DNA of 64,000 bases from Aureimonas phyllosphaerae (GTDB lineage Bacteria > Pseudomonadota > Alphaproteobacteria > Rhizobiales > Rhizobiaceae), in NCBI RefSeq assembly GCF_900113065.1, contig NZ_FOOA01000001.1:62001-126000 (forward strand), written 5' to 3'. Under the pieces are notes generated by a model. It was not told where the DNA came from and did no database searches. It worked only from the letters and a program-made list of their open reading frames with translations. Shown here in pieces: positions 1 to 64,000 of this stretch; the stretch's first letter is position 1, and every line of letters begins with the position of its first letter. The position numbers were made by a program, and so were the translations under genes.

Positions 1-1022
1 ACGCGGTGCCGGCTTTCGCCGTCCGTGCGGATCGCGAGCGGCTGGCCGCCGAGCCGGGTCCAGAGCAGGGTGTCGGCACCCATCGGCTCCACCACTTCGA
101 CCTTCGCCTCAGCCTCGACGAGCCCTGGCGCATCTGCGAAGCCGAGGCGGATGTGCTCCGGCCGCAGGCCGAGCGTCGCCTCGCCGAAGGGCGGTTCGCC
201 GCCCGACACCTCGTAGCCCTGAAGCGGCAGCACGTCGGTGCCGACGAGAAACCGGCCGTTCTCGATCCGCCCTTCGATGAAGTTCATGGCGGGCGAGCCG
301 ATGAACCCGGCGACGAACCGGTTCACCGGGCGGCGATAGACCTCGCCCGGCGGGCCGATCTGCTGGATCAGGCCGTTCTTCATCACGACGATCCGGTCGG
401 CCAGCGTCAGCGCCTCGATCTGATCATGCGTGACGTAGATCATCGTGTTGCCGAGGCTTTGGTGGAGACGCTTGATCTCGACCCGAAGCTCCGCCCGCAG
501 CTTGGCGTCGAGGTTCGAGAGCGGCTCGTCGAACAGGAAGACGTCGACCTCGCGCACCAACGCGCGGCCGATGGCGACGCGCTGCCGCTGGCCACCCGAC
601 AACTCGGCCGGCCGCCGCTTCAGGTAGGGCTCGAGCTGCAGCATTTTGGCCGCCTTGGCGATCCGCGTCTGGATCTCGGCCCTCGACACCCCGTTCATCC
701 GAAGACCGAAGGAGAGGTTTTCCTCGACGCTCATGCGCGGGTAGAGCGCATAGGACTGGAACACCATGCCGATGCCGCGATCCTTGGGTTCGGCCCAGGT
801 GACGTTGCGGCCGGAGATCCAGATCTCGCCGTCTGTGATGTCGAGAAGCCCGGCGATCGCGTTGAGGAGCGTCGACTTTCCGCAGCCGGACGGCCCGAGC
901 AACACCAGGAACTCGCCCTGCCGCACTTCAAGATCGAGCCCGTCGATCGCCTTGTGCGCGCCGTAGTGGATGTCGAGCTCGCGCACCGCGACGCTCGCCG
1001 GATGGACCGTGGATATCATCAT
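1..1022 (-). CDS. Sugar ABC transporter ATP-binding protein (MalK/UgpC type), 3' part only
   Basis: This is the cytoplasmic ATPase that powers the sugar importer encoded just upstream; its C-terminus runs off the left edge. Reading from 1022 leftwards shows a Walker [10 protein letters not shown], a Q-loop in [10 protein letters not shown], the ABC signature [14 protein letters not shown], a Walker [13 protein letters not shown] and the switch histidine in VTHDQ, followed by the start of the MalK-type regulatory OB domain. Two in-frame ATGs (1022 and 1019) are possible; 1022 has GGGGAG nine bases upstream. The start overlaps the stop of the permease gene (ATGA), so it is the last gene of a four-gene operon. 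The family assignment is firm; the substrate is inferred from the binding protein. Confidence 0.93.
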   Translation of the reverse strand, partial: MMISTVHPASVAVRELDIHYGAHKAIDGLDLEVRQGEFLVLLGPSGCGKSTLLNAIAGLLDITDGEIWISGRNVTWAEPKDRGIGMVFQSYALYPRMSVEENLSFGLRMNGVSRAEIQTRIAKAAKMLQLEPYLKRRPAELSGGQRQRVAIGRALVREVDVFLFDEPLSNLDAKLRAELRVEIKRLHQSLGNTMIYVTHDQIEALTLADRIVVMKNGLIQQIGPPGEVYRRPVNRFVAGFIGSPAMNFIEGRIENGRFLVGTDVLPLQGYEVSGGEPPFGEATLGLRPEHIRLGFADAPGLVEAEAKVEVVEPMGADTLLWTRLGGQPLAIRTDGESRHR

Positions 1023-1939
1023 CCCTTGACGCTCCCCGCTGCGATGCCCCGCACGAACCAGCGGCCGGACAGGAGGTAGACGACGAGCGGCACCAGCGCC
1101 GTGAGGATCGTCGCCGCCATGTTGACGTTGTAGAGCTTCTCGCCCTGGGCCGAATTGACGATGTTGTTGAGCTGAACCGTCATCGGCAGGTTCTCGCGGC
1201 CGGCGAAGACGAGGCCGAGAATGAAGTCGTTCCAGATGCCCGTGACCTGCAGGATCACCGCCACGACCAGCATCGGCGTCGACATCGGCAGCATCACGTG
1301 GACGAAGATCTGCCAGAAGCCGCCTCCGTCGATACGGGCGGCCTTGAACAGCTCGACCGGCAGCCCCGCGTAGAAGTTGCGGAAGAGAAGCGTCATCACC
1401 GGCAGGCCGAAGATGACGTGGACCAGCACGATGCCGGGAAGCGAGCCGTAGATGCCGAGCGTCGAGAAGATGCGCACCAGCGGATAGATGAAGACCTGAT
1501 AGGGGATGAAGGCGCCGAGCAGCAGCACCACGAACAGGATGTTCGCCCCCTTCACGCGCCAGAGCGATAGGGCGTAGCCCGTCACCGACCCGAGGGCGAT
1601 CGATGCGATCACCGATGGAATCAGGATCTTCACGGAATTGAGGAAGCCGACCTGAATGCCGGAGCAGTCGAGCCCTGTGCAGGCGGTGGACCAGGCGGCG
1701 ACCCAGGCCTGGAAACCGGGATCGGACGGCCATGCGAAGATGTTGGCAAGGCGCACCTCATCCATCGTCTTCAGCGAGGTGACGACCATGATGTAAAGCG
1801 GCAGGAGGAAGAAGGCCGCCGACAGCCCGAGGAAGGCGTAGAGGCCGACGCGGCCTGCGGTGAGCCGACGAGGCCGGCGGCCGCGATGGGCCGCGGCGCG
1901 ATCGAGCGTTGCGGGCGAAATCGTATCGATCGCAGCCAT
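1019..1939 (-). CDS. Carbohydrate ABC transporter permease, MalG type
   Basis: This is an inner-membrane permease subunit of about 306 residues. After a basic N-terminus it has a first membrane helix (FLLPLYIMVVTSLKT) and a typical binding-protein-dependent permease core with the EAA loop around ELFKAARIDGGGFWQIF, which contacts the ATPase. It ends in the GSVKG tail typical of MalG-like proteins. The start at 1939 (MAAIDTISP) overlaps the stop of the previous permease by ATGA, so translation is coupled. A longer reading frame extends upstream to 2731, but that part lies antiparallel to nothing useful and overlaps the neighbour out of frame. Confidence 0.92.
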   Translation of the reverse strand: MAAIDTISPATLDRAAAHRGRRPRRLTAGRVGLYAFLGLSAAFFLLPLYIMVVTSLKTMDEVRLANIFAWPSDPGFQAWVAAWSTACTGLDCSGIQVGFLNSVKILIPSVIASIALGSVTGYALSLWRVKGANILFVVLLLGAFIPYQVFIYPLVRIFSTLGIYGSLPGIVLVHVIFGLPVMTLLFRNFYAGLPVELFKAARIDGGGFWQIFVHVMLPMSTPMLVVAVILQVTGIWNDFILGLVFAGRENLPMTVQLNNIVNSAQGEKLYNVNMAATILTALVPLVVYLLSGRWFVRGIAAGSVKG

Positions 1940-2823
1940 CAGGCGCCTCCCCTCTCCTTGCGGAAGTATTCGGCGTAGATCCACGGCGCGAGCACGCATA
2001 GAACTGTGACGAGGAGGACGGTCGAGGCCGCCGCCGCGAGACCGATATTCTGCCGCTCGAAGAGGTAGTCCATCACGTATTTCGCGGGCACCGCTGTCGA
2101 GGTGCCGGGACCGCCGTTGGTGAGAGCCACCACGAGATCGTAGACCTTCACCACCGCGATCGAGAGCAGCACGACGGATGTGATGATCATCGGCTTGAGC
2201 AGCGGCAGGACGATCGACGTGTAGACGCGCCAGGGCGGGATGCCGTCGACGCGCGCGGCCTTCCAGAGGTCCTCGTCGACGCCGCGAAGGCCCGCCAGCA
2301 TCAGCGCCATGACGAGGCCCGCGGACTGCCAGACGCCGGCGATGACGACGGCATAGATCGCCATGTCGCGCCGCACGACCCAGTCGAAGCGAAAGCTCTC
2401 CCAGCCCATCGCCTGCACCGCTTCCTGGATGCCGAGCGTCGGGTTCATCATCCACTGCCACACGAGGCCGGTGACGATGAAGGACATCGCGTGCGGGTAG
2501 AGAAAGATGGTGCGGAGCCCATCCTCGCCGCGCACGCGCTGGTCGATGGCGACCGCGAGGAGGAAACCAAGCACAAGGCAGAAGCCGATGAACAGCACGC
2601 CGAACAGCGCCATGTTCTGCAGCGAGATCAGCCAGCGCGCATCGCCGAAGAGGCGCTCGTACTGCTGCGTGCCGACCAGCGTGTTGACCGGCAGGAGCCG
2701 GGAGCCGGTGAAGGACATCCAGACCGTCCACCCCATCGTGCCGACATAGGCGAAGAGGACGATCAGGATCGTGGGGGACAGCGCGACGACCGGAGCGGCC
2801 GAGCGCAGGGTGCGCGTCGCCAT
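1939..2823 (-). CDS. Carbohydrate ABC transporter permease, MalF type
   Basis: This is the second permease subunit, 294 residues, with about six predicted membrane helices. The first is at residues 12-35, and the EAA-type loop is near DLWKAARVDGIPPWRVY. It pairs with the MalG-type partner to form the sugar channel. It follows the binding-protein gene by about 65 bases. The start has AAAGGAGG just upstream (reverse complement of the bases after 2823), a strong ribosome-binding site. The family is clear and the substrate is inferred. Confidence 0.92.
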   Translation of the reverse strand: MATRTLRSAAPVVALSPTILIVLFAYVGTMGWTVWMSFTGSRLLPVNTLVGTQQYERLFGDARWLISLQNMALFGVLFIGFCLVLGFLLAVAIDQRVRGEDGLRTIFLYPHAMSFIVTGLVWQWMMNPTLGIQEAVQAMGWESFRFDWVVRRDMAIYAVVIAGVWQSAGLVMALMLAGLRGVDEDLWKAARVDGIPPWRVYTSIVLPLLKPMIITSVVLLSIAVVKVYDLVVALTNGGPGTSTAVPAKYVMDYLFERQNIGLAAAASTVLLVTVLCVLAPWIYAEYFRKERGGA

Positions 2824-2889
2824 GGGCGGGCCTCCTTTTTCAGCGTTCGGTCAGGCAGCGGGCCGCCGCGACGACGGCCCGCGGTCCGC

Positions 2890-4137
2890 TCAGTCGGCCG
2901 AGCCGATCACGGAGGCGAAATCCGCCGCGAAGTTTTCGGGCGTCGCCGCCGGATCGTTGAAGTAGGAGGTGATCGTGTCCTGCAGCGCGCCCACCGTGTC
3001 GGCGGAGACGTGGAAGTTGACCGAAGGTACCTGGTTTGCCGGATCTCTCACGAGTTCGGCGCCGCGGCGCGCACAGGCGTCCATGCCCGACACGTCGACA
3101 TCGGTGCGCACGGGGATCGAACCCTTCTTCTCGTTGAAGGCGATCTGCGTGGCGGGATCTAGCATCGTTCGGGCCAGAAGGTTCTGCGCCTCGGTGGCGG
3201 CACCGCCGCCGAGCTTGGGAAACACGAAGACGTCGCCGCCCATGACGTAACCCGTCTCGCCCGGCACGAGCGCACAGCCGGCATCATCGCCCGGCGTCAT
3301 GCCGGCGGCGATGAAGTCGCCCTTCGCCCAGTCGCCCATGATCTGCACGCCGGCCTGACCCGTGATGACCATGTTGGTCGCGTCGTTCCAGTTGCGGCCT
3401 GGCGCGCCGGCGTCGACATAGTCGCGCATCCGATGAAAGGTTTCGGCGACCTTCTGGAACGCCTCGGAGGTGATCGCCTCCTCGTCCTTGTCGCGATAGA
3501 CCTTCAGGAACAGGTCCCTGCCGCCCTGCCCGAGCAGCACGGCGTCGAAGACGAGCGCTTCCTGCCAGGGCTGGCCGCCCCAGGCGATCGGCGTGACGCC
3601 GGCGGCCTTCAGCTTGTCCATATCGGCGAAGAAGGCGTCGAACGTCTTGGGCGCCTCGGTTATGCCGGCCTTCTGGAGCGTTGCGGTGTTGTAGAACATC
3701 CAGTTGTGGCCGTGGATGTTGACCGGCACCGCATAGAACTTGCCCTCGCGCGAGGCCGCGTTGACGATCGGCGCGGGGATCACGTCGCGCCACTTGCCCT
3801 CGCCTGCCACCGTGTCGAGATCGACCAGAAGGCCCTGACCAACGAGGTCGTCGAACTGGCGGCCGGTGTTGAACTGTGACGAGGTGGGCGGATTGCCGCC
3901 GACGATCCGGTTGATGGCGGCAGCCCGCAGGTTCTGCCCTCCGGCGATGGCCGCGTCGACCCAGGTGCCTCCGGCCTTCTCGTAAGCATCGGCGAAGACG
4001 CGGACACCCGCAGCCTCGCCACCCGAGGTCCACCAGTGCATGACTTCTGCACGGTTCGGTTCCTGCGCCGCCGCCCCCGTCAAATGGGCGCAGAGCATCG
4101 TGGCGCTCAAAAGAGCGCCGCGCATCAGTTTCGACAT
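2890..4137 (-). CDS. Periplasmic sugar-binding protein, glucose/mannose (GtsA-like) type
   Basis: This 415-residue solute-binding protein has a cleavable signal peptide (cut after AAA in LTGAAAQEPN, about residue 24). The mature N-terminus VMHWWTSGGEAAGVRVFADA and later stretches such as NPPTSSQFNTG, GHNWMFYN and QIMGDWAKGDF follow the pattern of the pseudomonad glucose/mannose-binding GtsA family as I know it. It is the first gene of the importer operon, preceded by GGGAGGAGATACC and two palindromic operators. Glucose or mannose is the most likely ligand. The agl system next door handles alpha-glucosides, so the two systems may be complementary. Confidence 0.88.
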   Translation of the reverse strand: MSKLMRGALLSATMLCAHLTGAAAQEPNRAEVMHWWTSGGEAAGVRVFADAYEKAGGTWVDAAIAGGQNLRAAAINRIVGGNPPTSSQFNTGRQFDDLVGQGLLVDLDTVAGEGKWRDVIPAPIVNAASREGKFYAVPVNIHGHNWMFYNTATLQKAGITEAPKTFDAFFADMDKLKAAGVTPIAWGGQPWQEALVFDAVLLGQGGRDLFLKVYRDKDEEAITSEAFQKVAETFHRMRDYVDAGAPGRNWNDATNMVITGQAGVQIMGDWAKGDFIAAGMTPGDDAGCALVPGETGYVMGGDVFVFPKLGGGAATEAQNLLARTMLDPATQIAFNEKKGSIPVRTDVDVSGMDACARRGAELVRDPANQVPSVNFHVSADTVGALQDTITSYFNDPAATPENFAADFASVIGSAD

Positions 4138-4171
4138 GGTATCTCCTCCCAGAGACGTCTCGTTCGACTGA

Positions 4172-4185
4172 TGTAATCGATTACA
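4172..4185. promoter_or_regulatory. LacI-family operator 1 (perfect 14-bp palindrome)
   Basis: TGTAATCGATTACA is a perfect palindrome in the 123-base gap between the divergent binding-protein and LacI genes. It has the central CG and odd symmetry-free form usual for LacI-family sites. Its centre is 34 bases from that of a second copy. It probably binds the regulator encoded at 4261 and controls both directions. Confidence 0.8.
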
Positions 4186-4205
4186 AAACCGAGGCTATTC
4201 GACAT

Positions 4206-4219
4206 GGTAATCGATTACA
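4206..4219. promoter_or_regulatory. LacI-family operator 2
   Basis: GGTAATCGATTACA repeats operator 1 with one outer mismatch; the inner 12 bases are a perfect palindrome. The 34-bp centre-to-centre distance is close to three helical turns, which would let two dimers bind on nearly the same face. Confidence 0.78.
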
Positions 4220-4260
4220 AGTATGCCATGCTGTAATTCGTCATTGCGGAGCAGCATCAC

Positions 4261-5304
4261 GTGAATGGGAGGCAGGCCACAGGGGCCGGACGGGGCGCAC
4301 GGATTGGCGATGTCGCGGTCGAGGCTGGCGTGTCCACCGCCACGGTCAGCCGCGCGCTCGCAAGCCCCGATCAAGTGAGCCCGGAACTGCGGGCCCGCGT
4401 TCAGGCGGCCGTCGCCAAGCTCGGTTACACGCCGAATGCCGCAGCGCGGCAGTTGCGCATCAAGCGCAGCCGAACGGCGTTGGTGGTGACGCGGCGTCGC
4501 TGGAGCGCCCCGTTCTTCGCCGAAGTCCTGCGCGGACTGGACGAGGAGTTTTCCGCTGCTGGCTACGCGATGGTCCTCGGTAACGTCGATGAGGACGGCG
4601 GCGAACGCAGCCGTCAGCTCGTCGACATGATGTTCTCGGGCACGATCGACGGTGCGGTGCTTCTGTCGGGCCGTGTCGCCGCAGCCGACGGCCGCACGAT
4701 GTTCGAGGCGGGCCTCCCGCTGGTTTCGCTCTGCGCCGCGATCGAAGGCACGCACACGATCCTGACCGATGAGGGCGAGTGCATCGCACGCGGCGCCCGC
4801 GAGCTTCTGAGGCTCGGCCACCGCAATTTCCTGTATCTGCCGGGGCCATCCGACAACTACAACGAGCAGGTGCGCTGGGCGGCCCTGGCGGAGGTCTTTG
4901 CGTCGGCCTCGACGGACGCCACGGTGTCCCGCGCGGAGCAGTGCGATTTCTCCCTCGCAGCCGGCGTTGCGGCCGCAAGGGACTTCCTGTCCATGAAGCA
5001 GAGACCGACGGCCGTCATCGCCGTGTCGGACGAGAACGCCATCGGCTTCCTCCAGACGGTGCAGGAGGCGGGCGTCGGCGTCCCGCACGACGTGTCCGTT
5101 CTGGGCTTCGACGGCATCGAATTTGCCGACTTCTGCCGCCCGACACTTTCGACCATCCGCCAGCCGCGCCTGGAACTCGGCCGGGCCGGTGCCCGCATCC
5201 TCCTCAAGGCGATCGAGTCGGGACCGCCCTTGTCGCTATCGCGCGAGATCCTGCCCAATGAGTTGCAGTTCCGCGGATCGACCGGACCGGTCTGCGAGAC
5301 CTGA
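4261..5304 (+). CDS. LacI-family transcriptional regulator of the sugar ABC operon
   Basis: This 347-residue repressor has the LacI helix-turn-helix at about residues 16-40 (IGDVAVEAGVSTATVSRAL) and the hinge helix (NAAARQLR). A periplasmic-binding-protein-like sugar-sensing domain follows and ends in the usual VSVLGFDGIEFADFCRPTLSTI segment. The start is GTG at 4261. It is divergent from the transporter operon and sits beside two copies of a perfect palindrome, so it probably represses the operon until the sugar is present. It converges on the end of aglK. Confidence 0.92.
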   Translation: MNGRQATGAGRGARIGDVAVEAGVSTATVSRALASPDQVSPELRARVQAAVAKLGYTPNAAARQLRIKRSRTALVVTRRRWSAPFFAEVLRGLDEEFSAAGYAMVLGNVDEDGGERSRQLVDMMFSGTIDGAVLLSGRVAAADGRTMFEAGLPLVSLCAAIEGTHTILTDEGECIARGARELLRLGHRNFLYLPGPSDNYNEQVRWAALAEVFASASTDATVSRAEQCDFSLAAGVAAARDFLSMKQRPTAVIAVSDENAIGFLQTVQEAGVGVPHDVSVLGFDGIEFADFCRPTLSTIRQPRLELGRAGARILLKAIESGPPLSLSREILPNELQFRGSTGPVCET

Positions 5305-5389
5305 CCGGTCGAGTTTGTGGCGGGTGTCGAAAGCCGGATCTTCGACGCAATCGATGGCATGTCCTCCGGCGTCGAACCGGTCGTGACGC

Positions 5390-6484
5390 TCAGTCGCTCG
5401 ACCGCGCCGAATGCCTGACGGCCCGCCCGTCGCTGCCGAACAGCCGCAGCTTCTCCGGGCTGGCGGCCAGACTCACGGCGGTACCTCGCGCCAGCTCGAC
5501 GCTGCCCGGTAATTTCGCGACAAGCGGCTCGTCCTCACGGCCGACGTCGACATAGACCAGCGTCACCTCACCGAGATCCTCGGTCAGCGTCACCGTTCCC
5601 TCCACCAGCGCCGCCTCACCCGCAGCCGCCAGGGAGAGATCTTCTGGCCGAACTCCGAGATGCAGTTCGCTCCCTTCACCGGGTGGCGGTGCCAAGGGTA
5701 CGCGAACAGTCCCGCCCTTCAGCGAGAGACCTCCGCCGGACGACAGCAGCGGCAAGATGTTCATGGCCGGCGAGCCGATGAAACGGGCGACGAAGAGATT
5801 GTCGGGATCGTTGTAGAGTTCCAGCGGCGTGCCGACCTGCTCGACATGGCCCTTGTTCAGGACCACGATCCGGTCCGCCAGCGTCATCGCCTCCACCTGA
5901 TCGTGGGTGACGTAGATCATGGTCGTGTCTGGCATGCGCTCATGCAGGCGGGCGATCTCGATGCGGGTCTGGACGCGAAGCGCCGCGTCGAGGTTCGACA
6001 GGGGCTCGTCGAACAGGAAGACCTTGGGGTCGCGCGTGATGGCGCGGCCGATCGCCACGCGCTGGCGCTGGCCGCCTGACAACGCCTTCGGCAGGCGGTC
6101 GAGATAGGGCTCGATCTGCAGGATCTTCGCGGCCTCGCGCACCCGCCGGTCGATCTCGCCCTTGGACTGCCCTTTCTCGAGCGTCAGGCCGAAGGCCATG
6201 TTGTCGTAGACCGTCATGTGCGGGTAGAGCGCGTAGGACTGGAACACCATGGCGATGCCTCGCTCCTTGGGCGTCGCCTCGTTGACGACGCGACCGTCGA
6301 TCGCGAGCGTGCCGCCGGTGATGTCCTCCAGTCCCGCGATGGTCCGCAGGAGCGTCGACTTGCCGCAGCCGGACGGGCCGACGAAGACGACGAACTCGCC
6401 GGACGGAATATCGAGGTTGATGCCGTGCAGCACCTCGACCGACCCGTAGGCCTTGCGAACGCCGGTGAGCTTGAGATGGGCCAT
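5390..6484 (-). CDS. aglK: Alpha-glucoside ABC transporter ATP-binding protein AglK
   Basis: This MalK-type ATPase has 364 residues: Walker [10 protein letters not shown], signature [14 protein letters not shown], Walker [13 protein letters not shown], switch VTHDQ, then the regulatory C-terminal domain ([11 protein letters not shown]). I chose the ATG at 6484 (MAHLKL) because GGGAGG lies nine bases before it; a longer frame to 6529 starts inside the aglA coding end. It is the last gene of the agl operon, in the same place as aglK of Sinorhizobium. It energises uptake of sucrose, maltose or trehalose-type alpha-glucosides. Confidence 0.92.
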
Positions 6485-6500
6485 CGGTTCTGCCTCCCCG

Positions 6501-8195
6501 TCAGTCGAGTTGGATGAAGGCGGCGCCATGCCGCGCGAGGTTCAGTCGCGATCCCTCCAGCCGGGCGCCGAGAGCGCCGGTTTCGGAGAGGAGCCGCACG
6601 GCGCCGAGATCATGGGGCAGCGCAAGATCCGCGGCTTGGCGCGACAGGTTGACGACGCAGAGCAGGCGTTCCGAGCCGGCCGTCCTCGTGAATGCGAGGC
6701 AGCCCGCCCCGAGGTCGAGGAAGGCGATATCGCCCTTCACCAACGACGGATGCCCGGCGCGGAAGGACAGGAAGCGGCGATAGGTTTCGAGCAGCGAACC
6801 TTGCCGTCCCTCCTGCCGATCGACCGCCAGAGCCAGATGCTCGGCCGGGATCGGAAGCCAGGCGCGCGCGCCGTCAGTAAAGCCGGCATTCGGCGCCTCC
6901 GCCTCCCAGACCATCGGCGTGCGACAACCGTCGCGCCCCTTGATCGTCGGCCAGAAGCGCTTTCCCCAAGGATCCACGATGTCTTCGAAGGGAATGTCGG
7001 CTTCCGTCAGCCCGAGTTCCTCGCCCTGATAAAGACAGACCGAGCCGCGCAGGCTGAGAAGCAGCACGGCGGCCAGACGCAGGACGGCGTCGCGGTCCTC
7101 CTCCCCCTCCGCCCAGCGCGTCGCGTGGCGCGTCACGTCGTGGTTGGAGAAGGCCCAGCAGGCCCAGGCATCCGTACCCCCCTCGATAAACCGCTCGATT
7201 ACCGGACGGATGTCGTCGATCGAGGGTAGCCGGGTGTTCAGGAAGTCGAATGCGTAGCTCATGTGGAGCCGGTCGCCGCCTTGCGTGTATTCGCGCATCA
7301 GCTCGACGCCGCGGATCAGCTCGCCCACCTCTCCGACGGCAGCAGCCGCAGGGTACTCATTGAGAAGCGCGCGAAAGCGCTCGAGGAAGGCAAGATTCTC
7401 CGGCCGGTTCTTGTCGTAGACGTGGTCCTGACGATTGTACGGGCGGTCGCGCGGCGCGGTGCGCTCGTTCCAGTCCGCCTCGGCGAGCGGCGGGTTGTCG
7501 CGAAGCCCGGCGTCGTGGAAGTAGAAGTTCACCGTGTCCAGCCGGAAACCGTCCACCCCCCGATCGAGCCAGAAGCGCACGACGTCCAGCATCGCGTCCT
7601 GGACCGCCGGGTTGTGGAAGTTGAGATCGGGCTGCGAGATCAGGAAGTTGTGCAGGTAGTACTGCTGCCGCCCGGCATCCCACTCCCAGGACGAGCCGCC
7701 GAAGTTCGACATCCAGTTGCTCGGCGGCGAGCCGTCCTCCTTGGCGTCGGCCCAGACGTACCAGTCGGCCTTCGGATTGGTACGGTCGCGCCGGCTTTCG
7801 ACGAACCAGGAATGGCGATCCGAGGAGTGCGAGAGAACGAGGTCGATCATGACCTTGAGGCCGAGGCGATGGGCCTCCGCCACCAGCGCATCGAAATCGG
7901 CCAGCGTCCCGAAGATCGGATCGACGTCGCGGTAGTCCGACACGTCGTAGCCGAAGTCGTCCATCGGCGATGTGAAGAAGGGCGAGATCCAGAGCGCGTC
8001 GGCGCCGAGCGCGGCGATATGGGAAAGACGCTGCGTGATGCCTGGAAGGTCGCCGATCCCGTCGCCGTCGGAGTCCTGGAACGAGCGCGGATAGACCTGG
8101 TAGATCACCGCGCCGCGCCACCAGTCGCGGTCGGGAGCGGGCGCCGTCGCGGCGAGCGCGGCGGTCGCGGGCGTCGGGAAGTCGAGCATGGACAT
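6501..8195 (-). CDS. aglA: Alpha-glucosidase, GH13 family (AglA)
   Basis: This cytoplasmic 564-residue enzyme hydrolyses alpha-glucosides imported by AglEFGK. All GH13 landmarks are present: [20 protein letters not shown] near residue 31, conserved region I around [14 protein letters not shown], nucleophile D220 in GFRLDTVNF, acid/base E289 in AVGEVGE, and transition-state aspartate D353 in FSNHDVTR. The ATG at 8195 overlaps the aglG stop (ATGA). A C-terminal beta domain ends the protein. The length is usual for oligo-1,6-/alpha-glucosidases. A sucrase-like specificity is possible. Confidence 0.95.
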
Positions 8196-9037
8196 CAGCC
8201 CTTCACTCCGCCCGCCGTGAGGCCGGAGATGATCTTGCGTTGGAAGATGAGGACGAGGACGATCAGGGGCACCGTGACGACGACGGAGGCGGCCATGATC
8301 GTGCCCCACGGCGTTTCCTGCTCGGACGCGCCCGACAGGAGCGCGATGGCGACCGGCACCGTTCGCGTGTCGTTGTTGGCGACGAAGGTCAGCGCGAAGA
8401 GGAACTCGTTCCAGGCAGCGATGAAGGCGAGGAGGCCCGTCGTGACCAGCGCCGGCCACATCAGCGGCAGGAAGACGCGGCGAACGATGGTGAAGGGCGA
8501 GGCGCCGTCGACGATCGCCGCCTCCTCGATCTCCACCGGAAGGTCGCGCATGAAGGTGGTGAGCACCCAGACCGTGAACGGCAGCGTGAAGATCATGTAG
8601 GCGAAGATCAGCGAGAAGAGGGTGTTGTAGAGCCCCATCCAGCGGATCATCTCGAAGAGACCGGCCAGCACCGCGATCTGCGGAAACATCGACACACCAA
8701 GGATCGTCAGCAGCAGGAGCCCGCGCCCCCGGAACGGCACGCGCGAGAGCGCATAGGCGGCGGTCACGGCAAGGAACAGCGAGATCGCCACCACCGACAC
8801 CGCGACGAAGAGCGAGTTCAGGATGTTCTGCAGGAACGTGCCGCTGCTGAGCACGCCCTCGTAGTTGGCGAGCGTGATCGCGCGCGGCAGGTAGTCGATG
8901 CGGAAGAGGTCGGTGCCCGTCTTCAGGCTGGTCAGGATCGCGTAGTAGAACGGAAAGACCGAGAAGACGACGATGGCGATGACGAGGGCGTAGAAGCCGA
9001 CCCGCCCGGCCGTGCGCTGGATCGTGCGCGCGCTCAT
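8195..9037 (-). CDS. aglG: Alpha-glucoside ABC transporter permease AglG
   Basis: This MalG-type inner-membrane permease has 280 residues and starts MSARTIQRT, with the first membrane helix at YALVIAIVVFSVFPFYYAIL. The EAA loop is EIEEAAIVDGASPFTIV, and the tail GLTAGGVKG is typical of the family. Its ATG overlaps the aglF stop and its stop overlaps the aglA start, so the operon is translationally coupled. Confidence 0.93.
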   Translation of the reverse strand: MSARTIQRTAGRVGFYALVIAIVVFSVFPFYYAILTSLKTGTDLFRIDYLPRAITLANYEGVLSSGTFLQNILNSLFVAVSVVAISLFLAVTAAYALSRVPFRGRGLLLLTILGVSMFPQIAVLAGLFEMIRWMGLYNTLFSLIFAYMIFTLPFTVWVLTTFMRDLPVEIEEAAIVDGASPFTIVRRVFLPLMWPALVTTGLLAFIAAWNEFLFALTFVANNDTRTVPVAIALLSGASEQETPWGTIMAASVVVTVPLIVLVLIFQRKIISGLTAGGVKG

Positions 9038-10032
9038 CACTTGCCTCCCTCGAGATTGAGCCGCGCCGTCTTGATGTAGAGAAGCGTGATCATCGCGATC
9101 ACGAGGAACAACATCGTCGAAGCGGCGGACCCTTGGGCGAAGTTGTCGAACTGGAAGAGGTTCTCCTGTGCGTAGACGCTCATGGTCTTGGTCTGCGGAT
9201 TGTTCGGCGTCAGCACGTAGATGAGGTCGAAGACGCGCAGGGCGTCGAGCGCGCGGAAGATGACCGCGACGAGGATCGCCGGGCGGATCAGCGGCAGGGT
9301 GACACGGAAGAAGACCTTGATCGGATTGACCCCGTCGATCTTCGCCGCCTCGTAGACGTCGCCAGGCACCATCTGGAGCCCGGCGAGGATGAGGAGCGCC
9401 ATGAAGGGCGTGGTCTTCCAGACGTCGACGATGATGACGGCGATCATCGCCGTGTCCGGCGAGGCCGTCCAGGCGATCGGCGCCGAGATGAGCCCGAGCT
9501 TGACCAGGATGTCGTTGAGGATGCCGAACTGGTCGTTCATCATCCAGGCCCACATCTTGGCCGAGACAATGGTCGGGATCGCCCAAGGGATGAGGACGGC
9601 GGCGCGCACGAAGGCGCGGCCCTTGAACTCGGCGTTCAGCACCAGCGCGAAGATCAGACCCAGCACCGTTTCGATCGAAACGGAGATGACGGTGTAGCGC
9701 ACCGTGTTCCAGACGGCCTGCCACCAGACCGGATCGGCGAGCAGTCCGAAGGCCTCGCCCTCCCCGCCGCCGTAGTCGACCCATTCGTAGTAGTTGCCGA
9801 AGCCGATGAAGCTGGCACCCTCAAGGTCGGAGAGGCGCGCGTCGGTGAGCGAGAAGCGGATCGTCTGCAGGAGCGGCCAGGCGGCGACCAGCGCCAGCAC
9901 GAGCAGCATCGGCAGGAGAAACAGCCACGCCGCGCGCCGGCGCTGCGACGAGAGCGCCGAGCGCCGCGCCGGAGCGGCCTCGGCGCGAAAGGCGGCCTTG
10001 GTCGGAGGAGCGCCGGGGGTTGTGCTGGACAT
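9037..10032 (-). CDS. aglF: Alpha-glucoside ABC transporter permease AglF
   Basis: This MalF-type permease has 331 residues with a 35-residue Ala/Arg-rich cytoplasmic head followed by the first helix (AAWLFLLPMLLVLALVAAWPLL). The EAA loop is DVYEAAKIDGVNPIKVFF. It is the second gene of the operon and partners AglG. There are 157 bases between it and aglE; I saw no gene in that spacer. Confidence 0.93.
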   Translation of the reverse strand: MSSTTPGAPPTKAAFRAEAAPARRSALSSQRRRAAWLFLLPMLLVLALVAAWPLLQTIRFSLTDARLSDLEGASFIGFGNYYEWVDYGGGEGEAFGLLADPVWWQAVWNTVRYTVISVSIETVLGLIFALVLNAEFKGRAFVRAAVLIPWAIPTIVSAKMWAWMMNDQFGILNDILVKLGLISAPIAWTASPDTAMIAVIIVDVWKTTPFMALLILAGLQMVPGDVYEAAKIDGVNPIKVFFRVTLPLIRPAILVAVIFRALDALRVFDLIYVLTPNNPQTKTMSVYAQENLFQFDNFAQGSAASTMLFLVIAMITLLYIKTARLNLEGGK

Positions 10033-10189
10033 GGGACAAGCGCCTCGCTGGAAACGGGAAGCCTCGGGCGCAGGACCGCAAGAGGCCGCGCCATGCCGAG
10101 GACAAGCGAATGAGGCTGCGATCCGCGCCCTGTCGGGAATCGAAGGGTGCGGGATGATCGTTGCGGCCGGAGGTCGGCGGCGGCGGCTC

Positions 10190-11449
10190 CTACCAGGCGT
10201 TGCGCTTCAGGCGCCGCAACTGGCGTTCGAGATCCTGGAGGTTGGTCGCAGCGTCGCCCTGCCCGGCCAGCGTCTTGTTGACCGCGGTCCAGAACTGCTG
10301 GGACACCTCGTTGTACTTCGCCTTCGTGGGTGCGGAGGGGCGCGGCGTCGCGTTCTCGAAGACCGTCTTCCACTTCGCCACCAGCGGCTGCTTCTCGGCG
10401 ATCTCCGGGTCCTCGTAGAGCGAGGGAATCGTCGGCAGGCGGGCCGTGCCGAGCGCGCGGGACTTCTGCGACTCCGCAGACGTCAGGAACTTCACGAGCT
10501 CGATCGCGACGTCCTGATGCTCGGAATACTGCGAGACCGCGAGGTTCCAGCCGCCGAGGCACGCGGCGGACTGCCCGCCCTCGCCTGCCGGCAGCGGCAC
10601 CGCATCGAACTTGCCCTTGACGGGGGAATCGTCGGCCGCGCTCAGCGGATAGGCATAGGGCCAATTGCGCATGAAGACCGCATTGCCCGTCTGCCAGACG
10701 CCGCGCGACTCCTCTTCCATATAGCCGAGAACGCCCTGCGGGGCGATCGTGCCGACCCAGCCCTTGGCGAGATCGAGAGCAGCCGCCGCCTTCCCGTTGT
10801 TGATCGTGATCTCGCCCTCGGGCGAGACGATCTGGCCGCCCCCGTTGGAGGCTATCCATTCCAGCGCGTCGCAGGTCAGGCCCTCATAGGCCGCGCCCTG
10901 AAACACGAACCCGTTCATCTGGGCGTTGCCGCCTTGGCGCTCGGCGTCCTGCACCACCTTGGCCGTCTCGGTCAGCTCGGCCCAGGTCTTCGGCACCTCG
11001 CGCCCGTGCTTCTCCAGAAGGTCCTTGCGATAGTAGAGCGCCGGCGCATCGGCGAAGAGCGGCATGGCGACGAGCTTGCCCTCGACCGTCTGCGATTGGA
11101 TCACCGCCGGCAGGTGCTGGCCGACGACGTCTTTCATCGCGTCCGTCAGATCGACGAGATTGGCGGCGAGTTGCGGCGCCCAGATGACGTCGGTGCGGTA
11201 GACGTCCACGTCCTTGTTGCCGGCCGAAAGCCAGAGGCGGTACTGGCCGAACTGGTCGGTCGTCGATGCCGGCATGGTCACGATCTTCACCGTGTGGCCG
11301 GTCGCCTTCTGGAAGGCGTCGAGCTGGCCGCGCATCTCGTCGACGTCGCGGCCGACCGAACCGAGCGCGATGGAGATCTCCTCCGCCCGGGCGGAGCCGA
11401 CGGACAGGATGGTCGCGGCCAGAAGTGCGGCGGTAAGGACTTTGGGCAT
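10190..11449 (-). CDS. aglE: Alpha-glucoside-binding periplasmic protein AglE
   Basis: This 419-residue extracellular solute-binding protein starts MPKVLTAALLAATILSVGSA with a signal peptide cut before EEISIALG. I chose the ATG at 11449 because GGGAGG precedes it; the open frame continues upstream to 11701 through the regulatory region, which is unlikely to be translated. The mature part shows family-1 binding-protein features (NKDVDVYRTDVIWAPQLA, ALYYRKDLLEKHG). It captures alpha-glucosides for AglFGK. It is the first gene of the operon, opposite aglR. Confidence 0.92.
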   Translation of the reverse strand: MPKVLTAALLAATILSVGSARAEEISIALGSVGRDVDEMRGQLDAFQKATGHTVKIVTMPASTTDQFGQYRLWLSAGNKDVDVYRTDVIWAPQLAANLVDLTDAMKDVVGQHLPAVIQSQTVEGKLVAMPLFADAPALYYRKDLLEKHGREVPKTWAELTETAKVVQDAERQGGNAQMNGFVFQGAAYEGLTCDALEWIASNGGGQIVSPEGEITINNGKAAAALDLAKGWVGTIAPQGVLGYMEEESRGVWQTGNAVFMRNWPYAYPLSAADDSPVKGKFDAVPLPAGEGGQSAACLGGWNLAVSQYSEHQDVAIELVKFLTSAESQKSRALGTARLPTIPSLYEDPEIAEKQPLVAKWKTVFENATPRPSAPTKAKYNEVSQQFWTAVNKTLAGQGDAATNLQDLERQLRRLKRNAW

Positions 11450-11653
11450 GCGTTGATTCCTCCCGTGGATACCTCGGCGCCCGTTGAGACCGGGCCTCCC
11501 GCCGAACTCTGCTCTCTGCACCGGGCCGATGCGATGGTCTTCGACGCCGACGCTAAAACGGCAATGGCTCGGCCCCAAGACACCTAGCGCCCTGTTCGCC
11601 CGCGTCTCCCACCGCCGTCGAACGATTGTGTCAAAAAGTTGTAGCTTGCCTCT

Positions 11654-11665
11654 CAAAGCGCTTTG
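11654..11665. promoter_or_regulatory. AglR operator candidate 1 (CAAAGCGCTTTG)
   Basis: This perfect 12-bp palindrome with a central CG, of the form LacI-family regulators bind, lies in the 332-base aglE-aglR gap. A TTGACA on the minus strand (11698-11693) is a possible aglE -35 element, which would place the palindrome over or just after the aglE -10 region, suited to repression. Confidence 0.72.
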
Positions 11666-11672
11666 GAATGAG

Positions 11673-11686
11673 TTGAAGCGGTTTGA
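11673..11686. promoter_or_regulatory. AglR operator candidate 2 (imperfect)
   Basis: TTGAAGCGGTTTGA resembles operator 1 with an imperfect dyad; the two centres are about 20 bases (two turns) apart. The rest of the 11450-11781 gap shows nothing else I can name. Confidence 0.55.
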
Positions 11687-11781
11687 GAAACGTGTCAACA
11701 TGGCTTATTCGCCAATCGCGACGCTGCGGCGCGACGAGCGCGCGCAGCCAGTCGGGCGACGCGCAGGAGAGGTCCGGCAGC

Positions 11782-12837
11782 ATGGTGCGCAATCTCAAGG
11801 ATCTGGCGGAACACCTGAAGCTTTCACCCGCGACCGTCAGCCGGGCGCTCAACGGTTTCCCGGAGGTCAGCGCCAAGACACGTCGCCGCGTCGAGGAAGC
11901 GGCCGAACGGCTGAACTATCGGCCCAACCCCGTGGCGCAACGCCTTGCCACCGGGCGGGCCGACGCCATCGGCATCCTGTTCAGCACTGCCGACCATCTT
12001 CTCGCCAACCCGATCGTGACCGACCTCCTCACCGGGATCAGCGAAACGGCGGCAGAACACGGCCTCGCGATCCACCTGTTTCCGATCAAGGCCGGCGAGG
12101 AGCGGTCGGCCTGCGAGAGGATCGTCGGATCGGGCGCGGTGGACGCCCTCGTGTTCCTCTCGCCGATCCTCGATCGGCCGGAGACGGCGGATCTGGCGGA
12201 GATCGACTTTCCCGTCGTCTGTCACGGCCGGCCGCTGCTCGGCCAATCCGTCGCCTCGCTCAGCGTCGACAATCTCGGCGCCTTCGCCAAGGGCACAACC
12301 CACCTCACCAGCCTTGGCCATCGTCGGATCGCGCTTCTCAACGGCGAGGAGGACTACGCCTACGCCCGCGACCGGCGGCAGGGCTACCTTGCGACCCTTC
12401 GCGAGGCGGGGCTGCACATCGATCAGGACCTGATGGCGCAAGGGCCGCAGAGCTTTGCGGAGGGATATGCGGCAGCGGGGCGGATGCTTGACCTGTTAGA
12501 GCGGCCCACCGCGTTCCTGTGCACGTCCGTCCTGGTCGCGACAGGCGCCGCGCGCGCCATCGCGGAAGCCGGACTGTCGGTCCCCGGCGACGTTTCGCTG
12601 ATGGCCCATGACGACGTGATCGCCGCGTTGCCGCCGGAGATCGCGGCCCCGAGCCTTACGGTGCTCCGGTCCAGCGTTCGGCTCGCGGGGCGCCGGGTCG
12701 CCGAAATGGCGATCGAGCGACGGCAGGGCACGCCGGCGTCCGATCTCGCGGAAGTCTGGGACGTGCCGCTGATCCCCGGTGCTTCGACGGCCCCCGTTCG
12801 AACAGCCGCCGCCGCATCGGGAAAAGCCGACGCCTGA
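11782..12837 (+). CDS. aglR: LacI-family regulator of alpha-glucoside use (AglR)
   Basis: This 351-residue repressor has an N-terminal helix-turn-helix (NLKDLAEHLKLSPATVSRAL, residues 3-22), hinge region NPVAQRLATGR and a sugar-binding core. The start at 11782 (MVRNLKD) places the HTH at the normal distance from the N-terminus and has AGGAGAGG ten bases before it; a frame opening at 11683 would add 33 odd residues. It is divergent from aglE, as aglR is in Sinorhizobium. It probably binds the AAAGCGCTTT-type palindromes between the two genes. Confidence 0.92.
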   Translation: MVRNLKDLAEHLKLSPATVSRALNGFPEVSAKTRRRVEEAAERLNYRPNPVAQRLATGRADAIGILFSTADHLLANPIVTDLLTGISETAAEHGLAIHLFPIKAGEERSACERIVGSGAVDALVFLSPILDRPETADLAEIDFPVVCHGRPLLGQSVASLSVDNLGAFAKGTTHLTSLGHRRIALLNGEEDYAYARDRRQGYLATLREAGLHIDQDLMAQGPQSFAEGYAAAGRMLDLLERPTAFLCTSVLVATGAARAIAEAGLSVPGDVSLMAHDDVIAALPPEIAAPSLTVLRSSVRLAGRRVAEMAIERRQGTPASDLAEVWDVPLIPGASTAPVRTAAAASGKADA

Positions 12838-12882
12838 GCGGTCTCTTCTCCTTGCAAAACGTGCCGCGATCCGGCGCATCGC

Positions 12883-13512
12883 TCACCGCATCGCGCTGAC
12901 GGCCCCGAGGACGAGCGAGGCCGCGAGGGAGAGCATCACAATACCGACCAAGGCGTCGAGAACGCGCCAGGCCGCCGGCCGGGCGAAGACCGGCTGAAGC
13001 AGGCGCGCGCCGTAGCCAAGGCCCGCAAACCACAGGAAACTCGCCGAGGCCGCACCGAGCACGAAGACCGGGCGCAGCCCCTCCGGTTGCGCCGACCCCG
13101 CCGTGCCCATCAGAAGCACGGTGTCGAGATAGACGTGCGGATTGAGAAAGGTGAAAGCGGCGCCGGTGGTCAGCGCGCGTCCGAGCGAGATGGTGCCGGC
13201 CGCGCCGGTCGTGATCGCGGACGGCGCCGCCACCCGGCGAAAGGCTGCAACGCCGTACCACGTGAGGAACGCTGCACCGCCGAGAGCGAGCGCGATCTCC
13301 AGTTGCGGGACGGCCGACAGGAATGCACCCATCCCGCCGACGCCAGCCGCGATCAGCACCGCATCGGACGATCCGAAGAAGAGGACGAGCGGCCCGACGT
13401 GCTCGCCCCGCAACCCCTGCCGCAGAACGAAGAGGTTCTGTGCGCCGATCGCCATGATGAGCGCCGCGGACAGGGCGAAACCGGAGAAGAAGGCGGAGAG
13501 CTGTACTGTCAT
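12883..13512 (-). CDS. argO: LysE/ArgO-family amino acid exporter
   Basis: This 209-residue inner-membrane exporter has about six predicted helices. It begins FSGFALSAALIMAIGAQNLFVLRQGL, the hallmark start of LysE/ArgO proteins, and continues with GSSDAVLIAAGVGGMG and FLNPHVYLDTVLLMGT. It exports arginine and/or lysine and protects against their build-up. The neighbouring divergent ArgP/LysG-type LysR gene supports this subfamily. It converges on aglR. Confidence 0.9.
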   Translation of the reverse strand: MTVQLSAFFSGFALSAALIMAIGAQNLFVLRQGLRGEHVGPLVLFFGSSDAVLIAAGVGGMGAFLSAVPQLEIALALGGAAFLTWYGVAAFRRVAAPSAITTGAAGTISLGRALTTGAAFTFLNPHVYLDTVLLMGTAGSAQPEGLRPVFVLGAASASFLWFAGLGYGARLLQPVFARPAAWRVLDALVGIVMLSLAASLVLGAVSAMR

Positions 13513-13568
13513 GGCGCAAGGGATGCCGGATCAACCCGGTGAAGTAAAACTTGTTCGCCTTACGCCAA

Positions 13569-13583
13569 TGAAGCATAGCTTCA
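13569..13583. promoter_or_regulatory. LysR-type binding site candidate (TGAAGC-ATA-GCTTCA)
   Basis: This perfect 15-base dyad contains the T-N11-A pattern of LysR regulators. It lies in the 75-base gap between argO and argP and ends four bases before the argP start codon, so it could serve autorepression and argO activation. Confidence 0.6.
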
Positions 13584-13587
13584 CGCC

Positions 13588-14499
13588 ATGCTGGACTATC
13601 CCGCCCTTTCAGCCGTTGCCGCCGTGATCCGCGAAGGGTCGTTCGAACGGGCAGCCCAGGCTCTGGCCATCACGCCGTCCGCCGTCTCGCAGCGCGTGCG
13701 AGGGCTCGAAGAACGGCTCGGGGCGATCCTCGTCGTCCGCGGGCAGCCCTGCCGCCCGACGGATCTCGGTCGCACCCTGTGCGCGCATCTGGAGCGGGTG
13801 CGATTGATGGAGATGGAGGTCGCGCTAGGCCTCCCGACCACGGAGGCCTCCGAGACCAACCGACCGCCACTGCGGATCGCGGTCAATTCCGACAGTCTGG
13901 CGACCTGGTTTCCCGCAGCCGTTGCCGCCTTCGGCCGGGCGACGGGTGCGCTTCTCAATCTGACGCTGGACGATGAGGCCCACACGGCCGACCGCCTGCG
14001 CTCGGGAGACGTGCTTGCGGCCGTGACTGCCGATGCGCGTAGCGTTCAAGGCTGCCGGACGACGCGGCTCGGCGCCCTTCGCTACATCGCCTGCGCGAGC
14101 CCGGACTTTGCGGCACGATTTTTCGCAGACGGGGTGACACCGACGTCGTTGTCGGCAGCGCCCTGCCTGCGATTCGATCGGCGGGATGGACTGCAGGCGC
14201 GCTGGGCGAGGGAAACCCTCGGGGTCGAGTTCGACGCTCCCGTCCATACGGTCGCCTCGACGCACGCCTTCGTCGACTTCGCGCTGGCGGGACTGGCCTG
14301 GGGCATGCAGCCAGCCGCATTGGCCGCGCCGCATCTGGCGACCGGTCACCTGGTCGCCCTGACGCCGGACGGGACGCTCGACGTCATGCTCTACTGGACC
14401 GTCGCGAGGCTGCCCGTCGCATCGCTCCCGCGCCTCACCGACGCGGTGCGGGCGGCTGCCAAGGCGGCTCTGGTTCAGGCCGGCACGACCGCGTCGTAG
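13588..14499 (+). CDS. argP: LysR-family regulator, ArgP/LysG type
   Basis: This 303-residue transcription factor opens with MLDYPALSAVAAVIREGSFERAAQAL followed by ITPSAVSQRVRGLEERLGA, the LysR winged helix of the ArgP (IciA) subfamily, and then a substrate-binding domain. ArgP/LysG activates an adjacent lysine/arginine exporter gene when those amino acids are abundant, which matches the divergent argO/lysE gene here. Confidence 0.9.
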   Translation: MLDYPALSAVAAVIREGSFERAAQALAITPSAVSQRVRGLEERLGAILVVRGQPCRPTDLGRTLCAHLERVRLMEMEVALGLPTTEASETNRPPLRIAVNSDSLATWFPAAVAAFGRATGALLNLTLDDEAHTADRLRSGDVLAAVTADARSVQGCRTTRLGALRYIACASPDFAARFFADGVTPTSLSAAPCLRFDRRDGLQARWARETLGVEFDAPVHTVASTHAFVDFALAGLAWGMQPAALAAPHLATGHLVALTPDGTLDVMLYWTVARLPVASLPRLTDAVRAAAKAALVQAGTTAS

Positions 14500-14581
14500 G
14501 GCGCGCCGACGCATTGAACGTGGAAGCGCCGACGGATTCGGCGGGAGGCCCGCAGCTGCGATGCCCCCCCGCCGACAAGCC

Positions 14582-15412
14582 TCAGAAGTTCGCGGTCATC
14601 GGATCGGGACCCATGCGCCCGTCGGGCGAATCGAGGCCGGCGAAGGTCGCCATGTCCTCCTCGTCGAGGCGGAAGTCGAAGACGTCGAAATTGGCGACGA
14701 TGCGGCTTGGTGTCACGGACTTCGGGATCACCACCAGCCCGTTGTCAATATGCCAGCGAATGATGACCTGAGCCGGCGTCTTGCCGTGCTTCTGCGCGAT
14801 CCGGCCGATCGTCGGATCTTCCAGCAACTGGCCTTGGCCGAGCGGGCTCCAGGATTCGGTGGCGATACCCCGCTCCGCGTGTGCGGCGCGCATGGCACGC
14901 TGCTGGAAGCGCGGGTGAAGTTCGATCTGGTTCAGGACCGGCTTCACGCCGGTTTCCGCGATCAGTCGGTCGAGATGTTCCACGGTGAAGTTGGAAACGC
15001 CGATCGACTTGGCGCGTCCCTCTTCCTTCAGCCGCACCAGCGCACGCCAGGTCTCGACGTAGAGATCGCGGTTCGGCGCCGGCCAGTGGATGAGATAGAG
15101 GTCGACGGTTTCGAGGCCGAGCCGCTTGAGGCTCGCGTCGAAGGCCTTCAGCGTCGCGTCGAATCCCTGGTCGGCGTTCCAGACCTTGGTGGTCAGGAAG
15201 AGGTCGTCCCGCGCGACGCCCGACTGGCGCAGGCCTTCGCCGACGCCGCTCTCGTTCTCGTAGACCGCCGCCGTGTCGACATGGCGGTAACCGGCACCGA
15301 TCGCCGCGGACACGGCGTCCGCCGCGCCGTCGTTGGGCGTGCGCCACACGCCGAGACCGACCTGCGGGATCGTATGGCCGTCGTTGAGCGAGACGGTCGT
15401 TTGCTGGTTCAT
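14582..15412 (-). CDS. Aldo/keto reductase (2,5-diketogluconate reductase-like)
   Basis: This 276-residue NADPH-dependent reductase of the AKR superfamily starts MNQQTTVSLNDGHTIPQVGLGVW. The catalytic Asp and Tyr lie in HVDTAAVYENE, the Lys in FLTTKVWN and the His in YLIHWPAPN. The cofactor-contacting IGVSNF and NQIELHP motifs are present. The start at 15412 gives the standard family N-terminus; the frame stays open far upstream to 16927 only because it is antisense to the amine oxidase gene. The substrate is unknown; the DkgA/DkgB subgroup is the best match. Confidence 0.92.
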   Translation of the reverse strand: MNQQTTVSLNDGHTIPQVGLGVWRTPNDGAADAVSAAIGAGYRHVDTAAVYENESGVGEGLRQSGVARDDLFLTTKVWNADQGFDATLKAFDASLKRLGLETVDLYLIHWPAPNRDLYVETWRALVRLKEEGRAKSIGVSNFTVEHLDRLIAETGVKPVLNQIELHPRFQQRAMRAAHAERGIATESWSPLGQGQLLEDPTIGRIAQKHGKTPAQVIIRWHIDNGLVVIPKSVTPSRIVANFDVFDFRLDEEDMATFAGLDSPDGRMGPDPMTANF

Positions 15413-15643
15413 GGGAGCTCCGTAAGTGACGGGTCGGGGCGGAAGGCCGGCCCCAGTCGCTGCCGTAGATAGGCACGAGCCGCTAAAGCCGAAACCGAAA
15501 GTGCTTGGTTCGCCACGACGGCTTAGTCGAAACAACAAGCCGGGCCACCTTCGGAACACCGGTCGCGCCGCACCGTTTGCACGCAGGCTCCTGCGGCTCG
15601 TCCTCGGACGGACGAAGGCCGAAGCCGATCGCCGAAACAACGG

Positions 15644-16903
15644 ATGCGCATGACCCAGGACGTCGATTTTCTCATCATCGGGGCAGGAGCCGCCGGCATC
15701 GGTGCCGCGCGCCAGCTCAGGAGCCTCGGTGCCTCGCCCCTTGTCTTGGAGGCTGCCAATCACATCGGGGGACGCGCCGAGACCTTTCACTATGGAACTC
15801 TCGCGCTCGACCTTGGCTGCGGCTGGCTGCATTCGGGCGAGCGCAATGCCTGGACGAAGATCGCCGCGGAGACAGGCTTCGCGGTCGACCGGCGCACGCC
15901 CGCCTGGGGCCGGCAGTACCGCAGCCTCGGGTTTCCCCCGAGCGAACAGGCGGCCGCCTCCGCCGCGATGGAGCGTTGGGCCGAGCGGCTTGTCGAAGCG
16001 CCCCCGGCGAGCGATCGGGCGAGCGATGCCCTGGAGCCGGGCAACCCCTGGAACGACTTCATCGCAGCGCGCACCGGCTATATCAGCGGCGTCGGCCCGG
16101 AACGCATCTCGGTGGCCGACTACGTCGCCTATGACGAAGCCTCGTCGGACGAGAACTGGCGTGTCGAGGCCGGCTACGGAACGCTCGTCGCCGCCAGCCT
16201 CCCGCCCGCCGCGGACCTTCGCCTCGGCGTTTCGGTGCGTCGGATCGATTTGGGCGCGGATCGCGCGATGGTCGAGACCGACGCGGGCACCCTGCGCGCG
16301 CGCTGCGTGATCTCCACCGTCTCCACCAACGTCCTTGCGGGCGATGCGATCGCGATGCCCGCCGCGCTCGATCCCTGGCGCGACGCCGCCGCGCGCCTGC
16401 CCCTCGGCCGCAACGAGAAGGTGTTCCTCGAGATCGTGGGCGACGCACCGTTCGAGGACGAAACGCACGTCGTCGGCGCACCGCACAGCCGCAGGACGGG
16501 AAGCTACTACATTCGCCCGCTCGGCGCGCCCGTGATCGAGGCATTCCTCGGCGGTGATAGCGCCGAGGTTCTGGATGGCGGACCGGAGGCCGGGTTCGAT
16601 TTTGCCGTCGGTGAGCTCAGGGGACTTTTCGGCTCGGACATCGCCCGGTGGCTCCGCCCTTTGACGTCGACGCATTGGAGCGGGCTCGCGACCATCGGTG
16701 GGGGCTACAGTTGCGCCCTGCCCGGCCATGCGGACGCTCGGGCCCGCCTCGCCCGCCCGTTCGAGGACCGGCTGTTCTTCGCCGGCGAAGCCACGAGCCG
16801 CACCGATTTCTCGACCGCGCACGGGGCGCACGACAGCGGCGTTCGCGCAGCCGACGAAGCGTTCGCGGCGATAAAAGGCCTGCAACGGCTGACCGGAGCG
16901 TGA
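15644..16903 (+). CDS. FAD-dependent amine oxidase family protein
   Basis: This 419-residue flavoprotein has an N-terminal dinucleotide-binding fold (FLIIGAGAAGIGAARQL, residues 9-25), the second FAD contact at GGRAETF and the flavin amine oxidase motif LDLGCGWLHSG. The C-terminal FAD-binding motif is RLFFAGEATS followed by the GAHDSGVRAADE helix. It probably oxidises an amine to an imine with release of hydrogen peroxide; the substrate cannot be told. An alternative ATG lies two codons in. It diverges from the aldo/keto reductase across a 230-base gap in which I saw no gene. Confidence 0.88.
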   Translation: MRMTQDVDFLIIGAGAAGIGAARQLRSLGASPLVLEAANHIGGRAETFHYGTLALDLGCGWLHSGERNAWTKIAAETGFAVDRRTPAWGRQYRSLGFPPSEQAAASAAMERWAERLVEAPPASDRASDALEPGNPWNDFIAARTGYISGVGPERISVADYVAYDEASSDENWRVEAGYGTLVAASLPPAADLRLGVSVRRIDLGADRAMVETDAGTLRARCVISTVSTNVLAGDAIAMPAALDPWRDAAARLPLGRNEKVFLEIVGDAPFEDETHVVGAPHSRRTGSYYIRPLGAPVIEAFLGGDSAEVLDGGPEAGFDFAVGELRGLFGSDIARWLRPLTSTHWSGLATIGGGYSCALPGHADARARLARPFEDRLFFAGEATSRTDFSTAHGAHDSGVRAADEAFAAIKGLQRLTGA

Positions 16904-16976
16904 TCCCGAACGGTTGGGTCTCGACAACAGGCGCCCGCTTGCCCATCAGGGGACAGGCACACAAGCGGCGGTTCTC

Positions 16977-18347
16977 ATGGTGAAGACGACAGGTTCCGGA
17001 TCGCGACGCCGCCGCATCGGACGCGCCCCGATGGTGCGTCGCTCCCGTGCGATGTGGCTCTCGAGGCGCCTGTGGCGGCCCCGGCTCGTCTTCTGGTTCG
17101 GCGCGCTGGCAGTGGGCCTCGTCAGCGTCGCCTTCGCCGAACTGGCCGACTGGGCGCAACGGGCCTTCGCTTCGATGCGCAGCAACGATGGCACCGGCTT
17201 TCTCGTCGCGCTTCTGGTGCCGCCTCTCGGCTTCGCCCTTTCCAGCTTCCTTGCCCTTCGCTTCTTTCCCTATTCGCAAGGCAGCGGCATCCCGCAGGCG
17301 ATTGCGGCGCGCCATTTCGAGGCGGACGGGGAACGCGGCATCCTCCTGTCGCTCCGCGTCGCGGCGGGCAAGATCCTGCTGACGCTACTCGGTCTCCTGT
17401 CGGGCGCCTCGATCGGGCGCGAGGGCCCGACCGTGCAGGTCGGCGCAGCCATCATGCTGGCCGCGGGGCGGCTCGGCGGCATGGCGCATGCACGGGGGCT
17501 GATCCTCGCCGGCTCCGCCGCCGGCATTGCCGCCGCCTTCAACACGCCCCTGGCGGGGATCGTCTTCGCCATCGAGGAGATGGGCCGAGCCTACGAGGCG
17601 CGGACCAACGGCCTCGTCCTGTCGGCGGTGGTGCTTGCCGGTCTCGCATCGCTCGCGCTGACCGGCAACTATACCTATTTCGGCCAGAGCGACGCCGTTG
17701 TCGCGTCGGCCAGCGAGTGGATGCTCGTCATCGCATGCGGCGTCGTCGGCGGTGGGCTCGGCGCCCTGTTCAGCGCGGGCGCTCTCGCCCTCATGCGCCG
17801 CGTTCGGGTCTGGTCGAAAGGCCGGGCGATGCGCGTCGTGGGCATCGCGGGTGCCTGCGGCCTGCTGGTCGCCCTGATCGGCCTCGCATCGGGCGGCGCG
17901 ACCTACGGCACCGGCTACGAGCAGGCGCGCTCCGCCATCGAAGGGTCGCCGCTTCCGCCATCTTATTTCCTCGCCAAGTTCGCGGCCGGACTGGCTTCGA
18001 TGGTCTCGGGCATCCCCGGCGGCATCTTCGCGCCTTCGCTCTCGGTGGGCGCCGGGATCGGCTCGACGATCGGCCTCGTGCTCGGCCTCGGCTCGGGCCT
18101 CGCCGCGACGCTCGGCATGGCCGGGTATTTCGCCGGGGTCGTGCAGGCGCCGATGACAGCGTTTGTCATCATCCTCGAGATGACCGGCAACCAGGGCAAC
18201 GTCGTACCGATCATGCTGGCGTCGCTGATCGGCTTCGGCACGGCTCGCCTCGTCTCGGGCTCCCCGCTCTATCACAGCCTCTCGCGCAACTACGTCGCCG
18301 ACGTCCTGCGGCAGACCCGCAGCGAACGGGAGGGACCAGCGACGTGA
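16977..18347 (+). CDS. CLC-family chloride channel / H+-Cl- antiporter
   Basis: This membrane protein has about 456 residues. It shows the anion-selectivity motif GSGIP, the gating glutamate in GREGPTVQ, the helix that carries the internal proton glutamate (AGIVFAIEEM) and the GIPGGIFAPSLS motif, so it resembles the CLC-ec1 exchanger type. I chose ATG at 16977 (MVKTTG); a TTG at 16914 would add 21 residues. Its stop overlaps the GTG of the next gene, and the two are probably co-expressed. Unlike the second CLC in this window (near 60000), it has the chloride-type GSGIP motif. Confidence 0.9.
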   Translation: MVKTTGSGSRRRRIGRAPMVRRSRAMWLSRRLWRPRLVFWFGALAVGLVSVAFAELADWAQRAFASMRSNDGTGFLVALLVPPLGFALSSFLALRFFPYSQGSGIPQAIAARHFEADGERGILLSLRVAAGKILLTLLGLLSGASIGREGPTVQVGAAIMLAAGRLGGMAHARGLILAGSAAGIAAAFNTPLAGIVFAIEEMGRAYEARTNGLVLSAVVLAGLASLALTGNYTYFGQSDAVVASASEWMLVIACGVVGGGLGALFSAGALALMRRVRVWSKGRAMRVVGIAGACGLLVALIGLASGGATYGTGYEQARSAIEGSPLPPSYFLAKFAAGLASMVSGIPGGIFAPSLSVGAGIGSTIGLVLGLGSGLAATLGMAGYFAGVVQAPMTAFVIILEMTGNQGNVVPIMLASLIGFGTARLVSGSPLYHSLSRNYVADVLRQTRSEREGPAT

Positions 18348-19588
18348 CGGCGACGCGCTGGCAGTGGATCCTACGCCGCGTCACGCGGCGCATCTGGTTC
18401 CGCGCAGGACTGTTCTCGCTCCTCGCCGTGGCGACGGCCCTCGTCGGGGCCTGGGCCAGCCCCTTCATCTCGTTCGGGTTGTCGGCCTCGATCGGCGCGG
18501 ATGCGGTCGATAACATCCTCGGCATCCTCGCCTCATCGATGCTGACGGTCACGACCTTCTCGCTCTCGACCATGGTCTCGGCCTATTCCGCCGCGACCAG
18601 CAACGTCACGCCGCGCGCCAATGTCCTCATCATGGAGGACTCGACCACCCAGAATGTGCTGTCGACCTTCATCGGCTCGTTTCTGTTCAGCCTCGTCGGC
18701 ATCATCGCCCTGTCGACCGGCACCTATGGCGAGCAGGGGCGCGTCGTCCTGTTCGGCGTCACCATCCTCGTCATCGGCTTCATCATCGTGACGCTGCTTC
18801 GCTGGATCGATCATCTGTCGCGGCTCGGCCGGGTCACCGAGACGACGCAGCGCGTCGAGGAAGCCGCCATCGCGGCGGTCCGCGAGAGGCGGCGGCGGCC
18901 ATATCTCGGCGGGCTACCGCTGCACGACCGCACGTCCGGCGTTCCGGCCGGTGCCGTGCGGCTGGCGGCGCGTGAGATCGGCTACGTCCAGCACATCGAC
19001 GTCGAAGCGCTGGCTTCGCTGGCCCGCCGCGCTCGGGCACGCGTGTTCGTTCTGCGTCTGCCCGGCGAGATGGCCGATCCGACCGAAGCGATCTTGGCCG
19101 TCGAGGGCGCGCGGATCGAGGAAGCAGCGCTTCTCCGGTGCGTGACGATCGGTGACCGTCGCTCCTTCGACCAGGACCCGCGCTTCGGCATCTGCGTGCT
19201 GACGGAGGTCGCCAGCCGCGCCCTGTCGCCGGCGACCAACGATCTCGGCACGGCGGTCGACGTGGTCGGCCGGCTCCTGCGCGTGCTGGCCGCATGGGCC
19301 GAGCTGAGCGAAGCCGACGAGCCCGCGTTCGCCGAGGTGCTTGTCCCGCCGCTCCGGGTCGATGATCTGTTCGACGATGCCTTTCTCGCAGTGGCCCGTG
19401 ACGGGGCCGGCATCGTCGAGGTCGGGGTGCGTCTCCAGAAGGCGCTGCGCACGCTCTCGCGTCTCGACCATCCCGACTACGCGCCAGCCGCCCGGCACCA
19501 TGCAAGGCAGGCGCTTGAAAGGGCCGAAGTCGCCATGACGCTGGAAGCGGACAAGAAGGCGCTGCGCGAGATCGCGGCGACGGTTTGA
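18344..19588 (+). CDS. DUF2254 family membrane protein
   Basis: This 414-residue protein matches the DUF2254 pattern: a basic N-terminus, then membrane helices with LASSMLTVTTFSLSTMVSAY near residue 65-85, and a cytoplasmic C-terminal half with SPATNDLGTA. The family's role is not known to me with certainty. GTG at 18344 overlaps the CLC stop by four bases and has GGGAGGGACC upstream. The open frame starts much earlier (17054) because it shadows the CLC gene; only the part from 18344 has DUF2254 character. Confidence 0.85.
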   Translation: MTATRWQWILRRVTRRIWFRAGLFSLLAVATALVGAWASPFISFGLSASIGADAVDNILGILASSMLTVTTFSLSTMVSAYSAATSNVTPRANVLIMEDSTTQNVLSTFIGSFLFSLVGIIALSTGTYGEQGRVVLFGVTILVIGFIIVTLLRWIDHLSRLGRVTETTQRVEEAAIAAVRERRRRPYLGGLPLHDRTSGVPAGAVRLAAREIGYVQHIDVEALASLARRARARVFVLRLPGEMADPTEAILAVEGARIEEAALLRCVTIGDRRSFDQDPRFGICVLTEVASRALSPATNDLGTAVDVVGRLLRVLAAWAELSEADEPAFAEVLVPPLRVDDLFDDAFLAVARDGAGIVEVGVRLQKALRTLSRLDHPDYAPAARHHARQALERAEVAMTLEADKKALREIAATV

Positions 19589-19784
19589 CCTGTCGGCTGT
19601 ACCCTCCGAGCGTGTCATAGGCCGAGGTCAGACCGGCAGCACCAGCGCGTCGGGCGGGCAGGTTGTCGCAAGCTATGGTCAGCGGCGGGAGGGTCTCTAG
19701 CCAGCGAAGCGTTCCTGCCTAAGTGCCCCTTCCCGATCGTTCGACGGCTGGACCTTGCCGCGCGATCATCCGAAGGAGCTCGAC

Positions 19785-22082
19785 ATGGACACGATGACGC
19801 CCGGCGCAGGGACCTGCCCTTTCGGTGGGACCCGGATCAGCGGTGCGGCCGGCAGCGAGCCGCAGATCGATCACTGGTGGCCGAACCGGCTGAAGGTCGA
19901 GCTCCTGCATCAGGAGCCGCCGGCAGCCAACCCGCTCGGCCCGGACTTCGACTATGCCGAGGCCTTCAAGGCGCTCGACCTCCAGGCCGTGAAGTCCGAC
20001 ATCAAGGCGTTCCTGACGACGTCGGTTTCGTGGTGGCCGTCCGACTACGGGAACTACGGACCGCAGATGATCCGCATGGCCTGGCATTCGGCCGGCACCT
20101 ATCGCATCGCGGACGGGCGCGGCGGCGCGGGCCAAGGCATGCAGCGCTTCGCACCGGTCAACTCCTGGTGGGACAACGGCAACACCGACAAGTCCCGCCG
20201 CCTTCTCTGGCCGATCAAGCAGAAGTACGGCGCGGCGCTCTCCTGGGCTGACCTGATGGTCCTGACCGGCAACTGCGCGCTGGAGATCATGGGCTTCAAG
20301 ACCTTCGGCTTCGCCGGCGGGCGCGTCGACGCCTGGGAGCCGGATCGCTCGACCTACTGGGGTCCCGAGGGCTGGACCGGCAAGGCCCCGAAGGACGCGC
20401 CGCGTGGCCCCATGGCCGGACACCCGGAAGAGATGGTCAATCGCGGCCTGCGCTGGCAGGGCGGCCCGAAGGACGCGACCTACGAGCTCGACAGCCCGCT
20501 CGCCGCCTCGCACCAGTCGCTGATCTACGTCGATCCGGAAGGCCCGAACGCCAACGGCGATCCGCTGGATTCGGCCCGTGACATTCGCCTCACCTTCGGC
20601 CGGATGGCGATGAACGACGAGGAGACGGTCGCGCTGATCGCCGGCGGCCACGCCTTCGGCAAGTCGCACGGCATGGTGAAGGCCGACCGCATCGGCGGCG
20701 CGCCGGAAGTCGCGCGCATGCACGAGATGGGTCTCGGCTGGCACAACCCGGAAGGCTCGGGCAACGCCGAGTTCACTATGACCAACGGCATCGAGGGCTC
20801 GTGGACGCCGAACCCGACGCAGTGGGACAACGACTACCTCGAGAACCTCTTCCGCTTCGAGTGGCGCAAGACCAAGAGCCCGGCCGGCTCGATCCAGTGG
20901 ACCCCGGTCGATCCGGACGCGCCAAAGACCCCGGACGCCCACGTTGAGGGTCGAATGAACCCCTTGATGATGATGACCTCGGACATCGCCCTCAAGGAGG
21001 ATCCGGCCTATCGCGCCGTCTGCGAGAAGTTCCTCGCCGACTTCGATTACTTCTCCGACGCCTTCTCGCGCGCCTGGTTCAAGCTGACCCATCGCGACAT
21101 GGGCCCGAAGGTTCGCTACCTCGGCCCCGAGGTGCCCGCCGAGGACCTGATCTGGCAGGACCCGATCCCGCCGCTCGACCATGCCGTAATCGACGACGCG
21201 GACATCGCGCGCCTGAAGTCGGACATTCTCGCGAGCGGCCTGTCGGTCACCGACCTTGTCGCGACGGCCTGGGCCGCCGCCTCGACGCATCGCGTGTCCG
21301 ACAAGCGCGGCGGCGCCAACGGCGGTCGCATCCGCCTCCAGCCGCAGCGCGGCTGGGCGGTCAACGAGCCCGACCGGCTGGAGCGCGTCATCCCGAAGCT
21401 GGAGGAGATCGCCGATCGCTTCAACGGCTCGGCGCCCGGCGGCAAGCGCGTGTCCTTCGCGGACATGGTCGTGCTCGCCGGCTGTGCGGGCGTCGAGAAG
21501 GCGGCGCGCGACGCGGGATCCAATGTCGAGGTTCCGTTCGTGCCGGGTCGCCGAGACACGACGCAGGAGCTGACCGATGTCGAGCAGTTCGACTGGCTTC
21601 AGCCCGTGTCGGACGGCTTCCGCAACTACCACGACACGTCGATCGACTTCACCGTATCGCCGGAGGAGCTGTTCCTCGACCGCGCCATGCTCCTGTCCCT
21701 GACCGCGCCGGAATGGACTGCCCTCACTGGCGGCCTGCGTGTCCTCGGCGTCAATGCCGGCGGCTCGCAGCACGGCGTCTTCACCGATCGCGTCGGCACG
21801 CTGACCAACGACATGTTCCGCCACCTCACCTCGATGGACTACGTCTGGTCGCCGCAGGACGCCTCGGAGATGACGTTCGACATCAAGGACCGCAACAGCG
21901 GCGAGCGTCGCTTCACCGCCACGCGCTGCGACCTCGTGTTCGGCTCGAACTCGCAGCTTCGCCAGATCGCCGAGGTCTATGCGGCTGACGACGGCAAGGA
22001 CCGCTTCGTTCGCGAGTTCGTCGATGCCTGGCACAAGGTGATGATGCTCGACCGCTACGAGGTGAGGCCGACGCAGCGTTGA
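19785..22082 (+). CDS. katG: Catalase-peroxidase KatG
   Basis: This 765-residue bifunctional haem enzyme decomposes hydrogen peroxide. It is composed of two peroxidase-like halves. The distal site is R97, W100, H101 in [13 protein letters not shown]100 belongs to the Met-Tyr-Trp adduct, with the tyrosine in [11 protein letters not shown]. The proximal histidine is in [11 protein letters not shown]. The start at 19785 has GAAGGAG nine bases before it. No regulator gene is adjacent. A 792-codon antisense frame here is only a shadow of codon bias. Confidence 0.97.
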
Positions 22083-22204
22083 GCCGGCACGGCGCATGAC
22101 CCTTCGGGACGGTCCGACGGATCGCTCCCGGCATCCATGCCCTTGCCGATCGATGGGGGTTTCGGCGACATGGTGATCCGTGTCGCCGAAACCGGAGCTT
22201 CAAA

Positions 22205-22609
22205 TTGGACGCGCCCGAACCGCAGCCCGCAACCGCCCCGTCGGGCGCCCCCACGATCCGCACCATCGCCATGCCCGCTGACACCAACCCGGCAGGCGAC
22301 ATCTTCGGTGGCTGGCTGCTGGCACAGATGGACTTCGCGGCCGGCACGGCGGCGGCTCGCCTCGCACGAGGTCGCTGCGCCACGATCGCGATCGAGGCCA
22401 TGCGCTTCCTCAAGCCCGTCTATGTCGGCGACGAGGTGAGCCTCTACGCCGAGATTTTGCATGTCGGCCGCACCTCGATGCGCATCAACGTCGAGGCTTG
22501 GCGCCGCAGCCGCGAGGGTGAGGAGGTCGAACAGGTGACGCAAGGCGTCTTCACCTTCGTCGCGATCGACGCCAACCGGAAGCCGCGGCCGATCCCGGTT
22601 CAGAGCTAG
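22205..22609 (+). CDS. Acyl-CoA thioesterase, YciA-like hotdog fold
   Basis: This 134-residue protein has the hotdog-thioesterase signature NPAGDIFGGWLLAQMD (residues 27-42) with the catalytic Asp, and the FLKPVYVGDEVSLYAE strand typical of YciA. It hydrolyses acyl-CoA thioesters in the cytoplasm. The only start that gives the full N-terminus is TTG at 22205 with CGGAG nine bases before it; an ATG at 22271 would cut into the conserved domain. Confidence 0.88.
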   Translation: MDAPEPQPATAPSGAPTIRTIAMPADTNPAGDIFGGWLLAQMDFAAGTAAARLARGRCATIAIEAMRFLKPVYVGDEVSLYAEILHVGRTSMRINVEAWRRSREGEEVEQVTQGVFTFVAIDANRKPRPIPVQS

Positions 22610-22686
22610 CCCCACCGCGACACACGGCGTCATCCACCGGAAGCGCGGATAGGCTAATCTGCATGGCGCAAAGCGGGAGATGGCGG

Positions 22687-23379
22687 ATGGACGGTGCCTT
22701 CAGTGTTCTGGCGACCTCGGCGCTGTTCGTCGGCTCGCACTTTCTTCTGTCCCACCCGCTACGGGCCCCTCTCGTCGCGAGGCTCGGAGAGAAGGGACTC
22801 CAGGGCGTCTACACGCTCGTCGCCTTCGCGACGCTCGGCGCCACGGTCTGGGCCTATCGCGCCGCGCTTGTCACCGAACCCCTCTGGGACGTCGGCGACG
22901 GTCTCTGGGCGATCGCCACGGTCCTGATGCTCGTCGCCTCGATCCTCTTCATGGGCTCGCTGGTCCGCAACCCCACGCTGTCCGGCTCGAAGACCGACCC
23001 CGCCCATGCCGAGGCTCGCGGCGTCTTCGCCGTGACCCGGCACCCGATGATGTGGTCCTTCGCGATCTGGGGCCTGTCCCATATCCTCGTCTACCCGATC
23101 GCGAAGAACGTCGTGCTCTGCATCGCGATCATCATCCTGGCGCTGGTCGGCTCGGCGCTGCAGGAGCGCAAGCGCGCGGCGCTCGATCCGGCGGGATGGC
23201 GATCCTGGAGAGCACGAAGCAGCTTCTGGCCGTTCGCCGCCGTCGCGGCAGGCCGGGCGCATTTCGGCGGTTTCGGCATGCATGCCCTTGCGGGTGGAAC
23301 GGCGGTCTGGCTCGTCGCGACCTGGGCCCACATTCCGCTCGCCGGCTGGGCGGCCGGCATCTGGCGCTGGGTTGTCTGA
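22687..23379 (+). CDS. NnrU family membrane protein
   Basis: This integral membrane protein has about 230 residues and five or six helices. SHFLLSHPLRAPLVARLGEKG near the N-terminus and VTRHPMMWSFAIWGLSHI in the middle are hallmarks of the NnrU family, linked in some bacteria to nitric-oxide-reducing pathways but widespread without them. GGGAG precedes the ATG at 22687; another ATG at 22663 has a poor site. No denitrification gene is near, so the role here is open. Confidence 0.85.
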   Translation: MDGAFSVLATSALFVGSHFLLSHPLRAPLVARLGEKGLQGVYTLVAFATLGATVWAYRAALVTEPLWDVGDGLWAIATVLMLVASILFMGSLVRNPTLSGSKTDPAHAEARGVFAVTRHPMMWSFAIWGLSHILVYPIAKNVVLCIAIIILALVGSALQERKRAALDPAGWRSWRARSSFWPFAAVAAGRAHFGGFGMHALAGGTAVWLVATWAHIPLAGWAAGIWRWVV

Positions 23380-23489
23380 CGGCTCGGCCAACGCCCCTGT
23401 GGACTGCGGGCTGGCGCCGTGCGAAGCGGCTTGCCAATCCGTTCCCGATCTGTTCTGTCGGCTGGTGACGACGGCCGCAGAGAAAGGCG

Positions 23490-24002
23490 ATGGTGGCGCG
23501 CGAGACAGAGGCGGAAGCCGACGATGGGACCGATCGCGCGGGCGCCGCGATGCCGACCCGCCAGCGTAAGATCATCCATGTCGACATGGATGCGTTCTAC
23601 GCCTCGGTCGAGCAGCGGGACGATCCGTCGCTGCGCGGCAAGCCGCTGGCCGTCGGAGGTTCGGCACAGCGCGGCGTCGTGGCGGCGGCAAGCTACGAGG
23701 CCCGTGCCTTCGGCGTACGCTCGGCCATGCCGTCGGTCACCGCCAAGCGCCGCTGCCCCGACCTTCTGTTCGTGAAGCCGCGCTTTGACGTCTACAAGGC
23801 CGTCTCGCTCCAGATTCGCGGGATCTTCGCCGAACATACCGACATCATCGAGCCGCTGTCGCTCGACGAGGCCTATCTTGACGTGACGGAGAACAAGCAG
23901 GGCATCACGTCCGCCACCGCGATCGCCGAGGCGATCCGCCGGCGCATCCGCGAGGTCACCGGCCTTACCGCCTCAGCCGGCGTCTCCTACAACAAGTTCT
24001 AA
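23490..24002 (+). pseudogene. dinB: dinB (DNA polymerase IV), 5' fragment interrupted by mobile element
   Basis: These are the first 170 residues of a Y-family polymerase: [19 protein letters not shown] with the catalytic Asp, [20 protein letters not shown], and the second acidic pair in [11 protein letters not shown]. The frame stops right after [11 protein letters not shown], where intact DinB proteins continue with a Leu-Ala-Lys run; the rest of the palm, thumb and little finger (about 190 residues) is missing. The remainder is not elsewhere in the window. The cut coincides with the left end of the recombinase operon. The fragment lacks DNA-binding parts and is probably inactive. Confidence 0.9.
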
Positions 24003-24070
24003 CGCACACCTTCAGGCAGTTTTGTCAACAATTAGGGGCAAGCTGCTGTAAAACATTGCAAAATGCGCGT

Positions 24071-24099
24071 TTGACAGGGTTTCTTCCCTAGGGTAACTG
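24071..24099 (+). promoter_or_regulatory. Sigma-70-like promoter of the recombinase operon, near-leaderless
   Basis: TTGACA (24071-24076) and TAACTG (24094-24099) are separated by 17 bases. The first ATG is at 24110, so transcription should start only a few bases before it. No Shine-Dalgarno sequence precedes that ATG, consistent with leaderless translation of the first recombinase. Confidence 0.6.
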
Positions 24100-24109
24100 C
24101 GTCCGCCCT

Positions 24110-25495
24110 ATGAAGCATCTGCTGAAACCCGAAGGCATTGCCGAACTAAAGGTCACACTGGTCGTCTTTCCGAATGGCGAGCGGTGCCCGATGCTCGTCA
24201 CGGGCGACGGCATCCCCCTGTTTGACCCGACGGTCTGGTCGCTCACGAAGTATCGCAGGAGGAGCGCTTCCACCGTGGAGCAAGCCCTCCGCGGGGCAAT
24301 GCTCATCCACCTGTTCTGCTGGCGACACGGCATCGACCTGGCCGAACGCATCAGGAGCGGCGCGTTCTTCGAGGTCGGAGAACTGGATGCCCTCGCATCG
24401 GACGCCTCGAAACCGTTCACCCGGCTACGGGGGGTATCGAAGGTGGTCCCCGTGGCTGCAACTGCGCAGAAGCGCCGTCGCTCCGTCGCAAGACTGCATC
24501 GAAGGCTTCCGTCGACCACTCGGGCGCAAGTGGTCATTCCCGCCACCGCAATGATCAGACTGCACTACGCCGCAAGCTACCTGAAGTGGCTCGGAGAACG
24601 ACAGAGACCCCGTCTCCCCACAGGGGCCGTAAGTGCCGACGAGGCGTCCGCGAGGATGCGGGAATACGGGGCGAGGCTTCTGGAAGTGGTCGAACAGATT
24701 GAGGAGCGGTTGCCGTCAGTTACCGACGCGGACCGCACGAGCCTAGAGCCCGAAGAGCGGATCCGCCTTCTCGCGGTCACCCACCCGGACAGCCTGGACA
24801 ATCCTTGGATCGATCCGTTCGTGCGTCTGCGGAACTGGGTGATCGTGCGCTGGCTCCTCGCCACCGGGATGCGACGGGGCGAGCTGCTCGGCCTCAGGAT
24901 CAAGGACTTCAACCGGGGTCAAGCCTTTTGCGAGATCAAACGCCGTCATGACGACAAGCGCGACCGTAGACGTAGGCAGCCGAACGCTAAGACATCGGAG
25001 CGCCTCGCCCCCTTGGACGAGGGCTTGACCGAGCTCGGGGAGGAGTACCTCGAAGCCCGCAACCGGATCGAGGCTGCGCGCAAGCACGGCTTCCTCTTCG
25101 TCGCGCAAGACGGCAAGGCCCTTTCGGAAAGCGCAATCACGGGATTGTTCGCGCTGCTTCGGGAAAAGCATCCGGATGTCGGCCCTGTGAGCGCTCACGT
25201 CCTCCGGCATCAGTGGAACGAGGACTTCTCCGCCTACGCCGACGCAATCAAGTTGAGCGCCGAAGAAGAAGTCCGTGAACGCCGCTTGCTGATGGGGTGG
25301 TCCCGAACGTCCAAGATGCCGGGCCACTACTTGAAGCGCCGGACGAAGGTCAAAGCCGACGAACACAGTAGGGACATGCAGCGCCGGTTGATGAAGCACG
25401 GGTCCGCGATCCGGCAACGCATGCAGGACATGGAACGGGCGACCAAGGCGTTGCAGGACGACAGGGCTTGGCTCGGGGAGGTGATCGGTGCGTAA
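24110..25495 (+). CDS. Tyrosine recombinase 1 of the element (TnpA-like)
   Basis: This 461-residue site-specific recombinase has the complete catalytic set: R255 in TGMRRGELLGL, a lysine-rich beta-hairpin region (277-299), H363 and R366 in HVLRHQW, W397 in LMGWSRTS and the nucleophile Y407 in MPGHYLKRR. The N-terminal 240 residues include a SAM-like DNA-binding segment around 145-200. A basic C-terminal helix follows the active site. It is the first gene of the operon, with no ribosome-binding site. It overlaps the next gene by eight bases (GTGCGTAA). Confidence 0.9.
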   Translation: MKHLLKPEGIAELKVTLVVFPNGERCPMLVTGDGIPLFDPTVWSLTKYRRRSASTVEQALRGAMLIHLFCWRHGIDLAERIRSGAFFEVGELDALASDASKPFTRLRGVSKVVPVAATAQKRRRSVARLHRRLPSTTRAQVVIPATAMIRLHYAASYLKWLGERQRPRLPTGAVSADEASARMREYGARLLEVVEQIEERLPSVTDADRTSLEPEERIRLLAVTHPDSLDNPWIDPFVRLRNWVIVRWLLATGMRRGELLGLRIKDFNRGQAFCEIKRRHDDKRDRRRRQPNAKTSERLAPLDEGLTELGEEYLEARNRIEAARKHGFLFVAQDGKALSESAITGLFALLREKHPDVGPVSAHVLRHQWNEDFSAYADAIKLSAEEEVRERRLLMGWSRTSKMPGHYLKRRTKVKADEHSRDMQRRLMKHGSAIRQRMQDMERATKALQDDRAWLGEVIGA

Positions 25496-27044
25496 AACAC
25501 CCTTCGGCAAGATGCCAGACGTCGAGTCACCTTACGAGCTTCCCGACCAAGCCGAGACCCGCGATGGCTATGTCTACCGTCCCGGCGACGATCATTGGCC
25601 GATCGTTACCGACATTGGTCGGCTGAACTTCCACTTCGGCGACCTCGGCGTCGCCCACGCGCTGAAGACCGGATTCAAAGGGTTCGTCACAGCACGACTT
25701 CGCAGCGAGAACCCGAGGTCGGTGTATTCGAATTACCAGTTGGTCCGAGGACTGCTCCTTCACATCGCGACCTACGACACGGACGCAGTTGCAATCTCAT
25801 CCGCCCACCTGATGAATTACTCCGCTTCGTTCGAAGAGGACCAACGCTACCGTGCGACCGAGGCCAACGACATTGTACGAGTGTGGGCGCGCCTCGGCAT
25901 CCCGGCTGTTTCAAGGGAAGCCTTCGTCACCGCCACCGACATGCCGAAAAGTTCAAGGAAGCGAGCGCTTGCGGTCCGGATGCGGTGCCCGATCCAAGGT
26001 GCGTACACGAACCTTGAGTATGACGGGCTTTATAAGGCTCTCCACGCGGCTTTCGCCGCGGGCGAAATCGCTATCGACAACTACGGCCTCTGCCTTCTCA
26101 GCGGAGCGATCGGGCCCAGGCCTGTTCAGATTGCCGGCCTGACGGTCGGCGATCTGAAGGTCACGATGGGGCCTGCGGGGAAAACGTACGTTCTGGCGAT
26201 CCCCCGTGCGAAGCAAAGGGGCGCACGATACCGGACACAGTTCACCGAACGCCCCCTCATCGAAGAGATCGGCATGATCATTGAGGCGCAATCCCTGTTG
26301 GTTCGCGAGAAGGCAAGGCTCTGCGGAATGGCTGACCCCAACGAGGCACCCTTGTTCCCGGCCGTGCACGTGAGCAGTACATTCTTCGACGGTGGGACAA
26401 CCCCTGCCCGCCCGACGCCAGCTTCCATCGCGATGAGGATCATCAACGTGATGGAGGGACTGGGCGTGAATTCCGAACGAACCGGAGAGGCGATCAACGT
26501 GAACGCCACGCGGGCGCGACGCACGGTCGGCACCCGTGCGGCACAAGAGGGCAAATCCCTGGACGAGATCATGGTGATCCTCGACCACACGTCACGTACC
26601 GCTGCACAGAGTTACATCGAGGTTCGTTCCGATCTTCTCCAGCGCCTCGACAAGAAGCTTGCCATCTTGCTGGCACCCATGGCGCAGCGCTTTGCTGGAA
26701 CCCTTGCGGCGCGTGGAAACGACGTCGGGCAAGGCATCGAGCGGCATATCCTCGGATCCGTCGACGAGGGCGAAGGGCCCGTGGCCCTGGGTGGCTGCGG
26801 GAAGCACGGCTTCTGCGGCCTTGGGAAGCCAATTGCCTGCTACACGTGCCGACTGTTCCACCCATGGCTGGACGGACCTCACGAAGAGATCCTCGACTGG
26901 CTTCTCGGGAGGCGCAGGCAGATGGCCGAGGACGGATCCATGGCCGTCGCCGTCACACTTGACGACACGATCGTCGCGTGTGCCGAAGTGGTCCGCCAAT
27001 GCCGAGCAAGGGCGGCATCGCTGGAAGGCGACCGAAATGGCTGA
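25488..27044 (+). CDS. Tyrosine recombinase 2 of the element, non-canonical box II
   Basis: This 518-residue recombinase starts with GTG after GGGGAGG. The catalytic domain shows R211 in GPRPVQIAGL, a second arginine R344, H367 in ILDHTSR and nucleophile Y376 in QSYIEV. The usual histidine of the HxxR motif is replaced by threonine (T341, in NATRARRTVGTR). The C-terminus has a Cys-rich patch (C437, C443, C451, C454) likely to bind zinc. The altered box II suggests a division of labour with the other two recombinases. It overlaps the next start by eight bases (ATGGCTGA). Confidence 0.87.
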   Translation: MRKTPFGKMPDVESPYELPDQAETRDGYVYRPGDDHWPIVTDIGRLNFHFGDLGVAHALKTGFKGFVTARLRSENPRSVYSNYQLVRGLLLHIATYDTDAVAISSAHLMNYSASFEEDQRYRATEANDIVRVWARLGIPAVSREAFVTATDMPKSSRKRALAVRMRCPIQGAYTNLEYDGLYKALHAAFAAGEIAIDNYGLCLLSGAIGPRPVQIAGLTVGDLKVTMGPAGKTYVLAIPRAKQRGARYRTQFTERPLIEEIGMIIEAQSLLVREKARLCGMADPNEAPLFPAVHVSSTFFDGGTTPARPTPASIAMRIINVMEGLGVNSERTGEAINVNATRARRTVGTRAAQEGKSLDEIMVILDHTSRTAAQSYIEVRSDLLQRLDKKLAILLAPMAQRFAGTLAARGNDVGQGIERHILGSVDEGEGPVALGGCGKHGFCGLGKPIACYTCRLFHPWLDGPHEEILDWLLGRRRQMAEDGSMAVAVTLDDTIVACAEVVRQCRARAASLEGDRNG

Positions 27045-29076
27045 AGTCATCCCGTTTGTCCCGAAGGCCCATCTCGCCGCCTTGGCGAACATGGAGGAGT
27101 TCGTACGCTTTTGCCGCGACGAACTCGCCGTGTTCGGCTCCGATCTCGAATTCGAATCTTTTTCTTGGAACGTTACGCGCTTTTACCATCAGCGAGGCAA
27201 GTGCCATGAGCACTTCCTGAACTTCACCGAGAACACTCCCCGGCTGGGCCGGCTGGGTCCCATAATGCCGGAGCCGTTCGCGAGCCAGGTGAAGGCCTAC
27301 ATCCGCTACCATGCAGGTCGAAATCCGTCGAAAGCTCCTCCTCTGAATGAGATACGTGCGTTCAGGGCGTTGCTCGCGGCGTTCCTCGACAAAGGGGTGA
27401 CGCCGGACCTGGGCTCGGTAGATGCCCATTTGCTCGACCATGCTGTCCAACTTGCTGCCGCAAGGAGACCAGGCAACTATTCAGCGAGCATCGGCGTTCT
27501 TTTGACGCCAGTTTCGGAGTTCCTGAGAGAAAACAATCTCGCCGCGAACGCCCCGATCGACTGGAAGCACGGCCAAGCGTGGGAATTGTACAACAACCGC
27601 TCGAGAGACGAGCGCCGTGAGGCACTGATGCCTTCAGATGAGGCGCTGCAAGCGCTTCCACGAAGTTTCCGTAAGGCAACCGAACCTCGTGATGTGATCG
27701 CCACGTCGGTGATGGCGCTGCTGGCGTGCGCCCCAAGCCGCATAAACGAGATCTTCGCACTCCACCACGACTGCGAGATCAAGCCCCTGACGGATGGCGA
27801 CGAGGGTTACATGCTGCAATGGGCGGGCTCGAAGGGCCACCACGACTTCGCAAAGGGCATCCCCGCCGTGATGGCCGATGTCGCCAAGGAAGCGCTCGCG
27901 CGGCTGAACAAGCATACGGCCGAAGCACGACGCATCGCGGCTTGGTATGAGCATCATCCCGATCGTCTCTATCTGCCGGACGACTGCGTCCACCTGCGGG
28001 GCAAGGACCTCTCCGGGGCCGACATCGCACGTATCATCGGCTTCAACGAAGCTGGCAACGGACGAGACTGGGCAACCGACCGGAAGCTCGAGCCGATCAA
28101 GGGGATGCGGTCCTCAGCGGGACAAAGGATCTATGCGTTCCGCTTCTCGGACGTCGAAAGCGCCATCTTGTCCGAGTTGCCGCATGGCTTCCCGATCTTC
28201 GACAAGCAAACGGGTCTCCGCTACAGCGAAGCGCTGATGGTGGTGCGCCGTCAGGAATTTGCCGACCGCGGACGCGGACGATGGCGCTGCATGATTGCCC
28301 CCGTTTCCTATGGCAACATCATGAATAGTTTTCACAAGCCCGACGGCGTCTTCGCGCGCCTTGGACTGTCAACGCCCGAAAATCCGATCGTCCTGAAGAC
28401 ACACCAACTGAGACATTGGCTCAACACGGTGGCACAGCGGGGCGGCCTGACTGAGGCGGAAATCGCGGCCTGGAGCGGCCGCTTGGACCGCCGGCAGAAC
28501 GAACCCTACGATCACCGTACGCCCGAGGAGATGCTTCAAGCGAAGCGCCGTAGGGACAAGGAGGTCGCAACGATCGCGGGTACCGCGGTGAGGGTGAACC
28601 CACCGGTGGCGAGGAATGAGGCTGCGGCTCGCGCCGGGCACGGGCATGCGACAGACATCGGCTTCTGCGGGCACGACTTCGCCTCGTCCCCTTGCATGAT
28701 GTTCATGCAGTGCCTGCACTGCACCAAGCACACATGCGTCAAGGGTCACGATCCGCGACACCTGGAAAGGGTGGAGTTCGCCCTCGAGCGCGCTCGGCGA
28801 AGCCTCGCTGAAGCGGAGGCGGCGCTGGCAAAAGAGTACGAGGGTGCGGACGACTGGGTCCGCGCTCATCGCGAGACGATCGAGCGCCTCGAGCAGTTGT
28901 ACGGCATCCTGTCCGACCCGACCGTGCCGGACGGTTCGGTGATCCGGCTCGCCAAGTCCGGCCGTTACTCTTTGGTCGAACAGGCCATGCACGACAACGA
29001 GGTGGTCACGGGCGTCCTGCTGCGGGGGAACGTCGGCGGCATGCAGGGGATCGGTGCAGGGACGGCCGGTGCCTAG
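27037..29076 (+). CDS. Tyrosine recombinase 3 of the element (TnpB-like, long)
   Basis: This 679-residue protein has a long N-terminal region and catalytic residues R235 (ACAPSRINEIF), H456 and R459 (THQLRHWLN), W479 (AAWSGR) and Y491 (NEPYDHR). A Cys/His cluster follows (C544, C553, C559, C562, C567, H571), probably a zinc finger, then a coiled coil (573-625). Size and layout resemble TnpB of Tn554-like elements. I chose ATG 27037, which has GGAAGG upstream and overlaps the previous stop; the frame opens earlier (26659) only inside its neighbour. It overlaps the next gene by eight bases (GTGCCTAG). Confidence 0.88.
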   Translation: MAEVIPFVPKAHLAALANMEEFVRFCRDELAVFGSDLEFESFSWNVTRFYHQRGKCHEHFLNFTENTPRLGRLGPIMPEPFASQVKAYIRYHAGRNPSKAPPLNEIRAFRALLAAFLDKGVTPDLGSVDAHLLDHAVQLAAARRPGNYSASIGVLLTPVSEFLRENNLAANAPIDWKHGQAWELYNNRSRDERREALMPSDEALQALPRSFRKATEPRDVIATSVMALLACAPSRINEIFALHHDCEIKPLTDGDEGYMLQWAGSKGHHDFAKGIPAVMADVAKEALARLNKHTAEARRIAAWYEHHPDRLYLPDDCVHLRGKDLSGADIARIIGFNEAGNGRDWATDRKLEPIKGMRSSAGQRIYAFRFSDVESAILSELPHGFPIFDKQTGLRYSEALMVVRRQEFADRGRGRWRCMIAPVSYGNIMNSFHKPDGVFARLGLSTPENPIVLKTHQLRHWLNTVAQRGGLTEAEIAAWSGRLDRRQNEPYDHRTPEEMLQAKRRRDKEVATIAGTAVRVNPPVARNEAAARAGHGHATDIGFCGHDFASSPCMMFMQCLHCTKHTCVKGHDPRHLERVEFALERARRSLAEAEAALAKEYEGADDWVRAHRETIERLEQLYGILSDPTVPDGSVIRLAKSGRYSLVEQAMHDNEVVTGVLLRGNVGGMQGIGAGTAGA

Positions 29077-29527
29077 GGGCGTACGCAGGAAGCCCCCTGC
29101 CCGCCGTCCCCGCGCGCCTCCCATGACCCCGGAGCGCATCACCCGCATCGTTGCCCTGATCGACGGATGGACGGGGCGCCTCACGTGGGAGGCGCTCTGC
29201 GAAGCGGTCGCGCGCGAGACCGGCGCAAGCTACAGGCGGGCGTCGCTCAACAACTACCTTCAGATCAAGTCTGCCTACAAGGCGTACGTCAAGAAGCCCA
29301 ACCTAGCACCAAGCGGGGATGCGACCCCGGCACCAAAACCAAAGGGACCGAGCAGGACGCAGAAGAAGATCAGCAGGCTGGAAAGGAAGGTCGCCGAGCT
29401 GACGGCCGTGAACGATGCCCTGTTGGAGAAGTTCGCCCGTTGGGCGGTGAACGCCGGCTCGCGCGGCCTCGACGAAGCCTTCCTGGATCAGCCACTGGTA
29501 CAGATCAAGCGCTCCGAGAACCGATGA
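29069..29527 (+). CDS. Small element protein with winged-helix-like and coiled-coil segments
   Basis: This 152-residue basic protein is not assigned to a named family. Residues 17-65 look like a compact helical DNA-binding fold (LTWEALCEAVARETGASYRR). After a Pro/Lys linker, a coiled coil (KKISRLERKVAELTAVNDAL) occupies about 100-125. GTG at 29069 overlaps the previous stop by eight bases as in the two upstream junctions; GTG 29054 is an alternative. Its stop overlaps the next ATG. By position it is probably an accessory factor for the recombinases. Confidence 0.7.
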   Translation: MPRGVRRKPPARRPRAPPMTPERITRIVALIDGWTGRLTWEALCEAVARETGASYRRASLNNYLQIKSAYKAYVKKPNLAPSGDATPAPKPKGPSRTQKKISRLERKVAELTAVNDALLEKFARWAVNAGSRGLDEAFLDQPLVQIKRSENR

Positions 29528-29925
29528 TGGCGCAGAAGTCGTTCCTCGAAGTGAGCGAAGAGAACCATGCCAAGCTGGTCGAGTTCGTGGAGCGGCTCCG
29601 CGCGGCCGGCCTGAAACTCCCCGGGCGTCTCGGCAAGGTCAACAAGACTGCCGTCGCTAGGGCTTGCGGCTTCGCGCGGGAGGTTTTCCAGCAGAACTCC
29701 CGCTTCGCCCGCACCCTGGAAGAGGCCGTCGCGGACCTCGGCATCGACGTGCCGCAGGCGGAGGAGCCGGAGCCGCGGGACAGCGGGGACAAGTCCAGGA
29801 TCATGCGTCTCGAGCAACAGCTCGCCGCCGCCCGCAGCGAGAACCATGAGTTGAGGCGGCGCTTGCGCCGCTACGAGGCCATCGTGGACCACGTGGCGTC
29901 GTCGGGGCGGAGGGTGATCCCGTGA
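29524..29925 (+). CDS. TnpC-like small HTH/coiled-coil protein of the element
   Basis: This 133-residue protein has a helix-turn-helix-like segment KVNKTAVARACGFAREVFQQ (about residues 38-57) and a C-terminal coiled coil (RIMRLEQQLAAARSENHELR). Size and layout resemble TnpC of Tn554, which affects efficiency and orientation of transposition. ATG overlaps the previous stop (ATGA), and its own stop overlaps the GTG of the helicase gene (GTGA). The function is inferred from size, layout and position. Confidence 0.68.
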   Translation: MMAQKSFLEVSEENHAKLVEFVERLRAAGLKLPGRLGKVNKTAVARACGFAREVFQQNSRFARTLEEAVADLGIDVPQAEEPEPRDSGDKSRIMRLEQQLAAARSENHELRRRLRRYEAIVDHVASSGRRVIP

Positions 29926-31814
29926 GTTCCTCCCCTGGGGCGGCATGGGGAACGGAGCTGCCGCGCGGCCAGCATCTTATCCGGTTCCTGGCGGGACGAC
30001 CGGAGTTCGTCGGCGTGGGCCCCGCGACGGCCCGGCGGATGTGGGATGCCTTCGGGGAAAGCCTCCACGACATCCTCGCCGAAGGCAGTGTCGAGCGCCT
30101 GACGAAGGTCCTTCCGCGGACACAGGCCGAGATCGTCTGCGATGCATGGCGGAACCAGAGGGCCGTCACCGAGGCGGTCGCGTTCTTCGACCGGCACGGC
30201 ATCGGCATCCGTTACGCCCGAAAGGCCGTGGAGCTGTGGGGCGACGAAGCCATCGCCAAGCTCCAAGAGAACCCCTACCGCCTGTTGACGCTCTGCGCCT
30301 GGAGAGAAGTGGATCAGGCCGCGATGCGACTCGGGGTCCGACTGGACGACCGACGACGGCAGGTCGGGGCGGTGGAGGCGGCGCTCTACGAGCGGCTCGA
30401 CGGGAAACACACGGTCACGTCCCTGGAGAAGCTCGTCCGCCATGCATGCACGCTCCTCGGCGCGACGCCTGCGGATGCGGAACGCGCCGTGACCATCGCG
30501 GTGGACGACGGCGCGGCCATCCCTTGTCCGGGTGGCTACCAGCCTGCGGGGGCCGCCTACGCCGAGCGGTTCATCGAGACCCGCATCCGTGCGGCGCTGG
30601 CCGATGACGGACAAGCGAGGGACCTGCTGGCGAGCCGACCCACGCCGGTTGCGATGTCGACCTTCCTCGAACGTTACAACAGTCTCGCCTCCCAGCGACT
30701 GACGAGCGAGCAGGCAGACGCGGTGACGATGGCGTTGAACCATCGGTTCGCGATCCTCGTCGGGGGCGCGGGGGTCGGCAAAACCACGACGCTCCGCGCC
30801 ATAAACGAGGCCGCCGAGCAATTCGGATTCCACGTACACCAGCTCGCGCTCGCCGGGAGGGCCGCGCAGCGAGTGGCGGACGCGACCGGCCGGGCGGCCC
30901 GTACGATCGCCTCTTGGCTCTGGGATGCCTCGAAAGGCCGCGCGGGAACGGGAGCGCACACGCTCGTCGTCGTCGACGAAGCGAGCATGCTGGACCTACC
31001 CACGCTCTACCGCATCCTGTTCCATCTGCACGAGGATGCGAGGCTGCTGCTGGTCGGGGACGTCGCCCAGCTCGCCCCGATCGGATACGGCCTCACCTTG
31101 CACCGTCTGGTTTCCAGCCCCCGGATCCCGCGTGTCGAGTTGACCCGCATCATGCGGGCCGACGAGGCGACGGGAATCCCGGCGGTGTCCAGAGCCGTAC
31201 GCGAAGGCAGGTTGCCCGAGCTACCGACTTACAGGGACGGTCGCACAGGGTGCAGCGTCGTCGGATGCGGGCCGGAAAGCGTCATCGACGAAATCGAGCG
31301 GATCCGCGACGACCTCCGCGACGAGGAAGTGCAGGTCGTGGGAGCGACCTATGCCGGTCCCGCCGGGATCGACGCGATCAACACGTACTTCCACCGCTAC
31401 AACGCGCATGGCCGCTTGCGGCTCGCGCGCTTCGCCGAGGGGGACCCGGTCATCTGGACGAAGAACGACCACGAGCGCGGCCTTTGGAACGGAACCATGG
31501 GGCATGTCCTCGTCGTGAAGGAAGACCGCCTTACTGTCCGGCTCGACGGTCGGACCTTCGACCTCTTGGCTGCCGACCTGTCCGGCCGGATCGACCTCGC
31601 CTACGCTATCAGCACGCACAAGGCGCAAGGGTCGCAGTGGGGCACGATCATCGTGCCGTTGAGTTCCAGCCGTCTTTTCGATCGGGCTCTCCTCTACACG
31701 GCGCTGACCCGAGCCGAGCGACGCGTGGTCTTGGTCGGCGACCTCGGGCACCTGCACCGTGTGGTGACACAGCAGCCGAGTTCGCTTGCGCGCGACGTCG
31801 CGCTTGCCGTCTGA
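29922..31814 (+). CDS. RecD2-like superfamily 1B DNA helicase
   Basis: This 630-residue helicase begins with a helix-hairpin-helix region (VGVGPATARRMWDAFG, residues 31-46) and a RecD2-type N-terminal domain. The Walker A is GGAGVGKTTT (281-290) and Walker B VVVDEAS (349-355). Later motifs are QLAPIGYGL and the UvrD-type C-terminal DLAYAISTHKAQGSQW. RecD2 unwinds DNA 5' to 3'. A helicase co-encoded with a recombinase trio is unusual; it may process the excised circle or recombination intermediates. GTG start after GGAGGG. Confidence 0.87.
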   Translation: MSSSPGAAWGTELPRGQHLIRFLAGRPEFVGVGPATARRMWDAFGESLHDILAEGSVERLTKVLPRTQAEIVCDAWRNQRAVTEAVAFFDRHGIGIRYARKAVELWGDEAIAKLQENPYRLLTLCAWREVDQAAMRLGVRLDDRRRQVGAVEAALYERLDGKHTVTSLEKLVRHACTLLGATPADAERAVTIAVDDGAAIPCPGGYQPAGAAYAERFIETRIRAALADDGQARDLLASRPTPVAMSTFLERYNSLASQRLTSEQADAVTMALNHRFAILVGGAGVGKTTTLRAINEAAEQFGFHVHQLALAGRAAQRVADATGRAARTIASWLWDASKGRAGTGAHTLVVVDEASMLDLPTLYRILFHLHEDARLLLVGDVAQLAPIGYGLTLHRLVSSPRIPRVELTRIMRADEATGIPAVSRAVREGRLPELPTYRDGRTGCSVVGCGPESVIDEIERIRDDLRDEEVQVVGATYAGPAGIDAINTYFHRYNAHGRLRLARFAEGDPVIWTKNDHERGLWNGTMGHVLVVKEDRLTVRLDGRTFDLLAADLSGRIDLAYAISTHKAQGSQWGTIIVPLSSSRLFDRALLYTALTRAERRVVLVGDLGHLHRVVTQQPSSLARDVALAV

Positions 31815-31910
31815 TGGATCTCGCCTCGTCAAATGGGCGGATGATCGCGCGGAGCCAGGACCCTGGATCCACGGTCCTGCCAGCATTCGCGCTGTTCCAG
31901 AATACCCTCA

Positions 31911-31976
31911 GGGCGGACGCGGCCCGGTCCGGCGCGCTCCCCATAGCGCCGTAGCCGGACCGGGCCGCGTCCGCCC
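31911..31976. repeat. Perfect 23-bp inverted repeat (strong hairpin) after the integration module
   Basis: The left arm is 31911-31933 and the right arm 31954-31976, exact reverse complements over 23 bases, very G+C-rich, with a 20-base loop. It lies about 100 bases after the helicase stop, in a 354-base gene-free stretch (31815-32168) with no other recognised feature. No T-run follows, so it is not a classical intrinsic terminator. It may end the recombinase transcript or be a structural site of the element. Confidence 0.85.
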
Positions 31977-32168
31977 GTCCCCGTGCCCAGCACCTCGCAG
32001 CGGCGGCGCCGGAGTCGATCGGCGGCCCGGTAGTGAACGACCGGATGCCGTCCAGCCTTCAAGACACGCGTCGGGACAAGCTTTAGCAGGAGCCCGCCGA
32101 CGCGTCCCGGCCGCTTCATGCACAAGAGCGTCCAGCACTGCGTCGGCAAGCATTTCGCGGGAGGAGCC

Positions 32169-32924
32169 TTACTTTGCCGCGGCGTCGAGGATCGCCGCGA
32201 ACTGCTCGGGCGGAAGCGCCCCGCGGTACTTCTTGCCGTCGATGAAAAAGGTCGGCGTTGAATCGACACCGAACTCGCTCGCGCCCCTGTCCTTCGTCGC
32301 CACGACCTTCGCCTGGAGGTCGGCGTCGGACAGGCATGCCCTAAAGCTTTCCTCCGTGAAGCCCGCGATGCGCGCGATCGACAGAAGCCTGTTCGCCGCG
32401 TCGTCCGCGTGCGCCCAGCTCTCGGATTGCGCGAACAGGGCGTCGACCATCGCCGTGCGCCCGTTCTCGCCAGGCGTGCAGCGCGCCAGCATGGAGGCGG
32501 CGACCGCGCGCGGGTCGAACGGGAACTCGCGGACGATCAGCTTGGCCTTGCCCGTGTCAAGGTAGTCCCGCTTCAGCGTCGGGTAGGTGTTGGCGTGGAA
32601 GGCCGCGCAGTGGTCGCAGGTCATCGAGGCATACTCGACGATGGTGATCGGCGCGTCCGTGCGTCCGATCACCACGTCGGGCAGCACTTGGCCGGACATC
32701 AGCGCGGCGACGTCGACCTCGCCGTCGGCTTCGGGAGCGGGTGTGGACGGGGATGGCGCGGACGGCGCTGCCACCGCAGTCGGCGCCGCCGGGGCCTCGC
32801 CCACCGCCGCAGCGGGTGACGTCGTCTCGTCCGAGCATCCCGCGAGCGCGAGGAGGACGAGGCAGAGGGCGGGCGCAAGGGATCGGTGCGCGCGCCGACG
32901 GGCGCCGCGGATGGATCGGGTCAT
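32169..32924 (-). CDS. DsbA-family thioredoxin-fold lipoprotein
   Basis: This 251-residue protein has a lipoprotein signal (lipobox LALAGC, Cys about residue 29) and a long Pro/Ala linker. The DsbA/DsbG-like domain contains active-site CDHC in YASMTCDHCAAFH and the cis-proline region DSTPTFFIDGKKYRG. It should act as a periplasmic thiol oxidant or isomerase. It is read in the same direction as mntH and the small gene at 33011, which suggests an envelope role linked to metal stress. Confidence 0.88.
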   Translation of the reverse strand: MTRSIRGARRRAHRSLAPALCLVLLALAGCSDETTSPAAAVGEAPAAPTAVAAPSAPSPSTPAPEADGEVDVAALMSGQVLPDVVIGRTDAPITIVEYASMTCDHCAAFHANTYPTLKRDYLDTGKAKLIVREFPFDPRAVAASMLARCTPGENGRTAMVDALFAQSESWAHADDAANRLLSIARIAGFTEESFRACLSDADLQAKVVATKDRGASEFGVDSTPTFFIDGKKYRGALPPEQFAAILDAAAK

Positions 32925-33010
32925 GGGAATGGTCCTCTATGCGCGCGGGCGGCCCTCGGGCGGCGGCGCGGGAAACGGAAACGGGGACTGGTTGGCCGAA
33001 AGGGCCGGGT

Positions 33011-33334
33011 TCAGGTCCGCGTCCGGTCCGGGGGGCGCTCGTCGGGCATGCGGTCGCGCCCGAGCAGGAGATCGGCCGGAACGGTGCCGATGCGCGCGGC
33101 CGAGAACCAGGGCGAGCCAATCTCCGGATGGACGTTCCCTACCAGCCCGAAGCCGCAGTGCACGTCGTCCGGCATGTCGTTGCCGTCCGTGCCGTCGGCG
33201 GGCGCGGCATCGCCGGTGTCCGTCCCGACCCCGACCACCACGGTCTCGGCGCAGCCGGGCACCGTCGCCGCCCCGTGGGCGAGGGAGGCGAACAGGGAGG
33301 CCAGCAGGACGAGCGCGAGCGCGGCGAACTTCAT
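33011..33334 (-). CDS. Small secreted protein of unknown function
   Basis: This 107-residue protein has a signal peptide (MKFAALALVLLASLFASLAHG). The mature part has two cysteines, is rich in Gly, Asp and Thr, and has a very charged Arg/Pro/Asp tail. I do not recognise a family. It lies between mntH and the DsbA-like gene on the same strand, so it is probably co-transcribed, and its two cysteines could be a DsbA-like substrate pair. Confidence 0.6.
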   Translation of the reverse strand: MKFAALALVLLASLFASLAHGAATVPGCAETVVVGVGTDTGDAAPADGTDGNDMPDDVHCGFGLVGNVHPEIGSPWFSAARIGTVPADLLLGRDRMPDERPPDRTRT

Positions 33335-33431
33335 GCGCCCATGATCCCCGCTCGGACCCCCGCGTCAACCGCGGCGATGCCGCAGTCCGGCAAGCACGAG
33401 GGGTTCCGGCAGCCCGGGACGACGCGACGGG

Positions 33432-34787
33432 TCAATGCGACCGGGCGCCCAGGACGAAGTCGAAGAGCAACTTCACGTTCAGGAGCGCGATGGCCACGGC
33501 GATCGCCAACGCCACGCCGGCCAGCCAGCGCGGAGCCACGAGCTCGCCCATCTTGCGACGATCCATCGTGAACATGACCAGCGGGAACACCGCGAACGAG
33601 AGCTGGAGGCTGAGGACGACCTGCGTGAGGATCAGGAGGCGGGCGGTGCCGCTCTCGCCGAACCAGATCGTCACCGAGGCCGCTGGGACGATGGCGATGA
33701 TCCGGGTGATCAGGCGCCGGAGCCAGGGCGCGAGCCGGATGTCGAGGAAGCCCTCCATCACGATCTGCCCGGCCAGCGTCGCCGTGACGGTGGAGTTGAT
33801 GCCGCAGCACAGGAGCGCGACGCCGAACAGGGTCGGCGCGACGGCGGCCCCGAGGATCGGCGCGAGCAGGCTGTGCGCCTCGCCGAGCTCGGCGATCCCG
33901 GTCCGTCCCGTTGTGTGGAAGGCCCCGGCCGCCAGGATCAGTATCGACGCGTTGACGAGGAGCGCGAAGCAGAGCGCGACGGTGGAGTCGATCGTGGCGA
34001 AGCGCAGCGCCTGGTGCTTCTCCGGCAGGGTCGTCCCGTAGGCGCGCGTCTGCACGATGCCCGAATGGAGATAGAGGTTGTGGGGCATCACGGTGGCCCC
34101 GAGGATTCCGAGCGCGAGGTACAGCATCTCGGGGTTCGACACGATCTCGGTGGTCGGGGCGAACCCGCGGATCACGTCGCCCCAGTTCGGGTCGACCATG
34201 GCGATCTGGACGGCGAAGCACACCGCGATGACGCCGAGCAGCGTCACGATCAGCGCCTCGACCCATCGGAAGCCGAGCCGCTGGAGCCATAGGATCAGGA
34301 ACACGTCGACGGCGGTGATCAGGACGCCGATCTCGAGCGGGATCCCGAACAGGAGGTTGAGGCCGATGGCGGTGCCGATGACCTCCGCGATGTCGGTGGC
34401 GACGATGGCGATCTCGGCCAGGAACCAGAGCGGCAGCGCGACGTAGCCCGGGTATGCGTCGCGGCAGGCCTGTGCGAGGTCACGACCCGACGCGATCGCC
34501 AGGCGCGCGCAGAGCGACTGCAACACGATCGCCATGACGTTCGACAGGAGCGCGACGAAGAGCAGGGTGTAGCCGAAGGCCGAGCCCCCGGCGATCGACG
34601 TCGCCCAGTTGCCGGGATCCATGTAGCCGACGGCAACGAGGTAGCCCGGACCGAGGAAGGCCGCCGCCTTGCGCCATGGCGGCGCGTTGCGGTCGACGCG
34701 GACGGTGCGGTGCACGTCGAGGAGCGATCCGTCCCCGCGGTCCCGCTTCCACCCCGCCTCGTCCGTGCATTCGTTCGAACCAGACAT
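33432..34787 (-). CDS. mntH: Manganese transporter, NRAMP family (MntH)
   Basis: This proton-coupled Mn2+/divalent-metal importer has about 451 residues and 11 helices. The metal-binding motif DPGNW in helix 1 and [10 protein letters not shown] in helix 6 are both intact. I chose ATG 34787 (MSGSNE) with GCGGAA upstream; a GTG at 34802 is possible. It is divergent from a DtxR-family mntR gene across a gap that contains a GTTTG-N8-CAAAC repeat. Confidence 0.93.
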
Positions 34788-34836
34788 CGTTCCGCGCCCC
34801 ACTCCGAGATCGCGTAGAGTTGTTCCTCAGCACATG

Positions 34837-34854
34837 GTTTGTCCAGTAGCAAAC
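34837..34854. promoter_or_regulatory. MntR operator candidate (GTTTG-N8-CAAAC)
   Basis: This inverted repeat lies in the A+T-richer gap between mntH and mntR, about 50 bases from each start codon. Position and symmetry suit an MntR dimer that represses mntH when Mn is plentiful. Confidence 0.5.
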
Positions 34855-34904
34855 TTTGTGCCCGGAGCCGATTTCCGCTAGATGAGGGAGACGGAGGACG
34901 GCGG

Positions 34905-35333
34905 ATGACGGGCGGGATCGACGGAACGGATGCGGCAACGACGGCGGCGCGGTTCGCGCGCGTGCGCAAGGCCAACCAGTCGGAGCTGTCGGAGGACTAC
35001 GTCGAGATGATCGACGACCTGATCGCGGAGCGCGGCGAGGCAAGGGCGGCCGACCTCGCCGAGCGCTTCGGCGTCTCCCCCGGCACTGTCGCCCGTACCG
35101 TGCAGCGGCTAGCCCGGGACGGTCTGGTCAGCTCCGAGCCGTACCGGGCAATCTTCCTGACGGCAGAGGGCAAGGAACTCGCCGAACGGGTCAGGGCGCG
35201 GCACCGCCTGGTCGTCGACTTCCTGAAGGCGATCGGCGTGGCGCCCGCGTCGGCGGAGATGGATGCCGAGGGGATCGAGCACCATGTCGGGAAGGACACG
35301 CTCGACGCCTTCCGCAGGTTCCTGACGCGCTGA
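34905..35333 (+). CDS. mntR: Manganese-responsive regulator MntR (DtxR family)
   Basis: This 142-residue regulator has a winged helix (AADLAERFGVSPGTVARTVQRL, residues 46-67) and a dimerisation helix with the metal-ligand segment DAEGIEHHVG (about 118-127). It resembles the long-N-terminus MntR of proteobacteria and has no SH3 domain. ACGGAGG precedes the ATG. It is divergent from mntH, its expected target. Confidence 0.9.
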   Translation: MTGGIDGTDAATTAARFARVRKANQSELSEDYVEMIDDLIAERGEARAADLAERFGVSPGTVARTVQRLARDGLVSSEPYRAIFLTAEGKELAERVRARHRLVVDFLKAIGVAPASAEMDAEGIEHHVGKDTLDAFRRFLTR

Positions 35334-35397
35334 GGGTTACGCACGGCGGGACGTCCGATCCGGAGCGACGGCGCGGGGCCGCCCGGGCCTTGCCGCC

Positions 35398-36414
35398 TCA
35401 GCGCTCCGCGTCCGCCGGATCCTCGGCCAGCGCTTCGGGCCGGCTGACGGGCACGGCGTCCATCGACGTCTCGACGGAGAGGCCCTTCGTCCCGAGCCGC
35501 TTGAGCATGTCGCGATACCGCGGGTGCATCCCGCCGTCGACGTAGGACATCGGCATGCCCGCCCGGCCCTCGGACAACAGGGACTGGAGCAACCTGTCGT
35601 CCCTCTCGCGCTTGGCGGCCACCTCGGGCGCGACGCGCGTCTCGAGCGGCGGGCAAGAGGCCGCCGGATCGATCGGCTGGCGGTCCTTGCGCCGCGCGTC
35701 GAACACGTAACGCCCGCCGCAGGCAGCGACCTCGGGCTCCCTCCGCGTCACCTCGAAGATGTCGTACCCGAGCTTCAGGTTGCGCCAGAACGCAATGTTC
35801 GGGTCGCTCCGGTGGCGCGCCATCTGCTCGGCGGTCATCCGGAATGGGAAGGACTGAACCTGGAAGTCGCCCTGGCCGAGCGCGAAAGCCCTCTCCGCGT
35901 CGGCGTAGACCTCGCCGACGCCCTCGTCGGTCATCGCGAAGCACCCGGACGACGAGCAGGCCCCGTGCACCATCAGCGAGTCGCCCGTGTAGCCGAGCGA
36001 CTTCTCGAGCGGGTTGGGGTAACCGAGGTTGAAGGAGCGGTGGTACTTCGAGTTCGGGTTCATCAGCGCCCGGGTGACCCGGTAGAAGCCCTCGGGCGCC
36101 TGGCGGTCGCCGTTCGTCTTCTTGGGACCGAGCTTTCCGGACCATCGGCAGAGCGGATGGGTCTTGTGCGGGGCGTAGCGACCGTCCGCGCCGAGCTTCC
36201 AGACCTCGAGTTCGCTCTCCTCCTTGAAGATGCGCACCAGGATCGAGCCTGGCGGACGGGCCTTCGCCTCGGCGTAGGCCGTGGGCACGAGGTCCTTGTA
36301 GGTCTCATCCGACACCGACATGCAGCCGCCCATGGACGCGAGACCGAGAAGGGCGACGGCCAGCGCTGCTCGTCGCGTGGCGGTGCGGGCGCGGCGTCGT
36401 GCGGGAAGGTGCAT
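35398..36414 (-). CDS. L,D-transpeptidase (YafK/ErfK-like) lipoprotein
   Basis: This 338-residue protein has an N-terminal basic stretch and a lipobox-like LASMGGC, then a YkuD-type L,D-transpeptidase domain. The catalytic site lies in VHGACSSSGCFAM, which carries the HGxxxSxGC motif. YafK-like members act on peptidoglycan or its links to lipoprotein. The start at 36414 (MHLPARRR) has GGAACGAG upstream. It converges on mntR and lies downstream of the MerR-type gene on the same strand. Confidence 0.85.
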   Translation of the reverse strand: MHLPARRRARTATRRAALAVALLGLASMGGCMSVSDETYKDLVPTAYAEAKARPPGSILVRIFKEESELEVWKLGADGRYAPHKTHPLCRWSGKLGPKKTNGDRQAPEGFYRVTRALMNPNSKYHRSFNLGYPNPLEKSLGYTGDSLMVHGACSSSGCFAMTDEGVGEVYADAERAFALGQGDFQVQSFPFRMTAEQMARHRSDPNIAFWRNLKLGYDIFEVTRREPEVAACGGRYVFDARRKDRQPIDPAASCPPLETRVAPEVAAKRERDDRLLQSLLSEGRAGMPMSYVDGGMHPRYRDMLKRLGTKGLSVETSMDAVPVSRPEALAEDPADAER

Positions 36415-36557
36415 CTCGTTCCGAGGGTTGGTCGTGGCGGGTCTCCGTCCATCATCGACGGCCGGGCTGTCGCGGGGATGACCCGGGGCCGCAACCGTCG
36501 CGGCCGCCAAGAGACGCCTCGATCCGGCGGAAGTGAGGCGACCGCAGCCGTCGGTCC

Positions 36558-36980
36558 TCAATGCGTCTCGTGCAGGCACTCGCCGTGATCGCCGAGGACC
36601 TCGATCACCCGGCACTCCGCGACCGAATGGTTCGAGCAGTTCGTCATCCGCGCGATCTCCGCACGCAGCGCCGTCAGCCGGGCGATCTTGTGGTCGATGT
36701 CGGCGAGATGCGCGGCGGCGATCCGGTCGGCGCTCTCGCACGGACGGTCCGGCTCCCCGGCCAGCGCCAGGAGTTCGCGGATGGGCTCGATCTCGAAGCC
36801 GAGCTCGCGGGCGTGCCGGATGAAGCGCAGGCGGCTGAGGTCGCCCGCGTCGTAGAGGCGGCGGTTGCCCTCCGTCCGCGGCGGCGCGGCCAAAAGGCCG
36901 ATCTGCTCGTAGTACCGGATCGTCGGCACCTTGATGCCGCTCGCGCGCGACGCCTCGCCGATCGGAACGCCTTGCGTCAT
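36558..36980 (-). CDS. MerR-family Zn/Cd/Pb-responsive regulator (CadR/ZntR type)
   Basis: This 140-residue regulator has a MerR HTH (IGEASRASGIKVPTIRYYEQIGLL) and a dimerisation helix. Metal-ligand cysteines are at C81, C115 and C123, plus an extra C135 and His residues in the tail. This spacing is that of CadR/PbrR/ZntR rather than CueR. It is divergent from a Zn/Cd P-type ATPase with a shared 17-base dyad in between, the usual MerR arrangement. AGAGGAA precedes the ATG at 36980. Confidence 0.88.
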   Translation of the reverse strand: MTQGVPIGEASRASGIKVPTIRYYEQIGLLAAPPRTEGNRRLYDAGDLSRLRFIRHARELGFEIEPIRELLALAGEPDRPCESADRIAAAHLADIDHKIARLTALRAEIARMTNCSNHSVAECRVIEVLGDHGECLHETH

Positions 36981-36988
36981 TTTTCCTC

Positions 36989-37019
36989 TTGCTCCTCTAG
37001 CCGCTAGAGGAAGTACGCC
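36989..37019 (+). promoter_or_regulatory. MerR-type promoter/operator of the P-type ATPase
   Basis: CCTCTAG-CCG-CTAGAGG (36994-37010) is a perfect dyad that begins at the end of a TTGCTC -35 box (36989-36994). About 19 bases separate that box from a weak -10 (near 37014). This over-long spacer with a central dyad is how MerR-family activators work. It controls the ATPase gene and probably the regulator gene too. Confidence 0.75.
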
Positions 37020-37048
37020 TCTCCCGACACGCACGCAAGGAGAGCGCC

Positions 37049-39232
37049 ATGAGCGCCGTCATGAACGAGAGCCGCTACAGGGTCACCGGGATGGACTGCG
37101 CGGCTTGCGGGAACAAAGTCGATACCGCCATCCGTCGCCTCCCGGGCGTGGAGGACGTCTCCGTGTCCGTATCCGCCGGGACGGTGAGGGTCAGCCACGC
37201 CGACGGCTTCGACACTGCCGCCGTCGTCCGCCAGGTCCGCAACCTTGGCTACGGCGCGGAGCCGGCCGGGGGCCATGCGGCAGCCGCCGACGGGCATCCG
37301 TCCGCTTCCCACAGCGCCGGCGGCCACGACCATGCGGGCCACACCCACGACGACCTCGGCGAGGCGGGCAAGCCGTGGTGGCGGACGCGCAAGGCGGGCC
37401 TCACCGCCGCCTGCGGCGTTGCCCTCTTGGCCGCCTACGTCCTCGGGCATGCGGTCCCCTCGCTCGAGCGGCCCGCGTTCCTCGCGGCGCTCGCCATCGG
37501 CCTGGTGCCCGTCGCGTGGCGGGCCATCACGGCCGCCCGGTTCGGAACGCCGTTCTCGATCGAGGCGCTGATGTCGATCGCCGCCGTCGGCGCCGTGTTC
37601 ATCGGGGCCGAGGAGGAGGCCGCCGCCGTGGTTCTGCTGTTCCTGGTCGGCGAGATGCTGGAAGGGGTCGCTGCCGGGCGCGCGAGGGCGAGCATCCAGG
37701 GACTGACCGCATTGGTGCCGAAGACCGCGATCGTCGAGGCGAACGGCGAGACCTCCGAGGTGGCCGCCGACAGCCTCGCCGTCGGCACGGTCATCCTCGT
37801 CAGGCCCGGCGACCGCGTCCCGGCCGATGGCGCGGTCGTCGAGGGGTCGGGCGAGGTCGACGAGGCCCCGGTCACGGGCGAGAGCGTCCCTAAGCGCAAG
37901 GTCGTCGGTGATCCTGTCTTCGCGGGCACGATCAACGCCGGGGGCGTGCTGCGCGTCCGGGTGACCGCCGCGGCGGCCGACAACACGATCGCGCGCGTCG
38001 TCCGCCTCGTCGAGGAGGCCCAGGAGGCGAAGTCGCCGACCGAGCGCTTCATCGACCGCTTCTCCAAGGTCTACACGCCCGCGGTCCTCGTGGTCGGCTT
38101 GGCTGTCGCCGTCGTGCCGCCTCTGGCCTTCGGGGCGGACTGGAGCGAGTGGATCTACAAGGGCCTCGCGATCCTGCTGATCGGCTGCCCCTGCGCGCTG
38201 GTCATCTCCACCCCAGCGGCCATTGCGGCCGGCCTGTCGGCGGGCGCCCGGCGCGGGCTCCTGATGAAGGGCGGCGCGGTGCTCGAGAGCCTCGGCCGGA
38301 TCACCGCCGTCGCCTTCGACAAGACGGGCACGCTGACCGCGGGCAAGCCCGTCGTGACCGACATCGTGGCGGGCAGCCGCTCGGCCGCGCAGGTCCTGTC
38401 GCTGGCAGCCGCGCTCGAGAAGGGATCGAGCCATCCGCTGGCGGTCGCGATCCTCGAGCGTGCGAAGGCGGAAAGGGTGCCGACCCCGCCCTCGTTCGAC
38501 GCGAACGCAGTGGCCGGCGAAGGCGTCGAGGGTGGGGTCGGCGGGGAGCGGGTGTTCCTCGGGTCGCCGCAGGCGGCCGGGAGGCGCGTGGTCCTCGCGC
38601 CCGAACAGGAGGCCGCGATCGCGGCGCTGAACGCGGACGGCAAGACCGTGTCCGTGGTCGTGGTCGGCGGGGCCGTCGCCGGGTTCATCGCGATGCGCGA
38701 CGAGGCCCGGCCGGATGCCGTGGCGGGCCTGGCAGCCCTGAAGGCATCCGGCGTCCGGGCCGTCATGCTGACGGGCGACAACAGGCGCACGGCCGAGGCG
38801 GTGGCGGCAGGTCTCGGCATCGAGGCACGGGCGGAGCTCCTGCCGCAGGACAAGCAGCGCATCGTGCGCGAACTCCAGTCCGAAGGGCTCGTCGTTGCCA
38901 AGGTCGGCGACGGCATCAACGACGCGCCGGCGCTGGCGGCCGCAGACGTCGGCATCGCCATGGGCGGCGGCACCGACGTGGCGCTGGAGACCGCGGACGC
39001 GGCGGTGCTCCACGGCCGGGTGAAGGACATCCCCGACATGATCGCGTTGTCCAAGGCGACCATGGGCAACATCCGGACGAACATCGCCATCGCCCTCGGC
39101 CTGAAGGCTGTCTTCCTGGTGACCACCGTCCTCGGCATCACGGGCCTATGGCCGGCGATCCTCGCCGACACGGGCGCGACGGTCCTCGTGACCGCCAACG
39201 CCATGCGGCTCCTCGGCTGGAAGCCCCGGTGA
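37049..39232 (+). CDS. Zn/Cd/Pb-translocating P1B-type ATPase (ZntA/CadA)
   Basis: This 727-residue metal efflux pump of the inner membrane has an N-terminal heavy-metal-associated domain with GMDCAAC (C17, C20), then a His-rich linker (about 75-100). The transmembrane metal site is C380-P-C382, the phosphorylated Asp is D424 in FDKTGTLT, and the hinge motif [10 protein letters not shown] is present. The GMDC form of the N-terminal motif and the CadR-like regulator point to Zn2+, Cd2+ or Pb2+. A broken second copy lies near 57600-58200. Confidence 0.95.
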   Translation: MSAVMNESRYRVTGMDCAACGNKVDTAIRRLPGVEDVSVSVSAGTVRVSHADGFDTAAVVRQVRNLGYGAEPAGGHAAAADGHPSASHSAGGHDHAGHTHDDLGEAGKPWWRTRKAGLTAACGVALLAAYVLGHAVPSLERPAFLAALAIGLVPVAWRAITAARFGTPFSIEALMSIAAVGAVFIGAEEEAAAVVLLFLVGEMLEGVAAGRARASIQGLTALVPKTAIVEANGETSEVAADSLAVGTVILVRPGDRVPADGAVVEGSGEVDEAPVTGESVPKRKVVGDPVFAGTINAGGVLRVRVTAAAADNTIARVVRLVEEAQEAKSPTERFIDRFSKVYTPAVLVVGLAVAVVPPLAFGADWSEWIYKGLAILLIGCPCALVISTPAAIAAGLSAGARRGLLMKGGAVLESLGRITAVAFDKTGTLTAGKPVVTDIVAGSRSAAQVLSLAAALEKGSSHPLAVAILERAKAERVPTPPSFDANAVAGEGVEGGVGGERVFLGSPQAAGRRVVLAPEQEAAIAALNADGKTVSVVVVGGAVAGFIAMRDEARPDAVAGLAALKASGVRAVMLTGDNRRTAEAVAAGLGIEARAELLPQDKQRIVRELQSEGLVVAKVGDGINDAPALAAADVGIAMGGGTDVALETADAAVLHGRVKDIPDMIALSKATMGNIRTNIAIALGLKAVFLVTTVLGITGLWPAILADTGATVLVTANAMRLLGWKPR

Positions 39233-39831
39233 GCGCCGCCGCCGACGACCTCCTTCGCATCGGGCCGGCGATCGTCCTCGCCGTCACCGTGGCGTGGCTT
39301 GCGCTCGCCACCCGTCGGACGTCCCGGGAGATCGGCGGGCGTGCCTATGGCTTCGGGAGGAGTCCCCGCCAGACGCTGGCGCGCGTCCTGTTCGGCGCGA
39401 CCGTCGTGGGCGGTCTCGCGGCCCTCGGGCTCCATGCGGCGGGGAGCGCGTCGGCCGCGATCGCACCGCTCGCGGGCGAGGCCTACGCCGTCCGTCTGTC
39501 CGGTCTGGCGCTGGCCGTCGCGGGGCAGGTCCTGACGGTCGTGGCCCGGAGCGGGATGGGCCGACGCTGGCGGGTCGGCATCCCGGACGAGGCGCCTGAC
39601 GCCCTGGTCACGACGGGTTTATTTGGCCTCAGCCGCAACCCCGTGTTCCTCGGGATGCTCGCGATGGCGGCAGGGCTCGCGGTGGCCGTGCCGTCCCCGG
39701 CGATGATCGGCTGCGCGCTGGCCTTCTGGGTCGCCTGCGAGGTCCAAGTCCGGGACGAGGAGCGCTTCCTCGAACACTCGTTCGGCCCCGCATACACCGC
39801 ATACCGAAGCGCCGTGCGGCGCTGGATCTGA
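39229..39831 (+). CDS. Isoprenylcysteine carboxyl methyltransferase-like membrane protein
   Basis: This 200-residue integral membrane protein has four or five helices. Its C-terminal half carries the ICMT/phospholipid methyltransferase pattern: SRNPVFLGM, then EERFLEHSFGPAYTAYRSAVRRW. The substrate is unknown. GTG at 39229 overlaps the ATPase stop (GTGA), so it is co-translated with the metal pump. Such genes are often found next to metal-efflux genes. Confidence 0.82.
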   Translation: MSAAADDLLRIGPAIVLAVTVAWLALATRRTSREIGGRAYGFGRSPRQTLARVLFGATVVGGLAALGLHAAGSASAAIAPLAGEAYAVRLSGLALAVAGQVLTVVARSGMGRRWRVGIPDEAPDALVTTGLFGLSRNPVFLGMLAMAAGLAVAVPSPAMIGCALAFWVACEVQVRDEERFLEHSFGPAYTAYRSAVRRWI

Positions 39832-39851
39832 CATGGAACAGGAGTGACCCC

Positions 39852-40295
39852 ATGGGACGCAGACCGACGACGATCATCGCCGGGGCGCTCGCGCTCCTCA
39901 CCGTACCCGCGTTCGCAGCCGAGACCGTCGACGTGTTCTCGACGTCGGGCTGCGGCTGCTGCATCGGCTGGATGAAGCACCTCGAGGAGGCAGGGTTCGA
40001 GGTCTCGAACGAGAACCTCGCCATGGCGGACCTCTACGCCAAGAAGACGGGCGCCGGACTGAAGCCGGGCCAGACCTCCTGCCACACGGGCTTCGTCGGC
40101 GGCTACGTCGTCGAGGGCCATGTCCCGGCAGCCGAGGTGAAGCGCCTGCTCGCCGAGAAGCCGGACGCGATCGGGCTCGCCGTTCCCGACATGCCTGCGG
40201 GAAGCCCGGGCATGGGGACCAGCGACGAACCCTACGAGGTGCTCCTAGTCGCCCGCGACGGCACGTCGACGGTGTTCGCACGGTACCCGAAGTGA
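39852..40295 (+). CDS. DUF411 periplasmic metal-binding protein
   Basis: This 147-residue protein has a signal peptide (cut after VPAFAA) and the DUF411 core: VDVFSTSGCGCCIGWMKHLE with a CxCC cluster, then SCHTGFVGGYVVEGHVP. DUF411 proteins accompany copper-resistance genes and probably bind Cu+. It is the first gene of a DUF411-PCuAC-SCO1 unit; AACAGGAG lies before the start. Confidence 0.9.
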   Translation: MGRRPTTIIAGALALLTVPAFAAETVDVFSTSGCGCCIGWMKHLEEAGFEVSNENLAMADLYAKKTGAGLKPGQTSCHTGFVGGYVVEGHVPAAEVKRLLAEKPDAIGLAVPDMPAGSPGMGTSDEPYEVLLVARDGTSTVFARYPK

Positions 40296-40777
40296 GGTTC
40301 CTTGCCGCCGCGACCACGCTTGGCCTTGCCGTCCTGCTCGGGCCAGCCAGTGCGCACGAGTTCAAGGCCGGCAGCCTCACGATCGACCATCCGTCCTCCC
40401 GCCCGACGCCGCCGAACGCGAAGGTCGGGGTCGGCTACCTCTCGATCCGCAACGACGGGACGGAGCCGGATCGGTTGGTCGGGGGTTCGGCAACCGTCGC
40501 CGGCCGCTTCGAGGTCCATGCCTCCACCGTCGAGGACGGCGTCGCCCGCATGCGCCGCGTCGAGGACGGGGTCGTGCTGGAGCCGGGGGCGACCGTCACG
40601 CTCGCCTCGGGCGGTACCCACGTCATGCTCCTCGACCTCAAGGAGCCGATCGTGAAGGGCCAGTCCTTCGACGGCACCCTCGTGTTCGAGCGTGCCGGAG
40701 CCGTGCCGGTCCGCTTCTCGGTCGAGGGCTTCGGCGCCGGCGCGGCCGCCCCCTCCCACGGGGGACACCAGCCGTGA
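40292..40777 (+). CDS. Periplasmic copper chaperone PCu(A)C
   Basis: This 161-residue secreted protein (signal peptide to PASA|HEF) has the PCuAC motif: H76, M87, H110 and M112 (H-X10-M-X22-HxM). It binds Cu+ and delivers it to cytochrome oxidase CuA sites together with SCO proteins. GTG start overlaps the DUF411 stop; the gene end overlaps the SCO1 GTG. The His-rich tail (HGGHQP) adds possible Cu ligands. Confidence 0.9.
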   Translation: MRFLAAATTLGLAVLLGPASAHEFKAGSLTIDHPSSRPTPPNAKVGVGYLSIRNDGTEPDRLVGGSATVAGRFEVHASTVEDGVARMRRVEDGVVLEPGATVTLASGGTHVMLLDLKEPIVKGQSFDGTLVFERAGAVPVRFSVEGFGAGAAAPSHGGHQP

Positions 40778-41478
40778 ACCTGCGCACCGTTCGGATCGCG
40801 CTCTGGGGCGCGGTGGTCGTCGTCGCCGCGGGCGCCCTCGTCGGCGCGGCATGGACGCTTCCGGGCGGCGTGTCGGCGCCCGCCGCCGGAACCTCGGCGG
40901 CCGTGCCGATCGGCGGAGAGTTCGCGCTGGTCGACGAGGACGGGAAGCCGCGGACGTGGTCCGGCTTCCGCGGCAAGCCCGTTGCCGTGTTCTTCGGCTT
41001 CACGCATTGCCCCGACATCTGCCCGACGACGCTGGGCGAGCTGTCGGTCCTCCTCGCGGACCTCGGCCCTCGCTCGGACGGTCTCCAGGTCGTGCTCGTC
41101 AGCGGGGACCCGGAGCGGGACACGCCGGAGGTCCTGAATGCCTACCTCCAGTCCTTCGACCCGAGGATCTTGGGACTCACGGGCACCGAGGCGGAGGTCG
41201 ACAGGGCGTTCGACGCCTTCAAGGCCTACCGCCGGAAGGTGCCGACGGAGGGTGGCGACTACACGATCGACCACTCCGCCGGGGTCTACCTCTACGACCG
41301 CGACGGCGGCTTCGTCGGCACGCTGGACATGCACGAGGACGCGAGGATCCGGCGGGAGAAGGTGGAACGCCTCCTTGAACGGCCGGGCGACGCAGCCACC
41401 CGGGACAGCGGCAGGCGGGCGGCGGAAGCGGGAAACGTCAGCAAGGGGGAGGCCATTGCTACTGGGGCGAACGGCTGA
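40774..41478 (+). CDS. SCO1/SenC-family copper chaperone
   Basis: This 234-residue thioredoxin-fold protein is anchored by an N-terminal helix (residues 7-27). The copper site is C79 and C83 in FTHCPDICPTTLGEL, with the distal His in YTIDHSAGVYLYD. It inserts copper into cytochrome oxidase or acts as a thiol reductase. It is overlapped by PCuAC, its usual partner. It extends about 40 residues past the usual end with a Gly/Ala/Arg tail. Confidence 0.92.
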   Translation: MNLRTVRIALWGAVVVVAAGALVGAAWTLPGGVSAPAAGTSAAVPIGGEFALVDEDGKPRTWSGFRGKPVAVFFGFTHCPDICPTTLGELSVLLADLGPRSDGLQVVLVSGDPERDTPEVLNAYLQSFDPRILGLTGTEAEVDRAFDAFKAYRRKVPTEGGDYTIDHSAGVYLYDRDGGFVGTLDMHEDARIRREKVERLLERPGDAATRDSGRRAAEAGNVSKGEAIATGANG

Positions 41479-41550
41479 TCGACGAAACGGGCCGAGGGGA
41501 CTGCGCCTCCGCGTCCAACCCGGTCCCGACGCCATCGCAGCCGGACCGAG

Positions 41551-41572
41551 CCGTTCGAATGCGAACGGTTTT
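41551..41572 (+). terminator. Intrinsic terminator after the copper-chaperone unit
   Basis: CCGTTCG-AATG-CGAACGG is a perfect 7-bp stem with a 4-base loop followed by TTTT, about 70 bases after the SCO1 stop. Confidence 0.8.
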
Positions 41573-41640
41573 CTCCATCGGAAACCAATCCTCCGCCCGC
41601 ATCCTGCCGCCGCTTGAAGGCAAGGGACCGGAGCGATCGC

Positions 41641-42051
41641 ATGGCTGGAGACGTCACGGCTGAACCGGACCGCCGCAAGGGCATGCTGCCCGCGTGGATG
41701 GTCTCGAAGGGAGGCCTCGCGGCGATAGCGGGCGGAACGCTGCTCCTCGCCTGCTGCGGGGCCTACGCCGCCCTGAGAGGCGACGGCGAGGCCCCGCCGG
41801 CAGTGACGGAGGAGAAGGTCGAGATCCCCGTCCCGATGCCCGTGGCGAGCAAGCCGCAGGCGATCAAGGCCGACGCCTACTCCATCGTCTCCGTCTTCGA
41901 AGGCGAGGCGTTCCTCGCGACCCCGAACGACCTCGTCCGCGTCGTGGTGGGGGCCGTCGTGCCGGGCCTCGGCACGATCACCTCCGTCGAGACGTTCCCG
42001 AACGGGGGTGGCACCGTCGCCGGCACGGAGGCGGTGCTGCGCACGCGCTGA
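41641..42051 (+). CDS. Hypothetical single-span membrane protein
   Basis: This 136-residue protein has one membrane helix (LAAIAGGTLLLACCGAYAAL, about residues 23-42) containing a CC pair. A periplasmic domain of about 90 residues is rich in Val and Gly (AYSIVSVFEGEAFLATPNDL). I do not recognise the family. The start at 41641 has GGAGCGATCGC upstream. It stands between copper genes and a terminator-like hairpin. Its role is unknown. Confidence 0.55.
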   Translation: MAGDVTAEPDRRKGMLPAWMVSKGGLAAIAGGTLLLACCGAYAALRGDGEAPPAVTEEKVEIPVPMPVASKPQAIKADAYSIVSVFEGEAFLATPNDLVRVVVGAVVPGLGTITSVETFPNGGGTVAGTEAVLRTR

Positions 42052-42069
42052 ACCGCCCGACGGATCCGG

Positions 42070-42108
42070 GCGAGCCTTCCTGGCAGGCGCACGGTCGGGA
42101 AGGCTCGC
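42070..42108. terminator. Bidirectional terminator-like hairpin
   Basis: GCGAGCCTTCC (42070-42080) pairs perfectly with GGAAGGCTCGC (42098-42108) around a 17-base loop. It sits exactly between two convergent genes. No T-run follows on either side, so termination would rely on stem strength or Rho. Confidence 0.55.
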
Positions 42109-42117
42109 GCCGACGGG

Positions 42118-42582
42118 TCACGCCGACCTAGCGAGCGCCTCGGTGAAGATAGGCGAGAACGGACGCGCCGCCGCGGCGGCCGAGGGCGGGGGATCGTCGT
42201 TCCGATCCGTCCACGGCGTCGGCCTGCGGCGCACCAGCCTCGCGACGAGGCGGTTCGTCCGCCGTGCCGCGAGGCTGTCGGCTGTTCCCGATGCCGCGAG
42301 TTCCCCGTCCCGGTCGAGCGCCGTCATGGCCTCGAGGATCTCGTCGATCGGGATCACCGCGCCGCTGTCGAGCCGACGGAGCGAAGGCTTGTCCTCGACG
42401 GTTCGGCGGTCCGATGCCCACGAGGCCAGCAGCATGCGCTTCTGGCTCTTTGTGAGCCCAGCGGCCGAGACGACCTGGTCGGGATGGTTGAAGGTGTCCG
42501 CACCGGGCACCGAGGAGCTTTCAAAGCTTGCGGGCAGTCCGTCGGCGATCCGACCGGTGTCCGTTTCGTATGGGGTTTGCAT
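42118..42582 (-). CDS. Conserved hypothetical cytoplasmic protein
   Basis: This 154-residue soluble protein has no signal or membrane helix. The central part (LTKSQKRMLLASWASDRRTV then LRRLDSGAVIPIDEILEAM) resembles short uncharacterised proteins common in Hyphomicrobiales genomes. The C-terminus is basic and low in complexity. I chose ATG 42582 because GGAGG lies eight bases before it. It is divergent from the CueR-controlled copA promoter. No function is proposed. Confidence 0.6.
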   Translation of the reverse strand: MQTPYETDTGRIADGLPASFESSSVPGADTFNHPDQVVSAAGLTKSQKRMLLASWASDRRTVEDKPSLRRLDSGAVIPIDEILEAMTALDRDGELAASGTADSLAARRTNRLVARLVRRRPTPWTDRNDDPPPSAAAAARPFSPIFTEALARSA

Positions 42583-42757
42583 AGCCACATCCTCCGTTGA
42601 GCAACATGGATACGCTGCGCCGCCGCGAGACGTGGCGGCGGCACAGGCCCGTCTCCCGCGAGCCGGGCAATGCCCGATTTGGAAACCGTCGGCAGCGACG
42701 TCAAGACGACGGACGTTGGTCTGAAGGAAAGCGTCGCGAAAGACGTTCGCGTGTCCC

Positions 42758-42788
42758 TTGACCTTCCCATGGTGGGAAGCCCCATCTT
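42758..42788 (+). promoter_or_regulatory. CueR-type copper promoter of copA
   Basis: TTGACC (-35) runs into the perfect dyad CTTCCCA-TGG-TGGGAAG (42763-42779), with a 19-base spacer before a weak -10 (CATCTT, 42783-42788). CueR boxes in other bacteria have the same TTGACCTTCC...GGAAG form. A close copy precedes copZ. Confidence 0.85.
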
Positions 42789-42820
42789 CCGGCAAGTCGC
42801 AAATTTCCGGGACGAAACCG

Positions 42821-45358
42821 ATGAACCAGACCGTTCCCTCGGAGAAGTTCGGGAAGTCCGCCGGGGTCCTCCGCCTCGACATCGAGGGCATGAGCTGCGC
42901 GTCCTGCGTCGGCCGCGTCGAGCGCGCCATCGCGGCGGTGCCGGGCGTCTCCTCCGCGTCCGTGAACCTCGCCGCAGAGCGCGCCGACGTGACTTTCGCG
43001 GGCACCGTCGACGGGGCCGCGGTCCTGCATGCGGTCGAGGAGGCCGGCTACGGGGTCCGCCAGGAGACGCGGGAGCTCGGCATCGAGGGCATGAGCTGCG
43101 CGTCCTGCGTCGAGCGGGTCGAGCGGGCGATCGCCGCCGTCCCCGGCGTGTCGACCGTCGCGGTGAACCTCGCGACCGAGCGCGCCACGGTGCGTGCGCT
43201 TCCCTCCGTGGACATGCGGACGGTCGAGGACGCCGTGCGAGGTGCCGGATACGAGCCGCGCGCCGTCACGGCGCCCGCCGCCGATGCCGAGGACCCGCGC
43301 CGGGCCGCCAAGGAGGCGGAGTACGCGCTGCTGCGCCGCGACCTCCTCGTCGCCGCGATCCTCACCGCGCCGCTCTTCGTGCTCGAGATGGGCTCGCACC
43401 TCGTCCCCGCCTTTCACGACCTGGTCATGGACCGCATCGGGATGTGGGAGAGCCGCGTCCTCCAGTTCGTCCTCGCCTCGCTCGTGCTGTTCGGCCCCGG
43501 CCTGCGCTTCCTGCGCAAGGGACTGCCCGCGCTGGCGCGCCTCGCGCCCGACATGAACTCGCTGGTTGCCGTCGGCACGCTCGCGGCCTGGGGCTACTCC
43601 GTCGTCGCCACCTTCCTGCCCGGCGCGCTGCCCGCCGGGACGGCGAACGTCTACTTCGAGGCGGCCGCCGTCATCGTCACGCTGATCCTCCTCGGACGCC
43701 TCCTCGAGGCGCGGGCCAAGGGCCGGACGGGCGAGGCGATCAAGCGCCTGGTCGGGCTGCGCCCCAAGACGGCGCGGGTCGCGCGCGGCAGTGGATTCGC
43801 CGAGGTGCCGCTGGATGCGGTCGTGGTCGGGGACACCGTCGAGGTGCGCCCCGGGGAGCGGGTGCCGGTGGACGGGACGGTGCTCTCCGGCTCGTCCTTC
43901 GTCGACGAGTCCATGATCACGGGTGAGCCCGTTCCCGTCTCCAAGGAGGGCGGCGCGTCCGTGGTCGGCGGCACGATCAACAAGACCGGCAGCTTCACCT
44001 ACCGCGCCGACCGCGTCGGCGGGGACACGGTGCTGGCGCAGATCATCCGCATGGTCGAGGAGGCGCAGGGCGGCAAGCTGCCGATCCAAGCGCTCGTGGA
44101 CCGCGTGACGCGCTGGTTCGTCCCCGCGGTGATGGCCGCCGCCGCGCTAACCTTCCTCGTGTGGATGGTCCTCGGACCCGACCCGGCGCTCGGTTTCGCC
44201 CTCGTGAACGCGGTCGCAGTCCTCATCATCGCCTGTCCCTGCGCGATGGGCCTCGCGACGCCGACCTCGGTCATGGTCGGAACGGGACGCGCGGCCGAGC
44301 TTGGCGTGCTCTTCCGGCGCGGCGAGGCCTTGCAGTCCCTGCGCGAAGTCGACGTGGTCGCCCTCGACAAGACCGGGACGCTGACGGAAGGCCGCCCCGA
44401 ACTGACGGACCTCGTCCTCGCGGACGGTTTCGGTCGCGGCGACGTGCTGGGTCTCGTCGCCTCCGTCGAGGCGAAGTCGGAGCACCCGATCGCCGCCGCC
44501 ATCGTCGCGGCGGCGAAGGCGGAGGACGTGCCCGTCTCGCCCGTCGACCGCTTCGAGGCAGTCCCCGGGTTCGGCGTGGAGGCCACCGTCGGCGGGCGCG
44601 CCGTCGCCGTCGGGGCGGACCGCCTCATGACGCACCTCGGCCTGGATCCGTCCGCGTTCGCCGCCGAGGCGGAACGGCTGTCGCTGGAGGGCAAGTCACC
44701 CCTCTACGCCTCCGTCGACGGACGCCTCGCGGCGCTGGTCGTCGTATCGGATCCCGTGAAGGCGACGAGCGCCGCCGCGATCGGGGCGCTCCACGGCCTC
44801 GGGCTGCGCGTCGCCATGGTGACGGGCGACAACGAACGGACCGCCAAGGCGGTCGCCGCCCGTCTCGGCATCGACGAGGTGTTCGCCGAGGTCCTGCCGG
44901 AGGGCAAGGTCACGGTCGTCCAGAGCCTCGGGCTGTCGGGCAAGGTCGCCTTCGTCGGCGACGGCATCAACGACGCCCCGGCGCTCGCCGCGGCGGACGT
45001 GGGCCTCGCTGTCGGCACGGGCACCGACGTCGCGATCGAGAGCGCTGATGTGGTGCTGATGTCCGGCGACCTCAACGCCGTCGTCACGGCCATCGCCGTC
45101 TCGAGGGCGACGATCCGGAACATCCGGCAGAACCTGTTCTGGGCCTTCGCCTACAACGTCGTCCTCGTCCCCGTCGCGGCCGGCTTGCTCTACCCGCTGA
45201 ACGGCACGCTCCTGTCGCCGGCGCTGGCGGCGGGCGCCATGGCGCTGTCCAGCGTCTTCGTGCTCGGCAACGCGTTGCGCCTGCGGCGCTTCTCCGCCGT
45301 GGTCGCGGCACCGCCCGTCGACCCCTCAACCCGGGAGGTGACCCATGAACATCGGTGA
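42821..45358 (+). CDS. copA: Cu+-exporting P1B-type ATPase CopA
   Basis: This 845-residue inner-membrane pump has two heavy-metal-associated domains with GMSCASC (C26/C29 and C93/C96). The transmembrane metal site is C472-P-C474, phosphorylated D516 lies in [10 protein letters not shown], and the hinge is [10 protein letters not shown]. The double CASC domains and adjacent CueR gene identify it as the Cu+/Ag+ type. The start at 42821 (MNQTVPS) lies 33 bases after the CueR-type -10. Its end overlaps the cueR start by 14 bases. Confidence 0.96.
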
Positions 45359-45806
45359 AGCCGCCAAGGCCTCGGGCGTCAGCGCCAAGATGATCCGCCA
45401 CTACGAGGCGGCGGGGCTCATCCCGGCGGCCGAGCGCGCCGAATCCGGCTACCGCATGTATTCGTCGGCCGACGTGTCGACGCTGCGCTTCATCCGAAGG
45501 GCCCGCGACCTGAACTTCTCCATGGAGAGGATCGGGCATCTGCTTGCCCTGTGGCGCGATCGCGGCCGCGCCAGCGCCGACGTGAAGCGCATCGCGTTGG
45601 AACAGGTCGAGATGCTCGAGGCCCGCATGCGCGAGCTGGAGGAGATGGCGGGCACGCTCCGCCACCTCGCCCGCAACTGCCATGGGGACGACCGACCCGA
45701 CTGCCCGATCATCGGCAGCCTTGCCGACGGGGCCGCCCCGGAGGCGGCATCGCAGCCACGCCGCCGTGCGTCGCGGGCGCTGACGAAGGTCGGGGGGATC
45801 CGATGA
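45345..45806 (+). CDS. cueR: Copper-responsive MerR-family regulator CueR
   Basis: This 153-residue regulator has the MerR HTH ([23 protein letters not shown]) and a dimerisation helix. The Cu+-binding loop carries C112 and C120 ([10 protein letters not shown]), the same residue numbers as in E. coli CueR. It lies in the same operon as copA, so it is auto-regulated through the copA CueR box. The C-terminal 25 residues are an Arg/Ala-rich extension. Confidence 0.94.
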
Positions 45807-45815
45807 ACCCGGCCC

Positions 45816-45840
45816 TTGACCTTCCAACGATGGAAACCCC
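45816..45840 (+). promoter_or_regulatory. CueR-type copper promoter of copZ
   Basis: TTGACC at 45816 followed by the dyad TTCCA-ACGA-TGGAA (45822-45835), then the same CCCCCATCTTCC stretch as at the copA promoter. It overlaps the end region of cueR and the copZ leader. Confidence 0.8.
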
Positions 45841-45865
45841 CATCTTCCCCGGAAAGGAGACTGCC

Positions 45866-46069
45866 ATGCTGAAGCTGAAGGTGCAGGACATGAGCTGCGG
45901 CCACTGCGCGTCGACCGTGCGGAAGGCCGTGACGTCGGTCGACCCGGCCGCCGAGGTGACCGTCGACCTGCCGTCGGGCACGGTCACCGTCGAGAGCGCG
46001 GCCAGCGAGGCCAGCATCGGGGAGGCCATCAGGGCCGCGGGCTATCGGAACGAAACGTTAACTGCTTGA
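45866..46069 (+). CDS. copZ: Copper chaperone CopZ (single HMA domain)
   Basis: This 67-residue cytoplasmic Cu+ carrier has the motif DMSCGHCAST (C11 and C14) at the N-terminus and a GYR segment near the end. It passes Cu+ to CopA. GGAAAGGAG precedes the ATG and a CueR box lies 50 bases upstream. Confidence 0.93.
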   Translation: MLKLKVQDMSCGHCASTVRKAVTSVDPAAEVTVDLPSGTVTVESAASEASIGEAIRAAGYRNETLTA

Positions 46070-46128
46070 CCCTTTTCGTCGGCTTGTGCCTCCCCAAATT
46101 CCGGCGGGGGGATGACGCCGATCCCCTT

Positions 46129-46147
46129 CGAGCCCAAATTCGGCTCG
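46129..46147 (+). terminator. Terminator-like hairpin after copZ
   Basis: CGAGCC-CAAATTC-GGCTCG followed by ATTT. The stem is six base pairs and the T-run is weak; it sits 60 bases after the copZ stop and before the next gene. Confidence 0.5.
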
Positions 46148-46197
46148 ATTTCGCTGACTTGAATCCTGCCCCGTCCCTCGGAGATCCATAGGCCCGC

Positions 46198-46608
46198 ATG
46201 TCGTTCGTCCTGAACAAGATGGCATCGCTGTTCGCGACCCTCGTGGTCGTCGGCATCGTGCTGTTCTGTTCGTCGGCGGCGCAGGCCCATGCCAACCACG
46301 ACGCCCCTGCCGTCCGGGCTGCCGCCGAGGCCGTTGCCACGACCGATGCCGTGGACGAACCCGCAGATGGCGCCAGCACGCGCGAGTTGGCCGCCGCGAA
46401 GGACGCGAAGGACAGTCCCGTCGATTCCGGCCTGGCAGGCTCCTGCTGCGGCAAGGGCATGTCCAACTGCATGACGGCCGCGGTCGCCAACCCCTCGTGG
46501 ACGCTCCCTGCGGCCCGTCCCGCTGGGCATGGCCGCCCGCTGGAGCCGAACGCCATCCACGGCGCCGTCGTCGACGGTCCGGTCCGGCCTCCCCGAGCCC
46601 TCGTCTGA
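46198..46608 (+). CDS. Small exported protein preceding the RND copper efflux genes
   Basis: This 136-residue protein has a hydrophobic N-terminal helix (FATLVVVGIVLFCSSAAQA) that is probably a signal peptide. The mature region begins with His/Asp, contains a SCCGKGMSNCM cluster with three Cys and two Met, and ends in a Pro/Arg-rich tail. The family is not known to me; the Cys/Met cluster and place just before the RND adaptor suggest periplasmic copper binding. Confidence 0.6.
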   Translation: MSFVLNKMASLFATLVVVGIVLFCSSAAQAHANHDAPAVRAAAEAVATTDAVDEPADGASTRELAAAKDAKDSPVDSGLAGSCCGKGMSNCMTAAVANPSWTLPAARPAGHGRPLEPNAIHGAVVDGPVRPPRALV

Positions 46609-46667
46609 CATTCTGAACGGGCGCGTCCGCGCGCCCCGAGCGATGTTCCAGACCGTGGGCTTACCCC

Positions 46668-48386
46668 GTGACCCTCCGTATCCTGACCGCGGCCGTGATG
46701 GCCGTCATGGCGCTTGCCGCGCCTTCATCCGCCCATGAGGGCCACGACCACGGCGGGCCACCGCCGCCGACAGCCTCGGCGCAAGCGGCCCCCCGTGCCG
46801 AGGCGCAGAGCGCGCTGTTCGAGTTCGTCGCCGTGGCGCGCGGCAACGCCCTCGAGATCCACCTCGACCGCTTCGACACCAACGAGCCCGTCGTCGGGGC
46901 AACGATCGAGATCGACACGCCCGCCGGCCCGGCGACGGCAGCCGCGGACAGGGACCTATACCGCCTGGAGGCGGACTGGGTCCGGCAGCCGGGCGCCCAC
47001 GACCTCATCGCGACGGTCACTAGCGGAACCGACGTCGACTTCCTCACCACGACCCTCACCATCCCCGAGGCGCCCGCGCCGGTAGTGACGGCGGGCGGCG
47101 GCTGGCTCGTCGGCTCGGCGCTCGCGACCGAGGTGCGGGAGGCCCTGGCGGTCGACCTGAAGGGGCGGCTGTCGCGCAACGACCCCGCCCTCCTCGCCGT
47201 CGGTGCCCTCGGCTTCGCCCTCGGCGTCCTCGCGATGGCCCTCCTTCGCCGGAAGGTCCTGCTCGCGGCCGGCACGGCGACGGCCCTCGTCCTCCTGTTC
47301 GGCGGATCGCTCGCCCTCGCGCACGAGGGGCACGACCACGGGACGCCCCCGGCAGCCATGCCGACGGCGGCGGGCGGCGCCGGGGCGCGGGACCTGGCGC
47401 AACGCCTTCCCGACGGATCCGTGTTCGTGCCGAAACCCTCCCAGCGGATCCTCGCGATCCGCACGGTAAAGACCGCTCCCGCCGACCATCGCCGCAGCGT
47501 CGAGATGCCGGGCCGCGTGATCCCCGACCCGAACGCCAGCGGCTACGTGCAGGCCTCCGTCGCCGGGCGGCTCGCCCCGCCGCCCGGGGGCTTCCCACGT
47601 CTCGGCTCGAGGGTCGAGGCGGGGGACGTCCTCGCCTACGTCGCGTCGGCGATCCAGACGATCGACCAGTCGGACCTCCAGCAGCGGCTCAGCGAACTCG
47701 ATCAGGCGATCTCGATCGCCGAGCAGCGGGTGCGTCGGTCCGAGACGCTGGTGAGGAGCGGCGCGATCGCGAAGACGACGCTCGACGAGACGAGGATCGA
47801 GCTCGAGGGCCTGCGCGACCGCCGGACCGCGATCGACCAGGTCCAGGTGAAGCCCGAGGCGCTCGTCGCCCCCGTGTCGGGCGTGGTCGCCGCGGCCAAC
47901 GCCGTCGCGGGGCAGATGGCCGAGAGCAACGCCGTCGTCTTCCACATCGTCGATCCCGCCCGCCTCTGGGTCGAGGCGCTGGCCTACGGCTCCTCCGGGG
48001 CGTTCTCGGACGCCTCGGCGACGGGCGGGGGCACGCAGGCCCTCGCGCTGCGGTTCGAGGGCGCCGGGTTCGCCGACCGTTCGCAGGCGCTCCCCGTTCA
48101 GTTCTCGATCGAGGGCGGCGCGAAGGGGCTCCGCCTCGGCCAGATGCTGACGGTGCTCGCGCGGACCGAGGAGACGCAGACGGGCGTCGCGCTGCCGCGC
48201 ACGAGCGTCCTGCGCGGCTCCAACGGCCAGGACATCGTGTTCCTCCACACCGGGGCCGAACGCTTCGAGCCGAGGGAGGTCCGCGTCCTGCCGCTCGACG
48301 GCGATCGCGTCCTCGTCGCCGCGGGGATCGATGCGGGCAGCCGCGTCGTGACCGAGGGCGCCGAACTCCTCAACCAGATCCGTTGA
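46668..48386 (+). CDS. RND efflux periplasmic adaptor (CusB/CzcB type) with extra N-terminal domain
   Basis: This 572-residue protein has a signal peptide, then HEGHDHGG and an extra domain of about 150 residues, a membrane helix (LLAVGALGFALGVLAMALL) and a second HEGHDHG. After that comes the classical membrane-fusion protein: lipoyl/hairpin parts around 270-400 with coiled coil (DQAISIAEQRVRRSETLVRS) and a beta-barrel. The two HEGHDHG motifs probably bind metal. GTG start at 46668. It sits directly before the RND pump gene. Confidence 0.85.
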   Translation: MTLRILTAAVMAVMALAAPSSAHEGHDHGGPPPPTASAQAAPRAEAQSALFEFVAVARGNALEIHLDRFDTNEPVVGATIEIDTPAGPATAAADRDLYRLEADWVRQPGAHDLIATVTSGTDVDFLTTTLTIPEAPAPVVTAGGGWLVGSALATEVREALAVDLKGRLSRNDPALLAVGALGFALGVLAMALLRRKVLLAAGTATALVLLFGGSLALAHEGHDHGTPPAAMPTAAGGAGARDLAQRLPDGSVFVPKPSQRILAIRTVKTAPADHRRSVEMPGRVIPDPNASGYVQASVAGRLAPPPGGFPRLGSRVEAGDVLAYVASAIQTIDQSDLQQRLSELDQAISIAEQRVRRSETLVRSGAIAKTTLDETRIELEGLRDRRTAIDQVQVKPEALVAPVSGVVAAANAVAGQMAESNAVVFHIVDPARLWVEALAYGSSGAFSDASATGGGTQALALRFEGAGFADRSQALPVQFSIEGGAKGLRLGQMLTVLARTEETQTGVALPRTSVLRGSNGQDIVFLHTGAERFEPREVRVLPLDGDRVLVAAGIDAGSRVVTEGAELLNQIR

Positions 48387-48396
48387 GGCCGCGCCC

Positions 48397-51300
48397 ATGT
48401 TCACGTTCCTCGTCACGCAGTCCCTGCGCAACCGCATGCTCGTCCTCGCGATCGCGGCGGTCCTCGTCATCTTCGGGGCCTTCGTCTCGTCGCGGCTGCC
48501 CGTCGACGTCTTCCCCGACCTGAACAGGCCGACCGTCACGCTGATGACGGAGGCCGAGGGCCTCGCCCCGCCGGAGGTGGAACAGCTCGTCACCTACCCG
48601 ATCGAGACGCGGATGAACGGCCTGCCGGGCGTCAGCCGCGTGCGGTCGGTCTCGGGCGTCGGCCTGTCGATCGTCTACGTCGAGTTCGACTGGGACACCG
48701 ACATCTACATGAACCGCCAGCAGATCGCGGAGAAGCTGGCCCTCGTGCGCTCCCAGCTCCCAGCCGGGGTGACCCCGCAGATGGGGCCGATCTCCTCGAT
48801 CATGGGCCAGGTCATGCTGGTCGCCATGACGGCGCCCGACGGGGTCTCTCCCATGGCCCTGCGCGAGGCCGCGGACGCGATCGTGCGCCCGCGCCTCCTG
48901 TCCGTCCCCGGCGTCGCCCAGGTGATCCCGATCGGCGGCGAGGTGCGGCAGTACCGCGTCGCGCCGAACCCGGCGGCGCTCCGCGCCCTCGGGGTTACCC
49001 TCGAACAGGTCGAGGCGGCCCTGACCTCCTTCGGCGCGAACACGGGCGGCGGCTTCACCGACCAGTATGCCCGCGAGTTCCTGATCCGGAACGTCGGACG
49101 CAGCCTCAGCCTCGACGACCTGCGCAGCGTCGTCGTTGCGACCGTCGGCACCCAGCCCATCCTCCTCGCCCAAGTGGCCGACGTCTCGTTCGGGGCCCGC
49201 CAGAAGCGCGGCGAGGCGGGATACATGGGCAAGCCCGCCGTCGTCGTCTCGATCGAGAAGCAGCCGGACGTCGACACGGTCACGCTGACCCGGCAGTTGG
49301 AGGCGGCGCTCGGCGAGATTACCGCCTCGCTGCCGGACGGCATCAAGGCCGACCAGGTCCTGTTCCGGCAGGCCGACTTCATCGAGACCTCGGTCAAGAA
49401 CGTCGAGACCGTGCTCCTCGAGGCCATCGCCGTCGTGGCGGTCGTCCTGTTCGCCTTCCTCCTCAACGTGCGCACCACCGTCATCTCGCTGACGGCCATC
49501 CCCGTCTCGATCCTGGCGACCGGGATCGTCTTCCACCTCATGGGCCTGTCCATCAACACGATGACGCTCGGGGGGCTGGCCATCGCCATCGGCGAGCTCG
49601 TTGACGATGCGGTGGTGGACGTCGAGAACATCTTCCGCCGCCTCCGGGAGAACCGGGAGCTCGGCAACCCGCGCTCCGTCTTCGACGTCGTCGTCTCCGC
49701 CTCGCAGGAGGTGCGCTCGGGCATCGTCTACGCGACGGTCATCATCGTCCTCGTGTTCGTGCCGCTCTTCGCCCTGTCCGGCATCGAGGGGCGCCTCTTC
49801 GCGCCGCTGGGGCAGGCCTACATCGTCTCGATCCTCGCCAGCCTCGTCGTGTCGATCACCCTGACCCCGGTGATGGCCTACTACCTCCTGCCGGGACTGA
49901 AGCGCCTCGACGAGCACGAGAGCTTCATCGTGCGCTGGCTTAAGGCGGGCAACCGCGCGCTGCTCGACCGCGCCTTCCGCTGGCCGCGGCTCCTGATGGC
50001 GTGCGCGGTGCTGGGCGTCGGCGTCGCGGCCGTCGCCGCGACCGCGCTGCCGCGCGCCTTCCTGCCGCCGTTCAACGAGGGCACGCTCACCATCAGCATG
50101 GCCTTCAACCCCAGCATCTCGCTGGCGGAGTCGCACCGGGTCGGCCTGATCGCCGAACGCCTCATCATGGAAGTGCCGGAAGTGTCCGTCGTCGGGCGGC
50201 GGACGGGACGCGCCGAACTCGACGAGCATGCAGAGGGCGTGCACTCGTCCGAGATCGAGGTGGACCTCGACACGGGCCGCCCGAAGGCGGCGATCGAGGC
50301 GGACATCCGCTCGCGCCTGTCGGTCCTCCCGGTCTCGGTCAACGTCGGCCAGCCGATCTCGCACCGCCTCGACCACATGCTGTCGGGCGTGCGCGCCCAG
50401 ATCGCCCTGAAGGTGTTCGGCGAGGACATCGACACGCTGCGCAGCGTCGCCGAGAGCCTGAGGGCGCGTCTGGCGACCGTCCCCGGCGTCGTCGACCTAC
50501 AGGTGGAGAAGCAGGTCCGCATCCCGCAGCTCGAGATCCGGGTCGACTACGCCCGCGCGGCGCTGTTCGGCATCCAGCCGGCGAAGGTCACCGAGGAGCT
50601 GGAGCAGCTCTCCAACGGCCGCGTCGTCTCGCGCCTCGTCGACGGCAACCGGACCTACGACGTCGTCATGCGTCTCGGGGACACGGAACGCACCACGCAG
50701 GCGCTGGGCGATCTCCTGATCGAGACGCCGTCGGGGTGGATCCCGGTGCGGGAACTCGCCGAGGTACGCGAGACGGACGGGCCCAACCAGATCCTGCGCG
50801 AGAACGGGCAGCGCCGCGTCGTCGTGCTGGCCAACGCGGCCGGGGACGCGGACATGGCCGAGGTGATCGGGCGGATCCGGGCCGAGGTCGCGGCGGCGGC
50901 CCTGCCGCCGGGCTTCTCGACGAGCCTCGAGGGCACCTTCCAGGCCCAGGAGGAGGCGAGCCGCACCATCGGGCTCCTGTCCCTCGTGTCGCTCGCGATG
51001 ATCTTCGCGATCCTCTACAGCCGCTACCGCTCGGCCGTGTTCACGCTGATCATCCTCGGCAGCATCCCGCTGGCCCTGATCGGCTCGGTCGCGGCCCTGT
51101 GGATCTCGGGACAGCCGCTCTCCGTCGCCTCGATGATCGGCTTCATCACCCTGACGGGCATCGCGGCCCGGAACGGCATCCTGAAGATCAGCCACTACAT
51201 CAACCTGTCGATCCACGAGGGCATGCCGTTCGGGCGCGACCTCGTGATGCGCGGCAGCCTGGAACGGCTCACCCCTGTGCTGATGACCGCGCTGTCGGCG

Positions 51301-51543
51301 GGCGTCGCGCTGGTGCCGCTGATGGTCGACGCTTCGGCGCCGGGCAAGGAGATCCTCCACCCCGTCGCCGTGACGATCTTCGGGGGCCTCGTGTCCTCGA
51401 CGCTGCTCGACACCTTCCTGACCCCCGTCCTCTTCCTTCGCTACGGCAGGAAGCCGCTGGAGCGACTGGTCGAGGCCGCCCGCCAAGCCGTGCCGGAGGA
51501 AGCCGACGCGGCTTCCGGCAGGGTCGCCGCCCACTCCTTCTGA
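48397..51543 (+). CDS. Heavy-metal RND efflux pump (CusA/CzcA family)
   Basis: This 1048-residue inner-membrane proton-driven transporter has 12 predicted helices and two large periplasmic loops. It starts MFTFLVTQSLRNRMLVLAIA. The helix-4 motif AIGELVDDAVVDVENIFRR carries the proton-relay acidic residues, and the second half begins with KTGIAARNGIL-type GIAARNGILKISHY. Copper or silver is likely from context, but the helix motif form also occurs in Co/Zn/Cd pumps. No outer-membrane CusC/TolC partner gene is in the window. Confidence 0.92.
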   Translation: MFTFLVTQSLRNRMLVLAIAAVLVIFGAFVSSRLPVDVFPDLNRPTVTLMTEAEGLAPPEVEQLVTYPIETRMNGLPGVSRVRSVSGVGLSIVYVEFDWDTDIYMNRQQIAEKLALVRSQLPAGVTPQMGPISSIMGQVMLVAMTAPDGVSPMALREAADAIVRPRLLSVPGVAQVIPIGGEVRQYRVAPNPAALRALGVTLEQVEAALTSFGANTGGGFTDQYAREFLIRNVGRSLSLDDLRSVVVATVGTQPILLAQVADVSFGARQKRGEAGYMGKPAVVVSIEKQPDVDTVTLTRQLEAALGEITASLPDGIKADQVLFRQADFIETSVKNVETVLLEAIAVVAVVLFAFLLNVRTTVISLTAIPVSILATGIVFHLMGLSINTMTLGGLAIAIGELVDDAVVDVENIFRRLRENRELGNPRSVFDVVVSASQEVRSGIVYATVIIVLVFVPLFALSGIEGRLFAPLGQAYIVSILASLVVSITLTPVMAYYLLPGLKRLDEHESFIVRWLKAGNRALLDRAFRWPRLLMACAVLGVGVAAVAATALPRAFLPPFNEGTLTISMAFNPSISLAESHRVGLIAERLIMEVPEVSVVGRRTGRAELDEHAEGVHSSEIEVDLDTGRPKAAIEADIRSRLSVLPVSVNVGQPISHRLDHMLSGVRAQIALKVFGEDIDTLRSVAESLRARLATVPGVVDLQVEKQVRIPQLEIRVDYARAALFGIQPAKVTEELEQLSNGRVVSRLVDGNRTYDVVMRLGDTERTTQALGDLLIETPSGWIPVRELAEVRETDGPNQILRENGQRRVVVLANAAGDADMAEVIGRIRAEVAAAALPPGFSTSLEGTFQAQEEASRTIGLLSLVSLAMIFAILYSRYRSAVFTLIILGSIPLALIGSVAALWISGQPLSVASMIGFITLTGIAARNGILKISHYINLSIHEGMPFGRDLVMRGSLERLTPVLMTALSAGVALVPLMVDASAPGKEILHPVAVTIFGGLVSSTLLDTFLTPVLFLRYGRKPLERLVEAARQAVPEEADAASGRVAAHSF

Positions 51544-51563
51544 CCCCCATGGAGACCACAACC

Positions 51564-51929
51564 ATGACCATTCGCTTGACCGCCGTCGCCGTCGCCTTGC
51601 TGGCGGCCGGGGCGGCGCATGCCCACGAGCCCCGCAAGGGCCCGAACGGCGGCACGCTGGTCGACGCGGGCGCCCACCACGTCGAACTCGTGGCCTCGGG
51701 GACGGACGTGAAGGTGTTCGTCAGCGACGCCTCGGACGCGCCCGTCGCCCCAGACGGGTTCAAGGGCACCGCCGTCGTCCTCGTCGGCGGCAAGCCGACG
51801 CGCGTCACGCTCGCGCCGGCCGGCGGCTTCCTCTCGGGGACGCTCGCCGCCCCCACCGAGGGCCCGGTGAAGGGCGCCGTCCAGCTCACGGGCCCCGACG
51901 GGAAGACCTCGCAGGCCAAGTTCGACTGA
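51564..51929 (+). CDS. Small periplasmic protein of the RND operon
   Basis: This 121-residue protein has a signal peptide (cut after AAHA) and a mature N-terminus HEPRKGPNGGTLVDAGAHHVE. That pattern is common in small periplasmic proteins next to CusA/CzcA-type pumps. The His residues may bind metal. I chose ATG 51564, which has GGAG nine bases upstream, over 51549. Confidence 0.75.
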   Translation: MTIRLTAVAVALLAAGAAHAHEPRKGPNGGTLVDAGAHHVELVASGTDVKVFVSDASDAPVAPDGFKGTAVVLVGGKPTRVTLAPAGGFLSGTLAAPTEGPVKGAVQLTGPDGKTSQAKFD

Positions 51930-52003
51930 ACCTCCGGGGCGGCGAGCCGCCGTCCCGCGACAGACACCCCCAACGGCCCGAGGGCCAACCAAGGAGAACC
52001 ACC

Positions 52004-52453
52004 ATGCGCAAGATCCTCATCGCCGCCGCCGTCGCCGCGTTCCCGCTCGCCGCGGCCGCCCAGGATAGCCACTCGATGGCCGGGCACGGCGACGCCGCCA
52101 TGGCGCTGCCGGCGGCCTGCGAGGCCGCGGCCGGCTCGATGGACATGTCCAAGATGATGGAGGGCATGCAGGCCTCGATGTCGGGCGGCCAGATGGACGA
52201 GGTCCAGAAGGCCAACCACGAGGTCATGATGCAGATGCACGGCCCGATGATGAAGGCGGCCATGATCAAGGACCCGGACCTCGCCTTCAACTGCGGGATG
52301 ATCGCCCATCACATGGGGGCCATCGCCATGTCCGAGGTCGAGCTGAAGATGGGCAAGGACGAGAAGTCCAAGGAGATGGCCCGGATGATCATCGACGCCC
52401 AGAGACAAGAGATCGAGGAGATGACGACCCGCGTCGAGGCGCTCGCCAAGTAG
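52004..52453 (+). CDS. DUF305 copper-binding periplasmic protein (CopM-like)
   Basis: This 149-residue secreted protein has a signal peptide to AAAA|QDSH. It is rich in Met and His, with the DUF305 core MIAHHMGAIAMSEVELKMG and repeated Met pairs (MSKMMEGMQ, HEVMMQMHGPMM). DUF305 proteins such as CopM bind Cu+ in the periplasm. It has AAGGAG before the ATG and follows the RND genes. Confidence 0.9.
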   Translation: MRKILIAAAVAAFPLAAAAQDSHSMAGHGDAAMALPAACEAAAGSMDMSKMMEGMQASMSGGQMDEVQKANHEVMMQMHGPMMKAAMIKDPDLAFNCGMIAHHMGAIAMSEVELKMGKDEKSKEMARMIIDAQRQEIEEMTTRVEALAK

Positions 52454-52473
52454 GCCGGGTACGCGTCATCCGA

Positions 52474-52497
52474 GGGAGCGGCCCTCGGGCCGCTCCC
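52474..52497. terminator. Bidirectional terminator-like hairpin
   Basis: GGGAGCGGCC-CTCG-GGCCGCTCCC is a perfect 10-bp stem with a 4-base loop, between two convergent genes; no T-run. Confidence 0.65.
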
Positions 52498-52516
52498 GAA
52501 TGCGCTCCGGCGCTGT

Positions 52517-52825
52517 CTACTGGCCGTTGGCCGGGGGTGTCGCGGGCATGTCCATGCCGGGCATGGCGTCGCCCTTCGTTTCCGGCATCTTCATCGATGC
52601 CATCTTCGCGCAGCAGGGGCATCCGCCCGCGCCCTCGGCGGACTGGCCGGGCGTCGACTGCGGTGCCGCCTCCGCGGACTTGCCGCACATCATTCCCTCG
52701 GCGGCCGGCGCGGCCTGGGACATGCCCGGCGCAGCGGCCTGCTCCATCATGCCGCATCCGGCCGCGGCGGCCGGGAACGTGCCGATCGCCGTGAATGCGG
52801 CGGCGGCGAAGACCAGGTTTCTCAT
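52517..52825 (-). CDS. Met/Cys-rich small secreted protein, probable metal binder
   Basis: This 102-residue protein has a signal peptide (cut after FPAAAA). The mature part has clusters GCGMM, GMMCG, GGCPCCAKMASMKM and MPGMDMP, a pattern expected of a Cu+ binding protein. No named family is recognised. It faces the DUF305 gene across a hairpin. GAGGG precedes the start at 52825. Confidence 0.7.
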   Translation of the reverse strand: MRNLVFAAAAFTAIGTFPAAAAGCGMMEQAAAPGMSQAAPAAEGMMCGKSAEAAPQSTPGQSAEGAGGCPCCAKMASMKMPETKGDAMPGMDMPATPPANGQ

Positions 52826-52952
52826 GGGTATGCCCTCTCGTTTCGGTCGTGCGACCATGCCGACATTCCCGATGATCCGCCAGCGTCCCCGATGACGCGG
52901 ACGATGCCGGGGAAGGAAGTCGGGCCCATTCGCCGTATGGCTCGATGCGAGG

Positions 52953-54134
52953 CTAGATGTGCCTCCCGCTGTGCGGGTCGATCCCACGCTCTCTTAGAAG
53001 CGGCACGACGCCCAAGGCGGCCATCGACAGCACGGCCAAGGTGACGAGCGTCGCATGGGGTCCCATCCGGGCGAGGAGCACTGCCCCGACGGTCGGCGCC
53101 AGCGCCTGCGCGACCTGGGCCGGGCGCGCCAGCCGACCCATGACGCTCGCGTAGCCGTCCGGTCCGAACAGCGCCAGCGGCACCGTCCCGCGGGCGATGG
53201 ACAGGATCCCGTTGCCCGCCCCGTAGAACACCATCGCCGCGGCGACGGGGAGGATGTCGAAGGCAAGCGCGCACACGCCGACGGCGGTGAGCGCGACGGC
53301 GGCCCGCAGCGTCCACAGCGGGTGGTGTCGCCCGCGCCCGGCCATCTCAATGACACGAGCACCGACCTGCGAGGGGCCGACCATCGCGCCGAACGCCACC
53401 GCCGCCGCGAGCGTCTCGCCGCGGGCCTGGAGGAGCGTCAGGAGGTGGACCGAAACCAGCCCGAAGATCGTGCTGCACAGGACGAGGACGCCGACGAGCA
53501 GCAGGAAGTCGCGGCGTTCCCCGGCCGACTGAGACAGGGGTTCGTCGCGCCGTGCGGACGGGAGGGCCAAGCCCGCGCCGCTGGGGACGAAGAGCAGAGC
53601 CAGCGGAAGCGTGACGCAGACATGGAGCGCGGCATAGGCGAGGCAGGCGCCGCGCCAGCCGACGTGCTCGACCATGAACGCGGACAGCGGCCAGCAGACC
53701 GTGCTGGCGAACCCGCCCCAGAGGGTCAGCGTCGTGATGGCGGACCGGGCATCGGCCCCGTAGAGCCGCCCGAGCGTCGCGAAGGCCGGATCGTAGAGGC
53801 CCATCCCCATGCCGAGGCCGACGACGACCCACCCGGCGAGGAATACGGGCAGGTTCGGTGACAGGCCGAGGACGGCAAGGCCGAGCGCCAGCAGCACGGC
53901 GCCGAGTGCCAGCACGGGACGCCCGCCGCGCGCGGAGATGGTCGCGCCGACCCGGGGCGAGGCCGCGGCCGAGACGAGAAGACCGACGCTGACCCCGCCG
54001 ACGACCCACGGAAGGGGCCAGCCCGTGTCCCGCGAGATCGGGAGCGCCAGCACGGCAGGGAGATAGACCGACGATCCCCAGGCCAGGATCTCGAAGACCC
54101 CGAGCGCCGAGATGACCTGCCAGCGCGGCCTCAC
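52953..54134 (-). CDS. MFS transporter of the arsenic operon
   Basis: This 393-residue transporter has 12 helices. It starts [26 protein letters not shown] in the way of small-molecule MFS exporters. GTG at 54134 overlaps the arsB stop (GTGA), so it belongs to the ars operon. MFS pumps such as ArsK or ArsJ export arsenicals; no glyceraldehyde-3-phosphate dehydrogenase partner of ArsJ is present, so an ArsK-like or organoarsenical role fits better. The substrate is inferred only. Confidence 0.82.
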
Positions 54135-55435
54135 GACACGACCGGAAGCCAGACCCAAAGGGCGACGAGCGTCGCCAGCAGCACGGGCGGGGTCAGGACG
54201 AGGCCGACCCGCATGTACTGGCCCCAGGTGATCCGCTGCCCCTTGCCCGCGAGGACGTGGAGCCACAGGAGGGTCGCGAGCGAACCGATGGGCGTGAACT
54301 TCGGCCCGAGGTCGTTCCCGACGACGTTGGCGTAGACCATGAGCTCGCGGGTCAGGGGCGCGACGTCCGCCCGGTCGATGGCGAGCGCCCCGACGAGCGT
54401 GGCAGGCATGTTGTTCATGACGGAGGCGAGCGCCGCCACCACGAAGCCCGTGCCGACTGTGGCGACGAGCGCGCCCTGCTGGCCGAGCCAGACAAGGACC
54501 CCGGCGGCGATGTCGGTCAGCCCCGCGTTCCCGAGGCCGTAGACGACGAGGTACATGCCGATCGAGAACAGGACGATCTGCCACGGCGCCCCGCGCAGGA
54601 CCTTCGGCAGGTCGACCACCGCCCCCTGTCCGCCGGAGAACCAGCGTCCAGCGATGGCCATCAGGACAAGGGCGGCGGCCCCGGTGACGAAGGCGATCGG
54701 CACGCCGAGCGGCCCTGTCACGAAGTAGGCAACGAGCAGGAGCGCGAGGAGCGGGAAGGCCGCGCGGAATACGGCCGGGTCGCGGATCGCGCTGCGCGGC
54801 TCCTCGAGCTGGCGCACGTCGTAGGTCGCCGGGATGTCCTTCCGGAAGTACGCCCACAGGACGAGGAGCGTCGCCGCCAGCGAGACGAGGTTCACAGGCA
54901 CCATGACCGCGGCGTAGCGGCCGAAGGACACGTCGAAGAAATTCGCGGTGACGATGTTCACGAGGTTCGACACCACGAGCGGCAGGCTGGTCGTGTCGGC
55001 GACGAACCCGCAGGCGACCACGAAGGCGAGCGCCCCGGCGGGCGGGAAGTCGAGGCGCAGGAGGATGGCGAGCACGATCGGGGTGAGGAGCAGCGCGGCC
55101 CCGTCGTTCGCGAAGACGGCGGCGATCGCCGCGCCCAGAAGGACGACGAGCGGGAACAGCCGCCGCCCGTTGCCTCCGCCCCAGCGGGCGACGTGGAGCG
55201 CGGCCCAGGCGAAGAACCCGGCCTCGTCGAGGACGAGCGAGATGACGATCAGCGCAACGAAGGTGAATGTCGCGTCCCAGACGATCTCCCAGACCGTGCC
55301 GACGTCGCCCCAGCCGACGACGCCGGTCGCCAGCGCGACGGCGGCGCCGGCGAGCGCCGACCATCCGATGCCAAGGCCCCGAGGCTGCCAGATGACGAGG
55401 ACGAGGGTGGCGACGAAGATCGCGAGGGCGAGCAT
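54131..55435 (-). CDS. arsB: Arsenite efflux pump ArsB
   Basis: This 434-residue ion-transporter-superfamily membrane protein has 11-12 helices. Typical ArsB stretches include [38 protein letters not shown] and [15 protein letters not shown]. It extrudes arsenite or antimonite. It lies 22 bases after arsH. Confidence 0.93.
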
Positions 55436-55457
55436 GGACGGTCCGGGGACAAGAGGA

Positions 55458-56183
55458 TCAGAGGGTGCGCTGGTTGACGCGCGTCGCGAGTTGCTCGGCG
55501 CTCTCGACGCGCTCGGAGTAGCGATCCGTCAGGTAGTCCGAGCGACCGCGCACCAGCCAGGTGAACTTCACCAGTTCCTCGCAGACGTCAACGACGCGGC
55601 TGTAGAGAGCCGACGGCTTCATGCGTCCCGCCTCGTCGAACTCGAGGAACGCCTTCGGTACCGACGACTGGTTCGGGATCGTCACCATGCGCATCCAGCG
55701 GCCGAGGATGCGCATCTGGTTCACGGCGTTGAAGGACTGCGAGCCGCCCGACACCTCCATGACGGCCAGCGTCTTGCCCTGCGTCGGGCGCTTGGCGCCG
55801 AGAGCCAGCGGGATCCAGTCGATCTGCGCCTTCATAATCCCGGTCATGGCGCCGTGGCGCTCAGGAGTGACCCAGACCATGCCCTCGGACCAGTCGGCGA
55901 GGTCACGCAGCTCCTTGACCTTCGGGTGATCGGGTTCCGCCCCGTCGGGGAGCGGCAGGCCGCGGGGATCGAAGGTGCGCACCTCGCAGCCGAACCAGCG
56001 CAGGAGGCGACCAGCCTCCTCGGATAGAAGGCGCGAATAGGATCGCTCTCGGATCGAGCCATAGAGGACAAGGATGCGCGGCGAGTGCGTCGGGGCGCCG
56101 GGGCCGGCGAGCGCATCGACATCGATCGCCTGGAGCTGGTTGAGGTCGACGGAGGGCAGGTCGAGGGCAGCGGGGTCCGTCAT
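55458..56183 (-). CDS. arsH: Arsenical resistance flavoprotein ArsH
   Basis: This 241-residue NADPH-dependent FMN enzyme oxidises trivalent organoarsenicals. The FMN phosphate loop is [14 protein letters not shown] (about residues 39-52), and the [20 protein letters not shown] and [17 protein letters not shown] segments are characteristic. The ATG overlaps the arsN stop (ATGA). Confidence 0.95.
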
Positions 56184-56623
56184 CGTCCGGTCTTCTTCCA
56201 CCAAAGCACGGCCGAGGCCGCACAAAGGCCCGTGGCCTGCCGGGTCGCAAGGACTGCGGCGGGTGCCTTCGTCCGTTCGACGCGCTGGAAGCCGAGCGCC
56301 GCGAGGAAGGTCCGTTCCCCTGTCGTGAAGGCGAACGCGTCGGCCGCGCCCTGGACGCGGCCGCGCTCCATCAGGTCCGCCGTGATCGCGCCGCCGACGC
56401 CGCGCCCGCGGTGTTCGGGGACGACGGCTATGGATCGCAGGAGGACGGCGGAGCCGAGGGGTTCGAAGCCGCCGATCCCGACAAACTCGCCGTCCTCGGT
56501 GGCGTAGCGCAGGAACACTCGGCCGGGCTCGGTCACGTCCTCGGTCGGCAACCCTGCCGTGGACAGGAGGCCGACGAGACCGGCCGAATCGTCGACGGCG
56601 GTCGTGACGAGCGCTGGGGTCAT
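56180..56623 (-). CDS. Arsenic-operon GNAT acetyltransferase (ArsN type)
   Basis: This 147-residue N-acetyltransferase has the acetyl-CoA-binding motif [14 protein letters not shown] (motif A Q/RxxGxG/A) and the GFQRVERT end strand. ArsN acetylates organoarsenicals such as arsinothricin. The members in this operon position are mostly of the ArsN2 kind, whose exact substrate is not settled. It is coupled by ATGA overlaps to arsC and arsH. Confidence 0.85.
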
Positions 56624-57027
56624 GCCCGGGTGCCTCCGACGGTCTCCCCGTCCTCCTTCGTGAAGGTGGCAACGGGGTTCGCAAGGAGCGGCAGCACCTT
56701 CTCGGACGGGCGGCAAAGCGTGGCACCCTTGTCCGTGACGACGATCGGGCGGTTGATGAGGATCGGGTGCTTGATCATCGCCGCGAGCAGTTCCTCGTCT
56801 GTCAGCTTGGGGTCGGCAAGCCCGAGTTCGGCGTAGGGCGTGCCCTTCTCGCGCAGGATGTCCCGCGGCTTCATGCCCATCATGTCGAGGAGTTCGGCCA
56901 GGACCTCGCGGCTCGGTGGATTCTTTAGGTACTCGATCACCTGCGGATCCTCGCCGGACTGGCGGATCATCTCCAGCGTGTTGCGCGACGTGCCGCAGGC
57001 GGGGTTGTGGTAGATCGTAACGGTCAC
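56620..57027 (-). CDS. arsC: Arsenate reductase ArsC, glutaredoxin-coupled
   Basis: This 135-residue enzyme has the catalytic Cys in [15 protein letters not shown] (C12 of this start) and the arsenate-contacting arginines in NRPIVVT and LCRPSE. It reduces arsenate to arsenite for ArsB. GTG at 57027 overlaps the arsR stop; an ATG seven codons earlier (57048) is an alternative. Confidence 0.94.
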
Positions 57028-57377
57028 GAACAGGTCTCCGACGAGCATGAGGGGGCGAGGAGGTCGGCGCTGAGGTTCCCGCAGATCTCCGGGTTCCCCG
57101 AACAGCAGTCCTCTGTCAGGAAGGCGAGAAGCTGGCGCATGTCGTCGTAGCTCGCCGCATAAAGGATGCGGCGTCCGTCGCGCCATGAGCGCAGGAGCTT
57201 GGCGCGCTCCAGTGTCGCGAGGTGGAAGCTCATGCGCGTCGGCGGGATGGACAGCGCCTCGGCGATTTCCCCCGACGCCATGCCGTTCGGGCCGGCGCGG
57301 ACGAGCATCCGAAAGGCCGAGAGACGGTCGGCGTGGGCAAGGGCAGACAGGGCAGCAACGGCTGAGTCGTCGTTCAT
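57024..57377 (-). CDS. arsR: Arsenite-responsive repressor ArsR
   Basis: This 117-residue ArsR/SmtB regulator has the winged helix around SGEIAEALSIPPTRMSFHLATLERAKLL. The As(III) ligands are probably among the C-terminal cysteines C91, C92 and C99 (DCCSGNPEIC), with C111 and C116 in the tail. This is the Acidithiobacillus/Corynebacterium-like placement rather than the HTH-located CxC of E. coli ArsR. It is the first gene of the six-gene ars operon. Confidence 0.92.
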   Translation of the reverse strand: MNDDSAVAALSALAHADRLSAFRMLVRAGPNGMASGEIAEALSIPPTRMSFHLATLERAKLLRSWRDGRRILYAASYDDMRQLLAFLTEDCCSGNPEICGNLSADLLAPSCSSETCS

Positions 57378-57379
57378 CG

Positions 57380-57405
57380 CTACGATATTGCAAACATCAT
57401 TGTAG
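57380..57405. promoter_or_regulatory. ArsR operator candidate
   Basis: CTACGAT (57380-57386) and ATTGTAG (57399-57405) form a 6/7 inverted repeat immediately before the arsR start, in an A+T-richer stretch expected to hold the promoter. Confidence 0.5.
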
Positions 57406-57459
57406 TGTTCAAGCTGGGCGTCTCGGATGTCCGCTGCAAGGTCGGACGCGAGCTACGCT

Positions 57460-57485
57460 AGACGTCTCTTACGCCAGACGTCTCT
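57460..57485. repeat. Tandem AGACGTCTCT repeat
   Basis: AGACGTCTCT occurs twice, 16 bases apart (57460-57469 and 57476-57485), and each copy contains the palindrome AGACGTCT. It lies about 90-110 bases before arsR and just left of the rearranged ATPase relic. Confidence 0.7.
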
Positions 57486-57583
57486 AAAGGGTGGATAGCT
57501 GTCAGTCCGCTCTGGAGACGCAGGTACGGACAGCCGACATTGTCGGTCTTACTGAAGCTGTACTCAGTGAGCTCCGGCAGCGC

Positions 57584-57727
57584 ATTGGATGCTCGCCCGC
57601 CCGCCGCCCGCGGCGACGTCGTCCAGCATCTCGCCGACGAGAAAGAGGAGCACGACCGTCGCGGCCTCTTCCTCGGCGTCGATGAAGACGGTGCCTATGG
57701 CGGCAATGCTCATCAACGTCTGAGGGC
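57584..57727 (-). pseudogene. P-type ATPase relic, inverted N-terminal fragment
   Basis: On the minus strand this reads LMSIAAIGTVFIDAEEEAA and continues through LLFLVGEMLDDVAAGGGRAS. It is about 80% identical by eye to the membrane segment of the intact Zn/Cd ATPase at 37049-39232 (ALMSIAAVGAVFIGAEEEAA...). It is only about 45 codons and lies next to the C-terminal fragment in opposite orientation, so a deletion plus inversion has occurred. Confidence 0.8.
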
Positions 57728-57745
57728 GTCCGGCACCCGATCCGC

Positions 57746-58213
57746 CAAGCTAACGGGCGACAACAGGCGCACCGCGGAGGCGGTCGCCGCAGGCCTCGGC
57801 ATCGAAGGGCGCGCCGACCTCTTACCGCAGAACAAACAGCGCATCGTGCGCGAGCTTCAAGCGGATGGCTTCACGGTCGCCAAGATCTGCGACGCCATCA
57901 ACGACGCACCGGCGCTGGCTGCCGCCGAAACGGTATCGCAATGGGCGGCGGAACCGACTTCGCGTTGCAGGCGGCCGGCGCGGCCGTCCCGCACGGACGG
58001 CTTCAAGACATCCACGACATGATCGCACGGTGGAAGAGCATCATGGGCAACATTCGGACGAACATCGCCATCGCGCTGGGCCTGGAGATGGTGTTCCTCG
58101 TCACCACCGTCGTCGGCATCACGCGCCTCTGGCCGGCCATCCTAGCCGACACGGGCGCGATCGTCCTTGCCACCGCGAAGGCCATGCGCCTTCTCGGCTG
58201 TAGGCCCGGTTAG
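57746..58213 (+). pseudogene. P-type ATPase relic, C-terminal fragment with frameshift
   Basis: It reads LTGDNRRTAEAVAAGLGIEG then [10 protein letters not shown] in one frame up to about 57930. After a one-base slip it continues AMGGGTDF... to DTGAIVLATAKAMRLLG at the end. It matches the last quarter of the ATPase at 37049-39232 closely; the hinge GDGIND has become CDAIND. It lacks the catalytic domain and is non-functional. Confidence 0.88.
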
Positions 58214-58315
58214 CCACGCCAACCAAACCCTGCGGTCGCTCCGTTTGTGGGTCAAGGCCTTCGCTGGGCGCTGACACCAGCGGAGAGGGCATTGCCTCTA
58301 CGGCCGATTTGAGGA

Positions 58316-59050
58316 CTAGGCAGGGTCGTCCTCGACGGCAGCGGTCGATCCGACGGCGGAACCGCCGCCCCCGCCCATGCCACCCCCTGCGCTGCCACCT
58401 CCGCCACCGCCGCGCGCGCCATCACCCCTCTCCCGATCTCCTTTGCTCCGTCCGCCCGAACCCGACGGGTGGGCCGGACCTTGCCGCGGCAGGACAAGAC
58501 CGACCGGGACCGGATCGAGATCGAGCGCTTCACGGATGAAGTCGCGCAGCGATGCCACGAGCCTGTGCGTATGGGCGGGGCGCCCGGCAACCAACTCGCG
58601 GGCCGCCTTCTCGGCGAGCCTGACATGCTCTTCCGTCCCGAGCAGGATGATGTCGGCGAGCGAAGCCTCCACCGCGTCCCGGATCCGACGTCCGCGGTCC
58701 CATGCTGTCGGGTCCACGATAACGACGTCGGCCGTTCCGGCACCCATGGCTTCTCCTGCTGAAGCGCTCTGGCGCATCAAGTCGCAGAGATGCCGGGGAT
58801 CGACCGTCAGGGTACCCGTGAAGGATCCTCCGAGCACCTTGTAGGCCGCAATCAGGGTGCGCAGGCGCTCGTTGATCTGGCGGTTCAGGCGCTCGCGCTT
58901 CTGCTGAACCGTCAGCATGACCAGCAGTCGGATGCCGACACCGACGAGCGTGACAAGCGCCAGACCGAGGAGAGAGACGAACAGGCCCTGCCGAACAAGA
59001 GGTCGACGTTGCGCAAGGAATTCTCCTGTCAGCTTTCTGGTGCAATGCAC
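58316..59050 (-). CDS. Hypothetical membrane-anchored protein with Gly-rich tail
   Basis: This 244-residue protein has one N-terminal membrane helix (GLFVSLLGLALVTLVGVGIRLLVML). A cytoplasmic region follows (QQKRERLNRQINERLRTLIA, then AGTADVVIVDPTAWDRGRR) and a C-terminus of almost pure Gly/Ser/Ala. The GTADVVIVD stretch looks like a small alpha/beta domain. I do not know the family. The start codon is uncertain (GTG 59050). Confidence 0.55.
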   Translation of the reverse strand: MHCTRKLTGEFLAQRRPLVRQGLFVSLLGLALVTLVGVGIRLLVMLTVQQKRERLNRQINERLRTLIAAYKVLGGSFTGTLTVDPRHLCDLMRQSASAGEAMGAGTADVVIVDPTAWDRGRRIRDAVEASLADIILLGTEEHVRLAEKAARELVAGRPAHTHRLVASLRDFIREALDLDPVPVGLVLPRQGPAHPSGSGGRSKGDRERGDGARGGGGGGSAGGGMGGGGGSAVGSTAAVEDDPA

Positions 59051-59118
59051 GAACGGCTGACGAGACGTTTATGGGCCGGCTCAGGCACAATCTTTTGGTC
59101 GCCAGGGCATTCATCCGT

Positions 59119-59556
59119 TCACCCTCGATAGGCAACGAGGATCGCTCCCGCGGCTATGAAGGCAACGCCCAACCAGTTCGGCGCGGACAGTCGCTCGCCG
59201 AGGAAGACGACGCCGAACACCGCGACAAGGACGACGCTCAGCTTGTCGATCGGCGCGACCCGGGCGGCGTCGCCGAGCTTCAGGGCACGGAAGTAGCAGA
59301 GCCAGGATCCTCCCGTCGCGATCCCCGAGAGCACCAGGAACAGGTACGTTCGCCCCGAGATGGATCCCGGCGACTGGAACTGGCCCGTCATCGCGAGGAT
59401 CGCGCCGAGCACGATAAGGATGACGACTGTCCGGATGAAGGTGGCGAAGTCGGAGTTGACGTTCTCGATCCCGATCTTCGCGAAGATCGCCGTGAGGGCC
59501 GCGAAGGCCGCGGACGAGAGTGCCCAGAACTGCCAGGAGGCGACGGCGAACTTCAT
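59119..59556 (-). CDS. EamA/DMT-family small membrane transporter
   Basis: This 145-residue protein is a single EamA repeat with five helices: WQFWALSSAAFAALTAIFAKIG, then VVILIVLGAILAMTG, and VAPIDKLSVVLVAVFGVVFLGE with the conserved end LGVAFIAAGAILVAY. Short EamA proteins work as dimers and move small metabolites or drugs. ATG 59556 has GGAG upstream; a longer frame is unlikely. Confidence 0.82.
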   Translation of the reverse strand: MKFAVASWQFWALSSAAFAALTAIFAKIGIENVNSDFATFIRTVVILIVLGAILAMTGQFQSPGSISGRTYLFLVLSGIATGGSWLCYFRALKLGDAARVAPIDKLSVVLVAVFGVVFLGERLSAPNWLGVAFIAAGAILVAYRG

Positions 59557-59635
59557 CGGGATTGCTCCATTTTGAGAGGCGACAGCGGCGGAGGTGGTTG
59601 CCGCCGGTCGCGTCCGGGAATGCCAGTGGACTTCG

Positions 59636-61480
59636 TCATCCGATCTGCGGAATGGGGCCGGCTGCCCCATCTTCTGCGACGGTGGTCTCCTCAAGGGACT
59701 CGTCACCCTCTCCGACCGTCCAGTGCTCGATGTGCTTGAACACGATCACCTTGTCGCGGAGGAGCGAGCCATGCTCGCGGCAGAAGGTCTCGAGCACCGG
59801 ACGGTGCCCGACCAGTTCGACACACATCGTCAGCTCCGGATTGGAATACTCCCCGCTCGGCTCCTGCGCGACGCCGTGGTTGCTGTAGCCGTAGTGGGTG
59901 TGGTGGGCGATGGCGTTCATGATCCCGGCCTTCTTGGCGAGGAGCACGAGCTCGCGGTAGAGGGGCTTGCCGCCCCACAACGCGAACCGCCCCGACCCCG
60001 ACGCCTTGTCGCCGGGCTTCAAGTAGATCCGGAGCATCCCGATGTCGCTCGGGCTGAGGTGGTGCGAATGGGTCATGTCGGTTCCTGTCGAGGGAGTGAA
60101 GGAGAGTGGTTCGGCAACCCGGGCTGCCCGACGGCGGCCAGGCAGGGAGAAGTCGGGCGTCGGCCTGCCGATGGTGCGCACCTCCCGCAGCGAGACGTCG
60201 GGCGGCAGGAAGCCGTGGTCGATCTTCGGCACGCCGACGCGCTGGGATAGGTAGATGCCGGAGTGGCCGCTGAAGACGTAGGCGAGGAAACAGGCCGTCG
60301 CGATGTAGACGGCGTTCTCCGCGCCGAAGAGCTCGATGCCCATGATGGTGCAGGCGATCGGCGTGTTCGAGGCGCCGGCGAAGACGGCGACGAAGCCGAT
60401 CCCGGCGAAGAGGTCGACGGGCGCGCCGATCGCATGGCCGATCGCGCTGCCGAGGCCGGCTCCGATGAAGAAGAGCGGGGTGACCTCGCCGCCCTTGAAG
60501 CCGCAGCCCAGCGTCACGACGGTGAAGAGCAGCTTCCACGCCCAGGCCCACTCGTTGGACCGGGCAGGATCGAAGAAGCCGGAGATCGTCGCGTCCGCCG
60601 GGTTGGGGGACCAGACGCCGAGGCCAAGATACTCGCGGGTCCCGAGGACGTAGACGAGACCGATGAGGAGGAGGCCGCCGAGGACGGGACGCAAGGGGGC
60701 GAAGGGCAGGATGCGCTTCACGAGGCCCTGCACGGCGTGGAGGCTCTCGGCGAAGAACTGGCTGACGAGGCCGAAGGCGACGCCCGCCAGCGCGACCTGG
60801 GCGAATAGGAGGATGTCAAGCCTGAAGCCTTGCATCCCGTCCCCGAAGCCAATGAGGAAGTGGGTGTGCTCGATGCCCCATTGCAGGCAGACCCAGTCGC
60901 CGACGACGGCCGCGACGAGGCAGGGCACCAATGCCTCGTACTGGATGCGACCGACCGTCAGGACCTCAAGCGCGAAGATCGCGCCGGCGATTGGTGTTCC
61001 GAAGACCGCGCCGAAGCCTGCGGCGATGCCGGCCATGAGGAGGAGGCGGACCTCCTTCTGTCCCAGCCGCATCGCCTTGCCGAAGGCGGACGCAAGGCTG
61101 CCGCCGAGCTGGACCGCCGTCCCCTCGCGTCCCGCCGATCCGCCGAAGAGGTGGGTGACCACCGTTGAGACCAGGATCAGCGGCGCCATGCGCAAGGGCA
61201 CGCCGCCGCCCGGCTCGTGGATCTGTTCGACGATCAGGTTGTTGCCGCCCTCGGCCGACCGACCGAACCAATGGTAGGCAAGGCCAACGGCGAGACCGGC
61301 GACGGGAAGCCAGTAGAAGAGGTCGGGGGTCTCGAACCTTGCTTTGGTGGCGACGTCGAGAGCCCAAAGGAACAGGGCGCAGGCCGAGCCGACGGCAGCG
61401 GCCATCGGCAGGACGAGCAGCACCCACTTGGCGAGGACGATCGCCTGGAGGGTTCGGGTGGCAAGGGCATTCGGCGGCAT
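59636..61480 (-). CDS. CLC-type anion transporter fused to DUF190 domain, probable fluoride exporter
   Basis: This is a single 614-residue open frame. Residues 1-430 are a CLC membrane protein: helices from [32 protein letters not shown] in place of the chloride-type GSGIP, then [13 protein letters not shown] with the gating Glu. Residues from about 469 ([13 protein letters not shown], start 60076) are a DUF190 domain ([27 protein letters not shown]). An AGGAA site lies before the internal ATG, so DUF190 may also be made alone. The GREGT motif, lack of GSGIP and a candidate fluoride riboswitch upstream suggest a fluoride-type (CLC-F) transporter. Confidence 0.82.
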
Positions 61481-61553
61481 GATCTGGCTCCGGTGCGGGC
61501 GGAGCGATCAGGCAGTCTGCATCGGGTGGGATGCGGGCCGGACATCACTACTC

Positions 61554-61570
61554 GCCCGCCATGTTGCGGG
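61554..61570 (-). promoter_or_regulatory. Hairpin following the riboswitch
   Basis: CCCGC and GCGGG pair around a short loop directly after the CUCCUAC end of the candidate riboswitch. No T-run follows, so it could be part of a translational or Rho-type switch rather than an intrinsic terminator. Confidence 0.45.
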
Positions 61571-61574
61571 TGGA

Positions 61575-61634
61575 GTAGGAGTCATCAGCCCATCGGAAGG
61601 CGGTTCGGCACGAGGCCCGGCAGAATCCATTGCC
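61575..61634 (-). ncRNA. Candidate fluoride riboswitch (crcB motif) of the CLC-DUF190 gene
   Basis: In the leader of the CLC gene, the RNA reads GGCAATGGATTCTGCC (61634-61619, a 4-bp stem with the AUGGA loop), then AACCGCC (61605-61599) and GGGCUGAUGACUCCUAC (61591-61575). The last stretch matches the 3' half of the crcB motif (CUGAUGACUCCUAC). GGA in the loop can pair with UCC to form the pseudoknot, three of the usual four pairs. A 13-base insertion separates stem 1 from the AACCGCC arm, so it is not a perfect match. Confidence 0.62.
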
Positions 61635-61770
61635 GTCCCGGACGGCTACGCGATCGTCGCGAGCGCTGTCAACTAGGGTTTCATGTGCCGTCGGACACGC
61701 CTTCAGGGAACTGGTGATCGAAGGGAATGTTGCTCTGTTTCATGCAACTTACTGCCTTGGAGATGTCACG

Positions 61771-62949
61771 ATGCCCACAAGACGGACCGTGCTCCAAGGA
61801 GCGAGTTGCCTCTTGGTGACTCATACGACATGGTCCACTTTGGCTGCTTCGGCGGCCACCGCTGCACCGACCGAGCCCGCCAGCGACCTGCTCGTCCACA
61901 GCAAGCTTCCTTTGAACGCCGAGACGCCGATCGCCAAGCTCCGGTCCTCCTTCGTCACGCCCCAGGCCGATTTCTACATCCGCGACCACGGCACCGTGCC
62001 GAAGATCGACGAGACGGGCTACAGGCTGAAGATCGGCGGCAAGGTGGAGACGCCCGTCGAACTGTCGCTTTCGGATCTCAAGTCACGCTTCCCCGAGCGG
62101 AATGTCATGGCCGTCATGCAGTGCGCCGGCAACCGCCGGGCAGACATGGTCGATGTCGGGTATGTCGAGGGTGACCTCTGGGGCCCCGGCGCGATCGGCA
62201 ATGCGGAATGGACCGGCGTCTCGCTAGCTGACGTCCTCAGCGCCGCAGGCGCCGAAGACGGCACAGGGCTCCATGTGGCGTTCTTCGCGCATGACGAGGT
62301 CGTCATGAAGGATGATCGTTTCGACTACGGCGTCTCGATCCCGCTCGAGAAGGCGATGACCCCGGATGTTCTCCTCGCCTGGGCCATGAACGGCGAGCCC
62401 TTGATGGCCGAGCACGGCTTTCCCCTACGCGTCGTGGTGCCCGGCTACGCCGGAACTCGCAGCCCCAAATGGTTGGCCTCGATCATGGTGCAGGACGAAG
62501 AGGCCGATACCCCGATCCAGCGAAAGGAGTATCGGCTCTTTCCTTCGACGACGACGAAGGAGTCGGCCGACAAGGATCCGAACGTCGTCATCAACGACAT
62601 GCCCTCGAACGCTGCGATCTGCATTCCGGCTGCCGGGGCGACGTTGAAGCCGGGAACGACGAAGATTGAGGGCTACGCGATCGGGACGCAAAATGGCGTC
62701 GCCAAGGTCGAGGTCTCCTACGATGGTGGCGAGATTTGGCACGAGGCTACTATCGACAAGCAGGCTGATACCCAGTGGGCGTGGATCTTCTGGTCTGTCG
62801 TCCTCGACCTACCGACCGGACAGCACCAGCTCGCCGTCCGTTCCTTCGACGGTGTCGGCGGTTCGCAACCCGACGACATCGCGAAGATCTGGAATTGGAA
62901 GGGTTATCTCGCCTATTCGTGGCATCGCGTCTCGATCAGAGTCGGCTGA
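61771..62949 (+). CDS. Molybdopterin oxidoreductase, sulfite dehydrogenase SoxC/SorA-like
   Basis: This 392-residue protein has a Tat-like signal (TRRTVLQG plus a hydrophobic stretch). The sulfite-oxidase-type molybdopterin domain follows, with the Mo ligand Cys in AVMQCAGNRRADM, then GYAGTRSPKWLASI, and a C-terminal Mo-co dimerisation domain (VEVSYDGGEIWHEATI). It probably oxidises sulfite or a related substrate in the periplasm. No SoxD cytochrome gene lies next to it. The ATG at 61771 has TTGGAG upstream. The gap 61635-61770 shows no other gene. Confidence 0.9.
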   Translation: MPTRRTVLQGASCLLVTHTTWSTLAASAATAAPTEPASDLLVHSKLPLNAETPIAKLRSSFVTPQADFYIRDHGTVPKIDETGYRLKIGGKVETPVELSLSDLKSRFPERNVMAVMQCAGNRRADMVDVGYVEGDLWGPGAIGNAEWTGVSLADVLSAAGAEDGTGLHVAFFAHDEVVMKDDRFDYGVSIPLEKAMTPDVLLAWAMNGEPLMAEHGFPLRVVVPGYAGTRSPKWLASIMVQDEEADTPIQRKEYRLFPSTTTKESADKDPNVVINDMPSNAAICIPAAGATLKPGTTKIEGYAIGTQNGVAKVEVSYDGGEIWHEATIDKQADTQWAWIFWSVVLDLPTGQHQLAVRSFDGVGGSQPDDIAKIWNWKGYLAYSWHRVSIRVG

Positions 62950-63043
62950 GGCTTCGCAAAGGGACGAAGGCCGCGAACGCGTCCGATCGGCTAGCGCACC
63001 AACACGTCCGATCGTTTCTGCGGTTGGTCGATGATGCGAGCAG

Positions 63044-63244
63044 ATGAAAGGCGGGATTGCCATGAGCAAGCAGCATGGACCGGAAGATACAGACGAGCTG
63101 GAGATGGAAGAGCTGGCCCAAATCGAAGATGGGCCATCGAGCGCCAGAGATGTGTCGAAGGCTCGCGACTCAGGTCTTTCATGGGTTCTCATCGCAGGTG
63201 CGTTGCTGGCCGTCTGCGTCGTCCTGTGGAGCACGCTTGGCTAG
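63044..63244 (+). CDS. Small single-span membrane protein
   Basis: This 66-residue protein (or 60 from ATG 63062) has an acidic N-terminal half (DELEMEELAQIED) and one C-terminal membrane helix (LSWVLIAGALLAVCVVLW). AAAGGCGGG lies before ATG 63062. The function is unknown. Composition and topology support a real tail-anchored protein, but the short length leaves doubt. Confidence 0.5.
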   Translation: MKGGIAMSKQHGPEDTDELEMEELAQIEDGPSSARDVSKARDSGLSWVLIAGALLAVCVVLWSTLG

Positions 63245-63270
63245 CAACGCAACTCTGGACCCAGCCGTCT

Positions 63271-64000
63271 CTAGCGGCTGGTGAGGACCGGGCTGGCCGT
63301 ACCCTTCAGACCCTCGACCACGACCAGCCGCGGCTCCTTGCCCGCCGCCGGCTCCCCCGGGGCGCCGATCGTGCGCACCGGGCCGATGCTGGAGGCCATG
63401 CCGGCGCCCTTGTCGTTGGTCTTCAGCACCACGACGGGCTCGTCCTGCCCTTCGAAGAACACGCCGTATTCGGTCACCGGCTTCAGCTTGGCGAGGCTGA
63501 CGTCGATCGCGTCAACGAGGCCGAGATTGCGCGAGACGACCATGCCGGAACCGTCCGCGCCCTCGGGCGCCTTCAGCGATAGCGTCAGGTTCTCTGGACC
63601 CGCCTTCAACGGCACAAGGTTTTCGGTGCCCGCGCCCACGGGAACCGCGCCTGGCACGAAGACGAGGGCCTGCGGGGCCTGTCCGGTCGGGATCTCGGCC
63701 ACGACCTTCTGCTCGGCCGTGTCGATCACGTCGACCTTGTCGCCGTTCTCGAGCCCGACGAAGATCCGGCTGCCGTCCTCCGAACCCCAGATGCCGTGTG
63801 GCAGCGCCCCGACCGAAATCGTTGCAACGAGCTGCGTCTTCTCGCCGGGCTTGTAGACCTTCACGACGTTCTCGCCGCCGATCGTGACGTAGACCAGCGT
63901 CTCGCCGTCCACCGTTCCGAAGCCGAGATGGTTGGAGATCGGCCCGCTGTCGATCACCTCCTTCACCTCGAGCGTCTTGGCATCGACGCGCGTGACCTTG
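63271..64000 (-). CDS. YVTN-type beta-propeller protein, C-terminal part
   Basis: The frame enters from the right edge (KVTRVDAKTLEVKEV) and shows repeated propeller blades such as TLVYVTIGGENVVKVYKPGE and RIFVGLENGDKVDVIDTAEQ. It ends in a 100-residue region with Ig-like character (KPVTEYGVFFEGQDEPVVVL). Such secreted proteins are often found with redox or metal genes; the substrate is unknown. The 5' end is outside the window. Confidence 0.8.
   Translation of the reverse strand, partial: KVTRVDAKTLEVKEVIDSGPISNHLGFGTVDGETLVYVTIGGENVVKVYKPGEKTQLVATISVGALPHGIWGSEDGSRIFVGLENGDKVDVIDTAEQKVVAEIPTGQAPQALVFVPGAVPVGAGTENLVPLKAGPENLTLSLKAPEGADGSGMVVSRNLGLVDAIDVSLAKLKPVTEYGVFFEGQDEPVVVLKTNDKGAGMASSIGPVRTIGAPGEPAAGKEPRLVVVEGLKGTASPVLTSR

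What the first reader, a model, noticed from the sequence alone, without database searches (positions are those of the whole stretch)
24003..31814. Six-gene recombinase-trio operon with a built-in RecD2-like helicase
Three different tyrosine recombinases (461, 518, 679 aa), two small HTH/coiled-coil proteins and a RecD2-type helicase overlap end to start without gaps. Recombinase trios and Tn554-like TnpABC sets are known, but I know of no described family in which a RecD2-like helicase is the sixth, translationally coupled member. It may be a new class of integration machine in which the helicase processes excised or branched DNA, or helps the element copy itself.
Basis: partly seen in the sequence, partly recalled or inferred. 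Interest (0 to 1): 0.78.

Follow-up and report, generated by a model that had tools for sequence, protein, structure and literature searches.

The report
Jumping island with optional helicase module
This is the moving machinery of a 55-kilobase bacterial DNA island that cuts into a DNA-repair gene and carries a second copy of that gene; three recombinases appear to move it, and it also carries a helicase that travels with a small partner gene between otherwise different islands, which hints at a shared helper step in how such islands move.

Summary
The six-gene set is real (24110-31814): three tyrosine recombinases, two small proteins and a RecD2-like helicase. It is the left end of a ~55.2 kb island inserted inside dinB (genus Aureimonas, inferred from named near-identical loci). 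The rest of dinB lies 55 kb away, next to an island-borne second dinB. Of 21 genomes of the genus, 4 carry the island at the same codon, 11 have an empty site, 6 gave no dinB hit. In three of the four the island ends are 99.9-100% identical while dinB is 82-86% identical, so it moved recently. By gene content, core, AT-rich right end and relatives docked at ssb it is a GInt, a known kind. The helicase is not a chance neighbour, but it is optional: of 80 related loci, 21 have second-small-gene plus helicase, one is cut by a contig end, 38 have neither, 20 cannot be judged. The pair changed state at least eight times on the recombinase tree, was exchanged between recombinase lineages, and also follows a gamma-mobile-trio operon. 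I read it as a portable module that processes the recombination intermediate; that step is inferred.

The parts
23490..24002 (+). 5' part of dinB (170 codons), cut after ...SAGVSYNKF; the TAA stop comes from the island
   Evidence: PF00817 3.2e-48, DNA polymerase IV 2.1e-78; 3' part found 55 kb away
23994..23999 (+). left 6-bp core AAGTTC at the junction; the island starts at 24000 and runs past the window end to C43:141243
   Evidence: occupied and empty sites compared; length 55,244 bp
24023..24029 (+). TGTCAAC repeat, 23 bp inside the left end; its reverse complement ends 23 bp before the right border
   Evidence: related loci often have TGTAAA at a similar place
24110..25495 (+). A: tyrosine recombinase, 461 aa (GinA-like)
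   Evidence: Phage_integrase 1e-13; R255, H363, R366, Y407 conserved
25488..27044 (+). B: recombinase, 518 aa (GinB-like)
   Evidence: integrase_1 2.5e-99, under the curated cut-off
27037..29076 (+). C: large recombinase, 679 aa (GinC-like)
   Evidence: predicted fold matches XerH, IntI and Cre; catalytic residues
29054..29527 (+). D1: small protein, 134-157 aa (GinD-like)
   Evidence: profile hits directly after C in related loci
29524..29925 (+). D2: second small protein, 133 aa, helical N-terminal part plus a long C-terminal helix
   Evidence: VPA1267_fam 4.5e-13 and DUF6262 1.1e-4, both under curated cut-offs; model pLDDT 80.7, pTM 0.49
29922..31814 (+). E: RecD2-like SF1B helicase, 630 aa, overlapping D2 by GTGA
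31815..64000 (.). first part of the cargo (Nramp transporter, two heavy-metal P-type ATPases, RND efflux pump and others); the cargo continues beyond the window

Best explanation
The operon is the recombination machine of a GInt-type genomic island (about 55.2 kb) docked in dinB. A, B, C and D1 are the ginABCD equivalents: they act on the two ends and exchange strands at a 6-bp core. D2 and E are an added, portable two-gene module. I think D2, a probable DNA-binding coiled-coil protein, brings the 5'-3' helicase E to the branched, nicked intermediate left by strand-biased exchange, and E opens it so that host replication can finish the circular copy or the new insertion. The insertion breaks dinB, and a second dinB just inside the right end of the island probably restores Pol IV. 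Shown by sequence: island borders, recent movement between species, GInt-type core, recurrent D2-E linkage, its gain or loss, exchange between lineages. Inferred: copying of the 6-bp core, helicase substrate, role of D2, function of the second dinB. Likelihoods: GInt-type identity 0.9; D2-E works in the movement process 0.7; this particular step 0.45.
For: Junctions, four occupied and 11 empty sites. Element ends 99.9-100% identical in three genomes whose dinB is 82-86% identical. D2 and E together in 21 of 80 loci plus one cut by a contig end, neither in 38, 20 not judgeable. 4-nt D2/E overlap in 22 of 30 loci with the pair. VPA1267 survey: hits in 9 of 398 genomes, E downstream in 9 of 9. 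Natural pair L105/L114 that differs after D1. Module exchange. SE model with a branched intermediate and nicked circles (PMC10214605 passages); RecD2 prefers forks and moves 5'-3' (PMC12143592 passages).
Against: Most judgeable trios (38 of 60) lack the pair, so it is not needed in general; in GInts the four gin genes alone sufficed in the published minimal element. No functional data on any D2-E. 8 of 30 loci with the pair do not show the 4-nt overlap. The Thioclava plasmid L015 has an E piece after an A fragment with no D2. Strand bias has not been shown for GInts. The VPA1267 survey missed the window's own D2 at its threshold.
Confidence: 0.5

Rival explanations
1. D2-E serves the excised circle rather than the exchange: it supports short-lived replication, or processing of single strands on entry into a new cell, so that the island persists until it integrates.
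For: The module lies last in the operon and next to the cargo, and most judgeable trios recombine without it (38 of 60). RecD2 translocates over long stretches of single strands.
Against: No replication initiator or relaxase was identified in the operon; tight coupling to the recombinase operon.
Confidence: 0.25
2. D2-E is defence or anti-defence cargo that happens to settle at the operon's end, where GInt cargo begins.
For: Cargo starts right after ginD in GInts, and defence genes sit there in some relatives (Avs4 in L012). The pair is gained or lost at exactly that boundary.
Against: The same pair recurs in the same place in trios of many genera, and 22 of 30 loci overlap by 4 nt; trio and E distances correlate (r 0.75 over 21 loci); the pair also follows GmtY, GmtZ, GmtX in L017. 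I did not scan D2 or E against the defence library.
Confidence: 0.15
3. The six-gene elements are a class of their own, distinct from GInts, with the helicase as a founding part that was lost in others.
For: Some loci with the pair have very divergent trios (L014, L016, L045, L049), and 13 of 29 loci with the pair show no ssb tail upstream against 10 of 40 without the pair.
Against: Trios with and without the pair are interleaved (at least 8 changes), both dock at ssb (16 of 29 and 30 of 40), and a 92% identical pair at one site differs by the module. Changes on an unrooted tree cannot tell gain from loss, so early presence is not excluded.
Confidence: 0.08
4. The helicase is a chance neighbour.
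For: Two of 95 loci scored show it apart from D2 by distance (L129, broken, and L136, 1.5 kb); L015 lacks D2.
Against: Linkage; none of 44 loci without the pair has an E-type hit better than a weak one in an unrelated ORF.
Confidence: 0.02

Closest known systems
GInt (genomic island with three integrases, ginABCD; PMC5385486)
   Same: Three recombinases plus a small protein in one operon at one end, cargo after it, AT-rich far end (40% GC over the last 100 bp), site-specific insertion; relatives docked at the end of ssb as in the paper.
   Different: Two further genes, D2 and the helicase; docking inside dinB, which it disrupts; a second dinB near the right end. The paper's main text has no occurrence of 'helicase', 'RecD' or 'dinB'.
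Gamma-mobile-trio islands (GmtY, GmtZ, GmtX)
   Same: In L017 GmtY, GmtZ and GmtX are followed by a VPA1267-family protein and an E-clade helicase, with the same 4-nt overlap.
   Different: The window's A, B, C and D1 hit no Gmt model, and hhalign finds no similarity of C to GmtZ (probability 0.7%). The primary paper on these islands is not in the library; I know it only by recall.
SE (strand-biased circularizing integrative elements; PMC10214605, PMC9345347)
   Same: Several recombinase-type proteins plus a small protein, 6-bp core, footprint at one end; model with a branched intermediate.
   Different: Described as a group distinct from GInts by sequence; no SE protein was compared here; 'helicase' does not occur in the main text of either paper.
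Tn554 and Tn552-II (TnpABC)
   Same: Site-specific multi-recombinase movement with the old att brought into the right end; Tn552-II carries a target-gene-like gene that its authors suggest may rescue the target (PMC12486829 passages).
   Different: Two recombinases plus TnpC (described in PMC3414803 and PMC10214605 passages), 7-bp att in Tn552-II, no helicase mentioned in the passages seen.
RecD2 (SF1B helicase)
   Same: Helix-hairpin-helix, AAA, SH3-like and UvrD_C_2 hits; best PDB sequence match 3e1s, 4.9e-52.
   Different: Under the NCBIfam RecD2 cut-off; island enzymes form a separate branch; the window copy is 630 aa, against 718-807 aa for the 22 chromosomal-type ORFs compared.

Membership tests
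GInt | operon of three recombinases and a small HLH-type protein (ginABCD) | tested here: met
   A, B, C by profile, residues and fold; D1 after C. Direct comparison with the published Pseudomonas GinABCD proteins was not made by name; the same-site Pseudomonas loci L105 and L114 are in the tree.
GInt | tripartite structure: operon, 2.5-70 kb cargo, short AT-rich 3' end | tested here: met
   55,244 bp between junctions, last 100 bp 40% GC against 70% in cargo
GInt | flanking direct imperfect repeats of about 10-17 nt, site-specific insertion | tested here: inconclusive
   Same codon in 4 genomes, exact repeat of 6 bp in the window genome; longer imperfect similarity is weak
GInt | excision as a circle; all four gin genes required | not testable with these tools
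   no reads, no experiments
Gamma-mobile-trio | GmtY, GmtZ and GmtX | tested here: not met
   No Gmt model among hits of A, B, C, D1 up to E 0.1; D2 hits VPA1267_fam under its cut-off
SE | IntA, Tfp, IntB, Srap proteins | not tested
   no SE protein fetched
SE | 6-bp footprint from the earlier site at the right end | tested here: inconclusive
   Right cores AAGTTC, AAATTT, AAATTC, AAGTTC against left cores AAGTT[C/T] in four genomes; fits, but few cases and mutation not excluded
RIT | three recombinase genes in an element of about 3.5 kb | tested here: not met
   55 kb element with cargo; the RIT size is from PMC3414803 passages
RecD2 | passes the NCBIfam helicase_RecD2 cut-off | tested here: not met
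   344.6 bits against 500; RecD2-like, on a separate branch

The most novel reading that the evidence does not exclude
D2-E is a portable helicase module that turns recombinase-only islands into replicative (copy-out) ones: one helicase subfamily with a TnpC-like partner serves GInt-type trios, gamma-mobile-trio islands and a third gene layout, and is swapped between them. Beside it, this island compensates for its own damage by carrying a diverged, target-resistant copy of the gene it breaks.
Probability: 0.3. Interest if true: 0.85.

Novelty: new variant of a known kind. Interest (0 to 1): 0.62.

Why it matters
GInts, SEs, gamma-mobile trios and Tn554 relatives move with several recombinases, and for SEs and Tn552-II the proposed route leaves a branched or single-stranded intermediate that something must finish. 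A helicase with a fixed small partner, found beside recombinase sets that do not resemble each other and lost or gained cleanly, is a concrete candidate for that missing factor, and it makes the copy-out model testable by comparing near-identical islands with and without it. The island also shows recent transfer of metal-transport genes and a Gabija defence system between species of one genus, and a case of an insertion that brings a second copy of the gene it disrupts.

Tried and rejected
Chance neighbourhood: rejected by linkage. E recruited anew from chromosomal RecD2 each time: not supported, since island helicases lie on one branch (quick tree, SH-aLRT only). Window trio as sister of the seven rhizobial trios whose E is nearest: rejected by the AU test (p 1.1e-6; quick tree, and the group was chosen after seeing the E tree); read as module exchange. 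GmtZ and the 825-aa protein of L013 as homologues of C: no support (hhalign probability 0.7% and 7.3%). Fold of D2: no PDB match at E <= 0.001. tRNA genes in the window: none. PDB sequence search with the C profile: nothing up to E 10.

Limits and results against. The 80-locus scan used one conserved stretch of B and kept the best 80 of 91 relatives, so it favours trios with that motif. L059, L060 and L077 are one element and probably the genomes seen again as G1007, G1019 and G1014. Of the 15 further loci scored, some were fetched because of a helicase hit, so 30 of 95 is not a rate; the 80 are the better base. Loci left out: L042 and L043/L141 (repeats of L124 and L136), L140 (contig ends inside the trio), L013, L015, L051. 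L013 has D2 and E without a recognised trio; L015 has a piece of E after a fragment of A and no D2; L051 has a chromosomal-type helicase. 'No helicase' means none found in a locus that has D1 and at least 3 kb after C; a re-scan of the 44 such loci gave three weak hits in unrelated ORFs. The tree leaves out L017, L059 and L077 and skipped L010, L050, L061 and L135. The Fisher value counts L074 as positive and treats related loci as independent. The tree cannot tell gain from loss. The VPA1267 survey did not recover the window's own D2, so its 9 of 398 is a lower bound. Cargo size against helicase presence was not tested. Print: the module was looked for (20 of 158 papers listed; 20 of 100; 5 of 5; 3 of 3; 20 of 36; 8 of 8; 8 of 222; 15 of 25; 2 of 2); no listing or passage that I saw describes it. 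The paper on gamma-mobile trios was not found in the library, so whether it mentions the helicase is unknown to me.
Full report
What is there. The six ORFs exist as described. D1/D2 share ATGA and D2/E share GTGA. A and B are recombinases by profile, B just under its cut-off. C has no profile hit, but its predicted structure matches XerH, IntI and Cre with probability 1.00 and low TM-scores, and it keeps R235, K266, H456xxR459, W479 and Y491. D2 is weakly of the VPA1267 / DUF6262 kind, under both cut-offs, and models as a helical N-terminal part with a long C-terminal helix. E is RecD2-like but under the curated RecD2 cut-off, with helicase motifs present.

Where it sits. The ORF just upstream is the first 170 residues of DinB, ending ...SAGVSYNKF. 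The contig goes on past the window, and the missing part, read as KFLAKLASDHRKPDG..., lies on the same strand 55 kb further on. Both junctions show AAGTTC. The element spans C43:86000-141243, 55,244 bp (arithmetic). Inside its right end is another dinB on the other strand, 399 aa, 77-78% identical over the aligned N-terminal 149-151 residues.

Movement. Among 21 genomes of the genus, 4 have dinB cut at this codon, 11 have it uncut there, and 6 gave no dinB hit at 1e-40. The second dinB was found in the 4 occupied genomes and in none of the 11 others with a dinB hit. By the same arithmetic the element is about 55.2 kb in three and 48.7 kb in the fourth. Named loci with the same element are A. 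jatrophae, Aureimonas sp. AU22 and A. ureilytica, which is how I name the genus. The element's first 2 kb are 100% and its last 1.5 kb 99.9-100% identical between the window genome and two others whose dinB is 82-86% identical to it; the fourth has about 90% and 87%. I take this as recent transfer between species. The right cores are AAGTTC, AAATTT, AAATTC, AAGTTC, all Lys-Phe codons, while the left cores and the 11 empty sites are AAGTT[C/T]. The footprint rule of SEs and Tn554 predicts such a difference if the element came from other dinB genes (PMC10214605 passages; PMC12486829 passages), but four genomes are few and mutation is not excluded. The island's own dinB has AAATTC or AAATTT there and differs around it, so it may be a poor target; that is inference. 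Tn552-II offers a precedent: it carries a target-gene-like gene that its authors suggest may rescue the target.

Family. A genome-collection scan with a conserved stretch of B gave 91 relatives, of which the best 80 were kept. With profiles of all six proteins I scored each locus. In 58 of 87 loci with at least 400 bp upstream of A, an ssb-like tail (..DDDIPF) ends right before the element: 16 of 29 with the helicase pair, 30 of 40 without, 12 of 18 unlabelled. GInts are described with three integrases and a small protein, cargo starting at the end of ginD, an AT-rich far end and frequent insertion at ssb (PMC5385486, parts 1 and 2 of 6 read). The window element fits, with dinB instead of ssb. 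Such trios are rare: C was found in 5 of 297 genomes of the order and B in 5 of 385 of the class, own genome included. Of the four other genomes, three have D2 and E and one does not.

The helicase. In the 80 loci, 21 have D2 and E, one (L074) has D2 and an E cut by the contig end, 38 have neither, and 20 cannot be judged. Over the 95 loci scored, plasmids and window included, 30 have the pair, and D2 and E overlap by exactly 4 nt in 22 of these 30. Outside that count, L015 has a piece of E without D2 beside a fragment of A. In a separate survey the VPA1267 profile hit 9 of 398 genomes of the phylum and none of 14 control genomes; it missed the window's own D2. E lies downstream in 9 of 9, in eight overlapping or within about 30 nt and in one after 1.5 kb. 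In the reverse direction, 24 of 289 genomes of the class had a helicase at 1e-40 or better. Besides the window's own and that of G324, which has D2, 22 were placed in a tree: 21 fall outside the island branch and have no D2 hit in their flanks of about 1.5 kb; the one inside it (L029) has a weak D2 hit overlapping by 4 nt. The pair also follows GmtY, GmtZ and GmtX in a Klebsiella plasmid. L170 and L171 have a similar layout by gene size, but their small protein does not hit the GmtX model, and L172 has a third layout whose upstream proteins I did not identify.

Optional and exchangeable. On a tree of B plus C (67 loci, 26 with and 41 without the pair) the label changes at least 9 times, 8 of them forced by well-supported branches, against 20.9 on average in shuffles. 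P. fluorescens ISL-62 and P. cerasi carry the same operon at the same site (92.4% DNA identity over 5.4 kb); similarity stops about ten bases before the end of D1, after which one has D2-E and the other does not. The window's D2 and E are 56-65% and 52-55% identical to six rhizobial elements, but its A, B, C and D1 only 28-35%. The AU test rejects grouping the trios (p 1.1e-6) while E groups them with full support. GC content steps from 62% (A-C) to 68% (D2-E). Over 21 loci E and trio distances correlate (r 0.75, 0 of 2000 permutations as high). So the module seems to have been swapped into this lineage after a long shared history elsewhere.

How it most likely works. Shown by comparison: site, core, movement, linkage. 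From published work on relatives: all four gin genes are needed for excision and integration, and a minimal element with them sufficed (PMC5385486); SE circles are mostly nicked and are thought to arise through a figure-eight with a single-strand bridge (PMC10214605 passages); RecD2 prefers forks and moves 5'-3' (PMC12143592 passages). Inferred: D2 brings E to the nicked, branched joint, and E opens it so that replication completes the copy. Since most judgeable trios manage without it, it would raise efficiency or suit some hosts, or serve the circle instead.

Verdict. I saw no description of the module in the searches named under Tried and rejected; the gamma-mobile-trio paper could not be read.

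Noticed in passing
L052:13826-15025 (-), just inside the island's right end, outside the window: A second dinB (399 aa), 77-78% identical to the disrupted one over the aligned N-terminal part, found in the 4 genomes with the island and in none of the 11 with an empty site.
   Followed up: partly
L052:6071-9388 (-), outside the window: A Gabija pair in the cargo: GajA 5.8e-216 and GajB 1.9e-168 in PADLOC.
   Followed up: partly
window 33432-51543: Metal-transport cargo: Nramp (33432-34802), two heavy-metal P-type ATPases (37049-39232, 42758-45358), a CusB-like adaptor and an RND pump (46668-51543).
   Followed up: partly
L015:9406-11344 (Thioclava plasmid): A fragment of A directly beside a C-terminal piece of E, with B, C, D1 and D2 missing; looks like a deletion remnant of a six-gene operon.
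   Followed up: no
L172:4420-11833: D2 and E behind three proteins of 607, 650 and 360 aa that hit none of the A, B, C profiles: a third layout.
   Followed up: no
L013:8491-12067 (Rhodovastum plasmid): D2 and E directly after a gene annotated as DNA-primase RepB domain protein, without a recognised trio.
   Followed up: partly
L012:11522-16285 (E. coli plasmid): An ssb-docked trio without the helicase has a gene annotated as Avs4 directly after D1.
   Followed up: no
L052:9694-11661 (-), outside the window: AAA ATPase with a weak M41 peptidase hit, weakly similar to IetA models.
   Followed up: no
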